Source: Mermis nigrescens (lineage: Eukaryota > Nematoda > Enoplea > Mermithida > Mermithidae). Taken from it: DNA of 64,000 nt. The stretch is taken from NCBI GenBank assembly GCA_036768485.1, contig JAVLUZ010000223.1:2125893-2189892 (forward strand), given 5' to 3'. This document shows positions 1 through 64,000 of this stretch, piece after piece (position 1 is the stretch's first letter; each line of letters begins with the position of its first letter). The notes beneath the pieces were generated by a model, which ran no database searches, was not told the origin of the DNA, and worked only from the letters and a program-made list of their open reading frames with translations. The position numbers and the translations under genes are program-made.

Positions 1-683
1 CTGAAATAAAATCCTGGCCAAGGGGCTGTTTAGATGTGAATCATATTATTTTTGAATAGATCCACGATTTCTAGAGGGGATGGGGTGGAGTAGAAATAAA
101 CTTTTTTCGAAAAATAGCAAGAAATATTTTCAGCGATGTCAAAAGTTATGCTCAAACCAGCGACGTTCACAGTCTTAGAAGTTTGCCCTACTATAATTTA
201 TTTAATAGTGCTTCTGAAACAAACAAGGATCAAAACAAGTAGAATTTTTAACATTTCAAGTCGAAATTCAAAGTTTTTCGTCGCATTTTAAGTATTGGCT
301 TCAGAGTAAGTATTTTGAAAACGTTTAAAGTTTAAATGCTTAGAATCTCAATAAAGTAATAGTCCGATCTTAAATGTCAAAAATTTTGAAAATTAAGTCT
401 TAATGGCACCCATTTACATCACATATTTTTATTTTACAAATTATGTTGGGCTATTGGAAAATAACGCCGAATCTGCGCTTATTTTTGAGAGCACTGTTCA
501 TTTTGTTTGAAGCTGATTTATACTTGAGTAACCCAGCTGTGTAGCACTAAGCACGGTACACTGCACGTCATCTAATCTCCCGTCTACTGCTCATATATAT
601 GTAGAATTTTGCTTAGTAACATTAACGTGTTAAAATTAAATAAAATTAAATTATAATTACTGCGACCGACGTTTGTTGCCTCA
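1..683. other. Gene-free start of window, AT-rich
   Basis: No exon or ORF of note is seen. The first 28 bases (CTGAAATAAAATCCTGG then CCAAGGGGCTG) look like the terminus of a G-type element, because near-identical text closes the G-like repeat near 5450. The rest is unannotated AT-rich sequence that could be intron of the Tudor gene or intergenic DNA. Confidence 0.4.
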
Positions 684-691
684 GTTTAAAC

Positions 692-1136
692 CACGGTTTT
701 TTTGTACTCGGCAAAGATTTTTCCCGATGTACAAAGACTTTTCGGGACCGTCTTTGTACATATACAAAGATTTTTGGGAAGACAAAAATTGCAAAAAAGG
801 TCTAAAATTCGCAAAAATTTTCGGTGCTTCGTGCAGAAATGAGTAATTGTGTGTTCTATATATCTTTATAATGGCAGAAATTGCATTTCAAAAGGAAAAA
901 TGTCAAATTTTTCGGCGCTTCGCGCCGTTTTAAGACGATTTTTAATGATTTTTGCCCTTAGAGATCCAGAAATTAGCTAAAATACACTACCAAAAGTTCG
1001 AACAACTCTTTTTACCACACTAAAATCGATACTGTACCATATTATAGTACCCAAAAATTTGTGTGTTCAAAATGTACAAAGACTTTTGGGGACTATCTTT
1101 GTACATGTACAAACGGACCTTGTACAAAAAACACTG
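692..1136. mobile_element. F-family hAT-like MITE, copy F1
   Basis: The element starts CACGGTTTTTTTGTA and ends TACAAAAAACACTG, which are inverted copies of each other. Inside are several palindromic TGTACAAAGAC / GTCTTTGTACA boxes and two GGCGCTTCGCGCC-like hairpins. It is flanked by imperfect 8-bp duplications (GTTTAAAC at 684 and GTTTAACA at 1137). It has no coding capacity, so it needs a transposase supplied from elsewhere. The family assignment rests on better-preserved copies with perfect 8-bp duplications at 47403 and 52313. Confidence 0.75.
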
Positions 1137-1487
1137 GTTTAACACCTTCGGCCCAGCTTTTTTTAGCACAACCCGCATTAGCATTGTTGCTAACTAATAT
1201 TTTTTCCATTAGCACAGAATGACTTACATTAGCACGCTCTTTTTTACCTGTATAACACATATGGTGTCAAAAGGTGCATGTTCTTTTGTTTTTCAATACA
1301 GCTGTTTGAGAATGACGTGATATTCTGCAGATCAATGGTTTGTTTGTGTTATTGTCAGTACAATTAGATTTGAAGCAATCAAAAAATTCACGCTAAGTCA
1401 CAATTATTGACTTCTTAATGCTCAGTGGACACAAAAAGCTGAGACTTTCGTATCTATTACCACATCAGAAATGAAAAGGCAGTTGCC

Positions 1488-2573
1488 CAGGGGCGGATTT
1501 AAGGGGGTGGCGGGAGAGGGGCGGCCGCCCCCACCCCCATTGGCCAAAAATATTTGGCGAGATAAAGAATGGATATGCAATTTGCAATGATTTTTGGCCA
1601 TCAGTGACCATAATTTCTCGAATTTTTCCGGGGCTACGCGCCGGATGATACCTATTGATGACATTTATTTACTTTCTTGGCGACCTGGAAGCACGGTTTT
1701 GTTTTGTATTCGGCAAAGATTTTTCCCGTGTACAAAGACTTTTTATGACCGTCTTTGTACATGTATAAAAATTTTTATGAAGACAAAAACTGCAAAAAAG
1801 GTCTGAAATTCGCAAAAATTTTCGGCGCTTCGCGCCAAAATGAGTAATTGCGTGTCCTATATATCTTTATAATAACAGAAATCGCATTTCGAAAGGAAAA
1901 ATGTCAGAATTTTTGGGCGCTTCGCGCCGTTTTAAGACGATTCTTAATGATTTTTGCCCTCATAAAACCAGGAATTAGCCAAAATACACTACCAGAGGTC
2001 GAACAACTGTTTTTACCACACGAAAGTCGCTACCGTACTATATCATAGTACCCAAAAATTTGTGTGTAAAAAATGTACAAAGAGTTTTAGGGACCATCTT
2101 TGTGCCTGTACAAACGGACCTTGTACAAAAAAATACTGCCTGGAATTTTCTGTTCATGTATATAGGTTTCAAAACAATTTTAACAGCAGAAACAGCTATT
2201 TTTGCATAGTTTTCTTCTATTTTCAATTAAGATTTTCGATGTTTTGCATCAAATGCTATAAATACAGAGAATCAAGCAGTAAATCACGCTTCTAGATGTC
2301 TATCCGCCTCAATTTTACAAATTTTCTGGCGCTTCGCGCCAGATTTTTGTTAAAGTCAAAAAATTTAATGATTTTTTCGCACAAAATTGTCTAAAATTTT
2401 AAAAGTTTTAGAAAAAATATTGCGTCAAAAGTGATTTTATGTAAAAGTATACAATGTAAAACACTGAAAAAAACGCTATTTCGCGCGTTAAGGGCAAATT
2501 TTTGGACCTATTTTCGACTGTTTTTGGAAAAGTTGGGATACCGCCCCTTAGGAAAATCCCAGATCCGCCACTG
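1488..2573 (+). mobile_element. D-family hAT-like element D1
   Basis: Starts CAGGGGCGGATTTAAG and ends with the inverted form AGATCCGCCACTG, inside a perfect 8-bp target duplication CAGTTGCC (1480-1487 and 2574-2581). Non-coding. It carries an F element at 1692-2138 and several GGCGCTTCGCGCC hairpins (1824, 1916, 2328). The 8-bp duplication and CAG.GG ends fit the hAT superfamily. The copies at 8511 and 14357 belong to the same family. Confidence 0.85.
1692..2138 (+). mobile_element. F element nested in D1
   Basis: CACGGTTTTGTTTTGTATTC to AAATACTG, flanked by CCTGGAAG (1684-1691) and CCTGGAAT (2139-2146). The same insertion site is occupied in D2, so this F copy was already inside D before D spread. 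D3 shows the uninterrupted site. Confidence 0.8.
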
Positions 2574-2581
2574 CAGTTGCC

Positions 2582-3255
2582 ATATACTAATTTAATCTGA
2601 CAACAGACGCTACTGCGCTTTCTGTATGAATTGAATGATAAGTAAACAAACATTAGGAAGCTAATTTTGTTTTCAATGAGCAGAAAACAATGCGAAGTTG
2701 TCAGAAAGTAAATTATTTTGTGCTGGAAACCTTTAAACAAATAGACGAGGAAAATGCATAACCATTTAGATTACAAGAAGATTGACTGTGGAGTGTTTAA
2801 ATCGTGCAGTTGGGGCTAAATAAACAGTAAATATAATACTCAGCGTTAAGCGCCAAAAATTTCTTGGGATTTTTGCTGAAAAACACGTTAAAAAAGCATA
2901 AAAATTACTACACTTTTGCCCAAAACGGACTTTGTATCCGTGTGGTGTTAAAAACCGTGCTCCAACCAATTTTTCGTTTTCCGTTTGCTGGAGGCCAGGA
3001 ATCGAAAAACAGCAGAAGCCAGAGCCAGAACCAGAGCTCCGGTCGATCCCTAATAAACATTGACAAAAATTTACGAATTCATCAGGGTCCAGTTTCGACC
3101 TTACGACTCACATGTTGAGAAATCAGCCGTGAAGTTAATTTAATCATAGATTTTTATGTCTGACTACGAAATTGAGCATATAATTTTGATTTATTTGCAA
3201 TTATTCTGTTTCATTGAAAATTTCTTGCAAAGAAGTGCTGAAAAAGCTTTTATTA
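2582..3255. other. Unassigned repeat-like stretch
   Basis: No exon recognised. A GAAGCCAGAGCCAGAACC purine-rich run and CTCCGGTCGATCC near 3043 resemble the inner border of the B/C hAT family, so this may hold a decayed end of one of those elements. Otherwise nothing supportable. Confidence 0.3.
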
Positions 3256-3325
3256 TTGCGTATACTAATTTTGTACGATATCCGAGGCAGGCCCTTTTCC
3301 AAAACAGACCGCCTTCTCTCCAAAA

Positions 3326-4086
3326 CAGTGTTTTTTGTACAAGGTCCGTTTGTACATGTACAAAGATGGTCCCCAAAAGTCTTTGTACATTTTGTACATG
3401 CAAATTTTTGTGTACTATAATATAGTACAGTAGCAATTTTAGTGTGGTAAAAACAGGGTTTTCGATCTTTGGTAGTGTATTCTAGCTAATTTATGGGTTT
3501 CTGACGCCAAAAATTACTAAAAATTATCTGAAAACGGCGCGAAGCGCCAAAAAATATTGACATTTTTCCATTCTAAATGCAAATTCTGCCATTTTAAAGA
3601 TATATATAGGACAAATAATTTATCAGTTCGGAGCGAAGCGCCGAAAAATTGTGGGAATTTTACATCTTTTTACAGTTTTTGTCTTCCTAAAAATCTTTGT
3701 ACATTTTGTACACACAAAATTCTTGGGCACTATAATATGGTATAGCAGCGACTTTAGTGTGGTAAAAACAGATTTCTTCGACTTTTCGTAGTGTGTTTTA
3801 GTTAATTTCTGGGTCTCTAAGGGCAAAAATCACTAAGAATCGTCTTAAAACGGCGCGAAGCGCCGAAAAATTTGACATTTCTACTTTTGAAATGCAATTT
3901 CTGCCATTATAAAGATATATAGAACACACAATTACTCATTTCGGCGCGAAGCGCTGAAATTTTTCGAATTTTAGACCTTTTGTGCAATTTTTGTCTTCCC
4001 AAAGATCTTTGTACATGTACAAAGACGGTCCCGAAAAAGTCTTTGTACATCGGGAAAAATCTTTGCCGAATACAAAAAAAACCGTG
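3326..4086 (-). mobile_element. F element F2, internally duplicated, flanked by about 66-70-bp direct repeats
   Basis: Reversed F element, CAGTGTTTTTTGTACAAGG to AAAAAAACCGTG. It is about 760 bp rather than the usual 445 because the segment with GTACTATAATATRGTA and the reversed hairpins is present twice. The flanks 3256-3325 and 4087-4152 are near-identical direct repeats of about 66-70 bp starting TTGCGTATACTA, far longer than the 8-bp duplications of the other F copies. This suggests recombination between neighbouring copies rather than simple insertion. Confidence 0.7.
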
Positions 4087-4259
4087 TTGCGTATACTATT
4101 TTTACGATATCCGAGCAGGCCCTTTTCCAAAACAGACCGCCTTCTCTCCAATAAAATTTTTTCGGATTCACAAGTATCTCCCGAAAGAATAAATGATAAA
4201 TTCCTGAATTGCGTCTAAAACATCGCCAAAACAGGTTTTTGAGGTAATTTTGAGCAAAG

Positions 4260-4692
4260 AAAAACGCAAATATTTTAGGCGCTTCGCGCTGAATTTATTG
4301 TTTATAGTGTATACAGTTTTGGTCTTCTAAACCGCTCAAAATCACTCAAATTTGAGTTAGACATCGAGAGCATGTCAATTTTTCCGGCGCTTCGCGCAGG
4401 ATTTGTTGTTCTGGTGTAGTTTTTATCTTCTAAATTGCTCAAAACCGATCAATTTTAAGATATGATATGAAAAACATGAAGTTTTTTCCGGCGCCTTGCG
4501 CCGGATTTATCGTTTATCTATAGCTTCTGTCTTCTATTCGATCAAAACTGCTCAAATTTGATTTATGACATGAATGACATAAATTTTATTCCGGCGCAAT
4601 TTTTTGTTCATGTATAGTTTCTGTCTTCAAGCCCGCTCAAAACCACTCAAATTTGAGTTAGACATGAAGAAAATAATAAATTTTTTAGCACT
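4260..4692. repeat. Tandem array, about 4 units of 100-110 bp, one mini-hairpin per unit
   Basis: Four diverged units, each with a GGCGC..GCGCC-type block (near 4278, 4384, 4492 and 4592) followed by GTTTATRTATAGTTTCTGTC, CGCTCAAAACCACTCAAAT and GAGTTAGACATGAA text. Single units of the same sequence occur near 45440-45560 inside element G1, so the array is probably an expanded segment of a G-family transposon. Confidence 0.7.
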
Positions 4693-4698
4693 CTGCAC

Positions 4699-5138
4699 CA
4701 GTGTTTTTGTTTTGTACAAGGTCCGTTTGTACATGTACTCGTACAAAGATGGTTCCTAAAAGTCTTTGTACATTTTGCACACACAAATTTTTGGGTACTA
4801 TAATATGGTACAGTAGCGATTTTAGTGTGGCAAAAACAGAGTTATTCAACCTTTTGTAGTGTGTTTTAGCTCATTTCTGGGTTTCTGAGGGCAAAAATCA
4901 CTAATAATCGTCTCAAAACGGCGAAATTTGATATTTTTCCTTTCAAAATGCAATTTCTGCCATTATAAAGATGAACACACAATTACTCATTTTGGCGCGA
5001 AGCGCCGAAAATTTTTGCGAATTTTAGACCTATTTTGCAATTTTTGTCTTCCCGAAAATCTTTGTACGTGTACAAAGACGGTCCCCAAAAGTCTTTGTAC
5101 ACCGGGAAAAATCTTTACCGAATACAAAAAAAACCGTG
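4699..5138 (-). mobile_element. F element F3
   Basis: Reversed F copy, CAGTGTTTTTGTTTTGTAC to AAAAACCGTG, with the usual TGTACAAAGAC boxes and a perfect GGCGCGAAGCGCC hairpin at 4994-5006. Flanking CTCTGCAC (left) and GTCTGCAC (right, two bases further out) look like a slightly damaged 8-bp duplication. It sits at the end of the 110-bp tandem array. Confidence 0.7.
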
Positions 5139-5892
5139 CAGTCTGCACCGAATTATCCATTTCCTGTTTTGTTTTTCTTAGCAAAACACAAACATTAAAT
5201 ACAAGGTCAAAAGTTAAGAAATTGTTTGTCGATGGAATGGTAAGAAATCACTTGTACAGATAGTTTAAACGATAGAGATTTGTTTTGTATGAGAATAAAA
5301 TAAAGTGAAAATTTTTTGAAATTTTTTAAACAGTTTTTCTTCGCCATTGTGTAGAGCTCGCCAAGATACGGGAAAAATGCCTTTATTTTAGCCCATCTCC
5401 AAATAATTCTCGAGATATCTGACTTCAAAAATTTCCGCCCCCCCCCCGAAATAAAATCCTGAATATGGACCAGTATCCGAGTATCCAAAAATTAGGCAAC
5501 CTTTTTTGAAAAGTGACCAACCAACCTAAAAATTGGATGCCGCAACGGGGCGAGCTCTGGCCATTGCCCAGGTATGCTTACGATTAAGCAAGCAACCAAA
5601 AAAATTGGGCTTGGGTACCGGCTGGGGCAATGGGTATTGCCCAGCTATGCTTTTGGGGAAAATCTTTGTACATGTATATACATACAAAGGGACCTTGTAC
5701 AAAAAACACTGCTTTCTGGTGGATGGATTAGGCGGCTGACTTCGGGTTGCATCTTCCAAAGACCCTCTGTTGCATGCTGCCTAGGCAAGCAATGCGTACT
5801 TATGCTTGTTACTGGTTTAACTTATCTCTTTTGTCAATTCTTACGTACATATAGTTGTGGTATATGTATCTAAGCTGTACCATTAACAAGAG
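5139..5892. repeat. G-type terminus, F fragment and S-type repeat pieces
   Basis: The stretch 5330-5465 matches the 3' part of element G1 (CTCGAGATATCTGACTTCAAA followed by a poly-C run and a CTGAATA end). Around 5650-5708 is the tail of an F element (TTGTACATG to ACCTTGTACAAAAAACACTG). Repeats reading TTGCCCAGGTATGC and TTGCCCAGCTATGC resemble the S family at 33788. No exon seen until 5893. Confidence 0.5.
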
Positions 5893-6004
5893 GATGTATT
5901 GGCTTTGGCGGAAGATACCTTGCAGGATAACGAAGAACGGTTAAAGGATATGGAACTAAAGGCTCAAAAATACGAGTTAGGATATTACGCGAGTGATATG
6001 GAAG
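5893..6004 (+). CDS. Tudor gene exon a (internal)
   Basis: Acceptor AACAAGAG then an open frame beginning DVLALAEDTLQDNEERL, a charged and probably helical segment ending YYASDME, with donor GTTAGT after one base of the next codon (phase 1). It joins exon b to create an alanine codon. No ATG in frame near its 5' end and a good acceptor show that it is internal. It has no recognisable domain of its own. Confidence 0.65.
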
Positions 6005-9000
6005 GTTAGTTGAATCAGTGTGATGTGGGTGGTGTAAAAGCTAGAATCCCGAAAAAACGTGCCCAAAATTTAATCTAAGTTTTACCGATTTTGAGGGGTC
6101 TGCGGATTCTCGGGGGTCCTAAACCCCCCTATCCCCTCGGATGCCCACGTGTGGTCATATGTGTGTGTGTGCTGAAGATCAAACGTATAACTTTGTAGGC
6201 ATAGATGGAGAAGGTTAGGGTGTTCAGGGAGGGGTAAAATCGAGATTTTTTGAGTCAGGGAGAGGTAAAATCTAGAATTTTTGAGGAGTTAATTGCATTT
6301 TTGGCTATTTTTACGTAAAAATCGTTTGAACATGCATTTATGCTGAAACTGCTGGACAAAGTCTAACTTTAGGACCTTCAGCGGGGAGTAATGCCTTCTC
6401 TCATCCCTCCCTATGTGCATGTATGGTCGTAGGACGTCTTGTTATATTGAAACATTAGCGTATTAAAGCAGTCGCCGATGACGTTCCTTTGTAATTTTGT
6501 TTGTCTGACTTTACAAAGCTTAGGGCTGGTTAAGGGCTCAGATTTCATGACAAGAGCTTTACTTAATCATATAAGCTTTTCTCCTAATTTTAAAGTATGA
6601 GCCCGTTCGGAGCAATTTTTCATTTAGTGCGCCCATGTTTTGTGCTGCGACGATTTGAAGGCACCAGCATAAATGATCTTGGGGCTCGGGAGTTTTCACC
6701 CCTTCAAGATTCCGAAATATTCGTATAAAAAATGCTATTTAAAGCATTTTTAGCGATCTTTTAATTCAAAACAGTCAAATTTTCGATTCGCGCCATATAC
6801 CTATTTTTGACTATATTTTTTTTACATTTATCGATATTATTTGAAATTTTGTATGTTTTTACGTATTAGAAAGATGAAGCATCGTCAGAAACGCCTAAAA
6901 ATGTTGTTTTTAACGCTTGTCGACCGTTTTTGTGCCTACAAGAGGCACCAAAAAATTTCTCATCCTCTCTGAATCCTCACGCTTTGCATGTCTGAGCACC
7001 AGTCATATCTATTAAAGATGTTAATTCATTTTAAGTGTTTCGCAATACTGAAGATAAAATGGAACATGTAATGTTGAAATCAATTCAAAAACGTGAATCG
7101 TTCTTATTTGAGCATTTCTCGATGGCGCGCCGGTTTTCGATTGGTCGGATAGCAGCGACGAGGAAGTGAAGCCTAGAACGAAGCGCTTGAAACAGGTTAA
7201 ACGAGAAGCTAAACTGAAGGCGCAAGGAAAATGGCCGCCCGCTGACATCGTGAAAAAACAGGCGTCGGCGGCGGTTGACGACGTTCGAACGTTCAAAGCG
7301 GCCGACGGCAAGGAATATATCAAGGATTTCATCAAAGTGATCAAACCTCCTAAAGGAGATCAAATTGTTTACGTCAGGAGCGTCGTGTCGGCTCGCGAAG
7401 TCTTTTTGCATCTGGAATCTCAGGTACGACCAGACATGCGCGCGTAAACGGTTGGGTCTTGACCCCCCCGCAAAATAAGAAATGTGAAATTTTATGCGGA
7501 ATATGAGGCGAAATGAAGGCTAAAAATATAGATGAAAAATTGGAAATTTTCTTCAAAAGTGCTTCAGATTGACCAGAAGCTGTGTAGCAACCTATGTAGT
7601 TTTTAAGCTATTTTAGCGCTTATACCAATTTTTGAAGTCATTTTGGCCCAAAAAAGCTGAATTAGCTCCTTCAGATTGACCATGCTGTGCACCTATGGGT
7701 AAAACTGGTTGTTCGAGCTTGCGCGTCGTATATAAATACCTACATACGTAGGGAGAGTGAAGCATATTTATGTGAAATGGCTCAAAATGTTGGCTGCGGG
7801 GAAAGGTAGTCAAAATTTTGGCTCTAAGGGAAGGTAATTTCCATACGCAGCATGGAAATTTTGGGAGAGGTAGATTTCATACATGTAACGGCTCGAATGG
7901 GGTTCCGGCCATTTTCGGGGGAGGGGTGAATGACCTTCAATTTTTGATTAAAAACGCCTAAAAAGAGCCGAAAAATTAGATTTTTCAAAAAATGGGGGTC
8001 AAAAATTTTTTGGTTTGGGGGGTGGAGGACGTCCGACTTTGGGTGGGAGGATCTCCCCCCCTGTTAGTGATCGACCGGAGATCCGGCTCGGCTCCGGCAA
8101 ATCCGGCCATTTTTTCCACTCCGGTGCTCCGGCCGGAGGACATCCAAAAATCGGCCGGAGGCCGGAGAATTTTCATCTTTCTTTGCATAGTGACCGAACG
8201 TATTAATTGCTGACATTATGCTCACTAAATTTAGTCAGAGCACAATACAATAGCAGAAAAAGGAAATAGCACCAAATAAAGTGTTTATCACCACCACAAT
8301 CGTAAAATATTCATTTTTAGGAGGAAAGGAAATTACTCTATTGATCGATTCATGCAATCGCTGTGAAAATCGCTGCAGGAAATTCCTGTTAACACTGGAA
8401 CTCATAGAGTAGCATAAGATGCAGTCTGGCCTGCACTGTACATGCTATACTGATTTTCCAGATAATGTTGCTGTCCATTCTATACGTCATATTCGCGGTT
8501 CAATGAACATCAGGGGCGGATTTAAGGGGCAGGGGGCGGCCGCCCCCCTTGGCCAAAAATATTTGGCGAGATAAAGAACGGATATGCAATTTGCAATGAT
8601 TTTTATTCGTCACGTGACCATAATTTCTCAATTTTTCCGGCGCTACGCGCCGGATGATACCTATTAATGACATTTTTTTACTTTCTTGGCGACCTGGAAG
8701 CACGGTTTTTTTTGTAGTCGACAAAGATTTTTCCTGATGTAAAAAGACTTTTCGGGACCGTCTTTGTACATGTACAAAGATTTTTGGGAAGACAAAAACT
8801 GCTAGAAAGTCTAAAAGTCGCAAAATTTACGGCGCTTAGGGCCGAAATGAGTAATTGTTTGTCCTATATATTGTTATAATGGCAGAAATCGCATTTCGAA
8901 AGGAAAAATGTCAAATTTTTCGGCGCTTCGCGCCGTTTTAAGACGATTCTTAATGAGTTTTGCCCTCATAAACCCAGGAATTAGCTAAAATACACTACCA

Positions 9001-12000
9001 AAGATCGAACAACTCTGTTTTTACCACACTAAAGTCGCTACCGTACTATATCATAGTACCCAAAAATTTGTGTGTACAAAATGTACGAAAGACTTTTAGG
9101 GACCATCTTTGTACATGTACAAACGGACCTTGTACAAAAAACACTGCCTGGAAGCCATTTTCTGTTCATGTAGGTTTCAAAACAATTTTAACAGCAGAAA
9201 CAGCTATTTTTGCATAATTTTCGGACCTTTTGAACAATTTTCCCGCCACCGTTTTTGAGAGACGAAATAAAGATATCAGTATATATTATTTTATACATTA
9301 TATTATATTATTTTGCAGCTGTAAAGACAAGACGTCATAAGCTAGTTGTACGTAAAGTTTCGTTACTGCAGCTATTATGGATCGGCTAAAAAACGGTGGC
9401 GGGAAAATTGTTCAAAAGGTCCTACTTTTCTTATATTTTCAATTAAAAATTTCGATGTTTCGCATCAAATACTATAAATACAGGAAATCAAGCAGTAAAT
9501 CATGCTTCTAAACGTCTATCCGCCTTAATTTCACAAATTTTCCGGCGCTTCGCGCCAGATTTTTGTTAAAGTCAAAGAAATTAATGATTTTTTCGCACAA
9601 AATTGTCTAAAATTTTAAAATTTTAAGAAAAATATTGCGTAAAAAGTGATTTTATGTAAAGGTATACAATGTAAAACACCGAAAAAACGTCATTTCGCGC
9701 GTCAAGGGCAAATTTTTGGACCTATTTCTGACTGTTTTTGGAAAAGTTGGGATCCACCGCCCCCTTGGGAAAATCCTAGATTCGCCATTGCTGAACTTAG
9801 TATAGTATATGTAACCTACCTATGAATATACGCTCACACACAATCAAGCTTTAACATCAAATATTGCCTATTGACGCTTTATTTAGGGCAGGCTATGGAG
9901 ACGACAGCGTCTCAAATTGCTGCATAAATTATCTAAAAATAGATGGGTACGATCAATGAATGTTTTTCACGTTTTATTCCTCATACACACTCTTGTAATC
10001 GTGCCATTTTTGATGTAGTCTATTTTACATAACTAACTAGCTGGTATAGAGTTGAGATGCATGTGCAATATGGTCTAGGTCTTGGTCACAAAGATGTCCG
10101 ATCTATCCACATGTGTAAAATAATATTTCTCCGGCTCCGGCCGGAGCAACATGGTCTAATCCGGCTCCGGCCGGATCTCCGGCTCCGGCCATTTTGGCCG
10201 CTCCGGTCGATCACTACCCCCTGTTACATGTATGGTAGATTTTAAAGTACCTTTTTTGAGCTAGAAAATGGCGATACGCGTTAAAAACACCGATTTTCAG
10301 CGTTTCTGACGATGCTCTATTTTTCTAGAGCATAAAAACATTTTAAATAATCTTAAAAAGTCAAATAAATTTGAATAAACTGAAGTCAATTGCCAAAAAA
10401 TGAGTAATGGCGCGAAGCGCCGAAAATTTGACACTTCCAAGCAAACAGGTAGCTAAAAATGCTTAGAACAGCACCTTTTCTACGAATTTTTCGGAATTTT
10501 TCGGAAAATCGCGACTTCTGAGGGGTTGGAAGAATTTTTTGGACGGGGATTAAAGACCCCCTTCCCAATATGCATATGTGGTGGTGGTATGTAGCCTTTT
10601 TTGTTATTGGTCAAAAATAGCAGAAATGCGTTTAAAAGGCATGTTTTTGCGCAATAATCGATAATTCGAAATTTTTCTCTTATTTTTTAAAATGAATGTC
10701 GGCTACTATTTTATCAACAGCATAAATTTATGGCCAATTTGCAAGAAGAGATGCGTCGGCAGTTGGAAAACGACTCGGCGTCGTCGGTTTTGTCGCTGAT
10801 CACTAACTCGGCGTCTGCTCGCCCAGCGACTCAGTCCACCGCAGCCACTTCTGCAGTCGTTGCTCCACTGAGGGCTTGCGCCTACAAAGACCCTATTGAT
10901 GGTCTGTGGTACCGGGCTCGAATGGGTCCTTTTGGGGATCGTGACTCCAGTATACCTCTTTGCCTGATTGACGTCGCTCGCACGTTGCGCGTGACGCGCG
11001 ATCAATCGCCTATAATAAAAGCTCTGCCTGTGAGTCAAAAATAGTCGATACATTTGCAACAATTATCAGGCACGTAGCTGGCCGTCCTAATTTGGGGGAC
11101 CAACACCAATTTTGGGGGGACTATGCCTAAAAGGGCCAAAAATAGCACAAAATAACGTTTAAAAAGTCCTATTTTTCTGAATTTTGAGGGGTCCGAACCC
11201 CCCTTTCCATCCAGAGGTGCGTGCCTGATAATTATAGCTCCTGCTTGCAGCAGCTCTGTGTAATATATTGGCAGTTTTAAAATTAAAGAAATTTTTTTCA
11301 TTAACGCGGGGGAAGAATAGCTGAATAAAAACTGATTGCTAATTTATTTCCAGGGAAGCTGTGAATGGTGTTTTGTTTTGTGCAAACTGTTTTTTCAGAG
11401 CTACTCTTTTGATTCTGGAAGCTCGGCAAAACCGAGAAGTATTGATGTAGATTTTTCGATTCAGTTTAATTGGATTGTAATTAATCTGGTCGTCATTGAT
11501 AAACGTTTTATGTGCTGTACGTATTTTACTCTCGATTTTATCTACTCACACATGTGTTAGGGTCTCCTCCCCCACTCTAAGTCGGCTATCGGCCAAATGT
11601 CGCAATTTTAAGAGAAAAGTCTGTTTTTACGCCTCTCGAGTATTTTTTTTTGTTTTTGTTTTATTTTTGATGTTAAATTGATGAAATAATTGAAGCCTTC
11701 ACCTCAAAGCACGAACCCATACCAAAGCTGTGTGCTTAAACTCGACGCATATGTGCTAGGACATTGAGGAAATATTACCGTTCTTCACCTCCGAGAAATC
11801 AGAAAGTCAGGCACTGTGGTGCATTTCAACCTCCCTCGTTAGAATTCCCATGATGTACATGTCTGAAATTGACCTAGAAAATGTCTAAATTTGATTCGAA
11901 CTAAAATGTCCAATTTGAAACGGCGTGACGCAGTCCAAAAACGGCAAAAAATAAGCCGTGATGCAATCGTAAGCGCATAAAGGCATTTTATTGTGGCTAG

Positions 12001-15000
12001 TACATTATGTGCATATGTATATGTCGCATTGCATTCATTCCTTGTCAATAGCCAAAGCTTCAGTCCGTCCAACGATGGGCCCTCAAAGGTAGTTTGGTCC
12101 CCTAGTTGGGCTGACTAAAAAGGCAACATTTTGATTTTCTACGTTTTCTAATATAATTTTTTTTAAATCAGCCCATCCAAATGGACCCTTCAGCCCGTGG
12201 CTGGGATGCACTACTGCCCAGGGCATACATGTAATGGCTCGAAATTTTGGTGGCGGGTCCCCGGTCATTTTCATGGGAAAGGGGGTGGGGTTAAGCCAAA
12301 AAATTCAACTGGTTTGGCCTAACTTTTCCAAAAATCGGAGAGGGTCAAAAATTTTCTGGCTTTGGGGTGGATGGATGGACCACCAACTTTGGGGGATCCC
12401 TTATCCCCCACCCTGTTACATGTCTGCCCTGGTGTGATTTTATCAAGTTCGTGTAAGTTTCACTTTATCATTTTTTTATTAATTTTCACTTTAAGGCGAC
12501 TACGACTTGCTTCGGTTACGAGCCGCAAGTGTTTCGTTGTAAAATTCGCTTTTTATGCGAACCGACGCCGGTGCCCGCCGAATGCGCTTTGCTCAAGGAG
12601 TTGATGCCGGTCGACTCGCGATTCAAATGTCGCTTCGAACGCGCGAGCGAACCGTGGCGCGTCGAGTTATTTTTCTTGCGCGGCGGCGGCAGCGCCGTCG
12701 TCGCCAGCGACGAGCCGCTCATCGACGCCTATCAGCGATTGGCTCGCGAACGCCATATCGAATCGGTCGCGTCGCGCCAGCGTCGCCAAGCGACTTCGCT
12801 CGTGCCTTACAAATCCAGATTCGATATTCCTGTCGCGACGTCGAATCCAACGTTGCCGCCTGCCAGATTTATGACTCAACCGTTCGCATTCGCTTTCGGG
12901 TTAGAAAAGGGCATACATAATCTGGGGGTCAGGCCCCAGAATTCGCGATTTTAAAAAATCCTAGAAAAACGTCCTTGTTTAAGCGTCTCTAGTGACCTTT
13001 CAGTTCGAAAGTGTCGATTTTTTTCGGCGTTTCGAGCCAAACAGCCATTTTTGGCTAAACTAAATATTGAATTTTTCTTGAAAATTTACAATGTTTTGCG
13101 GTCTAGGAAACTATAGATCATCCTCAGAAACGCAAAAATGGTGGTTTTGATGCGCATTCTTCGGTTTTGAGCTCGAAAAAGGCATTTATGAAAAAGTTTT
13201 TCGTTTCCCTCCCTTGAATTTATCATGTTATTATGGTAAAGAACATACATGTAACGGTTCGAAATTTAGGGGTGGGGTTCTGACCATTTTAAGGGGGGAG
13301 GGGGGTAATGACCTCCTCTTTTTGGCTAAAAACACCTAAAAACGACCTAAAAATTCGATTTTTTCCAAAAATCGGAGGGTCAAAAATTTTCTGGCTTGGG
13401 GGATGCCCCTATCCCCATTCCACCCTCTAGCATGTACATATGGTAAAGAACGCTGTTTGCTTCTAAAGATGTAGTCGGACTAAAACTCAGGGTAAAGTTT
13501 GTAAATAATAAGGAAACTGCTATTTCTTAATCTTACGTAGGCTTTGTCATTCTATGCTTATATCATTTGTTCATTTTTCATCTGTCAGCACGTTTCGTGC
13601 CGTTTTCATTTTGGTTGAGAAATGAAGCTTGACGCGTAGACAACAAAGAGATTGATTAAACAGGATTGTTTTGATGAATTCTGTTCCATAATTCGATGGA
13701 ATATGCAGTTCTTTCTTACTTTTATTTTTACTCGAAATTGAAGGTTTTCAGTTATGTATTCGTCAAGTGTTTTTTACTTATGTATTCAACATCCGTTGAA
13801 AGTGGTAGCATTTAACCCGTCGTTTTTATTTCATCATTTTTAGTATCTACATACAGTCCCGTAGGGATGTTCCGGTTCCAGGTTTTTCAAAAAAAGATCG
13901 GTTCCGGTTCCGGTTCTTGTAAAACAAGAATTTCGGTTCCGTTTCCGGTTCCGGTTCTTGCGTAAGTTGGAACCGTCGGTTCCGGTTCTTCAACAAGAGA
14001 ACCGTCGGTTCCGGTTTCTCAACAAGAGAACCGTCGGTTCCGGTTCCGGTTTTCGGTCCCTGTGTTAAAGTATGTACGCTCTTGATAGCTTGACTTTACC
14101 GGAACATGTGACGATGTAATCGAAAGACAAATTATTCAGGAAGTCGTTTCAATCTGGCAACTGCACGTTCAAATAAGTTTTACGTCTAGTTGACAATTTA
14201 CTTATAAATCACTGAATATTATCTATTTGTTTCTTAATTAGAGGCTTATACGAAATCGAAATGCTTAATTCATGACGAAGATCTAATGCAACGGTGGAAA
14301 GAGAAGTCAAAGAATTTGCCGATTCTCGCGTTTATAGCTAAGCAGTATCTTGCAGCCAGTGGCGAATCTAGGATTTTCCTAAGGGGGCAGTATCCCAACT
14401 TTTCCAAAAACAGTTATAAAATTGGTCAAAAAATTTGCCCTTAAAGCGCGAAACAGCTTTTTTGTCGGCGTTTTACAATGTATACTTTTACATTAAATCA
14501 CTTTTGACGCAATATTTTTCGTAAAATTTTAAAAATTTTCGACAATATTGTGCTAAAAATCATCAAAATCCTTTGACTTTATCAGAATTCTGGCGCGAAG
14601 CAATTTTTTTTGTACAAGGTCCGTTTGACATATACAAAGATGATCCCCAAAAGTCTTTGTACATTTGTACACACAAATTTTTGGGTACTATAATATAGTA
14701 CAGTAGCGATTTTAGTGTGGTAAAAACAGAGTTGTTCTACTTTTGGTAGTGTATTTCAGCTAATATATGGGTCTCTAAGGGCAAAAATCACTAAGAACCG
14801 TCTTAAAACGGCGTGAAGCGCCTAAAAATTTGACATTTTTCTTTTGAAATGCAGTTTCTGCCATTATAAAGATAAATAGAGCACACAATCAGTCATTTCG
14901 ACGCGAAGCGCCGTAGATTTCTGCGAATTTTAGTCCTTTTTTGTAATTTTTGTCTCTCCAAAAATCTTCGTACATGTACAAAGACGATCTCGAAAAGTCT

Positions 15001-18000
15001 TTGTACATCGGGAAAAATCTTTGCCGAATACAAAAAAACCGTGGCGCGAAGCGCCGGAAAATTTGTGAGAATAAGACGGATAGACATCTAGAAGCATGAT
15101 TTACAGCTTGATTTACTCATTTGATGCGGAACATCGAAATTTTTAATTGAAAATAGAAGAAAACTATGCAAAAATAGCTGTTTCTGCTGCTAAAATTGTT
15201 TTGAAACCTATATGAACAGAAAATGGCTTCCAGGTGGCCAAGAAAGTAAATAAATGTCATTAATAAATATCATGCGGCGCGTAGCGCCGAAAAAATTTGA
15301 GAAATTATGGTCACTGAGGGCCAAAAAATAATTGCAAATTGTATATCCATTGTTTATCTCGCCAAATATTTTTAAATGTGGAGGGCGACTCCCCCCGCAC
15401 CCTTAGATTCGCCCCTGCTTGCAGCGCCAGCTACAAGCGTTCCATCGGAATAGCTGTTCATTTGCGCTGGAATCATTTACGACCCTCTCAGAAACAGGCT
15501 ACATGGCGAAAAAGCAGAACGACTGTTATTTTTAAAATATAATCTACCCGGAACAATACTAAGTTTTAGTCTGTAAACTTTTGGGTAATAAAAGATTGAA
15601 TTGCTGCTTCATGTCTTCACTAAATTTTATGAAGTTCGATTTTTAATTCTGATTTTAAAGAACCGAGAACCGACTTCAAAAAAGATCGGTTCCAGTTCCT
15701 TTCTTAGAAAATCAAAAAATCGTTTCTCGGTTCCGGTTCCGGTTCTTAGAATATCAAAAAATCGGTTCTCGGTTCCGGTTCCGGTTCCAAAAAGATGGTC
15801 GGTTCCAGCCGGTTCCGGTTCCGGTTAACCGGCACATCCCTACAGTCCCGTATCCATGATCGGCCAAGGGGTTGGGGCGGACCTCAACTTAATTGCTCAA
15901 TATTTCGGAAATTTCGCTGGGTTAGATCGTATAACCGCATTTTCCGAAGTTTTTCAACACGCTTCATCCGTTAAGCTGATAAGATTCGTACTTTCGAGAG
16001 TGAAAAATTTCATTTTCTTCAAATGGTCTTTGAAAAGTGTCATCCTTAGGTCATACTAGACGCAAAACTGTAGAAAATGCACGCATGCAAAAAGTCAAAA
16101 GTTCTGGGAGGGGGTGAATCGGGTTTCCCCGACGAAGGGGAAGGAATAAGTGAGTAATTATTTTGTTATTTAATGTCATACATATTTTGATGCTTAATTC
16201 GTTGTATTTTATTCTTCATGAATATTTGTGGCTAAATTTGTATATGTACGACAGTAAGGTCGACGAAATGACCAGTGACATCAAATAAGTGTATACGAAA
16301 TAATAGAAGAAAAGTCTCTGGATGAAGGATTGAACAATCTGTTGCTCAAAACATGAGTATTTATACTCGAAAATATACTTTTAGACGTTGTTTAACGCTT
16401 TTTCATGCTTCGAGCGATAAGTTTTGGTCCAAAATGGCCCGAAGGGGAATTGCTTTCTAAAAGTTCTGGTTCAGGGATATATTTCACATACGGCGCGAAG
16501 CGTCGAAAATTTGACGATTTTTTGGCAAGCATACGCAATTTTCTCATCTTTGCGCGCATTGTCATACCTGCCAAAAATTTCTTATGACCACGGCCCTGCC
16601 TTTACGCCTACACATGCTCATAAGGACGTTATTTTCTGCAGAGCGCCGCGTTTCAATGTCGGTGCTTCCGTGTCGTCGCTCGCATCCCTGCCTCCTTTTG
16701 AATCTTTGCTGCCGCCAGCGCGAGGCCCCAACGACGGCGCAACGGTCGCTGCCCAGCCGCCGACCCGGTATCGAAATCCACTCGACGTCGGCCAAAAATT
16801 TTTACGCATGGAGCAAAAACAGCCTCCGCACGGATACGATAATGATATTGAAGGTAATATAAGGCATAATGTACCCAACGCCGTATTCAAGGGGCTTCTT
16901 GGCCGAATAAATGTTTTTGAATCATAAGATAATGCATAAAAAGATGGAAAAATTGCATATCGTTGTTAGAAAAGCTTTAAATTTTCGACGTTTCGCGCCC
17001 ACACGTGGGTGTGCGGGGTATGCACCCTCTAGACGTTCGAATACCCCCAGAAATCAAAATACCCGCCCCCAGAATTCAAGTTTTGAAATTATTTTTGTTT
17101 TTTTCGCAATTTTTTGATGCCGATGGATAGCACTCGATGAGAAACGTTGAAAAATTGTGTTTCTTTCGCCAAACCACCGTTTTTAAGACCATTTTTTGAC
17201 CTTTGCAAAATCTTGCACACACTCCCCCCCCACCAGAATTTTGATGCTGCCCGCCTATGTTCGCGTCATTTATTATACATTTTCCATAATTTTGCCTCAA
17301 TCGCGACCGAATACGGTATACTATTCACTTATTGAGAGAGAAAAAGAAACTTTCTGAAAGTTCGGATTTCATCATCTTAGTTTGTAGGATAGAACATAAT
17401 GAAAAACGTCGGAAAATTCAATTTTTACCCGTTTCCTCAACGAAGTTGCCAAGTTTATGTATCTTGAGTCCGCCCCGCTGGGCAAATTCTGGATACGACC
17501 TGAATGAGGTATATGTGTGTGCAGGCACGTAGATGGCCTTCTGAATTTGGGAGACTAAAATTTTGAAGTCGGATATTTTAACTACATACTTGTAGATAGA
17601 CAAAAGTAATGGTGTTTTTAGGCGTTTCTCAACGAGCTCTACTTATGGGGATAGAAAAAATTTTGAAAAATTGAATAATATTGACTTCAATTGTCTTCAA
17701 AAATTGTGTTTCATAAAATAGCCCATCAAATGATCTCACAGCAATAAATACTATTTCGCACTGATGCAAAATTGTTTAACTTGTTTAATACCAAGTTAGG
17801 TTTAGATTGCAAACAAAAGAAATATGGAAAATAAATGATTCCGCGTGGAGCGTGAGAAAATTTTGGCTTAGTTCACCATGTTTACATAATCTAAATCGAT
17901 AAAATTAAAAAAGATAATGTACTTACATAAAATATTAAGCAATTTTAACACGTCAGCTTAGACTTGCGAATGTACGTAAATTGGCTACATAAAGACTGAA

Positions 18001-21000
18001 ACATTGACGTGCTGTGCTTTATGCAATGTGAAAAGTGTTACCCTTGCTGTTGTTGATTTTTACAGTTTTTTTATTGACGTGTGGCACTTTACATTCCCGC
18101 AACGGAACAACATCTCTAGATCGATCTTTGATTAATTGTTAATGTTTACTTTAGTCTATCACGCGAAAACGTTTTTAATGGTTCAATAAATTGCCTTGAA
18201 CTGAAGCAATCAATCGTGGTGATACCATACGTGATCTTTGGGGAAGGGGCTTTCACCCGTCTCCTTAGAAAAATTCTCACCCCCCCCCCCAAGAATTCAC
18301 GATTTTTCGAGAATTTTTTCAAAATTCGCAAAGAATGTGTTTTTACGCGGTTTTAGCTATGTATCTATTTGCTCAAAAGTGTCAAATTTTCGGCGTTTCG
18401 ACTAAATTCAGTTCAATTTGTCCGGCTTTTATTTTTCGAAATTTTTCACGTTTTTGTGCCCTAGAAAGATAAAGCGTCGCCAGGAAGGCCGAGAAACGAT
18501 GTTTCTGACGCGTATCCACTATTTTTCAGCCCAAAAAGGCACTTTAAAATTTCAACCGCCCCTCCCATAATTTTCATAGTGTGCATGAATGGGTGATACT
18601 GTATTTATCCATATATATTTATTGCAACCAGTGGGCATGTGGTCTTGTACCGTGAAAAACTGACTACGCGCCGCCTAAATACCACTTATTGTAAGTTTGT
18701 ATTCAGTTCCTTGAGCGCTGAAAACTGCCTTTCTTGCACAACGACTTCGTGAAATATGCTTCAACTGAATTTAGAACTTTTTAGACAGCCAGAAGATCAC
18801 GATTACAGGCTACTATGTAAAAAATATATATTTTTTACAATGTATAACATGTAGGTTATAAGCAAGAAAGATTTTCTCATACAAAAAACAGTGGCTCGCA
18901 CGATTACATGTACACGGTCAAAAGTTCTAGGAGGGGGTAAACCTCATTTCCTTGGGGGAGGGGTAAATAAGTTATTAATTTTGTTACTTAATGTTAAATT
19001 CGGATACTTAACTTCGTTATTTATTCTTTACGAAAATTTGTGGCTAAATCTGCATAAAAATAAATGACAAAAATAGTCGAAGGAATAACCTAACATCGAA
19101 TATATACGGAATAATAAAAGAAAAGTGTTTGGATGATTGATTTGAAGAGTATTATCGCTTGAAAGAGGAGTACATGTATGTATTGAAATTGTATTATAGA
19201 CGTCGCTTGACGTTTTTCTACGGTCCGAGCAGGTTTTGGTCCAAAATGCCCTAAGGGGGTATGCCATTTGAAAGTTCTGATAGGGAGATGCCCCCTTATC
19301 GTAAAAGCTCAGAATTTAGAGTGGGGAGTCCCCGGCCATTTTCAAGGGGGAAAGGGGTAACTGATGGTCAATAACATCTGAAAACGGTCAAAAAATTATT
19401 TTTTTCCAAAAATTGGGGTGTCAAAAATTTCTGGCTCAGGGATAGGGGACAACCTATGTATTTCGGTAAGGATTCCCCTCTTACAAGTATGCCCCTAATA
19501 CCCCTCCCAGTGTGCATATGTGGCTCGCACGGAAAATTATCTCTTTTTGAATCAATTGCTATAGCCGCCTTGCACGGTGATATCGGCGTTGCGGGTTACG
19601 ACGAGTCGGACGACGTCGAGGAGTGCGACGACGACGATGACGACAGCTCTGACGGCAAGGTAAAAACGTCGAAGGCGGACGGCAAAGGCAATGACTTCGA
19701 CGATCGGGCGTCGGTGGCTCAGTTGGACGAAGAGACGGCGTTGAAAGTGGGAAGCTGGATCGCCAGCCACCACAACACCGCCATGAAAGTCAATCTGGCC
19801 AGTCTACCCGCCGATCAGTCTCAGTTAGCCTATTTAAATGTTTACTGTTGATCAGGTATGCACGGAAGGGGTAGAAGATTACCCCCATTGAAATATCATA
19901 CAGGCACTGACAGGCGATGTTGAGCTTATGAAACAGTTTCTTTGAAATGAGTAATAACATCACGTTTCCAGCACAATCAGCAATGTTGTGTTCTTTTCCC
20001 TCGTAAATGTCTAAAATTTAGTCGAATTGATCTCAAAGTTAGAAGTGGTCAATGAATCAACGAATTTGTTTCCTTGTACCCTTAAAATGGCATAACACAG
20101 CCAGAATGAGGTAAGATATGCTTTAAACGCAGTCTGACTGACTGCATACCGCCATCACACTTGAAAGGGGATGTATTAGACTCCCAGAACCAAAATCACC
20201 CGCAAATACATTGGAAAAAATGGTGGTATGGCGAAAAACACTTTTTTCATCGTTTCTCATCGAGAAGTATCCATTGGCATCAACAAACCATAAAAATGAA
20301 TTTTGGGGGGTATTCGCCTTCTGGGAGGATACCTCCAACGCCCAGGTGTGGATGCGACCCAAATAATAGGGTGGCCAAAAAAGGGTACACCACACCTGGA
20401 CGTGGGGTTTGGGGGATATGCACCCCCCAGAAACCAAAATACTCCTTCAGAAATCAAAATACCCCCCCCCAGAATTCAATTTTTGAAAATTTTTTCGTTT
20501 TTTCGCAATTTTTTGATGCCAATGGATAGTGCTTTATGAGAAACGTCGAAAAATGGTGTTTTTATCGCCATAAATTCATTTTTAAGGCCATTTTTGACCT
20601 TCGAAAAAATCTGCACCCCCCCCCAGAATTTTCTTGCTGCCCACGTATGGCTACACTCCGATGAAACGGGTCATAACTTCGGCTCAATACGAATATAAAA
20701 GTTTAGATCGGCTGCACAATGTCTTCTTAGACTTTTAGTAAAAGCTTTGTCCAGATGCTAAAGGTTCGAAGCACCGTCGCGATTTGTTTATATCCTACAT
20801 ACATACTTTGATACTGCTTAAAACGCTGGAAGCGTTATTTGTTCTGCCATCAATTTGCTCCTTCTTCTTAGACGACATCTTCTGAAGTTTTGATGCTTAT
20901 TTGGACTCGTATCTCTTCTTGAAGTTTAAACAATGTTGTAATTATTTTTTGTCTGCATATTGTCAGGAAAACATATGTACCTATGTACATATACACAAGG

Positions 21001-24000
21001 GCGTAAGCAGGATTTTATATTTAGAGGGTCGAAATTTTAGAGTCCTGTATATCTCGAGAGGCATTAGGAGAAACGCAAAAATAATGACATTTTTTAGCGT
21101 TCCTCGACGAGATTTATGCCATGGTGAAGAAAAAAGTTTTAAAAAATAGAAAAATTTTTCTTGCTTAATCGGATATCAAAAATTAAAATCCTCTAACCTA
21201 TCTGTATGACGAATTTCTCAATATTTAGTTAAAGCTAAACTCCAGAAAATTTCGAAATTTTGTCTTCTGCAAAGAAAACTTATGCAGAAAATAATAAATT
21301 GGTGCAAAGCGCCCAAAATTTTTGACATATTCGCTATTTTTAAGTCAAATCTGGACTTCTACGGTAAGAAATGAGTTAGAAAATAAGAAATCCGGCACGA
21401 AGCGCCGGGAAATTTTGAGTCCAGTAGCTCAAAATTGTGCTGAAAATGCATTTTAGCTGTCGTTTTAGTTGACTTCGAGAATTTCTATTTTTTCGTTTGG
21501 GGACCTTTGTCAAAAATGAAAATTTTTTTATTATTTCAGAGGGGGGCGGCCCCCCCCCCCCCGATTGGTTACGCCCCTGCCTATGCACGCCGTACTGTGA
21601 TATAATGCAGAAACTCTGGGGTTTAAATAATGTCAGTGTGAGTTAAAAACAGATTGCCGCAGCGCGCGAATCACTGGCAGTTGGCCAAAATTTTTACGTG
21701 GTTTAAACAAACATGTTATCTAACTAATGCAGCTGGTCTTAAAATTTATGTCGATAATTGCCCGGGTTGTGATGCAACATCGGGGTGTATCCTTTTTATG
21801 GATAACTCTGTATAATTGGCGGGCATACATGAAAGAGGGAGGATGGGGGATCCCGAATCAAAGCTGACCGTCCATTTTCCAAAGCAAGTAAATTTTTGAC
21901 CCCCCCCTTGCCCCCGATTCTTCAAAAATTTCTTGGCTGTTTTTAGCTAAATTGGAGTTCGTTTCCCCTAAAGATGGCCAGGGAGTCCTCAACCAGAATT
22001 TCGAGCTTTCACATGTATATTGGCGGGCCATTTTGATAGTTTTGAAATTTGACTTGCAAGAAAGCATGCGAGTTTAATTGTGTTTTGTTATTCTATGTAA
22101 CTTGATTTTGATTCAGGTTTCCGATCGGAGTTCCTGTCGCTTCTTCGAATGGTTCGACGTCGAATCGACGTGCAGGCGTTGCACCTAAAGCGATTCGCGC
22201 TACTGCAACGACAGCCTCATTGCCAGACTCCGCAAAGGCCAATTTAGCGCTGATAGATCCTTACTCAGAGGCTATTGTTCTCCAGCCACAAATGCGACAT
22301 CCATTTAGGCAGCCTGGCCACGGTATTTGGCAAACATTTTTTTATTTTTCTTCGATTTTTTTGACGTATGTAGTGATTTCATTTTTAAAATCATTCATAA
22401 GCCTATGTACCTACCAACATATTTTGTCACAAGTAATCGTCTTAGCCATTAATTCTGCGCTAGTCTTTAGCTTAGTGTCTATTTTTACGACGTAACCGTT
22501 TTTCCTTCCTTTAACGACTATGTTTACGAGGGTCACTTCCAAGTCTCTGGACTCGGTATGTTCTACTTGTGCAACTTTTAATGAAATTTTCACAGCTTTT
22601 CAAAGTAACTATGTACCAGAACATTCATACAACGTTTCAAGCGCTTAAACCAAATATCAAAGCAATCAGACCAATCTGATTCAGTGAGGTTATCAACTTC
22701 CAAAATGTACGCTTCCACTGCAGCTTCAGGCGTCTGAAATCGTTTGCCGCGAATTAAATCTCTGACCTTGGGAACAAAAAGAAGTCACACGGTGCCAAGT
22801 TAGGCGAATATGGTGGACGGGTCAATAGCTGAGCCTTTTCTCGGACAAAAAGTCCAGGATTGCAGCTGCAGTGAGCACTCACACATGGGCGTGGGGGGTA
22901 TGCACCTTCCCCCAGAAGTTTAAATACCCCCCAGAAACCAAAATACCCCCCCCCCAGAATTCGAATTTTGAAATTTTATTTTGCTTTTTTAGCGATTTTT
23001 TGATGCCATTGATAGTGCTCGATGAGAAACGTCGAAAAATGGTGTTTTCTTCGCCATACGACCACTTTTAAGACAATTTTTTTACCTTTGAAATTTCCCC
23101 CCCCCCCAGAATTTCGGTGCTGCCCACTTATGGTGAGCACTAGCATTGTCGTGATGCTACAACATGCCACGCAGACCTGTTTTTGGTCGGCCTTCGCGAA
23201 TTCTTTGAAGACTAAGTGTCACAATATGGCCACTCCGTTCGAAGAAAGTGGCGACCATTTGCTTGCCTACACTTCGAGACCGCCGAAATTTCAAGGAAGG
23301 CTCTCCGCCAGGGAAGACCCAAACGAAGAATTGACGCTTTGTTCCAGGGTCAAACTGGTATATCCAAGTTTTATCACCAGTGGCAATCATACGTGGGCAG
23401 CAAGAAAATTCTGGGGGTGCCAGATTTTTTGAAGGTCAAAAAATGGCCTTAAAAATGGTGGTATGGCGATAAAAACACCATTTTTCGACGTTTCTCATCG
23501 AGCACTATCCATTGGCATCAAAAAAACGAGAAAATATTTAAAAAATTGAATTCTGGGGGGGTTTTGGTTTCACGGGGGTGCATACCCCTCCCAACCCCCC
23601 ACGCCCAGGGTGGTGACAATATCCCAGACACGTTTTGAGGCACTTTCGTCAAATTTTTTGACCATGAATCGACACCAATTAACTCGAGGTTTTTTTGAGC
23701 TGCTGACAGCTGATGGGGTACCCAACGTGCACTTAATTTTCTTACACCGAAATAATCGTGCAGAATAGTTTTAATTGCTGCCGATCCAATATTCAGGGTC
23801 TGCTCTTAATTATCATATGTTACTCGGCCATCTTCTTGAATGATCAATGGAGCTTCATCAATTTTTTTGGGTGTGATTGCAGTGTTAGGCCTGCCAGGTC
23901 GGTCATCATCTTTTAGGGTAGCTAAATTCGCCAAACCAATTGAATACCGTGGATCTCGAAGGGGTTCTATCTCCAACTACTGGCAATAAAATTTGGTGTG

Positions 24001-26410
24001 AATCGACTGCTAATTTTTCTTCGCGATAATGTAAGTACATCATTGCCACACATGGGCGTGGGTCCCACGCCCATGTGCGGTCGTGATTGAGTGAAGTCGT
24101 TGAAATACCCCCCAGAAATCAAAATACCCCCCAGAATTCAAATTTTGAAATTTTTTCTTGTTTCTTCAGCGATTTTTTGATGCCATTGGATAGTACTTGA
24201 TGAGAAACGTCAAAAAATGGTGTTTTTTTGCCGTACGACCAGTTTTAAGACCATTTTTTTACCTTTGAAAATTTTTTCACCCCCACCCCCCCAGAATTTC
24301 GGTGCTGCCCACCTATGATCATTGCCCGAAAATCACGATTTTCCAATTCCATAATAATTTGCAAATCACTGTAAGTAAGGTAAATGTAAAAACTTACAAA
24401 AAAAGAAACACTGGTTATAACAAAATGAAATTTTGTATGTATGCATGCTACATGTTGCCGTGAAAGGTACGTAACTTTCTTTAAATCTGTTTCGAAGAAC
24501 ATACTCAATCCAGGTACTTTTGGAGTGACCTCGTATATGTATGTATATGTATATTTTTGCTCTCTGCAATGCATATGCTACCAGTTATTACCATAGGTGC
24601 GCTGGATCAAGCCTGCAGGAAAGGGTGAAAATCAGAAACTTGGAGTTAGCTAATTGCTCTGTAAAAAACGATTCTGCAGCAAAAAACGATGGTATCGCTT
24701 TGTAAACGTTATCGAGCATTTGTGTTAAATTTAGCCTTTGTAAGCTCGCAAACATGGCTGTTTATAGCATTTTTTTGACTAAAATAGCTAATTAGCCCTT
24801 TTGATGTCGGGAAAAGCTTTAAATCCTTTAAAGACTCAGAAAAAAGAAATATATATAGCATTTCTGAACTCACGTGGTATGTATGTTTCTGAGTCCAAAA
24901 AAGACTTTACCTTTACATAGCTACATAGTTTTCTTTGCTCAAAAAAGACGATACTTATATCAATGTTTTTTCGGTCAAAATGGTTATACAGCTATCAGTT
25001 TTTTAAAGCTCGGGTGGAGTAATACATACCCCCTCTCACCATCCTCCATGCCCATGTATGTTCATTACCTGTATATAGACTTAGCATCTCATCGCAATAT
25101 TACGATTGTCCGCAATCACGTAATTTCTAAGGAAACAAAATGAAAAAAACAAACGTGTTTAGAAGAGAAAAACAAAGGAATTGAATAAATCAAGCTATGT
25201 GCATTAAAAGCAAATTATGTAAAATTGTGGATTTTCTGCAATTTGCTTTGTATGAATGCAAAGGAAGAGAAGAGCAATACAGCACAATAGACGAACCTTA
25301 TAAGAATTTATGTTGATTTTTTAGATATTTTTGTCATTCCCTCCCTCCCCTAGTTGCCACCACACCTGGGCGTGGGGAGGTTGGGGGGTATGCACCCCCC
25401 AGAAACCAAAATACCCCTTCCCCAGAAATCAAAAATACCCCCTCCAGAATTCAATTTTTAAAAATTTTTTTTCGCTTTTTTCGAAATTTTTTGATGCCAA
25501 TGGATAGTGCTTGATGAGAAACGTCGAAAAATGGTGTTTTCATCACCATACCACTATTTTTAAGGCCATTTTTTGACCTTCAAAAAAATCTTGCACCCCC
25601 CCCCCCCAGAAATTTCTTGCTGCCCACGTATGATTGCCACCCGCAAAAATACTTTGATTCATTGTATTTTACTCTTGAATATTTTGTGATTAAGTTTGCT
25701 TGAAAATAAATGATACATAATAAGAATGATGGAATGATTTGAACTGTCAAATATGCACAAAATAATGGACAAAAAGTGTCTGAAAATGAGTGGACAGAGT
25801 TTTAGTCGGAAAATGTGTACTTCAAATTATACTGCTAAGCATCGTTCGGCGCTCTTTCATTATTTCAACGATATGTTTTGGTCCGCAAATGGCCTGAAGG
25901 GGTATGCCTTTCAAAACTTGTAGTAGGGGTACCCCCTTACCCCCCCCCCCCCTCAGTGTGCATGTGTGCTGCGTATTATGTGCATGCATGTAACGGCTCA
26001 AAAATTTGTGGGCTTCCCCGGCCTATTTTAGGGAGGGGGTAAATGACCCCCAGTTTTTGGCCAAAAAACAACTTGAAGTGGCTAAAAAGTCTGATTTGTC
26101 GAAAAATAGGGAGTCAAAAATTTTCTGGCCTTTTGGGAGATGGGAGACGGCCGACTTTGAATGGGAGATCCCTAACCCTCTTATATGTATGATTATGTGC
26201 ATAAGAGTGGCAAATTGTAAGAGCTAGGATAAGTATCGATTACCCTATGCAAATCTGTATTGTGAATTTTCGTATGTTCATATTACTTTTCTCTCAGGCG
26301 ATGTCGACTGCTTGCTAGGAGACCAATTGAAGAATCAGATTGTTTCCAAATCTCATTGTGCCTCGTTTGGCATTCGGTATCCCGTTTCTGCACCAAAATT
26401 AGCCGACTGA
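5893..26410 (+). CDS. Tudor-domain protein gene, eight exons, 5' part missing
   Basis: Eight GT/AG-bounded exons (5893-6004, 7113-7423, 10721-11029, 12496-12899, 16642-16853, 19565-19823, 22117-22322, 26298-26410) keep phase at every junction and give 1926 coding bases, that is 641 residues plus stop. The central part (about residues 120-260) has the layout of an extended Tudor domain: YVRSVVSAREVFLHLES, a helical MRRQLE segment, DGLWYRARM, then PLCLIDVARTLRV and QVFRCKIRFL. Tudor domains bind methylated arginines on Piwi-type proteins and scaffold germ granules. Here the usual FIDYGN strand is replaced by CLIDVART, so the methyl-arginine cage looks degenerate. The C-terminal half is low complexity, with an acidic run and Pro/Ser/Ala stretches. 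I do not recognise the orthologue, so no symbol is given. Earlier exons must exist, because the first visible exon has an acceptor and no start codon. Confidence 0.75.
6010..7112. repeat. Intron with L-type and R-type repeat pieces
   Basis: The segment 6050-6160 resembles the R family (GAGGGGTC, CCTAAACCCC, GCCCACGTGTGG). The segment 6650-6990 resembles the L family (CATAAATGATCTTGGGGC, a GATGAAGCATCGTCAGAAACG core, then CCTCACGCTTTGCATG). No exon seen between the flanking coding exons. Confidence 0.5.
7113..7423 (+). CDS. Tudor gene exon b, start of the Tudor domain
   Basis: Acceptor TTCTTATTTGAG; the first two bases complete a codon split with exon a. It encodes an acidic patch WSDSSDEE, a very basic stretch (KPRTKRLKQVKREAK, possible nuclear localisation or RNA contact) and then KGDQIVYVRSVVSAREVFLH, which matches the first strands of extended Tudor domains. 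Donor CAG/GTACGA in phase 0. GC content is visibly higher than the surrounding introns. Confidence 0.85.
8701..9146 (+). mobile_element. F element nested in D2
   Basis: CACGGTTTTTTTTGTAG to AAAAAACACTG with perfect 8-bp duplication CCTGGAAG at 8693-8700 and 9147-9154. Same site as in D1, which shows that it was inherited with the D family rather than inserted here anew. Confidence 0.85.
9223..9422. mobile_element. 200-bp MITE with 34-bp perfect inverted ends (family I)
   Basis: Ends GGACCTTTTGAACAATTTTC and its reverse complement match for 34 bases without mismatch. Flanks TAATTTTC and TACTTTTC form a 7-of-8 duplication, and D1 has the unoccupied site (TAGTTTTC). The perfect ends imply a recent insertion, the youngest in this nest. 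Confidence 0.8.
10245..10580 (-). repeat. L-family repeat
   Basis: Contains the L core in reverse (AGCGTTTCTGACGATGCTC), a perfect GGCGCGAAGCGCC at 10409-10421 and a C-rich end near CCCCCTTCCCAATATGCATA. Related copies lie at 6650, 12905, 18215, 39400 and 43090. Non-coding. Confidence 0.6.
10721..11029 (+). CDS. Tudor gene exon c, Tudor core
   Basis: Acceptor TTATCAACAG, 103 codons, donor CCT/GTGAGT, phase 0 at both ends. Begins HKFMANLQEEMRRQLE, which matches the helix after the first Tudor strands, then a Ser/Thr/Ala-rich insert, then DPIDGLWYRARMGPF, the hallmark DGxWYRA strand pair. The next strand reads IPLCLIDVARTLRV where family members usually have an aromatic and Gly-Asn, so methyl-arginine binding may be weakened or lost. 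Confidence 0.85.
11064..11236. repeat. N-family MITE
   Basis: Inverted ends CAGGCACGTAGCTGGCC and GGTGCGTGCCTG, with internal TTTGGGGGACCAACACCAAT and AGCACAAAATAACGTTT. Similar copies occur at 28597 and 45925, and one end at 17523. The flanks TTAT / ATAATTAT are too simple to define the duplication length. Confidence 0.65.
11300..12223. other. Intron, mostly unassigned; S-like repeat at its right end
   Basis: No exon seen. 12070-12220 (ATGGGCCCTC to GCACTACTGCCCAGGG) resembles the S family at 33788, in which TGGGCAGTAGCCC and AGCCCATCC elements recur. Confidence 0.35.
12224..12426 (+). mobile_element. J-family MITE J2
   Basis: CATACATGTAATGGCTCG to CACCCTGTTACATGTCTG, about 203 bp. Flanks GCCCAGGG and CCCTGGTG are only loosely similar. 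It lies just upstream of exon d. Confidence 0.7.
12496..12899 (+). CDS. Tudor gene exon d
   Basis: Acceptor TTTCACTTTAAG, 134 codons plus two bases, donor TTCGG/GTTAGA (phase 2). Opens with YEPQVFRCKIRFL, the second half of the extended (nuclease-like) Tudor fold in which Q and C are conserved, then ELMPVDSRFKCRFER and PWRVELFFLRGG. The end becomes Ser/Pro/Ala-rich with RFDIPVATSNP, echoed later by FPIGVPVASSN in exon g. High GC and strong third-position G/C bias compared with the introns. Confidence 0.85.
12905..13235 (+). repeat. L-family repeat
   Basis: Starts soon after the exon d donor (GGGCATACATAATCTGGGGG), contains the GATCATCCTCAGAAACGC core and ends in TTTCGTTTCCCTCCC. It abuts J3, and the donor of exon d is only a few bases from the repeat edge. 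Confidence 0.55.
13244..13442 (+). mobile_element. J-family MITE J3 (intact)
   Basis: CATACATGTAACGGTTCG to TCTAGCATGTACATATG, 199 bp, in a perfect 8-bp duplication GTAAAGAA (13236-13243 and 13443-13450). Good reference copy for the family. Confidence 0.85.
14357..15417 (-). mobile_element. D-family element D3 inside the hAT transposase fragment
   Basis: Reversed D: CAGTGGCGAATCTAGG to TAGATTCGCCCCTG with perfect 8-bp duplication CTTGCAGC (14349-14356 and 15418-15425). Unlike D1 and D2, the F insertion site CTTCCAGG (15227-15234) is empty here. A separate F copy sits at 14601-15043. Confidence 0.9.
14601..15043 (-). mobile_element. F element nested in D3 at an independent site
   Basis: CAATTTTTTTTGTAC to AAAAAAACCGTG with perfect 8-bp duplication GCGCGAAG (14593-14600 and 15044-15051). 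The target is itself one of the GGCGCGAAGCGCC hairpins of D3, so the hairpin is now split and half-duplicated. Confidence 0.85.
16080..16490 (+). repeat. K-family repeat
   Basis: GTCAAAAGTTCTGGGAGGGGG to TTTTGGTCCAAAATGGCCCG and CAAAATTCTGG-like end. Related copies at 18903 and 25640. Ends just before exon e. Non-coding. Confidence 0.6.
16642..16853 (+). CDS. Tudor gene exon e, low-complexity linker
   Basis: Acceptor TTATTTTCTGCAG, 70 full codons, donor GAAG/GTAATA. One base completes the codon from exon d and one base starts the next (phase 1 out). Encodes APRFNVGASVSSLASLPPF and a Pro/Arg/Gln-rich segment ending GYDNDIE. No domain recognised; probably an unstructured linker after the Tudor domain. 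Confidence 0.75.
16998..17270 (+). mobile_element. M-family element
   Basis: CACACGTGGGTGTGCGGGG to TGCCCGCCTATG with the family core TTTTTTGATGCCGATGGATA and CGATGAGAAACGTTGAAAAA. About 270 bp, non-coding. Other M copies make 9-bp duplications. Confidence 0.65.
17330..18210. other. Intron, unassigned
   Basis: Contains one N-family end near 17523 (CAGGCACGTAGATGGCC) and otherwise AT-rich sequence without recognisable exon or repeat structure. Confidence 0.35.
18215..18590 (+). repeat. L-family repeat
   Basis: TACGTGATCTTTGGGG, a poly-C tract at 18281-18290, the GATAAAGCGTCGCCAGGAAGG core and the CATAGTGTGCATGAATGG end. Confidence 0.6.
18903..19290 (+). repeat. K-family repeat
   Basis: GGTCAAAAGTTCTAGGAGGG to TTTTGGTCCAAAATGCCC, about 80% like the copy at 16080 by eye. 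A decayed J copy follows directly (about 19290-19500: CTCAGAATTTAGAGTGGGGA, CCCCGGCCATTTTC). Confidence 0.6.
19565..19823 (+). CDS. Tudor gene exon f, acidic segment
   Basis: Acceptor CAATTGCTATAG; two bases complete the split alanine codon. Encodes AALHGDIGVAGY, the acidic run ESDDVEECDDDDDDSSD, a Lys-rich stretch and a region ending NLASLPADQSQ. The donor TCA/GTTAGC is weak but is the only one keeping frame into exon g. If it is skipped, the frame continues to a TGA at 19849-19851, just before a much better donor (CAG/GTATGC at 19856), giving a shorter protein ending YLNVYC. Confidence 0.7.
20300..20650 (+). mobile_element. M-family element, with a second partial copy
   Basis: Two M starts lie close together (20320 GGAGGATACCTCC and 20390 CACACCTGGACGTGGGG). 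The body has CAATTTTTTGATGCC, AATGGATAGTGCT and GAGAAACGTCGAAAAATGG; the end is TGCTGCCCACGTATGG. A reversed piece (20220-20300) suggests one copy inserted next to another. Confidence 0.6.
20996..21579. mobile_element. H-family repeat (CAGGGGCGTAACC ends)
   Basis: Ends CAAGGGCGTAAGCAGG and GGTTACGCCCCTG are inverted. The body carries CTCGAGAGGCATTAGGAGAA and two GGCGC-type hairpin relatives (GCACGAAGCGCC near 21395). A pure C run at 21551-21562 lies near the right end. No clear target duplication. Confidence 0.6.
21824..22019 (-). mobile_element. J-family MITE J8
   Basis: CATACATGAAAGAGGGAGG to CTTTCACATGTATA with perfect 8-bp duplication TTGGCGGG (21816-21823 and 22020-22027). It lies less than 100 bp upstream of exon g. 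Confidence 0.85.
22117..22322 (+). CDS. Tudor gene exon g
   Basis: Acceptor TTGATTCAG, donor CACG/GTATTT (phase 1). Encodes FPIGVPVASSNGSTSNRR, an Ala/Thr-rich stretch and PQMRHPFRQPGH. Only one frame is open through the exon, and it needs one base from exon f, which fixes the exon f donor. Low complexity, no domain recognised. Confidence 0.7.
22880..23132 (+). mobile_element. M element M3 in the mariner transposase
   Basis: ACACATGGGCGTGGGGG to GCTGCCCACTTATG, with GTGAGCACT at 22871-22879 and 23133-23141 (9-bp duplication). It interrupts the codons just after the HHDNAS motif. Confidence 0.85.
23388..23611 (-). mobile_element. M element M4 in the mariner transposase
   Basis: Reversed copy, CATACGTGGGCAGC to CACGCCCAGGGT. 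Flanks AGTGGCAAT and GGTGACAAT agree at 7 of 9. It interrupts the sequence just before GDKTWIYQF. Confidence 0.75.
24048..24317 (+). mobile_element. M element M5 in the mariner transposase
   Basis: ACACATGGGCGTGGG to CTGCCCACCTATG with perfect 9-bp duplication ATCATTGCC (24039-24047 and 24318-24326). It interrupts the transposase after residue 12. Confidence 0.85.
25362..25632 (+). mobile_element. M element M6
   Basis: ACACCTGGGCGTGGGG to CTGCCCACGTATG, flanked by GTTGCCACC and ATTGCCACC (8 of 9). Contains a run of C at 25597-25607. Confidence 0.8.
25640..25970 (+). repeat. K-family repeat
   Basis: Shares TTTTGGTCCGCAAATGGCC and the GGGGTATGCC end with the copies at 16080 and 18903; a poly-C run lies at 25941-25952. 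Confidence 0.55.
25983..26191 (+). mobile_element. J-family MITE J5
   Basis: CATGCATGTAACGGCTC to CTCTTATATGTATG with perfect 8-bp duplication ATTATGTG (25975-25982 and 26192-26199). About 100 bp upstream of the last Tudor exon. Confidence 0.85.
26298..26410 (+). CDS. Tudor gene exon h, last coding exon
   Basis: Acceptor TTTTCTCTCAG; the first two bases complete a glycine codon from exon g. Encodes DVDCLLGDQLKNQ, SKSHCASFGIRYPV and ends APKLAD with stop TGA at 26408-26410. The splice phase fits exon g exactly. No clear polyadenylation signal could be fixed downstream. Confidence 0.7.
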
Positions 26411-27375
26411 TTCGTGGTCGCACCCCTATTTTACTTGCTTTTGCATTACGTTTCTTTCGTGTCTTTTATCGTATTATATTTTCGTTCGTTTTGCTGCGTA
26501 TTGCCGATGAAGGCTCGTTCCTATTTCCTGAGATTGCGTGCTCAGTGCAGTGATAAGTCTAAGATAATACTCGTTTGGAAAATATTTTACTAAATGCTTT
26601 CTTGAAGCTCTTCTTTAGTTTACTTTGTTAATATTCTTTCAGTTTACAATAGGTAAACATACAGTTGGTGTCCAGTAGTTTGGTTCTCCAGAAAAACAAA
26701 ACCAAATTGGTTAAAATCGACAACAGTGTACATACGGACAAAATCACAAAGTTTGTTGCAAAAGTGCTTGCAATTGACAAGAAGCTGTCGATTAAGGCGA
26801 TTTTTACATTATTTACGAATCTTTATGCCATTTTAGTTTATTTCATCGTAAATAACCTGGTGTTTGAAGTTGGATTTTGGTGTTTTGAGTTTGTAATGTA
26901 TTTTTACGATCTTTTTAAACGTATATAAGTACTTTAAGGAGCTTTATCTGAGGCATCGTATTTATGTTCGATGTTGTTTTCGATTCGTGAATTTCGTTGA
27001 CGAATTTTCTGTTCTCTTCGCCTTACGGTTAAAATTTCCTTGCGTCGCATCAACGTATGTTTTTTGATTTTATCTGTATTCTGTACTACTTGCGTAAAGT
27101 CGCCAGCTCTGTGCTGGATTTTCCTCATTGCTCACGTCATATGTCTTTTAAGTTAATTCAGTGCTATCGTGTTTCATTTTAAGCTTGACTAAGCGGCTAC
27201 AGCTGCACGAGTATGTACATATATGTATTTAGTTTGCGTTGTAAAGCATATATTTCCGTGTAAACAAGTTTTTTGGTAATTAAATGATTTTTTTCAAATA
27301 TTTATGAATATTTCATAATAGAAGGGAAGAAAATTTAACATACATATGTACATACATGAATTTATGTTTTGTACT
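26411..27375. other. 3' flank of the Tudor gene
   Basis: AT-rich, no exon. An 87-codon open stretch at 26665-26928 starts with no good context and looks like chance. Likely 3' untranslated and intergenic DNA between two convergent genes. Confidence 0.4.
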
Positions 27376-27750
27376 CAGTGTTTTTTCGTACATAGGCCCT
27401 TTGTAAATGTACAAAGATTCCCAAAAGTCTTTGTACGTTTTGTGCATGCTGATTTTTTGGATACCATAACATATTACAGTAACGATTTTAATGTAACACG
27501 CTTTTTCGACCTTTGGTAGTGCATTTTAGCTGCTTGCGGCTTTCTGACGCCAAAAAAATTACTTAACATTGTCCTAAAACGGTCGAAAACTTTGGCATTT
27601 TTTCTCAAATTCTGCTCCGAAAATTCTTCGGAATTTTAACCTTACGGTTTTTGTCTTCCCAAAAATCGTTGTCGTGCACAAAGATGAACCCGAAGTCTTT
27701 TTACATCGGTAAAAATGTTTGCGGAATAAAAGAAAAGCGCAGGTGTACCA
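27376..27750 (-). mobile_element. Decayed F element
   Basis: CAGTGTTTTTTCGTACATAGG to GCGGAATAAAAGAAAAGCGC. The TGTACAAAGA boxes and the GATTTTAATGTAACACG segment are recognisable, but both ends are worn and no duplication is seen. Confidence 0.6.
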
Positions 27751-27835
27751 CCAAAAAATACGAACGCGTGGTTCCGTACCTACTTATAGTCTCGCAAATG
27801 AAAACCCTGCAGATTACTGTAGACCATGCGTGGGC

Positions 27836-28020
27836 AGCAAGAAAATTCTGGGGGGTGCGAGATCTTTTGAAGGTTGAAAAATGGTGGTATGGCGATAAAA
27901 ACGCCATTTTTCGACGTTTCTCATCAAGCACTATCCATTGGCATCAAAAAATTGCGAAAAAAAATTTCAAAAATTGAATTCTGGGGGTGCATACCCCCAA
28001 ACTCCCCACGCCCAGGTGTG
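27836..28020 (-). mobile_element. M element M7
   Basis: ATGCGTGGGCAGCAAG to ACGCCCAGGTGTG with perfect 9-bp duplication CTGTAGACC (27827-27835 and 28021-28029). About 185 bp, shorter than the 270-bp members. Confidence 0.85.
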
Positions 28021-28404
28021 CTGTAGACCCTCCACAATTATATTTGCAGTAACATTTTTGGCGATTTCGCCCACTCCAAGTAATTTCTTGCTGCCCATAT
28101 GATTTACGATCTTGCACAGAATATAAAGATTTTGACAGCTCACAGACCAGAGTAATAGGTTATCTTTTGTCGCATAATCTTGCGACCAGTTAGAAAGTCA
28201 AAAAGTTGCACTTATGCCGCTAAGTTCAGACCTTTGACTCTCAGATCCTCCCCACTAGCGTAGTTAGACATGAACGTTTCGAATACCGCTAATTTATATT
28301 GAAACTTCTTTCAGTACCAATCTCTTTAAACTTTTTTGTTTAGATATTCTGTTACAGAATTGCGTCCTGAAGCTAAAGATGAAATTTAAACCTACTGGCT
28401 TTAT

Positions 28405-28985
28405 TGCCATATGTGGGCAACACAAAAAATTCGGGGCGCAAGATTTTTCAAAGGTAAAAAAACAGGGATATGGCGAAAAACACGATTTTTCAGCGTTTCT
28501 CATCCAGAACTATCATTAGCATCAAAAAATTTCAAAAATTGAATTCTAGGGGTATTCAGCCTTCTGGGGGGTGCATGCCATACCTGGGCGTGGGGAGCAG
28601 GCACGTAGCTGGCCGTCCTATTTTGGGGGACCAACACCAATTTGGGGGGGGGTGTCCAAAAAGGCCAAAAAATACCACAAAATAACGTTTGAAGTCATAT
28701 TTTTCCGGTTTTTTCTGAATTTCGAGGGGTCCCGACCCCCCATTCCCCCCAAAGAGCTACTTGCTGGGTGAGAGGTTTGGGGTATACACCCCCAGGAATT
28801 CAATTTTTGAATGTTTTTTCTTTTTTCGCAATTTTTTTGATGTAAATGCATAGTGCTCGATGAGGAATGTATAAAAATGGGTTTTTCGCAATACCACCCC
28901 TTTTTTTGACCTTAGCAAAAATCTTGCACCTCCAGAACTTTGGTGCCGCCCACCTATGATGCAACCCCCCGCCCACGTGTGGTCC
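28405..28985. repeat. Two M elements flanking an N element
   Basis: 28405-28596 is a reversed M (CATATGTGGGCAACAC to ACCTGGGCGTGGGG). 28597-28765 is an N copy (GCAGGCACGTAGCTGGCC, CCAACACCAATTTGGGGGGG, GCACAAAATAACG-like text). 28770-28985 is a forward M piece ending CCGCCCACCTATG. The N element appears to have landed in, and separated, M sequence. Confidence 0.65.
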
Positions 28986-28999
28986 ATCAAAAACCGAAA

Positions 29000-29820
29000 T
29001 ATTAGTTTTTAAAGAATTTTTTTCGCAGAAAGAGTAAAACTTTCACACTAAAAAGCATGCTAAAGAACTTTCGAAGAGTGAGGACGTTATTCAATAATGT
29101 TATTCACACTACTTAACACATGAATCAATTAGCTTGGCTCGATTAATCCAAAATTTTATGGCCAATTGAAACTAACAGATCGGTGATTATTTGCGATAAG
29201 CTACAAATATGATGCACCTTTATTTTTATTCTCCGTGCCAAACAAATAATCAGACAAAACAAGATACAATAAAATGACAAAGAGCGACGCAGTCACTGCA
29301 TAGCAGGTAGACACAAATACGTAGTGCATTTAGATAAAAGCAGCATTTGAATCTCATTCAAGTAGAAGTACAAATTCCCGCTAATTACATATGAGTATAA
29401 AATCACACCTTTGCCAAATCAGTTTTGCAAAGTTCCGTTCCGTGCCTGTCTCCTTAGCTGAAATTGCACAGGAAAGGGAAAGATAGCTTCGTACAATTAA
29501 ACTTACGATAAATCGCCATTTTATGCGTTTTTCTACAATAATTCTAGATTTTCGGCAGTTTGCGCCGAAAAGGCTCGAGCAAGCGATTTGAGCACTCATT
29601 TATAAAATCTTTGCCCAACACCTTAATATAATCTTGCTTCTAACTTTCAGGCGGGGTAGACAGCACTTAAGAATTTAGCTATTGCTTAAGCTGTCTGTCA
29701 CAGATTATGTTTTTCGATAAACCAAACTATTTAGTTTAGCTTTTTACAGTCTAATAATCGTCTCCGAACAAAAAGTTACATCACAAATTAAATCACTTGA
29801 AATTTAGTTGCTTTAAAACT
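29000..29820. other. Intergenic, unassigned
   Basis: AT-rich sequence between the convergent genes. No exon, RNA gene or terminal-repeat structure recognised. Confidence 0.35.
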
Positions 29821-29923
29821 GATTGAGCAATCTCTCACCCATACATGTAACAAGGGAATGGAATGATGTCCCCACCCAAAGTTGGTTGTCCCCCTAAAGC
29901 CAAAAATTTTTGACCACCCCAAC

Positions 29924-30194
29924 ATAGGTGGGCGGCACCAAAGTTCTAGGGGGGAGGTGCAAGATTTTTTCGAAGGTCAAAAAATGGCCTTAAAAGTGGT
30001 GGTAGAACGAAAAAACACCATTTTTTCAACGTTTCTCATCGAGCACTATCCATTGGCATCAAAAAATCGCGGAAAAAAACGAAAAAAATTTCAAAAAAAA
30101 TTGAAATCTGGGGGGTATTTTGATTTTTGGGGGAGAGGGGTATTTTGGTTTCTCGGGGGGTGCATACCCCTAAACCCTCCCATGCCCAGGTATG
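29924..30194 (-). mobile_element. M element M10
   Basis: ATAGGTGGGCGGCACC to CATGCCCAGGTATG, flanked by CACCCCAAC and CACCCCACC (8 of 9). Lies inside a truncated J copy (29846-29923). It ends about 200 bp from the RBM39 stop codon, so it may be within that gene's 3' untranslated region. Confidence 0.75.
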
Positions 30195-30392
30195 CACCCC
30201 ACCCTCATTTTGAAAAAAATTGAATCGCGGCCGTTTTAACGAGCGTCTATATTTTATCGTAGGTAAGAAAGTGACGTACGAGGTATGTACAACACATATA
30301 TGTACCTACGAAAAATGTGTCAATATAGATTTGCTGAAGCCTTTGCATTATATAAGCATGTACAAAGTGTCCCGTATAAAAATCTTAACAGC

Positions 30393-30505
30393 TTATCGCG
30401 CGTAATAGCCAGCTCCGTGAACTAGTGGTATCATCGACTGTAGAGCATCTGGGAAAAGCTGATGATAATTTGCAACGGGAACGTAGTTTGCCGTGATGAT
30501 TTTGC
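30393..30505 (-). CDS. RBM39: RBM39 exon 11, C-terminus
   Basis: Acceptor TTTTTAG, then two bases completing the glycine of WFSGK, KIITANYVPVANYHQLFP and a divergent tail ending HGAGYYAR and stop TAA (30393-30395). It completes the U2AF-homology fold; the family reads KMITAAYVPLPTYHNLFPD here. The tail after LFPDA is species-specific. Confidence 0.95.
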
Positions 30506-33500
30506 CTAAAAAGTGAAAAGCGATGCCAATCAGGCCAGGAATGGCTTGACAGTATAAAAGGCATGCATATGTGTACTTATGCAGACAGGGGCCTAAGCAG
30601 GATTTTTTAAGGCGGGGGTCGTCTGAAAATTGATGGCCTTCTTTTTTGGGGTACATTCAATTCGAAGGTATACGCAAAATAAAGTGGATTCTGCCGTTTC
30701 AGACCACTATACAAAGAAATTTTTCTTTAATCAGCATCGTAAAAATTCTAAAGCATTTTTATTTGAAATCTCATATGGTCTTAGAACTTGGCTAAGAATC
30801 GAGAGGGGTAGGCCCCGCTAGAGAGGCCAGAAGTTAATTACTGACGAGTAAATTAGGCTTAAAATATTGTATTTTCAAGCGGATTCGACATAAAAAGCCA
30901 AAAATTGAAATTTTTATTTTTTCGAAATTTTAGTACGTTTTTATGCTCTTCAAACATTGAGCATCGTCAGAAACGGCGAAAAACGATATTTTTGATGCGT
31001 AACCAGGCCCGTGTCCAAGATATTGTTTCGAGAAGGGGCAAAACCAAAATTTTTTCAAAGGATGAATTTAGGAAAGACGTTTTACGTACGATACGACCCG
31101 GATGCCTTAATTATGGCAAGAATCCAATGGACACCCTCTTGAACAAATCTCATGTACTGCATAAAACCTGTCTAAGACAGAAGACATAGATGCAAAATAC
31201 GCTTTAGGTTGTATAAAGACTACAAATTGAGTGTTTAAACCGCGCACTTAAGACTAAATTTACTTATCTACACTTTTGAAATTCAACGCGAAGCACCAAA
31301 AATTGTTGCGATTCTTGGCTAAAAAAGCAAAGTGGGGAGTAAACGAAACCCGAAATTACAAGCCGTTACATGTAAGGTGAAAAACCTTTCTGAGAGGGTG
31401 AAAACCACACCAGGGCGTGGGGTTGGGGGAATGCAACCTCCCATCGAGAAACCGAATTCAATTTTTAAAATTTTTTTCCGATTTTTTCGCAATTGTTTGA
31501 TGCCAATGGATAGTGCTCGATGAGGAACGTCGAAAAATGGTGTTTTTTCGCCATACCATGATTTTTGTGGCAATTTTTTTACCTTTGAAAAATCTTGCAC
31601 CCCCCAAAATTTTCTTTCTGCCCACGTATGGTGAAAACCCTCTAAGACCCAAGATCATATATAGGCATAAGGTAGCTACTAGAGGTGCACCGGTGCCGCT
31701 TTTTCAGCCGTTGCCGGTGCCAATATAGTGATATGCGTTGTATATGAGAATATGTTTAGGGGTAAAGTTACAATAATGCAACTATATGTTTCGTAATGCG
31801 CACATGTACACATTTGTGTTCATGTTCACGTAAGATCCACCAGCTTTTACCATAAGAAGCTTTTCTCTTGTTATTATTATTTTTTACCGCATATTTACGA
31901 TGTAAAGCATCAAAATTCCGAAAGCGGGCTATGTAGTTTAAAATTGTTTTCAATACTACCTTTTGTTGAGCAAAGAGGAATATGTAGTTAACTATGCTCT
32001 GAAAGTACTATTTTTACATTTCTTACTGAACTTCCTCATTAAAATATAAAATTGACCAATTTTTGAAAAAATAAAATGAAATTCATTGATAAATGGTCCA
32101 AAATGACTATTTAGAACGAAGAATTGAAAAAACTAATGCATTTGAGCTAACAGATCAGTGAAAAGCGTATAAGATCATATTTTCTACAGCTTTTTAAAAT
32201 CAAAAGTTCTGCCTAAATCAGCCGCATTTTCTTGGGGTTGAGCTAGCAACTATTCTCTGGTAATCAAGCGCCCTGAATTTTTCCCCAAGAAACATGTTCG
32301 CTTGTAGCCATGCATGTCGGTATTCTGTCGTCTCTAATTGCTAATAACGCCTACTTTAGAGTTCAAATAATCAGAATTTTGTTTTCAAATAATTATTTAA
32401 TAAATTGGATAACATTCTACCATGTAAATCAGGCAAACTTTTGCTTCAGTTCCGCAATATTTTACGGCTTGCGTGCAGAATGAGTCAAAAACTCAGTGCA
32501 ACCACTGCAATAAATGTAATTATTATTATTGACGAATCGAGTATTAATGTCTGAATCTGAACGTAATTCAACATTAGAGTAAAACGCTAAAGTGGCAAGA
32601 TTTTTTTGTAAATAAAGACGAGATAATTAGCTACAAACTTCTTCTGTATTATTAGTTGGTGCCGGTGCCAATCCCACCCTAGTACCTACATACCAGTGTT
32701 TTTTTTGTACAAGATCAGTTTGTATATGTGCAAAGATGGTCCCTAAAAGTCTTTGTACATTTTGTACACACAAATTTCAGGGTAGTATAATAATGATACG
32801 GTAGCGACTTTAGTGTGGTTAAAACAGAGTTGCTTGACCATTGGTAGTGTATTTTAGCTAATTTCTGGGTTTCTGGGGGCCAAATTTACTAAGAATCGTC
32901 TTAAAACGGCGCAAGCGCCGAAAAATTTGACATTTTTCCTTTTCAAATGCAATTTCTGCCATTATAAAGATATATAGAACATACAATTATCTCATTTTGG
33001 CGCGAAGCGCCGAAAATTGTTGGGAATTTCAGACCTTTTCTGCAACCCGAAAAGTCTTTGTACATCGGGAAAATCTTTGCCGATTACAAAAAAGTGGTAG
33101 CTACATAAATGAAAGTGACAAGATTGAAAATTTGACAAGAAGCGCAAAGACTATGCAATCTTCTATTTAATCGTGTGCTTGTGTGCACACTGAGAAAGAA
33201 AGACTAACTTTTGTATTATATAATCAATTATTACTCACCGGAGAACCATCGACCGTGCAATGACGTCACTGACGCGACGGCCGATGAAATGGTTGGACAT
33301 TTGACGTAAACGTTGCCCTGCGGCGATGTTTTGTCGACGAAAATATGCAACACGCCGCCGTGCTTATTGCATTCCTCGATTACATCTTCGCGAATATCCG
33401 TGTCCCAATTAGGATCGGTTTCCTGGGAAAAAGAAAAAATGTTTTTAGTTGAGCGCTGAAGGGATGACTTTTTTCTGCCAAAGCACGAAGCTGATTTTTG

Positions 33501-36500
33501 GGGCAACTTCACATTTTTGACAAATATAAAAATACGCGAAACCACTATTTCGTGTGAATAAAGAATGCGATTTTGTGCTGACGTAAACGCGTAATAGCCA
33601 TGCACATACATAATAGATGAAATTTTCGGGCGGGGAATTATCCAGCAAATATTGGGAATTGACGAGTATTTAAGACCTGACGAAAAAAACCTGAGAATAC
33701 AATTTTTGATTGAAGAACTAGTGAAAAATTTGAAGGGAAAACTTGTGCAGAGTCTGGCGGTGTAAAGAGTACAACGTTTGCAGAGTATGTCAAGCTACAC
33801 CTGGGCAGTAGCCCATCCCAGCCTGACCATCGAACGAACCAACACAATAGCCGAATGGGCTGAGGGGTTCATTTAAACGGGTTGACTTCAAAACAATATG
33901 AGAAAATGATTGAAAATCAAATATAATCACCTTTTCTCACCCATTTTAGCCCAATCTATTATCGTAGGATACCAACCAACCTTTTATAGTTCATAAATAT
34001 GCACTTGGACGGGCTGAGGTTGCCCAAGTATGTACATATGTCTCATGCATGTTAATCCTTAAGTCCTCTAATTGTCTCAAAATTAAAGTATCGGAATCAA
34101 TCCAGTATTACAGAATGATATATATGTCCTAGATTTACTGTGTACAGAGAACCCTACTACAGAGATTGCAATCCCCATCTTATACATGCATGGTTATGAC
34201 GCGAAAATTCCCGACGAATTTTTGGAATAATTTCGAAAAACCTGTCAGAAATAAAGTGAAATCGATGTACTCAGCAATCCGATCACTCTTTGTTGTGTTA
34301 ATGCTATGCTAATTTACTGAAGGAGGACGGGTGGCTTCTTTACCTCAATGAGCCGTGCTTTCTTAATTATCAACTGCATTTAATACGAGATTTCCTGAAA
34401 AACAGTCGATGATTAGTTATGAGTACAAAAGCGAGATGTAAATATAATGTTTTAAATTTTAAAAATATACGTATGTGGAGTAGGAGTATTTCCAGAAAAT
34501 CCTCAAAATTTTAAAGTTTCATACCGTCAAGTTTGCCTTTTTATTTCCTACGTTGCGTCTAATGTCTCAACATGCAAATTAGGCGACTGGCAGATTTACT
34601 TATGTATCTTCACATAACAAAAATATAAATAAAACTCGGGTTCCGCACGCAAACCAATGTGATCCATTGATGCAAAGCAAAGCTTGCGAGTGATCATTTT
34701 TTAATCCGAAAATTTCTGTTTAATCAAGAATTTAAAAAAAATGCAATGAAAAGATTTAATTTCAAAATATTATAATGCCAGTTTTTCGTGATTCGAACGA
34801 CTGCTGCACTTCAAGCGCAACATATCTATGTACACAAACGCACCTAATGAACTTTTTTATAACAAACTACAATTCTAGGCCGTTAAAAAGAAATTTCACA
34901 TTAATTATTCAGTCATTGCTACTTGTTAATGATTCGTAAATTTTGAATTTAAAAAATTAGCCAATAGAATAAAAGCAGGATATGAAAAACATTCAAACGT
35001 GACGTCATTCATTGGAACCATAAATGTAGGCAATTGATGTTCTCGCGTTCCCACAAGAGCAATGCCTAGAAGGAAAAATGACAATAGATTTCACGATAAG
35101 GAATGAAAAAGATTTGTAACGTTTGCTTAAGACGTTGTCAAAAGCTTCACACCTGAATCCAGGGCGCAAACTCCATTCACTGTTATTATTAGAGAATTTG
35201 TAGTATAAGTACATAAATCAGCTATAAGAGGATGCTAGCGTAAATGAGCCCCGGTAGCATTCTAACTTACTTGGAACAGAAAAACAAATGATTGTAATAA
35301 AAGCCAAGAATTATGTAAACTCTTGGCTTGAATATGTCAAATACAGTGCCAGGGCTATATATGCATACACCGTCAGTCATACACACGATGTACACGCAGG
35401 CTTGCAAAAAGGATTAGCCCATGAGGTGAATAAATCTCAGACTGTAGGTAGCTGAAAGAATTTTCATTTCGACATTTCCCACCCAGCATGATTTATCCAC
35501 TAAAGCCCTAAAAATTCGCAGAAAATTTCTTCTTTTTTTGATCAGATAAATTAATATAAATTTATGATATGTATCAGGGCGTGAAGCGCCAATTTCTTCA
35601 TTGTGGAAGTATTTAGCCATTCACTTTATGCTCCGATCTCGTATACGAGTACATGCAATGTAGATTTAAGCAGCTATACTATTATTCAGAATTGAAATTC
35701 AGGCTTCGACTGAAAAAAGGAAGTCACACAGCATTTTACAATTCTTCCTCGGTGTTGTTCTTGTCGCAACTAAGGCCAAGTAAGAAAACAGCATTTCATG
35801 TGACAAAAAAACTTGCAGCTTTTTGATGAAAATACGGCAAAATTTCTAAATTTCTAAGCATTATTCTATTTCATACAAAAACATTTGACGGCGAATGGAG
35901 GCAGCTGCCTCCGCTTCAACTATATACAACCCTACATATGTGCATTGTCCAAAAAAACTGCAAAAACTAAGGAGGCCTCCGGCCAGATTTAGGATGAAAC
36001 AGCTACTGCTTCTCAAGTGGCGTACAATTTTGGAAGCGTAAAGAAAGTTCTTATTCTTGCAAAACGATTAAGCTTTTCTGCATGGCAAATATAGACAATT
36101 AGATTTAGATGGTTCGGGCGCGAAGAACAATTTGTAATTTACATAATGCCATAAGACAGCTTATTTATGCTAGATTTTTCTAAAGTTTAGCGCGAAACGC
36201 CGAAATTATCTCTTTCCATTAAAGAATAGTAGCGGAATTGATGCGCTGCAATTACCTAATGCATACAGGTATGTTTACGATTTCACACGTTATCCGACGA
36301 ACAAGCGTAAATACGCTGTAAATATCCCATTCACTGACATGTTTAAATTTTATAGAAGCGGTGGCTTACAACAATAAAAATTGACAGCTGGATAAGCTCG
36401 TAAAACGTTAATGGGCCCCTTCATGTACATTGATGATCAACCAAATTTAAAATTATCAATTTCGTCAATATTTAGAAAAGTTAAAGAAGCCCAGTGCGAC

Positions 36501-39500
36501 TGAAGAACTACCCCGATAAGAACCTTCACCAGCAAAACCCTTCATACGTAATAATCAAATGAAAAGGCTCTCTTGCACATATGTACATAGATCTAAAACA
36601 ACTTTTATATGCTTACTGGGCTGGATCAAACATGTTCGAAAGCATGAAACACTGAGTGGCTATCGGCGGAGTAGCTAGAGCTTGCTGCTGCTGCATATTC
36701 AACATTTGCTGAGCCACTTGAGGCAATTCCATTCCAGTTCCTGAAGAAAACGTCATTTTTTTAAAATGTAAACCATCACGAAAATATTCTTTAAGATAAA
36801 TATGTGATATGTAGTGTCTGGCCTGAAGTAAAGAAAGTGTCAACTAAAAAACAGCAAAATTCGCTGAAATCACTTTGTACTACATTTTAGAATATAAAAT
36901 AAGAGAGAAATATGGCTTAATCATGATCTGAACCTTTCGTGTTGTCAGTGTACATAGTGCAAAGGCACTTCAGCGAATTTGCTGTTTTCTACCTAATTTC
37001 TGTGTTGATTTAATTTTACAAGGTCGAATGTTCAGGGGGTAAAATCCCGACACTTGGGACAAGTAAATTTAAAGTTCGGGCCTTTTTGAAGGTGAAACAT
37101 GAAAAAACATGGATTTAATTAATGATTTTTCTCGGGCTAGAGAATCAGAGCCGGCTATGGTAAAAAAATGATTAATAGATGCTATACGGCATGTTTTAAC
37201 GAGAAAAACTGCCTTTTTAGTACTTTTTATCCAATCATGACTCGTTTCGTAACTCTTGTAAAAAAATATGAGAATTCATCAGAAATTTTGATATTTTCGA
37301 TCATTTTAACTTCATTCTAGGCATTTTATGGGTAAAAAAGAAAAATTTTTATAATCTTCACAATTTTCGCCCCCAAAAATCAAAATCATCCAGTAAATGG
37401 ACTCGAGTTTCGAACCTTAAGGTAGGGTTAATACTCTCCCTCCCTGAGAAAGTATATTTGGTCACAGCGCTCGCCACGAAATTCGAATAATAAAGATCCG
37501 ATTGAGTTTATTTAGGAACGCTTTTTCACGACTTAATCACCTGAGACCTAAAGAGTATGCTGAAATGCTTTACTTTTAGAAAACGTGACCTGAACGCTTA
37601 GGTCGAATCGTTTAAAACTCAGCGCGCGTTCTGAAATAGACGCGTGATGATAGCGCGCGTGTGCCCATTATGTACACAATATCATATGCATATGAATTGT
37701 AGGAGTATAATCAATATTAATATGTTCTACGCGCGCTATGTCGTGAACGGTCCGACCTCAGCGTTTAGCTCGCGTTTTTTTTAAACTAATGAGCGCTTCA
37801 CGCTGTTTGGGTCGCGTTTCCTTGAAGTATAGCATATCAGGATACTCTTTAGGTCTCCGGCGATTAGGTCGAAAAAACGTTCCTAAATAAACTCAATCGG
37901 TTCTTTATTGTTCAAATTTCGTGGCGAGCACTGTACGTACTATACATACATAAGTGTTTTTCGCCATTTTGAAAAAAAGGTCATTTTCTAGTAAGAAAAT
38001 TTAGTTATCTGATTTCATGACGAAAACTAAATACAATAAGATGAACAAATGTTATAGAGAGGGATATACATACATATTACCCCCTAAAGTTTTGAAAACC
38101 GCATACTGTCAGGCAATTATGTATGTATGGGGAAAAACTTGCTGCTGAGAAAGTTTTGCGTTAACTATGGAAAAATCGGGCTCAGTAATTATATTTTTTG
38201 TGAACCAAGTCAATTTACTGTGGAAGTTATTCCTTTGCCATAGAGTCGTTCATTTATTGTCAATCGTCCATCTCGTACGGCGAATCATCCGTATAAAACA
38301 TGGTCAAAAGGGTTTTTATTAGATGAAATACATTTTGAAAACCGAATTTATTTATCTTCTGACGTCAGAAAGGCACTTAGTAGGCTGAAGCAAGATTGCA
38401 AATTTTAACATGTAAAAAACATGTGATCAGTCTACTATGCATACGATAGTTTCTGGACTTCAGCACTCCCCTACACGGTTTTTGTGTATTCGGCAGATTT
38501 TTCCCGGTGTAAAAAGACTTTTTGAACCGTCTCTGTACATGTACAAAGATTTTTGGAAAGAAAAAACTGTAAAAAGGTTCAAAATTCCAGAAAATTTTCG
38601 GCGCTTCGCGCCCAAATGATTAATTATCTGTCCTTTATAACTTTATATCGGCAGAATTAGCATTTAAAATAGAGAAATGTCATATTATAGTAATCTAAAA
38701 TTTGCGTGTACAAAATGTACAGACATGTGGAGACCACCTTCGTATATGTTCAAAGGAACCTTGTTCAAACAACAATGCTCCTCCCTGGAAACTACTCTGC
38801 CAACGTATGACAAAATGACACTTTTTAAAAAATATAAGAATATCGATATAAAGTATACAAAATAATAAAGAGTATAAAAATCGCAATAATCATACGCAGC
38901 TGCATTGCCAATTGAACCTTATCAGACACAAAATTTTTCAAAATATGAATCAATCGATTCACCTTCAGCCAGCTTGGCCATCAACTGCAGACGACCAGTA
39001 GTGCCTAGGTCAATGCCAGCGCGATCCATTTCATCCGAATCCAAGGAATGACCCCCGCCAGTCAAAACGCCGTGGTCAGTCACGTTAGACACCTTGATTG
39101 GTCGGCCTGCCAATTCAAATCCATTCAACTGCTCCATAGCACGCTTGGCATCTTCCGAATTATAAAACTGGAAAAAAACATTAATTTTCGATGTACATAC
39201 ATACATGAGCTGACGGGTGCTGAACGAAATGAACAAATTTTGCTCGTGTTCAAAAATAAATACATATAAATTATTAATTAATAATACAAACACATGAATA
39301 AAATGAAAACAAAGAACAACGCAATAGAATTCCTAATGCTGCCAGCGTACATGTAACAGGAAGGATGCGGGATCCCCAACCATGTTTCGTCGTCCTATAC
39401 ATGGCCTTAGGGGTGACACTTTCACCCCTACCCAGAAAAGTTTTCATCCTCCCAAGAAATTTTTAGCCCCATCCCAAAATTATTTGTATTTCTTCAAAAA

Positions 39501-42500
39501 AGTCAAATTTCCGGCGCTTCGCACCATATATGTACGTATTGTTCGAGTATACTTTGTTCAATTTGTCCGACGTTTTTAATTTTTACGAATTTTTCGTTTT
39601 TATGCTCTAGAAAGATAGAGCATCGTCAGAAAAGCCGAAAAACGATATTTTTGACGTGATTTAACCATTCTTGTGCCCAACAAGGCACCATAAAATTTCA
39701 CTCCGCCCCCGCTCCCCAAATTACCCACGCTGCCCACGTCTGGTCGTCTCCCCATCCCCGCAAAGTCAGAAAATTTTTGACCCCACCAAAAAATGAGCTG
39801 TTACACGTCTGGCTGTCAGCTTAATTTTTTCAAACGACTCAACAAAACGATTCAAATAATCATACTCGCAATGCATTGCAGACTTTCAAACTTCTAGAAA
39901 TGGTAAAGAATGCGACATGTATGAATTCCTTCAAGAATAAGGATTTAAAAAGTGATAGTCTCTTTTTAGTCTTGGCTTAGAAACTCATTCGTTCAAAATT
40001 TTTGATATTTAATAAAAATCTTCACACCTTTTTATTCGTTTAGCAAGTGTCACGATAAATTTTCACAGCATTGCGACGGAAATCACAAAAGAGCAAATTC
40101 ACCATTAATGCTTCACAAAAAAACACGTTACTAGTTGACTTCATTCCAAAAATTATGAGGTTTAAATCAAATTGCTTTATCAAAAGCACCTAGTACTTCA
40201 CTTTTTCCGATTAAAATTATGAATGTACATTGAATGTAAAGGGTTAAATCCAAATTAGTATGCGATTGTGCATAAGGGTAGCAATCAAAACACTATCAAT
40301 AGAATAGCGAACAGAAAAGTGTGAAAAAATTGAAGCGCCCTCAAAATGTTTGCTGACCATAAACAATTTTCTGCACATGCCAAACTGTGAAAAATGCAAG
40401 TATGTACATACACAGCATACATATGAAAACACATTAGGTACTGACTGTGACAAAACCATATCCTCTTGATCGATTGGTTTCCGTATCCTTCAATATTTGA
40501 ATTGATTCGATCTGGAAAAAGAAACGTGCCTACATGCATACTGAATAGCATAAATAGTCTGTATAATGCTTTATATATGTAAATATAGTATACTAGTTGA
40601 GCTGCCCGGCGTTGCCCCGGCTGAACTTAGGCCTGATAGCTATATGGAATTAATATGTCTCTTGTATTTTTTTATTTTTCAAGACTTTTGATGTTTTTGG
40701 GATATTTCTAAAAAAATTGTTGGTACAAACCATATTTTATTTTTTGGATTTTTTTAAAATGTCTTTTGTCAACCATTTTTTTGATCAAATCCATATTTTT
40801 GACGTTACAGAATGGTTTTGAAAATTGTTTAGCCATAATCATATTTTTGATGTTCTGGGGTGTTCTGGAAATTTTTTTAATAAAACCCATATTGTTGATG
40901 TTTTGGGATGTTTTGGAAAATTTTTTTCGTCAAACCATATTTTTGATGTTTTAGGATGTTTGGGAAAATTTTTTTAATCAAACCCATATTTTTGATGTTT
41001 TGGGATGTTTTGGAAAATTTTTTCGTCAAACCATATTTTTGATGTTTTAGGATGTTTTGAAAATTTTTTTCGGTCAAACCATATTTTTGATGTTTTAAAA
41101 ATTTTTTGTTTGTTGTAGCAAAGGGTGTCATATATCACGTGATATGTTATAGCTGATGGTATCTCCTATCTTATATCACTGCATGTTATGGCACAGACAG
41201 GGTATCTATACCAAACCTATCTTATAGCATTGCCTATCTCGTAGCACAGGGTATCTTATATCCCATACAATCTTATAACATTGCCTATCTTGCAGCTCGG
41301 GGTATCTTATATCACTTCCTATCTTATAGCATTGCCTATCTTGTAGCACGGGGTATCTTTTATAACGTTCTATCTTATAGCATTGCCTATCTTGTAGCAC
41401 GGGGTGTCTTATATCACGTTCCATCTTATAGTATTGCCTATCCTGTAGCACAGAGTATCTTATATCACGTCCTATCTTATAGCATTGCTTATCTTGTTGC
41501 ACATAGTATCTCATACCATGCCTATCTTATAAAATTGCCTATGTTATGGCATCATTTGGTTAAACCCGTATTTTGATGTTTCACAGTGCCGACCAATGCT
41601 ATAACATATAACAATGTACATAGTGTCGCCAGACATGCTCCTCTTGGCCGGGGTATCCCTATACAAACAGTATAAACTAGTTTTTGAAAAAAATAGCAAA
41701 AAATCGGCCATCTCCCGAAATCGTGGAGGCTTATAGCACAAGGGCCAAACCCTGCTCCCTCCCTGCCCAGGGCCAATGGGTGCGTTTGTCGAAATTTCAA
41801 GATCGCTACGGCTCCTTCCCCCATTGGACCGACCTCGGCCCAAAATATCAGCCCACCAAATTTCATTGGGCCGGAGCCAACCCGGCACAAACATACGAGC
41901 ATACAAACAAACACTTTCAAAAATATATAGTAGATGTATGTATATGTGTGCCTCTCCAAACCTTTCAAAACCTTTTCCACCTTCCGCTAACAACTAGGAA
42001 GGACCAGAAAAAATTCATTTGCAGCTCAAAATGATGATATGATCAAAAACCAATTTTCTGGCCCTATCAATTCAAAAAATTTAAGAGTTAAATATACACG
42101 ACGCGCTAGAGTAAATAGAGGCGAACGCATTACATATCCCTATGAATGACGTAAGGCTCCGCTTTATTATTTGTTTCAATAAAGGCATATGTAGGAGAGT
42201 AAAAGTAATCCCCACCAAGTCGGTCGTACCCTCATTCCTAAAGTCAGAGACTTTTTACCCCGCCCTAGTTTTGGCGAAAACTGGCGTTTTACGCACATAC
42301 ATAATTTTTGAGTGTTTTTTTTCATAATTTTTTGGCCGAAAACAGACGAGCCGCGACATGTATTATGCAGTATGTATAAGGAGCAAATTATTTAGTAAAG
42401 AAACAATTTAAATTCTAAAAAGCCATAAAAGTAATTACACATATTCAGGGTAGCCAGGGAAGATAAAAACGAGAATATATTGTCAGAGAGGGTGAAATGA

Positions 42501-45500
42501 ATAAGTTTCGCCATAATAATTTGCCTTTATAAAGTATATTGTGCTAAAATCGCCTAAAAAATACATTATTTTAGGCCAGGATCGCTCGACAGTATTTAAG
42601 TTCTGAAGCATTCAGCGAGAGTATAATCACTTCTCACCCTCCCTATCTGGATGTACGCTGAGTTCCTGTCCAAAAATAAATCGTTACTAAAAAATGCAAC
42701 ATGACTCACTCTTCCGAAAGGCTCGAAGATGCCCCTCAGCATGTCTTCAGTTATATTAAAATGCAAAGATCCGACGTATAACTTCATTGGACCTTTAGCC
42801 TGGTTGATGCTTTGCATCAAAGCTGCTGAGGCCATGCGGTTCTTTTCCGACTGGGTGGGTTGAATGACAATGGGCGCGTTAAGGAGGCGTTGGCCCGTCA
42901 GACCCAGAGCCAGCGGCACGCTTTCCGTATCCCAAAACTCGACGTAGCCTATACCTTTTGATCTTCTAGTTTTGCTATCAGTTATGATACGAACATCTCG
43001 AACCTGCCAAACAGCACAGATTACTCACCTCTCATATTTTCAATCAACATATATAATTGGATAAATGAATTAATGTTAGCTGTCAGATATGCACATCAAG
43101 GGAATTCTAGGGGGAGTGGTGAAATTTGGTCCCAAAAAGGGTGGATACGCGTCAGAAACATCATTTTTCGGCGTTCATGACGATGCTTCATCTTTTTAGA
43201 GCATAAAAACATAAAAAAATTTGTTTAAAGAATCAAAATAAATTCGAACAAATTGAACAAAATACAGTCAAAACATGAGTATATGGTGCGAAGCCCCTAA
43301 AATTTGATACTTTTTGGCAAACGGAGAGCTAAAAAACATAAAAAAGTACCTTTTCTAAGAATTTTTAGTGAATTTTTGAAAACTCTCAGAAAATCGCGAA
43401 TTCTAAGGGGGAGAATTTCTAAGGGGAGATTAAAATTTTTCTGAGGGACATGTTGAAAACCCCCAACCCCCTCCCACCTGGGAAAAGTAAAATAGAAAAT
43501 TGCAGCTCACACTGAAATATTTGTTTTATTCACAGAAATTTTTTTTAGTTCCAAAATCGTGCTGTAAATACGCCCAAAATACTTTTATGTAGATGCATAC
43601 ATATATGTGTGTACATATGCTTTAACAAAATTGACACGACATTCTAATAAAGGCACAGATGTCATTTTTCGAAAAAATTCGAAATAAGTCAATTACTCGG
43701 CCAACGGAAGAGAAAAATTCCTCAAGATCTCTCGGTCTGATTGTCCTAGCCAACTGCATGCAAAACACTGTTCTCAAATCTCTATCCTCAGGTGTTAATT
43801 CTGCGTTAACGTCTATATCCCTGAAAAAGATAGTTTTTACAAATAAATGAGAAAAAATGGGCAAGCTAAAATCGCGTTACCGGGGCGGGCTATATCGCGG
43901 CGTGAATGGCATTCTGAAAAACGAAAGTTCAATCATTTTTTCGACAAATAAGCGTAACAGGCAGGCAAAATCATAATCTGACAGCCACATTACCAAGTTT
44001 ATCATACATATAGGCGCAACTTACCAGGAGCACAATAGCTAAATATCGTATGTGCTGTACATCATTCATATAACGGCTCAAAATTGTTTCAGGGTCCCAG
44101 CCACTTTGAGAAGGTGTAAATGACCACTAAATTTTGTCCAAAACCGGCCAAAAAACAGCTGGAAAGAGCCAAAAAATTCAATTTGTTTTCTAAAAATCAT
44201 GGGGTCAAAAATTTTCTGGCTTCGGGTTATGGGGACGACCAACGTTTAGTGGAAAATCCCTCATCCCCCTGTTACATGTATGATATACATGTACATACAT
44301 ACATAATCTATCTATATATGCCTTAATTTAAATTTTTTCATGAAATTGTTAGTCAGCAATAAAATTAAAATGACAGCATTAGTTCAAGACTACTAATTTT
44401 GTTGACTTCCTTTGAATTCGCAGTTCCTTATTCCGCACAATTACAATAAATAAACGATGACTACGATTTCCTTCAATTTGTTAAATATCTCTGAGCCTAA
44501 GGATTTATAGATAACGCTGTATTTAAGAAATACAAATCAGATTTTCCGAGTTTTAAGAACAACCTAAGACAAAAATGTCATCTAAAACCGCTGAGAAACA
44601 GACGCATCTTTTAAGAAGACAGTAATTCGCATAAAAAGTTTCAGTATCGTAAGTTACGAACCTAAACAAGAAGTTCATAGTTACGGAGTGAAAGCACCTT
44701 CTCTGTTATTGATCAATAGTCAACACCATTACATGTGCCGATCTGGGGGTCAGCCTCTGACGGGGGGGTAAAAAATGAGCTTTTTCGGGCCAAAATGACC
44801 TCAGAAAGTTGCATAAATGCTAAAATAGCGTTAAAACTACGTTATTCTAAAGTTTCTAGTGTATTTCAAATACTTCTGTAAAAACTTTCGATTTTCATCG
44901 ATTTCTGGCCTTAATTTCGCCCAATTTTCCCAGACATTTTCCCATTTTTCCATCCTGTCAAGTTTACATTATGGCGAAAGACGGTCCTAAACATATGCTT
45001 TTAATTGTAATAATTTATGTCTGTAAATAATATATCACTTAAATATGTATCCATAAACATGTTCGTAGAATTTACATATTTAAATGAAAAATAAGTGCGC
45101 ATGTTGCAAAGTGTTTGTCACATGGAGCAGGTTCGATTTTGAGCATCGCTTTATACATATATGTATGCAGACCCGTATCCAGGGGGGGTAAACGGGGAGG
45201 GCGGAATTCCCCCTGCAAATTTTTTCAGAATATTTAGATATGAAACTATATAGGTTTTTGACGTTTTCTAGCGTAAAAATGCTCAAATTTTCGGCGCTCC
45301 GCGCCATTAATTCAATCAAAATTACAATTCACTATGTATTTAAATATTTTTCGATCAGCGAAAACAAATTTATTACATTTCTCCTCTTTAAAAAAGTGCG
45401 AAATTGAGTATATCAGCATAAAAACGTGAAAATTTTCTGGTCATTTGCGCCGATTCATTGTTTGTGTACTTTTTGCCTTCTAAATCGCTCAAAGCTGCTC

Positions 45501-48500
45501 AAACTTAAATCAGACATGGAGAACATGTTAACTTTTACCAGCGCTTCGCGCCAGATTTTCTGTTGTTTTTGGTTTGAAATGCAAAGATTGAGTATAAACA
45601 CAAAAGTTGAAAAGCTTTCAATGAATTGAATGATAAGAAATCACTTATGCAGGTAGTTTGAACGATATATTTCGTGTATGATGATTTTGAAATAGGGTGA
45701 GAACTTTTCGGGAATTTTTTTATAATTTTTCTCTACCAGTGCATAAAGCTCGTCGAGAAACGTTCAACAATGCCTTTGTTTTAACCGATCTCCTAATGAT
45801 TCTCGAGATATCCGACTTTAAAGTTTGCGGTTCCCCTCCCCTAAAACATACTGAATACGGGGCTGTATGTATGTAATGTATGTGCGTGACCTTGTAAAAA
45901 AACAACGCAACCGATTTCTACGCAAGCACGTAGCTGGCCGTCCTATTTTGGGGGGACCAACACCAATTTTTGGGGAGACTGAGCCCAAAAAGGCCAAAAA
46001 TAGCACAAAATAACGTTTTAAAAGACTCTAAATTTTGGGGGTCCGAACCCCCTCCCCCAAGATACAAGCCTGTTTCCAAGCCTTACACGTCGCGTCGCTC
46101 AGGGCCAGGTAATTTGCGTGGCAAAGGGCCGCCGGATCGATAATTCGGTGGCGAGTACGGCCGCCGCGGCGGCGACGCCGTGCGATAACGCGAGCCACCC
46201 TCTCGCGTCCATGGTGAACGAGAGCGCCGCCTTCCGCGATCGAATCTTTCGCCGCCGCCGCCGCCGCGACCGCGATATCGATCGCGTCCGCGATCCCAGT
46301 CGCGATCGCGTTCGCGATCGTGATCGTGATCGTGCGATCGGTGATGATCCGAACGGTCTTGATCACGGCTCTTACTCCTGTGTGAAAGACGCTTCAAAAA
46401 TTAAGCTACTACGGAAGTAGGCATTTGTTTATACTAAATTGAGCTATTGAGGAAATCTATTTTTTATACTACTCGTGCAAAAAGCGGATTGGGATATTCT
46501 ACGCAAGATAAATCATAAGCCACAAAATTCAAGGATGCTTTATCGTGGATTTTCGTAAATTTTTTCATTTTTTTACATACACTTTTAATGATTTTATCGA
46601 TTTGGGCAGAATTCGAACGTTTCCCTTAGTCCTCAATCTAGGCTGAGGATGGTTAGAACGTACATGTAAGAGGGGTGAGATTCCCCCCACCCAAAGTTGG
46701 CTGTCCCCCATCCCCCCCCCCAAAGCCAGAAACTGTTTGATCCCCGTCCTAATATTTTTTGCTCTTTTTATATGTTTTGGCCGTTTTTGGCTGAAAATCG
46801 GAGGTCATTTATTCCCAACCTTCAACCTTAAAAAGACCGGAGATTCCCACCCAAAATCTCGAGCCGTTACATGTATGGGTCAGAACTTAGAACCTAGTTG
46901 CGTTTATAATTTCTGCCGTGAAGAGAGCACAAAAAATCCGTCCCATCTCATGAGAAGTCAGTAGTGCTGTGTGTGCGAATAAAACACAACCAAACAGTAG
47001 TTATAGAAAATTCAGTTTTACAGAAGGAAAAATAAATATAAAGAACTAGTTTCAAATTATTACCTAGAAAAGTACTTTTCTTATTAGTTGTTTAGGGTTC
47101 CAAAATCTTGACTAGCAAGTGTAATGAGTACATAACTACATGAACTATACGCCCTGTTGTACCACAATACCTCAAAGTGTCTTGTCTAGCCCACTAATAA
47201 TGAAATAATTGACAGTTATTGTTTATATCATACCTCTTTTTATCAATATCGGAGCTTTTTCGGTGTTTATCATTCTTGTCCCGGCTGAAAATGCACAACA
47301 TTAAATATGCACATAAACTGGTAGACAGGGGCGTACACAGAACGTTTTTAGGGGTCTCGAAATAATTCAAAATATAATTCAGGAAATATTCACAGGTACT
47401 ACCAGGTTTTGTTTTTGTTCGGCAAAGATTTTTCCTGATGTACAAAGACTTTTCCACCCCGTCTTTGTACATGTACAAAGATTTTTGGGAAGACAAAATT
47501 TTAAAAAAGGTTTAAAATTCGCAAAAATTTTCGGCGCTTCGCGCCGAAATGAGTAATTGTGTGTTTTTAAGACGATTCTTAGTGATTTTTGCCATTAGAG
47601 ACGCAGAAATTAGCTAAAATACACTACCAAAAGTCGAACAACTCTGTTTGTACCACACTTAAATCGCTACTGTACCATATTATAGTAACCAAAAATTTGT
47701 GTACAGAATGTACAAAGACTTTTGGGGACCATGTTTGTACATGTACAAACGGACCTTGTACAAAAAAAACACTGGGTACTACAATAAAATACATTTATGT
47801 GACGTTTCCGACCCAGCTCTATCCCTTAAAATTAAAAAATAATTTGCTGTAGAGTTCTTCTTATTTGCTGTAAAACTTCTTCTGACTATTTATTATTATG
47901 CATTATTATCTTAGATCATGAAATCAGGACTCACAACAGACCGATCGCAGGTGCAACAACTCCAAAATTTCTAGGGTTTTACATATATAAATAAAGTTAC
48001 GCATATGCTGTGAAAAGTAATGGATGCCCATCATGAATAAAATAAGCATAAATGCGCAGAAAACAAATAAATTTAAGATATAAATACATAGCTAGAAAAA
48101 ATATAGAAATATAGATAAGTAAATAATAAATAGATAAAAAATCACTAAAAAATTTGAATCCCTACATCCTACATCCTGAACAAAAAAGCATAGCACAGCT
48201 AGCTATCAAAAGATCGGCGCAAAGCGACAAGAAATTTCAATATTTCAGACAGAAAAACTGGTTAAAAGTTATTTAATTTCAAAAATTTTGAAATTAAATA
48301 TGCAAATTGCAACAAAAAATAACTTAAAATTACATACTTAAATACCTCAAGTTTCAAAATTATATGTTAAAAAAGCCCAAAACCATAAAACATTTTTATC
48401 TAATCACTCATCTTTGGATATTTAATGCGTGTGACCAGGTTTGTCAGGTATTCATTCATCACAACGGTGATCAAGGTTTCTTTTGTTTTCAGCAAAAATT

Positions 48501-51500
48501 GATGACTTCGAAATTTTATAACTGCCATTTGGTCATGAGTAATTGACCTTCATTCAGCCGCAAGAAAAACAAATAAGTACCTCCATTAAGTGACTACCAT
48601 ACATGGGCAGGAGCTAAGTTTTGGGGAGTCTGGGTGGATTAAAACGGCAATAATGCCGAAAAATGCCAAAAATTCAATTCAGGGGGGTCTATCGACTTTT
48701 GGGGTATACCGGACTCTCGAGGGGTCTAAACCCCCAACCCCCACGCCCACGTGTCGCGACTACCTCCCGCCCCTTGCGTACTTCCATGTTAGAGGGCATT
48801 AAGCATAAGAAATTGACGCATACGACTGACACTACTGAGTAGAAGCTTTTTAAATCTGACGGAAGGTACCTATTGAACTCCCATGAACTGACTGCACTGT
48901 ATATACGAAAACCGACAAATTAAAAGTATCACATGATAAAAATTTAGGAATCAATCAACAACCGAAGAGCTTTCGTATTTTGATGTGATAAAAAATGAAG
49001 GCACATAGTACTTGAAGCATGAGAAAACACATTAGGTACATTACATACTACATACCTGTGCATGTCAAACACAGTCATGTATTTTGCTTCAACGCTGTAA
49101 AATTTCATACCTTCGTTCCTTTTCATCTTTGCGTCGTTCTTCGCTTTTGCTTTTCTCAACAGTCTGAAATTAGAGTCTCATAACATTCACTCGAGCATCA
49201 ACATAGAAAAAAAGACGGGCAAACCTCTAACTCAATGCTGTACAGGGTGTTCGGAAAAAAGGACACATTTTTTTCAATAACTTTTTTATTACTCAAATAT
49301 ATTTAATAAAACTTTCAACAAATGATAAGCTATAGCTGATACTACAGTGAAAAATCAGAAGTGCACTCTAAAATACATGTGAAATACCAGATTCCGTCTA
49401 GTTAAAGCTCAGTATCGTAAAAATTTATTTTATGAATGTCAAAATTTGTTTGGGTACCTTATGAAGCTTAGTAAATATGAAAACAACATTAAGATGGACA
49501 TGAAAGCAGAATTTGGGATTTAGTTTGTCCTCCGCTCTCAGGTACAATTTTGTCACAAAATCGTACATTTGCTAAGAAAATAAATTAAAACATAATTTGA
49601 GCAAGCTGTGACGTTTTTTCTTCAAGACGCAGAAATATACACTAAGAAGAAGCGTTTCTTTGACTTAAAATAATTGATTTAAAGCAAGTTTTGGCAATGG
49701 TTTTGCGCATTTAATAATTTATTAAAGCATCGAACTTTGTTTCGCGAATGTTAAGGACTATAATTTGTGCAAAGATTCGGTCCGAACGACCAACAACAAG
49801 CTATTCTTTAATTAAAATTACTTCATAATATTTTGAGAACACCTGAAATATAAAATAAAGCTCAATAAATGTCAAAGTACAACTTCCTGATCCTAAGATT
49901 TGTTCAGCAGATAGCGTACGATGCATTGTGAAAAGGAAAATGTACAGAAATAAATTTGTAGTCGAGTTTGGTCAATAAGGAGCCAAGCAAGTAGCACCGA
50001 GTGGTGTACTGCAATTTTTTGCAAGCATATTCAGGGATAGTTGTGCTATGAACTGGCAAAAAAATCTCTTTCGTTTTCCCAATATTCGTAAAGATTCAAC
50101 TGAAAATGAAATGTGCCCTTTTTTCCGATCACCCTGTATTTAACAGAACTCATCAGCAGCGAATTTTAAAGCAAGGTTCATTTGCCACATAATTTGGCAG
50201 TAACCCACGCAAACATCATGCCCTAAGAATTCCCTTAATTTGACAGCAATCCCATTTCCTATTGTAAACATAAATGTTACAGGGTATGTAAATGGTTGAT
50301 TCACCACCATAGATTTATAAGGTCAAGGTCGGCAGAGGAGGAGTAAAATCCCATAAATTCAAGCCGTAAATTTAATGTGCACGCTTTTTTGATAATCAAA
50401 TGACAAAAATTGTAAAAATAATCTGCGTAAAACGTTTTTATATGATAAGGCCGCGTTTTTTAGCATTTTAGCCCATTTCGGCTACATAATATCGCTTTTA
50501 GTATTTAAAAATATGTATAGAAATTTATCAATTTGGTTAGAAATTTTGATTTTTTCAAAAAATCATTTCGACGCAATTGAAATTTTGACATTACTACAGC
50601 AGGGAGGGGTAAAAAGCCCAAGAAACCGATCAGTAAATTTAGTAGTGTTCAGCCTTTTTGACAGTAGAATGATGAATTATATCGCTTTTACCACTAAGGA
50701 TCAATTTGGCAATAAATTTTGATTTTTTACACCATTTTTACACATCCGACGTTCCGAAAAATTTTTAAGATTATTACCGCTTTTGTCCCCAAAAATATTG
50801 CAGAAAATAATTGAATAAATTATTCAATGAAGAATGGTGACTCTAACGCCGCGGCACCTTCATATACCAATCACAAATGGGTTTACTAAACAACAAAATG
50901 TCATAAGTCCGAAATTCATGCACTTTTAATCTATTCTACTTAAAGTCGTGCGGAAAAAGTTAGGTAAGTAAAAATCTGGTCTTGTTGATCACTTTCAATT
51001 TTAATTAATGCCTTTCGTAACATATTCACCTGACTATGTAGGCAGAGGCACTACGTACATAAGTGATTACATCATAAAATCGTTTTTCAAACAGGCTGAG
51101 ATATTAAGCAAAGGCATGCACAATTCCTTTTTATGATGCGTAGCGTGTTTTTGTATTTGTCAAACATTCTTTTTATTTTATGAGTTTTTCTTAAAATAAA
51201 ACGCTCGCCCTATTCAATAACACATCAATAAAGCATTGCGCACTAAATGTACTACTACATGGGAAACTAGTGTCTTTGCTAGCCACCAAATAGGAGAAAA
51301 ATTCAAAGAACCGAGTTAGAAAAAATAGGCATAAATGCACAATCGCGGACCCTAAGTGGCATAAATGCACAAACGCGGAACCGTGCTTTCTACATCGCGT
51401 TATAAGGCTTAAGGTGGCGTAAACTGACATTCTCATTTACATCAGTGTGACAGCCGGTCAAGAAATTTTCAGTAGGAACGACTATTGTTAGGTAAAGGCG

Positions 51501-53201
51501 AATCATAAGCTGTCATGAGCGCATCTTTCTGTAAAAAAGAACCTAAGCGAAAAACATCGGAGCGAAATTTTTACGACCGCTCTTTCCATTTTACTTAGTG
51601 CACGGTGTACCAATTGGAATAGGACCGAGTAGTCCGTCACGCGGAATAGATTTTTGATGGTTTTTCGACGCTCTGGCACCATTAGGCAGGGTAGGCAAGT
51701 TTATGAATTTTCGTAAAGGAATGTTATGTATATATATATACACAAAGGAACAGTAAAAAGACATGTGCCACAGATTTAAGAAGTGCGTATTGACAGAGCT
51801 TGTATGTATAGTTTTATCATGGATTCGTTTTCCTTGAATTATCTCACACTGATACATAAGAGAATGTCAATTTAGGCCATCTAGAGTACTATGCTCATAA
51901 CGCACTGTAGAAAGTACGGGTCCGCGGTTGCGCTTTGTTAAAAAAGTCAAGTACAAACACGCTCAAAATTGTTATTGAAGAACATTCTGAACCAAAAAAA
52001 CTGTAAATAAGGAAAAAATGATGGATCCTAAAGAATTCAAAAATTTAACTTTAAAAAATGATATTGACAGACCCTGAAAACAGTGATTAAACGATCGTTC
52101 TAAATCAAAAAATATGTCTTGTGTAGATGATCAAAATATTTTAAACAAACTTTTCAATAGACATAACTAAATTCAAATTGCACAGGTGTTGAACATTTAT
52201 ATGTAAGATACAGGCGAAATATAATTAAACAGTCCATTAATAATACAAATTCGGTATAAACTTCACTCCAAAACCTAGACTTCCTGACAAGAATTATAGC
52301 AAGCCATCCAATCACTGTTTTTTTTTGTACGAGACAAAGATTTTGAGGCTCGTACAAAGATTTTCGGAGCCATCTTTGTACAATGTACAAAGACTTTTTG
52401 GGGCAAAGTAATAGTAATTTTAACGTTTTTTGGCGTATTTTTTAGCAAAATTTCTAAAAATTTTCGGCGCTTCGCGCCGAGTATCATAATTACATTCTAT
52501 TTAGCTACAAGCGCGGGCATTTAACACTCCAAAATCTATCTGTAAACATCTTTGTACAGATTGAAGCATCTTTTACATCTATTTCCACTGTTTTATAAAG
52601 ATTTTATGCAGAAAAAAGAACTATTAAACAACTTTGCACTGTTTTCTGCCATTTGAAGATAAAATTGACTTGCGTTGCATCAAATTCATAAGCAAATTGG
52701 TGTCTATTATGAGATTCATTCAGCACATTGCAACCGCTTATTATTTATAATTGTGTAACACAAGTCGTTTTAACTTGCTGAGTCGAATTTTATGTGTAAT
52801 TTCAACCTAAGACTCATGAAAATTTTGGCGTTTCGGGCCGAACTAATATAACTAACTGAATTTTGGAGAAAGTTACACCTTTTGCGAAGCGTGCGGGTTA
52901 CGGACAACAATCTAGTAGTATGTAAAAATGTGTACATTCAATTGCATATCGATACGTTATATGTACAAAAAAATTTTCGCTCGTACAAAGACTTTTCCGT
53001 AGATCTTTGTACATGTACAAAGAGGCTCGTACAAAAAAAAACAGTGCATCCAATTAAGCCCAGGCTTATTTATATTGCATAAAACAGCAAACAATGAGAT
53101 CGAGTCAAGAAAAATAATGCAACAACACCAGTTTACAAACTCACCTTCGAATTTTTAAGAGGAGCCTCCAGCAATGCGTCAACATCTACTTCGTCAGCCA
53201 T
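30393..53201 (-). CDS. RBM39: RBM39/CAPER splicing factor and coactivator, eleven exons
   Basis: The exons on the - strand, read from 53201 down to 30393, give about 520 residues (the human protein is 530). The start MADEVDVDALLEAP mirrors the family's acidic N-terminus. Then comes an Arg/Ser/Asp-rich RS domain, RRM1 (RNP2 VFCMQL, RNP1 KGIGYVEF), RRM2 (RNP2 LYVGSL, RNP1 GYGFVTF), a Gln-rich linker, and a U2AF-homology motif with EDVIEECNKHGG and RWF, ending near YYAR. RBM39 is a nuclear protein that binds U2AF65/SF3B1 ligand motifs and RNA to set 3' splice-site choice, and also coactivates transcription factors. All junctions keep phase except exon 9 to exon 10, which lacks one base. It is convergent with the Tudor gene. 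Confidence 0.95.
30584..31060. repeat. H/L-type repeat mosaic in RBM39 intron 10
   Basis: CAGGGGCCTAAGCAGGATT resembles the H terminus at 20996. 30960-31000 carries the L core GAGCATCGTCAGAAACGG. The boundaries cannot be fixed. Confidence 0.45.
31407..31630 (+). mobile_element. M element M11
   Basis: ACACCAGGGCGTGGGG to TCTGCCCACGTATG with perfect 9-bp duplication GTGAAAACC (31398-31406 and 31631-31639). Confidence 0.85.
31680..32681. mobile_element. hAT-like element P (TAGAGGTGCACC family)
   Basis: Left end TAGAGGTGCACCGGTGCCG; right end GGTGCCGGTGCCAATCCCACCCTA, reversed TAGGGTGGGATTGGCACCGG. Flanks GTAGCTAC (31672-31679) and GTACCTAC (32682-32689) agree at 7 of 8. About 1 kb, AT-rich inside, no transposase seen. 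The GGTGCC subterminal repeats parallel the GGTTCC arrays of element E. Confidence 0.75.
32694..33096 (-). mobile_element. F element F5
   Basis: CAGTGTTTTTTTTGTACAAG to GATTACAAAAAAGTG, with a perfect hairpin at 32999-33011. CTACATA occurs on both sides, slightly offset, so the duplication is uncertain. It lies directly against the right end of element P. Confidence 0.7.
33239..33422 (-). CDS. RBM39: RBM39 exon 10, U2AF-homology motif
   Basis: Acceptor TTTTTCCCAG, then ETDPNWDTDIREDV, EECNKHGGVLHIFVD, QGNVYVKCPTISSA and HGRWFSG, donor GTGAGT. The acidic helix and the Arg-Trp-Phe motif form the pocket that grips the tryptophan of U2AF ligand motifs. Entry is phase 0, whereas exon 9 leaves in phase 2. 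One extra G at the acceptor (three rather than two G before AAACC) would restore the frame. Confidence 0.93.
33788..34040. repeat. S-family repeat
   Basis: Inverted ends TACACCTGGGCAGTAGCCC and GGGCTGAGGTTGCCCAAGTA with internal GGGCTGAGGGGTTCATTT. Similar text occurs near 5560-5650 and 12070-12220. Probably a MITE of about 250 bp. Confidence 0.55.
34344..34394 (-). other. Candidate 51-nt cassette exon in RBM39 intron 9
   Basis: A good acceptor (CTGTTTTTCAG) and donor (GAG/GTAAAGAAG) on the - strand enclose 51 bases with stops in all three frames. If included it would truncate RBM39 before the U2AF-homology motif. RNA-binding proteins of this class often autoregulate through poison exons. 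This is only a splice-site observation. Confidence 0.3.
34400..36610. other. RBM39 intron 9, mostly unassigned
   Basis: No exon found. Two isolated relatives of the mini-hairpin occur (GGGCGTGAAGCGCC near 35578 and GCGCGAAACGCC near 36190) without an obvious surrounding element. Confidence 0.4.
36617..36740 (-). CDS. RBM39: RBM39 exon 9, Q-rich linker
   Basis: Acceptor GTTTTCTTCAG; two bases complete the glycine of LAEGTGMELP. Encodes GMELPQVAQQMLNMQQQQ, TPPIATQCFMLSNMFDP and leaves in phase 2 (donor CA/GTAAGC). QCFxLSNMF is the conserved entry to the U2AF-homology motif. Confidence 0.93.
37020..37440. repeat. U-type repeat
   Basis: GGGGGTAAAATCCCGACAC, CTTTTTATCC and a CCTTAAGGTAGGGTTAATAC end. 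Related text with GGTAAAATCCC occurs near 6230, 50330 and 55680. Boundaries and class unknown. Confidence 0.4.
37464..37933. mobile_element. Foldback/MITE T with about 130-bp inverted arms
   Basis: Left arm from CAGCGCTCGCCACGAAATT, right arm ending AATTTCGTGGCGAGCACTG. The match runs inward through ATTGAGTTTATTTAGGAACG, GAGACCTAAAGAGTATC and into a CG-rich centre (GCGCGCGT and ACGCGCGC). The CAG.GCTCG end resembles hAT termini, but no 8-bp duplication is visible. Confidence 0.7.
38474..38782 (+). mobile_element. F element F6, shortened
   Basis: CACGGTTTTTGTGTATTCGG to TTGTTCAAACAACAATG, about 310 bp, with a deletion between CATTTAAAATAG and TTTGCGTGTAC. Perfect hairpin at 38600-38612. Confidence 0.65.
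38963..39167 (-). CDS. RBM39: RBM39 exon 8, end of RRM2
   Basis: Acceptor TGTTTTTTTCCAG, then FYNSEDAKRAMEQLNGFELA, GRPIKVSNVTD, a Gly-rich loop, LDSDEMDRAGIDLG and TTGRLQLMAKLAEG, donor GTGAAT in phase 1. The ID(L)GTTGRLQLM stretch is a strong RBM39 signature found just after RRM2. Confidence 0.95.
39349..39813 (-). mobile_element. J-family MITE J10 split by an L-family repeat
   Basis: J outer parts are 39349-39398 (GTACATGTAACAGG) and 39743-39813 (AGAAAATTTTTGACCCC to GAGCTGTTACACGTCTGG). Between them lies an L repeat (39400-39740: GGCCTTAGGGGTGAC, GAGCATCGTCAGAAAAGCC, CTGCCCACGTCTGG). Worn duplications only. Confidence 0.6.
40446..40511 (-). CDS. RBM39: RBM39 exon 7, middle of RRM2
   Basis: A 66-base, 22-codon exon, too small to be picked by ORF length. 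Acceptor CTTTTTCCAG, IESIQILKDTETNRSRGYGF then VT, donor ACA/GTCAGT, phase 0 on both sides. It supplies the start of RRM2 strand 2 and most of RNP1, which finishes as GYGFVTF with exon 8. It matches the family IESIQLMMD and RSKGYGF. Confidence 0.95.
40700..41105. repeat. Minisatellite, about 40-50-bp unit
   Basis: About eight units of CATATTTTTGATGTTTTGG followed by ATGTTTTGGAAAATTTTTTT and CGTCAAAC. It gives spurious open frames on both strands. Confidence 0.85.
41205..41545. repeat. Minisatellite, about 50-bp unit
   Basis: About seven units of GCCTATCTTGTAGCACGGGG followed by TATCTTATATCACGT and TCTATCTTATAGCATT. It produces a spurious Tyr/Arg/Gln-repeat frame on the - strand. Confidence 0.85.
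42710..43003 (-). CDS. RBM39: RBM39 exon 6, end of RRM1 and start of RRM2
   Basis: Acceptor GTGCTGTTTGGCAG, 98 codons, donor AGA/GTGAGT, phase 0 on both sides. VRDVRIITDSKTRRSKGIGY completes RRM1 (RNP1 KGIGYVEF). LALGLTGQRLLNAPIVIQP is the RRM1 exit strand; QAKGPMKLYVGSLHFNITED opens RRM2. DMLRGIFEPFGR contains the glycine that corresponds to human G268, known from aryl-sulfonamide/DCAF15 work as a contact position of the drug-induced complex, and it is retained here. Confidence 0.95.
43090..43490 (-). repeat. L-family repeat
   Basis: GGTCCCAAAAAGGGTGG, reversed core GGCGTTCATGACGATGC, GCGAAGCCCC hairpin relative, C-rich CCCCCAACCCCCTCCC end. Lies between RBM39 exons 6 and 5. Confidence 0.6.
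43697..43820 (-). CDS. RBM39: RBM39 exon 5, start of RRM1
   Basis: Acceptor CTATCTTTTTCAG; one base completes a valine codon from exon 4. DIDVNAELTPEDRDLRTVF contains the family hallmark TPEDRDxRTVFCMQL (RNP2). RTIRPRDLEEFFSSVGR is helix 1. Donor CGA/GTAATT, phase 0. Confidence 0.95.
44066..44281 (+). mobile_element. J-family MITE J6
   Basis: CATTCATATAACGGCTC to CCCCCTGTTACATGTATG with the usual GGGGTCAAAAATTTTCTGGC core. Flanks are not clearly duplicated. Confidence 0.7.
45178..45865. mobile_element. G-family hAT-like element G1
   Basis: CAGACCCGTATCCAGG to CTGAATACGGGGCTG (inverted) with perfect 8-bp duplication TATGTATG (45170-45177 and 45866-45873). The interior has GGCGCTCCGCGCC (45292) and a single unit of the 110-bp repeat found in array at 4260. 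No coding. Confidence 0.8.
45925..46077. repeat. N-family MITE
   Basis: GCACGTAGCTGGCCGTCC, GACCAACACCAATTTTTGG, AGCACAAAATAACGTTTT. It ends only a few bases from the donor of RBM39 exon 4. Confidence 0.6.
46087..46377 (-). CDS. RBM39: RBM39 exon 4, RS domain
   Basis: Acceptor CGTCTTTCACACAG, entry with one base (phase 2), exit GACGT/GTAAGG (phase 2). Encodes SKSRDQDRSDHHRSH, a long Asp/Arg/His dipeptide stretch (DRERDRDWDRGRDRYRGR), a Gly run, RRRSRSPWTREGGSRYR, TASPPRRPYSPPNYRSG and PGPERRD. Such Arg/Ser/Asp-rich regions direct proteins to nuclear speckles. The repetitive GATCGC codons make long false frames on the other strand. Confidence 0.93.
46659..46877 (-). mobile_element. J-family MITE J7
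   Basis: CGTACATGTAAGAGGGG to GAGCCGTTACATGTATG, flanked by GGTTAGAA and GGTCAGAA (7 of 8). Confidence 0.75.
47234..47284 (-). CDS. RBM39: RBM39 exon 3
   Basis: A 51-base exon: acceptor GTGCATTTTCAG, RDKNDKHRKSSDIDKKR, donor GAG/GTATGA, phase 2 on both sides. Part of the charged N-terminal segment. The phase fits exon 2 and exon 4 exactly. Confidence 0.88.
47403..47774 (+). mobile_element. F element F4 with perfect duplication
   Basis: CAGGTTTTGTTTTTGTTCGG to TACAAAAAAAACACTG, 372 bp, with perfect 8-bp duplication GGTACTAC (47395-47402 and 47775-47782). Perfect hairpin at 47533-47545. It interrupts a G/H-like repeat (CAGGGGCGTACACAG near 47328). Confidence 0.9.
48599..48755 (+). mobile_element. 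R-family MITE with 9-bp duplication
   Basis: ATACATGGGCAGGAGC to CCACGCCCACGTGTC; flanks GTGACTACC and GCGACTACC (8 of 9). 157 bp. The ends resemble those of family M, which also makes 9-bp duplications. Confidence 0.7.
49111..49163 (-). CDS. RBM39: RBM39 exon 2
   Basis: A 53-base exon: acceptor CTCTAATTTCAG, TVEKSKSEERRKDEKER, donor AAG/GTATGA, phase 0 in and phase 2 out. Charged, coiled-coil-like start of the RS region. Confidence 0.88.
49243..50136. mobile_element. Tc1/mariner-like deletion derivative, TA flanked
   Basis: CAGGGTGTTCGGAAAAAAGG to TTTTTTCCGATCACCCTG, inverted over about 28 bases, between TA dinucleotides (49241-49242 and 50137-50138). About 0.9 kb. I found no transposase remnants in it. 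Confidence 0.8.
50317..52312. other. RBM39 intron 1, mostly unassigned
   Basis: 50317-50650 is a U-type repeat (GGAGTAAAATCCC, GGGGTAAAAAGCCC). A short direct repeat, GCATAAATGCACAA then CGCGGA, occurs twice at 51330-51380. No exon seen. Confidence 0.4.
52313..53046 (-). mobile_element. F element F7, GTACGAG subfamily
   Basis: CACTGTTTTTTTTTGTACGA to CGTACAAAAAAAAACAGTG with perfect 8-bp duplication CATCCAAT (52305-52312 and 53047-53054). 734 bp, longer than typical F. Perfect hairpin at 52466-52478. It lies about 100 bp from RBM39 exon 1. Confidence 0.9.
53145..53201 (-). CDS. RBM39: RBM39 exon 1, start codon
   Basis: ATG at 53201-53199, MADEVDVDALLEAPLKNSK, donor AAG/GTGAGT, phase 0. Closely matches the family start (MADDIDIEAMLEAP), which decides the start. 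The sequence just upstream is 5' untranslated; no TATA box or other promoter element is evident. Confidence 0.95.
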
Positions 53202-53889
53202 TTCCAATTTCTTGTCCAAGTAGAAAGTTGTTGATTATTCTGCTTATCAAACTCGTTCTTGCACAAATAGCCTTAATATGACGTAAAATTTTTAGCCAAA
53301 AATTGCAAAAAAGCATCTAAAATGGCCAAAAACGGAATTATTCGCCAAAAATTGGAACTTAAAAGACCTATAAAGATTTTCGTAAGTAATCGACAACAAT
53401 GAAAAATAGGTGAAATAGGTCAGAAAATCCAAAAATCTATAGCGGTTTTCCGCCTTCTACATTGTCTACTCTTATTATTCAAAATGATTCAGTAACTACT
53501 TCTACAGAATAGTAGCTACATATTGTGACGTCATCAGCTGTGAAAACGACAGTATTAATTGTAATAGTCCCATTTCTTATGACGCGATGGCTGCTACTAT
53601 CGAACAGTCAATACCTAATGCATACATAACTAATGCCAGTGAACTAAACCTACGCCTAAGGATCAAAATTAAACAGATAAATCTAACAACGTACCTTACT
53701 ATTCTTTAGAAATGCCGATGATTTAATTTTTTTCAAAAATTCATAAGCGAAAATATGCTTTAATTCATACCCAGTGGTAATAGCCTGCACAGCATAGAAA
53801 ACTCTGGGGGGTCAAAATTTTAAAATAATATTTTAAGCTAAAAAGATAAACACGAGTCAGAAACATCATTTGGAAATTGGCAGTAATTA

Positions 53890-54130
53890 TGTGCAGTCAA
53901 CTGCAGGTAATATATATATATAGTATACAATGTAAAATTATATGCAGTCAAAAACCAGCGGCCTAGACTGCAGGTAATATAGCACACAACGTAAAATTAT
54001 ATGCAGTCGAAAACCAGCGGCCGGACTGCACTTAATATAGCACACAACGTAAAATTATATGCAGTCAAAAAAAGCAGCGGCCTGAACTGCAGGTAATATA
54101 GCACACAATGTGATATTATATGCAGTCAAG
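53890..54130. repeat. Subterminal tandem repeats of element A, left arm
   Basis: Four units of about 58-61 bp: ATGCAGTCAAAAACCAGCGG, ACTGCAGGTAATATAGCACA, CAACGTAAAATTAT. The inverted counterpart with three units lies at 54955-55116. Confidence 0.85.
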
Positions 54131-55116
54131 TTGAATGCACATTGATATGGGAAACTGGCGCTTCGTTCGCATTTTAACCAGTAGTAGATGGTTTTAGAAG
54201 GTACTTTTATTTGGGAAGGTCTGGCAGATCTGCCCCCTCGCTAAAGAATGTTTTTGCGCTGCATGGGTATCAGCTTCAATAGCTGCCCAGTCACCCAATA
54301 ACGCATTTAGATCGGCCAGCGTAAGCTCTGGTCCTGCTTGATAGATATTGAGTAGCTGTTGCTGCTCTTGTCCTCATTATGGGAATTGTTTTACTGTAAT
54401 AGTCCGATAATTGAAACAATCGTTGTTTAGCCAGCTATAAAATTACATTTAAACGCAAAAAAAGGGCAAAAATGGTTAGAAATAACGTATATAGACAGCA
54501 TAGGCAAGTACCTTACTTTATGCCATTTTTCATAGCTTATTGAGAAAATAAATTTTCTTTGTAAAACTTTGAATGTTATGAGCTTATTGGATAGTGCACT
54601 TTCGGAAACGTCAGAAAAGGCACTTTATTTGGTGCCCGGCGAACAAATCCCGAAATATAGGGTCATCAATTTTGTACCGCCCCCCTCCCCCAAAAAAAAT
54701 CATGCGTACGCCCCTGGCAACAACTTCTCAATATCTATCATGCCGGACCAGAGCTTACACTGGTCCATCAAAATGCGCTCATGGGTGACTGGGCAGCTAT
54801 TGAAGCTCTTACCCATGCAGCGCACAAAAACATTCTCTAGTGAGGAAGCAGATCTGCCAGACCATCTCAAATAAAATTACCTTCTAAAACAATCTACTAC
54901 AGGTTAAAATGCAAGCAAAGCGCCAGCTTCCCATATCGATATGCATTAAACTTGACTGCATATAATATCTCATTAAGTGCTAAATTACACGCAGTCCAGG
55001 CCGCTGGTTGACTGCATATAATTTTACGTTGTGTGCTATATTACCAGCAGTCTAGGCTGCTGGTTTTTGACTGCATATAATTTTACATTGTATACTATAT
55101 TACCTGCAGTTGACTG

Positions 55117-57516
55117 TAGTGATCGACCGGAGCCCCGGCCCCGGCCCCGGCAATCCCCGGCCATTTTGAGCATCCCCGGCCCCGGCCGGGGCAAGGTCAA
55201 AAAATGGCCGGGGCTGGGGAAAAATTTAGTGGAATTCGTATTTTGATACAGGCTGTGATACTGGCACTTATTTATCAATGAGCAAGTATTAATTTTGAGA
55301 ACTGTACTGATTAGACTATATGCATACTTACTTAATCCTCTACTGAAAAAATGTTCAGGAAAATCTGCATGTTTTTGATTCCTCCACTTAACTTATTTAA
55401 ACTAAATGCTACTTTTAACTCATTCATTCAAAGCCATGGCTAAAAGATTTAGAGTTGACAAATACGTTCTATTTCCTGTGCGTTTTTGACAAACTATTTT
55501 TACAAAAAACACTTTTACATTCAATTGAATGGGAACCATGGGCTTTAAAACGCGTTTCTTTTGTAATAGTTATTAGGATGGAGGTTAATTATAGGCGAAT
55601 GTAAACTATGCTACAGAATTGCATCCGATCCGATAAACTTAATATGTCTCAAATAGTTTCCTAAGGTCCAATGTTGAGGGGGGATGAAATCCCAAATTGG
55701 AGGACCAGAAAATTAAGTGGTGGACTATTATTAGCCGACTCTATTTTGTTGTACGAGCTTCTTGTGCTTGTACAAAGATCTCGAAAAGGTCTTTGTATGA
55801 GCTAACAAATTTTTGTAGCTATATTATATAAATATATTTTTAAACATTTTTGGTTACTATAATATGGTACAGCAGCGATTTTAGTGTGGTAAAACAGGGT
55901 CTTTTGACTTTTGATTGTATATTTTAGCTAATTTCTGGGTTTCTAACGCCAAAAATTACTAAAATTGTCTCAAAACGGCGCAAGGCGCCTAAAAATTTGA
56001 CATTTTTTCATTCTAAATACAAATTTTGCCCTTTTAAAGATATATAGGACAGACAAGTTTTCAACTCGGAGCAAAGCGCCGAAAATTTTTTCGAATTTAC
56101 CACCTTTTTACACTTTTTATCTTCTTAAAAATCTTTGTACATGTACAAAGATTGTCCTGAAAAGTCTTTGTACATCGGGAAAAATCTTTGGCGGATACAA
56201 AGAAACACTGTTTTGTACATGCAAATTTTTGTATACTTTAATATGGTACAGTAACGATTTCAGTGTGGTAGAACATATTCGACCTTTAGTAGTGTATTTG
56301 GCTAATTTTTGGGTTTCTGAATATTTGACATTTTTCCATTTTTCCATTCTAAGCGCAGTGTTGCTTACTACAAGATTTAATTCGCATATTACAATTTTTG
56401 TAATATTTCTGATTTTGTAGTACAAGTTGTTTTAGCTTTCTCAGTCGAGTTTTATGTGTGAATTCCATCAAAAGCTCATAAAAATTTCGGCACTTCACGC
56501 CAAACTAATATTATCAACTAAATCTAGGCCGAATTATCACATTTAGAACCACAATTTTTTTGTATTTGGCGAAGATTTTTACTGATGTACAAAGACGTTT
56601 CAGGACCATCTTTGTACATGTACAAAGATTTTTGGAGAAAAAACTGTAAAAAGGTGTAGAATTCCCTATTGCAAATTCTACCATTTTAAAGATTTTCAGG
56701 GGGTAAGCGGCTGCAAAAAATGAGCCGCGTACCCCCCTTCCCCTGAAAATGGCCGAGAAATATACAAGTGACAGGGGTTTGGGCCACCCCCCATCGACGC
56801 TTTGAAGCCCCGAACTTCCTTGAAAGTCAGAAAATATTTGATCACCCTCCCCCATTTTTTGGCAAAAACCTGCGCTTTTTTTGCTATTTTTATGTGTTTT
56901 TACCATTTTTGATTTAGTCGGTGATAGTTTCTTTATTTACTCTAGCTCACATTCTAAAATAATGTACCACTTCGTGAAATTCTAATAGATAGGTACACTT
57001 TTGCCATACTAAAAAATTGAGTTCAAAAAATTCAAAAGGTTTTCACCAAAAATCGTCTGACGGTGACTTGTGTCTCGGACCCTCAGGGAGTTATACCCCT
57101 CCCCCTTATGGGAATGTGTGATGTCTCACTTATTACATCCAATACCTATTGCATCCAATCGCTACAGCAGCAGTAGCAGTAGCGAAGATTCAAATGATTT
57201 AGAGTGTGCTAATCGTAGCGACATGACTTTATTGATGATTCATACAATGAAACACTGAACTAAATTTGTTTCTTGTGACATAAATAGTAATAAAACTTGA
57301 TATGAAAAGGCGCACCTAACTTTGCGCTAGCCATTTACTACTGAATGGAGCAGTCGCTCATTATTTCTTCTCCTATGCCCACCCCAAGTATGTGTCATCC
57401 AATAATATTTTCCTTGTCTGACCCGGCTAGCCCGGCCCCGGCGCGGGGCCGGGGATTTTCTTTCAGCCCCGGTACCGCCCGGCCCCGGCCAAAAAAGTCG
57501 CCCCGGTCGATCACTA
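55117..57516. mobile_element. hAT-like element B (TAGTGATCGACCGG family)
   Basis: TAGTGATCGACCGGAG to CCCGGTCGATCACTA with perfect 8-bp duplication GTTGACTG (55109-55116 and 57517-57524). The subterminal regions are CCCCGGCC repeats. The interior carries F-element pieces (55745-56220, 56545-56650) and a J/U-like C-rich block near 56700. No transposase seen. It cuts the right terminal repeat of element A. Confidence 0.9.
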
Positions 57517-58009
57517 GTTGACTGCATATAATTCTTGCCTTGGAAATTTGACACTCTAAAGAAAAAGGTAGGTAGGTAGCTAAAACGCTTAAAACAGCAC
57601 CTTTTCTAAGAACTTATTGGAAAGTTGCGAATACTGGAGGAATGAAACACACATATAACGACTCAATTCCGGGTGGAGGGTTCCAGCCGTTCTTAGGGAG
57701 GGAGAGTAAATGATCTCCAATTTTTGGCCAAAAACTGCCAAATGAAGGCACTTTTGCAGTTTAGAAGGTGCTACGGAAAAAAGATTTCAAATTTTCTCAA
57801 AATTTGATACAATATACCTAATTCTGATACACTAATCACGAACGTGACATAATTTCATCGCAGACTAGTCATTTCCAAAACATTCGAGTTTTAATTTTAC
57901 TTTGAAATTCTTAGTTTGGCATTCGTGTAGCTGGTTCACATATGTATTAACATAGTCATATTATAAGGGCGTATGTGTGCGGTCGATAGCATCTGAGGAA
58001 ACGAGAGAA

Positions 58010-58085
58010 AGTTGCTGGCAGTCGGATTCGAAACGTGAACCCCTTGCTCTAAAGTCCAGAACCATAACCAATCGACTAACGCTGG
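58010..58085 (-). repeat. tRNA-like segment, first copy, in element Q
   Basis: On the - strand, TAGTCGATTGG (58078-58068) fits RNA polymerase III box A, and GTTTCGAATCC (58034-58024) fits box B with one mismatch, 34 bases apart. The arms do not pair as a true tRNA. A second copy lies at about 58250-58325. Looks like a tRNA-derived promoter carried by a DNA element. Confidence 0.5.
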
Positions 58086-58405
58086 TTAATCTCGATAAAG
58101 ATTGTAAGGTATTCGTGATGTTTTGCTGGTTTAACAGCTGATAAGGCTTAGGCTTAGTGGCATTCGTGTAGCTGGTTCACATATGTATTAACATAGTCAT
58201 ATTATAAGGGCGTGTGTGTGCGGTCGATAGCATCTGAGGAAACGAGAGAAAGTTGCTGGCAGTCGGATTCGAAACGTGTAAAACTTGCTCTAAAGTCCAT
58301 AACCATAACCAATCGACTAACGCTGGTTAATTTCGATAAAGATTGCAAGGTATTCAAGATGTTTTGCTGGTTTACCAGCTGATTAGGCTTAGGCTTAGTA
58401 TCATG

Positions 58406-58550
58406 GACTGACCAAAATGTTGTTGCCAGCGTTTAAAATAAGCCTGAGTAATGGGATGCGACGAGCGGAGCGAGCAGAAGCGAGCGACGCGAGTTGACAT
58501 CCCATTACTTAGGCTTATTTTAAACGCTGGCACCAATATTTTGGTCAGTC
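58406..58550. repeat. Long hairpin, 53-nt arms, GA/CG-rich loop
   Basis: Left arm 58406-58458 (GACTGACCAAAATGTTG to AGTAATGGGATG) pairs almost fully with 58498-58550 (CATCCCATTACT to ATTTTGGTCAGTC). The loop 58459-58497 is purine/CG-rich (GAGCGGAGCGAGCAGAAGCG). Confidence 0.9.
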
Positions 58551-59030
58551 ACATGAATCTACTGGAAAAATCTGATGACTGCCTTATTTGTTTTCGACTT
58601 TACTCAAATCAAACCAGTTAGGTGGCAGCTTTCACCGGATACTACTTGCTGTATACGTACCTATAACGTGGCTATCTTAATACATATGTGAACCAGCTAC
58701 ACCAATGCCCTTAGTTTTTCAGTTTTTTAATTTTCTTTAGATTACGATCAGTTTTTGTGCGCTGATCACCAATACGACATAAATTTTGGACGAAGATAAA
58801 TAATTCTACAATTATTCAAATCAAAATATTGTTTTATAATTGTAAAAAATTTCAATCTTTTGCGAGGCTTGGTAGTTATGGCAACCCTGCCCTGGTCACA
58901 CACTGCCTTGTCGCATACAGTAATTAGAGATCAACAATCCTTTACTCAAGCAAAATGCATAACATTTTTGCAGCAACACTTCTGATTCTTACACCAATTC
59001 GGTCAACAAGTGGTCCGGGTTTGACTTCCG

Positions 59031-59612
59031 GCCGCAGTTATAGTCTGCTTCATTTATCCGAGAGCTTTTTCAGTAAATGCTTTCGGAGGCTACAGTAACA
59101 CCTTCTTTCTTATTTACTGTAGGTCACTAGATCTCACTGTAGCTGTATAGTAAAGATAGGGTTTTCAATAAGATTTTTGCGACATAATTTATTCACGTCT
59201 TCCAGCAGACCAATCAACTTACAGATAAAAATCGCGCATTCAAGTTATCCTAAGTTTACACTTTGAACACAATAGAATTAAATGTTAAGAAGCGCCGCAA
59301 ACTCCCGCATAGCGTAGTGGTAAAACGTCTGCTTGTCGACGGAGCAATTCGGGTTCGAATCCAGTCTGTAGCTTTTTATTTAGCGCACTTACTGTAGTAT
59401 GTCCCAGCACTAATTTAATGCTTAAATTAAATTTGTGCGGGCGGATTAGTGCATTAAAAATCAAAGAATTTCAGCCATTCGCCCTCACTGAGCTGATCTG
59501 CAAAATTACAGTAAATCGTCTTGTTTCGCTTACTGTAGCCTTTAAAAAATTGACTAAAAAGCTCTCGAATAAGTGAAACAGACTATAATCATTTACATCG
59601 GAAGTCCTTAGC
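59031..59612. repeat. Inverted repeat around a tRNA-like core
   Basis: The arms 59031-59135 and 59508-59612 share ACTTCCG, TTATAGTCTG, CGAGAGCTTTTT and GGCTACAGTAA in inverted order. The spacer carries the tRNA-like sequence at 59301. TATAGTCTGTTTCA also occurs in the arms of the 62-kb repeat and near 60180, which ties these into one family. Confidence 0.65.
59301..59370 (+). repeat. tRNA-like sequence (SINE head or tRNA pseudogene)
   Basis: TAGCGTAGTGG (59310-59320) fits box A and GGTTCGAATCC (59352-59362) is a perfect box B, with CTTGTCGAC at the anticodon-loop position. The acceptor, anticodon and T stems pair poorly, so it is not a working tRNA. Confidence 0.55.
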
Positions 59613-59629
59613 AAAAAAACCTGAAATTC

Positions 59630-62310
59630 AGAACTGACTGACAGCCGAAACCCGACCAAAGAGCGAAATCATGACGCTCTGCTATATGTATACTACAGTC
59701 TCTTCCATTCCAAACGGCCCATTTTCGATAAATTCTTCTTACTGTATTAGTTTTCACTGCATGCTAGGCTTCTGCTATTATGCTCTCGTTGCGGCTTATT
59801 GCTTTAAACTCTTATTTTTGAAGTTTAATTTGCTTAGCTCTGGCGGATCTAGCGAAGTGCTGCAAGAACCTACACCGCAAAATATTCCACTACGGTAATA
59901 AGCTGTAAGGCAAAAATATGCCGTTTGGAATTGAACAGACTATAGGAATCGCACAGAATGGATTCATTCAAAAAAAGAGATTTCGAGGAAAACGTGCACA
60001 CGTATTTGCATCACAAAGTTATAGTTTGTTCCACCCAACTTCGTTCATTAATTTTAAAACTATCTCCGACAATAAACTGACAGATTGCGATTATAGCATT
60101 GATCTGATATATAATTATCGTAACCCTCGCCTTACTGTCGTTGAACATTCTTATAATTTATACACGAAGTTATATGAAACAGTCTATAATTAAAGGTGTA
60201 AAGTAGTTTTGCTCATAATAGTCTTACAGTAGATATACGGGGAATAAATGACTACAGTATACCTAAAAAGTTAATTTGCTATGCTCCTGCTAAAACGCCA
60301 ATTTCTCTAAGAGTTTTGAACAATTTTCAACGAATTCCTTTTTGAACGAAAGAAGAGGGTTGCTGCATTAGGTATAATAAATATAAAGCTGTATCCTTTA
60401 TTTCACATAAACCAACATCAACGAATATGCAGCTTTTTTCTATGGGACTTTTCAAGTACAAAACTTGTCATGTTCCAAAAACTTTTTTTTAAATTGTTTT
60501 ATCTGAACTGGATTTTTTTGAGCTATTTTAAAAGAGTCCCGGTTGAAACTCAATGCGCTGCACATTCGAATGTTACGCTTTTTTAACACAATGAATCACA
60601 TGATGTATTATGGTGTAATCAATTCTCAGGGCTTAAAAACAGTTGGAACGGTAGTTCTGCGGCAATTAAAACCTCGTATGTTGACTCAAAACAATGTATT
60701 TACCTGAAATATAAATTGAAAATATTTTGTCAAGTTATAAAGCCAAGAAAAACTTGTTATTCAAGTTGTTCCGTCTGGAAGATAGCTTGCGATTTTTAGC
60801 TAGATGGTGGCCAAGCGTTTTTATTGCAAAAATTTCATTTGCGCTCTATGCTAGGCACCAAAGTTTTTGCCCGTCGCAATTTCCACCAGAAATTTACCTG
60901 TGAACACATTTAGGCCGAGACGCCTTTTGCCGATGAACGCAATTTTTATTACATTTTTCAACGTTGGTTCAACTCATACGTCATGCTCACTTGAGATTAC
61001 ACTTGGGAGAGGTCAGAAAGGCAAGAACCAACATTTTTGGTAAAAACTGTCAATTACCGGAACTCTGAAAGTTGAATATGAGCCAGTTTTTTGAGCAAGC
61101 ACAAGAGGGTTTGGATTTATGAGAGGTGCTCAAGCAAGGTAACTTGCATCAATAATCCTTGATGCTTGGATTGTGTACAACCCTCAGTTTCTGGTTTGTT
61201 TTCGACCACGTTTGCTGAAAATGTTTGATTTTTATCCATTTTTATCCTTGGGAGATCCAGACCAAAGTGATTGTCCGATCAAGACTCTTAAATTTATTGC
61301 CAAAAGGCTAACATGGTTACCAATTAAAGTAACTGTGGTGGGTAGGCACCTAATATGTGCCACACCGGTCGATACGCGCATTACATAGGTAAGTATTACC
61401 TACTAAAATTTGTTCATTACGTTGCCAAGCGATTTAAAAAAAGCCTTCTTCGCTAGTCAAGGCGACCGAATTTTTTTCGAGGGTCGGTTCTGCGAATTGA
61501 TTAGGATTCACATAAGCATACTTACTTATGATTTATGAGTATGACTTTTCTAATGATAAACTTTATCATCTGCTTCCTTATTGTTCACAGAAATCTTAGC
61601 ACAACAGGTAACCACCTACAGATGTACATGTATTTACGTACTATGTAACTCCTACCAAACTATCATAATCAATAAGCTTGTGCAGTCTGAAATTTCTGTT
61701 TGAGAATTTTAAATTTGATTTATTTTCTTGTCGTAGAGCATAAATGTGATAAAAGCACAGTTTTTCTTTCAGTTGTCTTTTGTCAGGATTTCCATATTAA
61801 CTTTTCGTTTTCTCCGGAATCCCTACGAGCATGCTCGAAACATAATTTGACAACTAAAATAATCTGCAATATTATGCTAACTGCGGAATTCTAATATTCA
61901 ATTTCTGTTAGCTAATTTGGAATCGACAACGTTGTCTGAAACGATGTGCGTGAAGAACCAGAATGAGCCCCCGTATATTCCTAACATTTACCTTTGCAAC
62001 GCTAGCCAGTCGTGCTGCTCGGACGCTGGGATATTCGCTTTGCTGTAGCGACAGGCTTTCCAGCCAAGGCGTGTAAGACCGAAACATGTAATTACGCTCA
62101 ACTAGAAGTTCTGGGGGATTAAGGACCCCTCGTCTGTCATCATGCTTTTGCAGTCGAAAAGGATACCATCATAGAATGCTGTCCTAGTCTATGTTAAGCA
62201 CACCTCCTTCTGATACTCTGGCAATTATTAATTTCATTATATGCAACTTTTTACGCTCTTTCTAAATTTGTATTGGACTTTTTATTTTGAAAAAAATTTG
62301 AAAGAGTTAT
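59630..62310. other. Gene-poor sequence
   Basis: No exon recognised. 60117-60193 (TATCGTAACCCTCGCC to GTTATATGAAACAGTCTATA) is a reversed copy of part of the 62-kb inverted repeat arm. The open frames here are short and without recognisable motifs. Confidence 0.4.
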
Positions 62311-62313
62311 GAC

Positions 62314-63792
62314 TAAAAACTATTAAAATGCATAAGAATAGGCACCTGGTGGACATTGTACATGCAAAAACAAGAAAAGTAGATTTATGTCGTCTTAAAT
62401 ACAATCAGGGGATGCTTTTGAAAAACTGAAAAATAATGAACCACTAAATTTTTCATTAGAACCCAATTTTCTCATTTATAGTTTTTCCTATATCACTGTA
62501 AATAGGCCGACAAACGCTGATTTCTTTCTGCTCGATAACTTCTCATAGAGGTTAATTATTAAAAACGATGTAACTGAAGCCAAAACGAGGGTAGTCAAAG
62601 TTCTATAGTCTGTTTCACATAACTTCGTGCATGAATTTTAAGAATTTTGATCGACAGTAAGCCGAGGGTTACGATAAATATATGTATACTAGCTAAGAAA
62701 AATGCTCCGATGGAACAAAAAAGATGAATATACTTGGAATTGTGGATTATTAAGGATGTAAAAGGAGGAGACTAGGAAAAATCTATCTAAAGTCGCAAAA
62801 TCTGCTAAAAATCACACTCTCTCTAAGCAACGCAAAAAATCGAAGTATATTCTGCGGCCAACAGATTAAAATAAATCTTTAACCATAAAAAATGATTGAA
62901 AAGCAGCACGTTAGCTATGCAGTAGCTATGGGAAACGATATTGAGTAAACTAACAGTCTTTCTAAGCCAAGTGAATGAATTAGCAAACATCGATGCATCC
63001 AAGACAACTGAAGAAATTATTGGTTTAAAACAGTAGGAAACGCGTAAGTTGACTTAAAACAGGCTAAATGTAAGTACAGTAGCATTCCCGTAACGATTGT
63101 GTGCACTAATTAATCGGCCCCTGCTTTGCTTGCTATAATGTTCAAAACAAAATAAAACAACTTTAAATACAATACCATTTAGTTTTCTATCAATCAGGAT
63201 ACGAAGCTAGTCAGCGTTGCTACTTGCCAGCAATTTAAAAAAAGTAAACATTATAGATTTCGTTTATACATTCTTATCTGAAACTTTGAACATTATTTAA
63301 AAAAGACACTTTGTTCGAAGCCGCAAAATTTACTTCGATTTTTTGCGTAAGTGTGATTTTTAGCAGATTTTGCGACTTTAGGTAGATTTTTCCTAGTCCC
63401 CTCTTTTACACCCTTAATCCTCCGTTTACCGTGTCCTATGCCGGTGGTATAATGAATCACTTTCGTGACATTTTTTTCTGTTCTACCTTATCCATGTGAC
63501 CAAAACTTTGTCTAGCCTCGTTTTGGCTTCAGTTACATCGTTTTTAATGGTTTAGCTCGAAGAGGAGTTACAGAGCAGTAAGAAATAGGAACTTTTTGGC
63601 CTATTTACAGTGATATCACAAAAACTCAAGATGGAAAAATAAGGTTCTAATAACAAAATGTAGTGGCTTATTCCTTTCCAGCCCTTTAAATGCATCCCCT
63701 GGATGTGTTTAACACAACAGAAATCTACTTTTTCTTGTTTTTGCATAATGCCCAACAGGTGCCTATTCTTATGTATTGTGATAGTTTTTTTA
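62314..63792. repeat. Large inverted repeat, about 0.5-kb arms
   Basis: The arms 62314-62859 and 63319-63792 match in inverted order over CATAAGAATAGGCACCTG, AAAAACAAGAAAAAGTAGAT, CACTGTAAATAGGCC, AACGATGTAACTGAAGCC, GGGACTAGGAAAAATCTA and CAAAAAATCGAAGTA. The spacer is about 460 bp. The last bases of the window (GTAAACGGAGGGTTAATAAT) repeat a piece of the arm, so another copy may begin there. No coding found. Confidence 0.8.
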
Positions 63793-64000
63793 ATTATACC
63801 TCTTTTTAAAAGTAATTTTCACAGAAAATAAAATACATATTCAGAAACAGCATAAAAAATTTTACTAAATGAAAGTAATAGCTGTCAGAGAATGTTAGGA
63901 AGGCATAGCTTAATATGCACTAGGAGTTTATGCCATGATGGTGTACTTCGACTGCAAAAACATGATGGTAAACGGAGGGTTAATAATCCACAATTCCAAG

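Follow-up and report, generated by a model that had tools for sequence, protein, structure and literature searches.

A probable young Merlin-type MITE of Mermis nigrescens with a tRNA-Ser-related passenger and a hairpin module common to Merlin elements

What kind of mobile element unites inverted ends, a tandem tRNA-like promoter region and a long hairpin in one short stretch of DNA? This question is raised by an element, here called Q, in a 64,000-nucleotide stretch of Mermis nigrescens DNA (contig JAVLUZ010000223.1; "the window"). The original prediction saw in it a DNA transposon with hAT-like target duplications, two promoter-bearing direct repeats and a hairpin that could be a structured RNA or a foldback remnant. 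The parts of Q, in window coordinates, are as follows.

57910-57917: left target-site duplication (TSD), CTTAGTTT, the same letters as 58710-58717
57918-58709: Q, the whole element
57918-57974, plus strand: left terminal inverted repeat (TIR), starting GGCATTCGTG
57918-58158, plus strand: unit 1, 241 bp, TIR and tRNA-related region
58024-58078, minus strand: tRNA-Ser-related segment of unit 1 (box A 58078-58068, box B 58034-58024)
58159-58399, plus strand: unit 2, 241 bp, running on into the hairpin and the right end
58265-58319, minus strand: tRNA-Ser-related segment of unit 2 (box A 58319-58309, box B 58275-58265)
58383-58398, plus strand: leader TTAGGCTTAGGCTTAG, which precedes the hairpin
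about 58401-58557, plus strand: palindromic hairpin with a GAGCGGAGCGAGC-type loop (core arms 58406-58458 and 58498-58550)
58653-58709, minus strand: right TIR, starting GGCATTGGTG when read on the minus strand
58710-58717: right TSD, CTTAGTTT

A repeat scan pairs the two ends of Q over 57 nt at 86% complementarity; the inverted ends are thus present as predicted, at a greater length than the claimed 45 bp or so. The two "240-bp" direct repeats are likewise there, as 241-nt units that are 95% identical. The same scan gives the near-perfect hairpin its two 53-nt core arms, 94% complementary, within a palindrome that reaches from about 58401 to about 58557. No open reading frame of 150 or more amino acids overlapping Q was found.

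Q is one of many copies, in agreement with the view of it as a DNA transposon. A search of its own genome (523,963,438 bases in 860 contigs) returned 2127 candidates, of which the best 40 were scored, namely Q and 39 others; the full-length matches among these 40 are 96-98% identical. The matches of the 39 other copies start at Q position 229-242 and stop at 792. Hence all 39, the best of the 2127 candidates, have a single unit, and two units are seen in Q alone. We conclude that the standard element is 549 bp long and that Q carries a duplication; the tandem promoter is atypical for the family. Unit 2 together with the hairpin and the right end of Q reproduces the layout of the 549-bp family consensus. 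Extracted with their flanks, the 39 other copies measure 547-551 bp, and every one begins with GG on the left and ends with CC on the right. The left end reads GGCATT in 35 of them and GGCAAT in the remaining four (L015, L018 and L026/L028, the last being one site represented twice). Three copy pairs are one site on two contigs, which leaves 36 independent sites. Short, non-coding, bounded by TIRs, uniform in length and high in copy number, Q has the properties of a MITE.

Against the consensus, unit 1 has 5 differences in 240 positions and unit 2 has 8. The two differ from one another at 12 positions, which suggests that the duplication in Q is not very recent; tandem duplication of the left 241 bp would account for its present form. 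The motif CTTAGT is common to the TSD of Q and to the end of the unit, and could have been the joint of this duplication.

The family has been active recently. Three independent sites (L010/L011, which is one site, L012 and L013) hold copies with zero substitutions relative to the 549-bp consensus; Q, from unit 2 to its right end, has 11. Older copies also exist: L047b is 84% identical, and the Q shell of locus L106 is 83% and 82% identical in two parts. A further one, L067, at 74% and 71% in two parts, comes from tRNA loci that were not picked for Q, and as one copy in 92,202 bases of such loci it is too little for a copy-number estimate. Because scoring was confined to the best of 2127 candidates, the age of the family is underestimated; the scored copies speak for recent activity and not for an average age. 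Directly outside the consensus-identical copy at L010/L011, the left flank carries a TIR-like CGTGTAGCTGGTTC, part of GGCATTCGTGTAGCTGGTTC.

To which superfamily does Q belong? An exact TSD flanks the element at 25 of the 36 independent sites (18 of 8 bp, six of 9 bp and one of 10 bp); among the 11 sites without an exact TSD, four have one mismatch. Mobility is also documented by paralogous empty sites. For 40 insertions, the 39 copies and Q, the element and one TSD were removed and the flanks joined; 19 of the 40 joined queries have at least one match across the joint. Four of the 40 (L013, L014, L019 and L047) match over the joint without a gap; the L013 empty site aligns with L032 over 240/240 bases at 99%, and L047 with L014 over 168 bases at 97.6%. 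The repeat into which the L017 copy is inserted has an uninterrupted relative in the window itself (52582-52811, minus strand, 90%, gapped). An empty relative of Q's own site was absent from the sequences compared in this joint test. Collectively, the data suggest insertion of Q at 8- or 9-bp staggered joints.

The hallmarks of hAT elements are an 8-bp TSD with an nTnnnnAn preference and CAG-type ends. A hAT MITE would be in keeping with the 8-bp TSD of Q and of 18 of the 36 sites, the part of the predicted "hAT-like 8-bp duplications" that stands. The label itself does not: the TSD is 9 bp at six sites and 10 bp at one, the ends start GGCATT, and of 21 TSDs (8-mers, one mismatch allowed) two have T at position 2 and three have A at position 7. 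Ends in GG together with TSDs of 8 or 9 bp are in keeping with Merlin, leaving the hAT affiliation unsupported and, in our judgement, very improbable. The main text of a Merlin survey defines the superfamily by terminal 5'-GG-3' in inverted repeats of 24-462 bp and gives a TSD length of 8 or 9 bp (PMC8101967). Q shows both features, with GG/CC ends in 39/39 copies, a TIR of 57 nt in Q, an exact TSD of 8 or 9 bp at 24 of the 36 independent sites and one of 8 bp at Q itself. Its likeness to the Merlin superfamily (IS1016/IS1595-related), as far as the survey's main text characterizes the group, thus lies in the ends, the TSDs and the presence of the Merlin transposase domain PF12762 in the genome; the difference is that Q has no long open reading frame. 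We therefore read Q as a young, non-autonomous Merlin-type DNA transposon, a MITE of 549 bp with a tRNA-Ser-related passenger and a hairpin module common with Merlin elements, at a probability of about 0.76.

A non-autonomous element depicted in this way would depend for its movement on a Merlin (IS1595-type) transposase supplied in trans and recognizing the GGCATT ends. PF12762 has 150 matches in the genome, out of 335 candidates, and the best of them, 30 Merlin loci, were excised with flanks of about 1.5 kb. The product of one such locus, L098, has 1343 database relatives, and the 120 matches listed have PF12762. L104 and L105 each carry the transposase between GGCTAAAGACG ends (GGC), flanked by 8-bp TSDs (TAAAATTC and GATGCATC). 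A transposase between Q's own GGCATTSGTGTAGCTGG ends was not found in the 30 excised loci, where a Q end is present in L106 only. L106, with a Merlin gene between two Q halves, was considered as the autonomous parent of Q and rejected. The related locus L109 aligns to the inner part only, between both Q halves (454-2772 of L106 in transposase orientation), which identifies L106 as a nested insertion of a Merlin element into an old Q copy. Nine bases, Q consensus positions 234-242, stand at both junctions (GGCTTAGTA and GGCTCAGTA); the inner TIRs are unlike those of Q, and a separate duplication, AACATTTC, flanks the outer Q copy.

The next issue is the promoter-like region. The box matches noted originally on the minus strand are present in both units: a box A, TAGTCGATTGG, starts at 58319 and 58078, and a box B, GTTTCGAATCC, at 58275 and 58034, each with one mismatch to the A- or B-box consensus string. 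A gap of 33 nt lies between the boxes, and box B has T for G. At one-mismatch stringency the window contains two box pairs per strand versus a mean of 0.5 per strand in six Markov shuffles, and both minus-strand pairs are those of Q's two units.

A genome search for tRNAs gave 36 matches, of which 30 were excised, representing 17 distinct sequences (sense strand). The best of the 17 for the consensus segment is a tRNA-Ser (L075 and L077, with an anticodon that we read as TGA) at a score of 24.5, which is 8.9 and 10.4 standard deviations above shuffled tRNA. None of 300 Markov shuffles of the segment scored as high over all 17 tRNAs; elsewhere in Q the best of 63 non-overlapping stretches reached 13, and the antisense 11. 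In the tRNA-Ser alignment, which starts at the acceptor end and takes in the D arm and the T loop, 52 of 69 aligned columns are identical, and the long variable arm of tRNA-Ser is mostly absent from the Q segment. On this alignment the predicted tRNA-like, promoter-like region directed at Q's left end holds up. The Rfam tRNA model has no match at E up to 10 and ARAGORN reports no tRNA in the window, and the segment, judged by its letters, is accordingly a degenerate relative of tRNA-Ser and not a tRNA. No Rfam family reaches gathering level in the window; matches below threshold are MIR2646 (57.1 of 245 bits) and mir-71 (21.8 of 50).

Could the 241-bp unit be an active polymerase III gene, with transcription running beyond the element? 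The kinship with tRNA-Ser and the two boxes at a 33-nt distance would suit such a gene. The family consensus, moreover, has no TTTT from box B to the element end, such that a putative transcript would leave the element; for unit 1 the next TTTT on the minus strand lies at 57880, beyond the end of Q. In unit 2, however, a TTTT at 58283 separates box A from box B, and the unmatched tRNA model and the T for G in box B also argue against an active gene. So do the older copies. Of the three, L047b has intact boxes, in L106 box B is changed, and in L067 the boxes are changed or partly lost; conservation in other copies, on which the original prediction set store, therefore applies to L047b and fails in the other two. 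Their tRNA-Ser scores are 19 (L047b), 12 (L106) and 12 (L067) relative to 24.5 for the consensus. This loss of boxes and score is as neutral decay would give, and a passenger whose function had been lost would look alike. An active gene is hence unlikely, and most likely the segment is a passenger of the MITE, a captured tRNA or a SINE head.

With its A and B boxes the segment resembles the head of tRNA-derived SINEs, even though the Rfam tRNA model is unmatched. SINEs of this kind are retroposed, have duplications of variable length and lack TIRs; Q differs by its two TIRs and 8/9-bp TSDs. About 600 bp from Q, at 59309-59362 (plus strand), lies another, SINE-like box pair with zero mismatches (box A TAGCGTAGTGG, box B GGTTCGAATCC, 31 nt between them); its similarity to the Q unit does not exceed the shuffle level.

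The hairpin is a module that is not private to Q. It comprises the leader TTAGGCTTAGGCTTAG, fixed stem blocks and a GAGCGAAGCGAGC-type loop. Constant, besides the leader, are the loop GGAGCGAGCGAAGCGAGC and the stem blocks around TTGGTGCC and AAGCCTGAG, together with the complements of these blocks; the remaining stem blocks vary among lineages yet remain paired. In an alignment of 13 rows (A3) the leader is present or nearly complete in 12 and cut off in L106H2. Leader copies, at 58383-58398 and in other hairpins, are similar to TTAGGC, the telomere repeat of nematodes; this likeness may be coincidental.

A related hairpin occurs in 16 of the 30 Merlin loci, 15 of them of the L098 type (one family) and one being L106; L109 and L111, beyond the 30, carry the module as well. 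In all 16 the leader is on the transposase-sense strand, 3' of the gene, and the hairpin starts about 60 nt past the stop codon (L098) or about 75 nt past the open frame (L106). A third lineage, L111, has the hairpin within a transposase intron (donor AAA/GTGAGT, acceptor TGCAG/GT), where it ends about 50 nt upstream of the acceptor. The remaining 14 loci have no hairpin within about 1.5 kb; L087 has only a 19-nt leader match, and in L096 a repeat sequence interrupts the locus where the hairpin would be expected. Over 159 nt the hairpins of L098 and L111 reach 95% identity, as against 48% and 60% for the two aligned parts of their transposases, and on this comparison Merlin elements appear to have swapped the module. 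The module of Q is common to full-length Merlin transposons and apparently traded with them; in these it occupies the 3' region or an intron in transposase sense.

This mobility also bears on a different origin, in which the hairpin is an independent foldback-type mobile element, separately inserted in Q, in Merlin lineages and in other repeats and without function for its carriers. The near-identity of the L098 and L111 hairpins on diverged transposases and the variable position, 3' of the gene or in an intron, are as this origin would have it. Further hairpins occur in L085, L088, L097 and L107, some oppositely oriented: reversed copies are near Merlin genes in L085 and L097. Hairpins also sit within other repeats in L042 and L088, and one is in the tRNA locus L060 (the survey that gave those of L085, L097 and L060 covered 56 sequences). 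In addition, compared with sister copies, the loop is inverted in L103 (2125-2283) and replaced in L099 (2117-2273), which suggests recombination between the palindrome arms. Against a foldback element, inspection by eye saw no target duplication flanking the module, and the copy adjacent to the transposase is on the sense strand in 3/3 lineages. Moreover, 12 of 13 rows retain a middle-stem G.U wobble, a pair that homogenization from arm to arm would be expected to erase. We consider this origin a serious contender that nonetheless falls short of an even chance.

Compensatory change, proposed originally as a check on the hairpin, is found across families and not among young copies. The test used an alignment of 11 hairpins (A2) with 45 pairs and 500 shuffles. 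Pairing holds in 95.2% of 476 cells (shuffled mean 84.0), 21 of the 45 pairs have changed on both sides (11.8 in shuffles), cells with both-sided changes number 53 (17.5), and covariation is 0.360 (0.162); on each of these four measures 0/500 shuffles came as high. A fifth, the number of further pair types (39 versus 33.6), was equalled by 10 of 500 shuffles, and structures slid along the alignment are 32-46% paired. The rows are kin, four belonging to one family and three to Q, and the structure was drawn from the same alignment, so the shuffle controls flatter the hairpin.

Such covariation can stem from selection on RNA or from arm-to-arm template switching in DNA. If the former applies, the hairpin may be a structured RNA of Merlin transposase transcripts, with a role in splicing or 3'-end formation or as a source of small RNAs and with its pairing under selection. 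Four of the five measures, the sense orientation, the retained G.U pair and the intron hairpin of L111 shortly before the acceptor are consistent with this proposal, as are the departures on the sense strand, where 15 distinct G.U states face 6 A.C states. This excess is weak, with 16 other mismatch states beside it. Template switching between palindrome arms would yield covariation too; the fifth measure, the kinship of the rows and the absence of the module from 14 of the 30 Merlin loci also weigh against an RNA role, which we hold to be possible but doubtful, slightly behind the foldback origin. In a more elaborate conjecture, which strikes us as improbable, slightly more so than the active polymerase III gene, a swappable palindromic module of several Merlin lineages would yield a transcript that forms a long hairpin with a fixed loop and a conserved G.U. 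From the intron or 3' region it would act in cis on the transposase pre-mRNA (e.g., in splicing control or through small RNAs), and MITEs like Q would retain the hairpin as a link to the transposase or its control.

Two scans of viral contigs for exact patterns gave no match. The window contains several other features, among them a repeat family of about 440 bp that has many copies in it at roughly 75-91% identity.

688-1140, 1488-2214, 3318-4089, 4697-5139 and 8511-9222: copies of the 440-bp repeat family
14598-15044, 32686-33065, 47401-47775 and 55843-56215: further copies of this family
33231-33794, minus strand: exon of an RBM39-like splicing factor, best database matches 71-84% identical, and 38-50% identical to three named nematode rows
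37464-37934: large imperfect palindrome, 72% self-complementary over 500 aligned positions
40775-41542: tandem-like direct repeats with an offset of about 100 bp

Are there precedents for Q? The closest that we met, MER6, is a mariner MITE carrying a V-SINE, and like Q it is, in the passages of its report devoted to it, a non-autonomous DNA transposon that amplifies a SINE-type passenger (PMC6887750). According to the same passages, the SINE in MER6 is headless and the MITE old and inactive; Q, in contrast, retains the tRNA-related head and has Merlin-type ends, near-identical copies and a palindrome. The main text of the Merlin survey (PMC8101967) never mentions MITE, hairpin, palindrome, non-autonomous, intron or tRNA. 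In an open-access keyword search, titles and the starts of abstracts named no Merlin MITE with a tRNA region or the Q hairpin. Foldback-type elements such as Tm1, reportedly of a Mutator/Foldback family, resemble Q, by title (PMC3169594), in having a long palindrome in mobile DNA; they differ in that the palindrome of Q is internal and common to transposase-coding Merlin elements. The combination in Q of a Merlin MITE, a tRNA-Ser-related passenger and a palindromic module is unusual.

Since near-identical copies exist, insertion polymorphism, transcription and small RNAs are directly testable in this family. The tRNA-Ser-related region would make Q, after MER6, another case of a DNA transposon multiplying a SINE-type sequence, in this instance together with a promoter-bearing head. 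If the hairpin is a foldback passenger, palindromes with a fixed loop would spread by riding cut-and-paste elements. If instead the module has a function, it would represent a structured element carried by transposons and passed between autonomous families and their MITEs, and it could couple non-autonomous copies to transposase expression.
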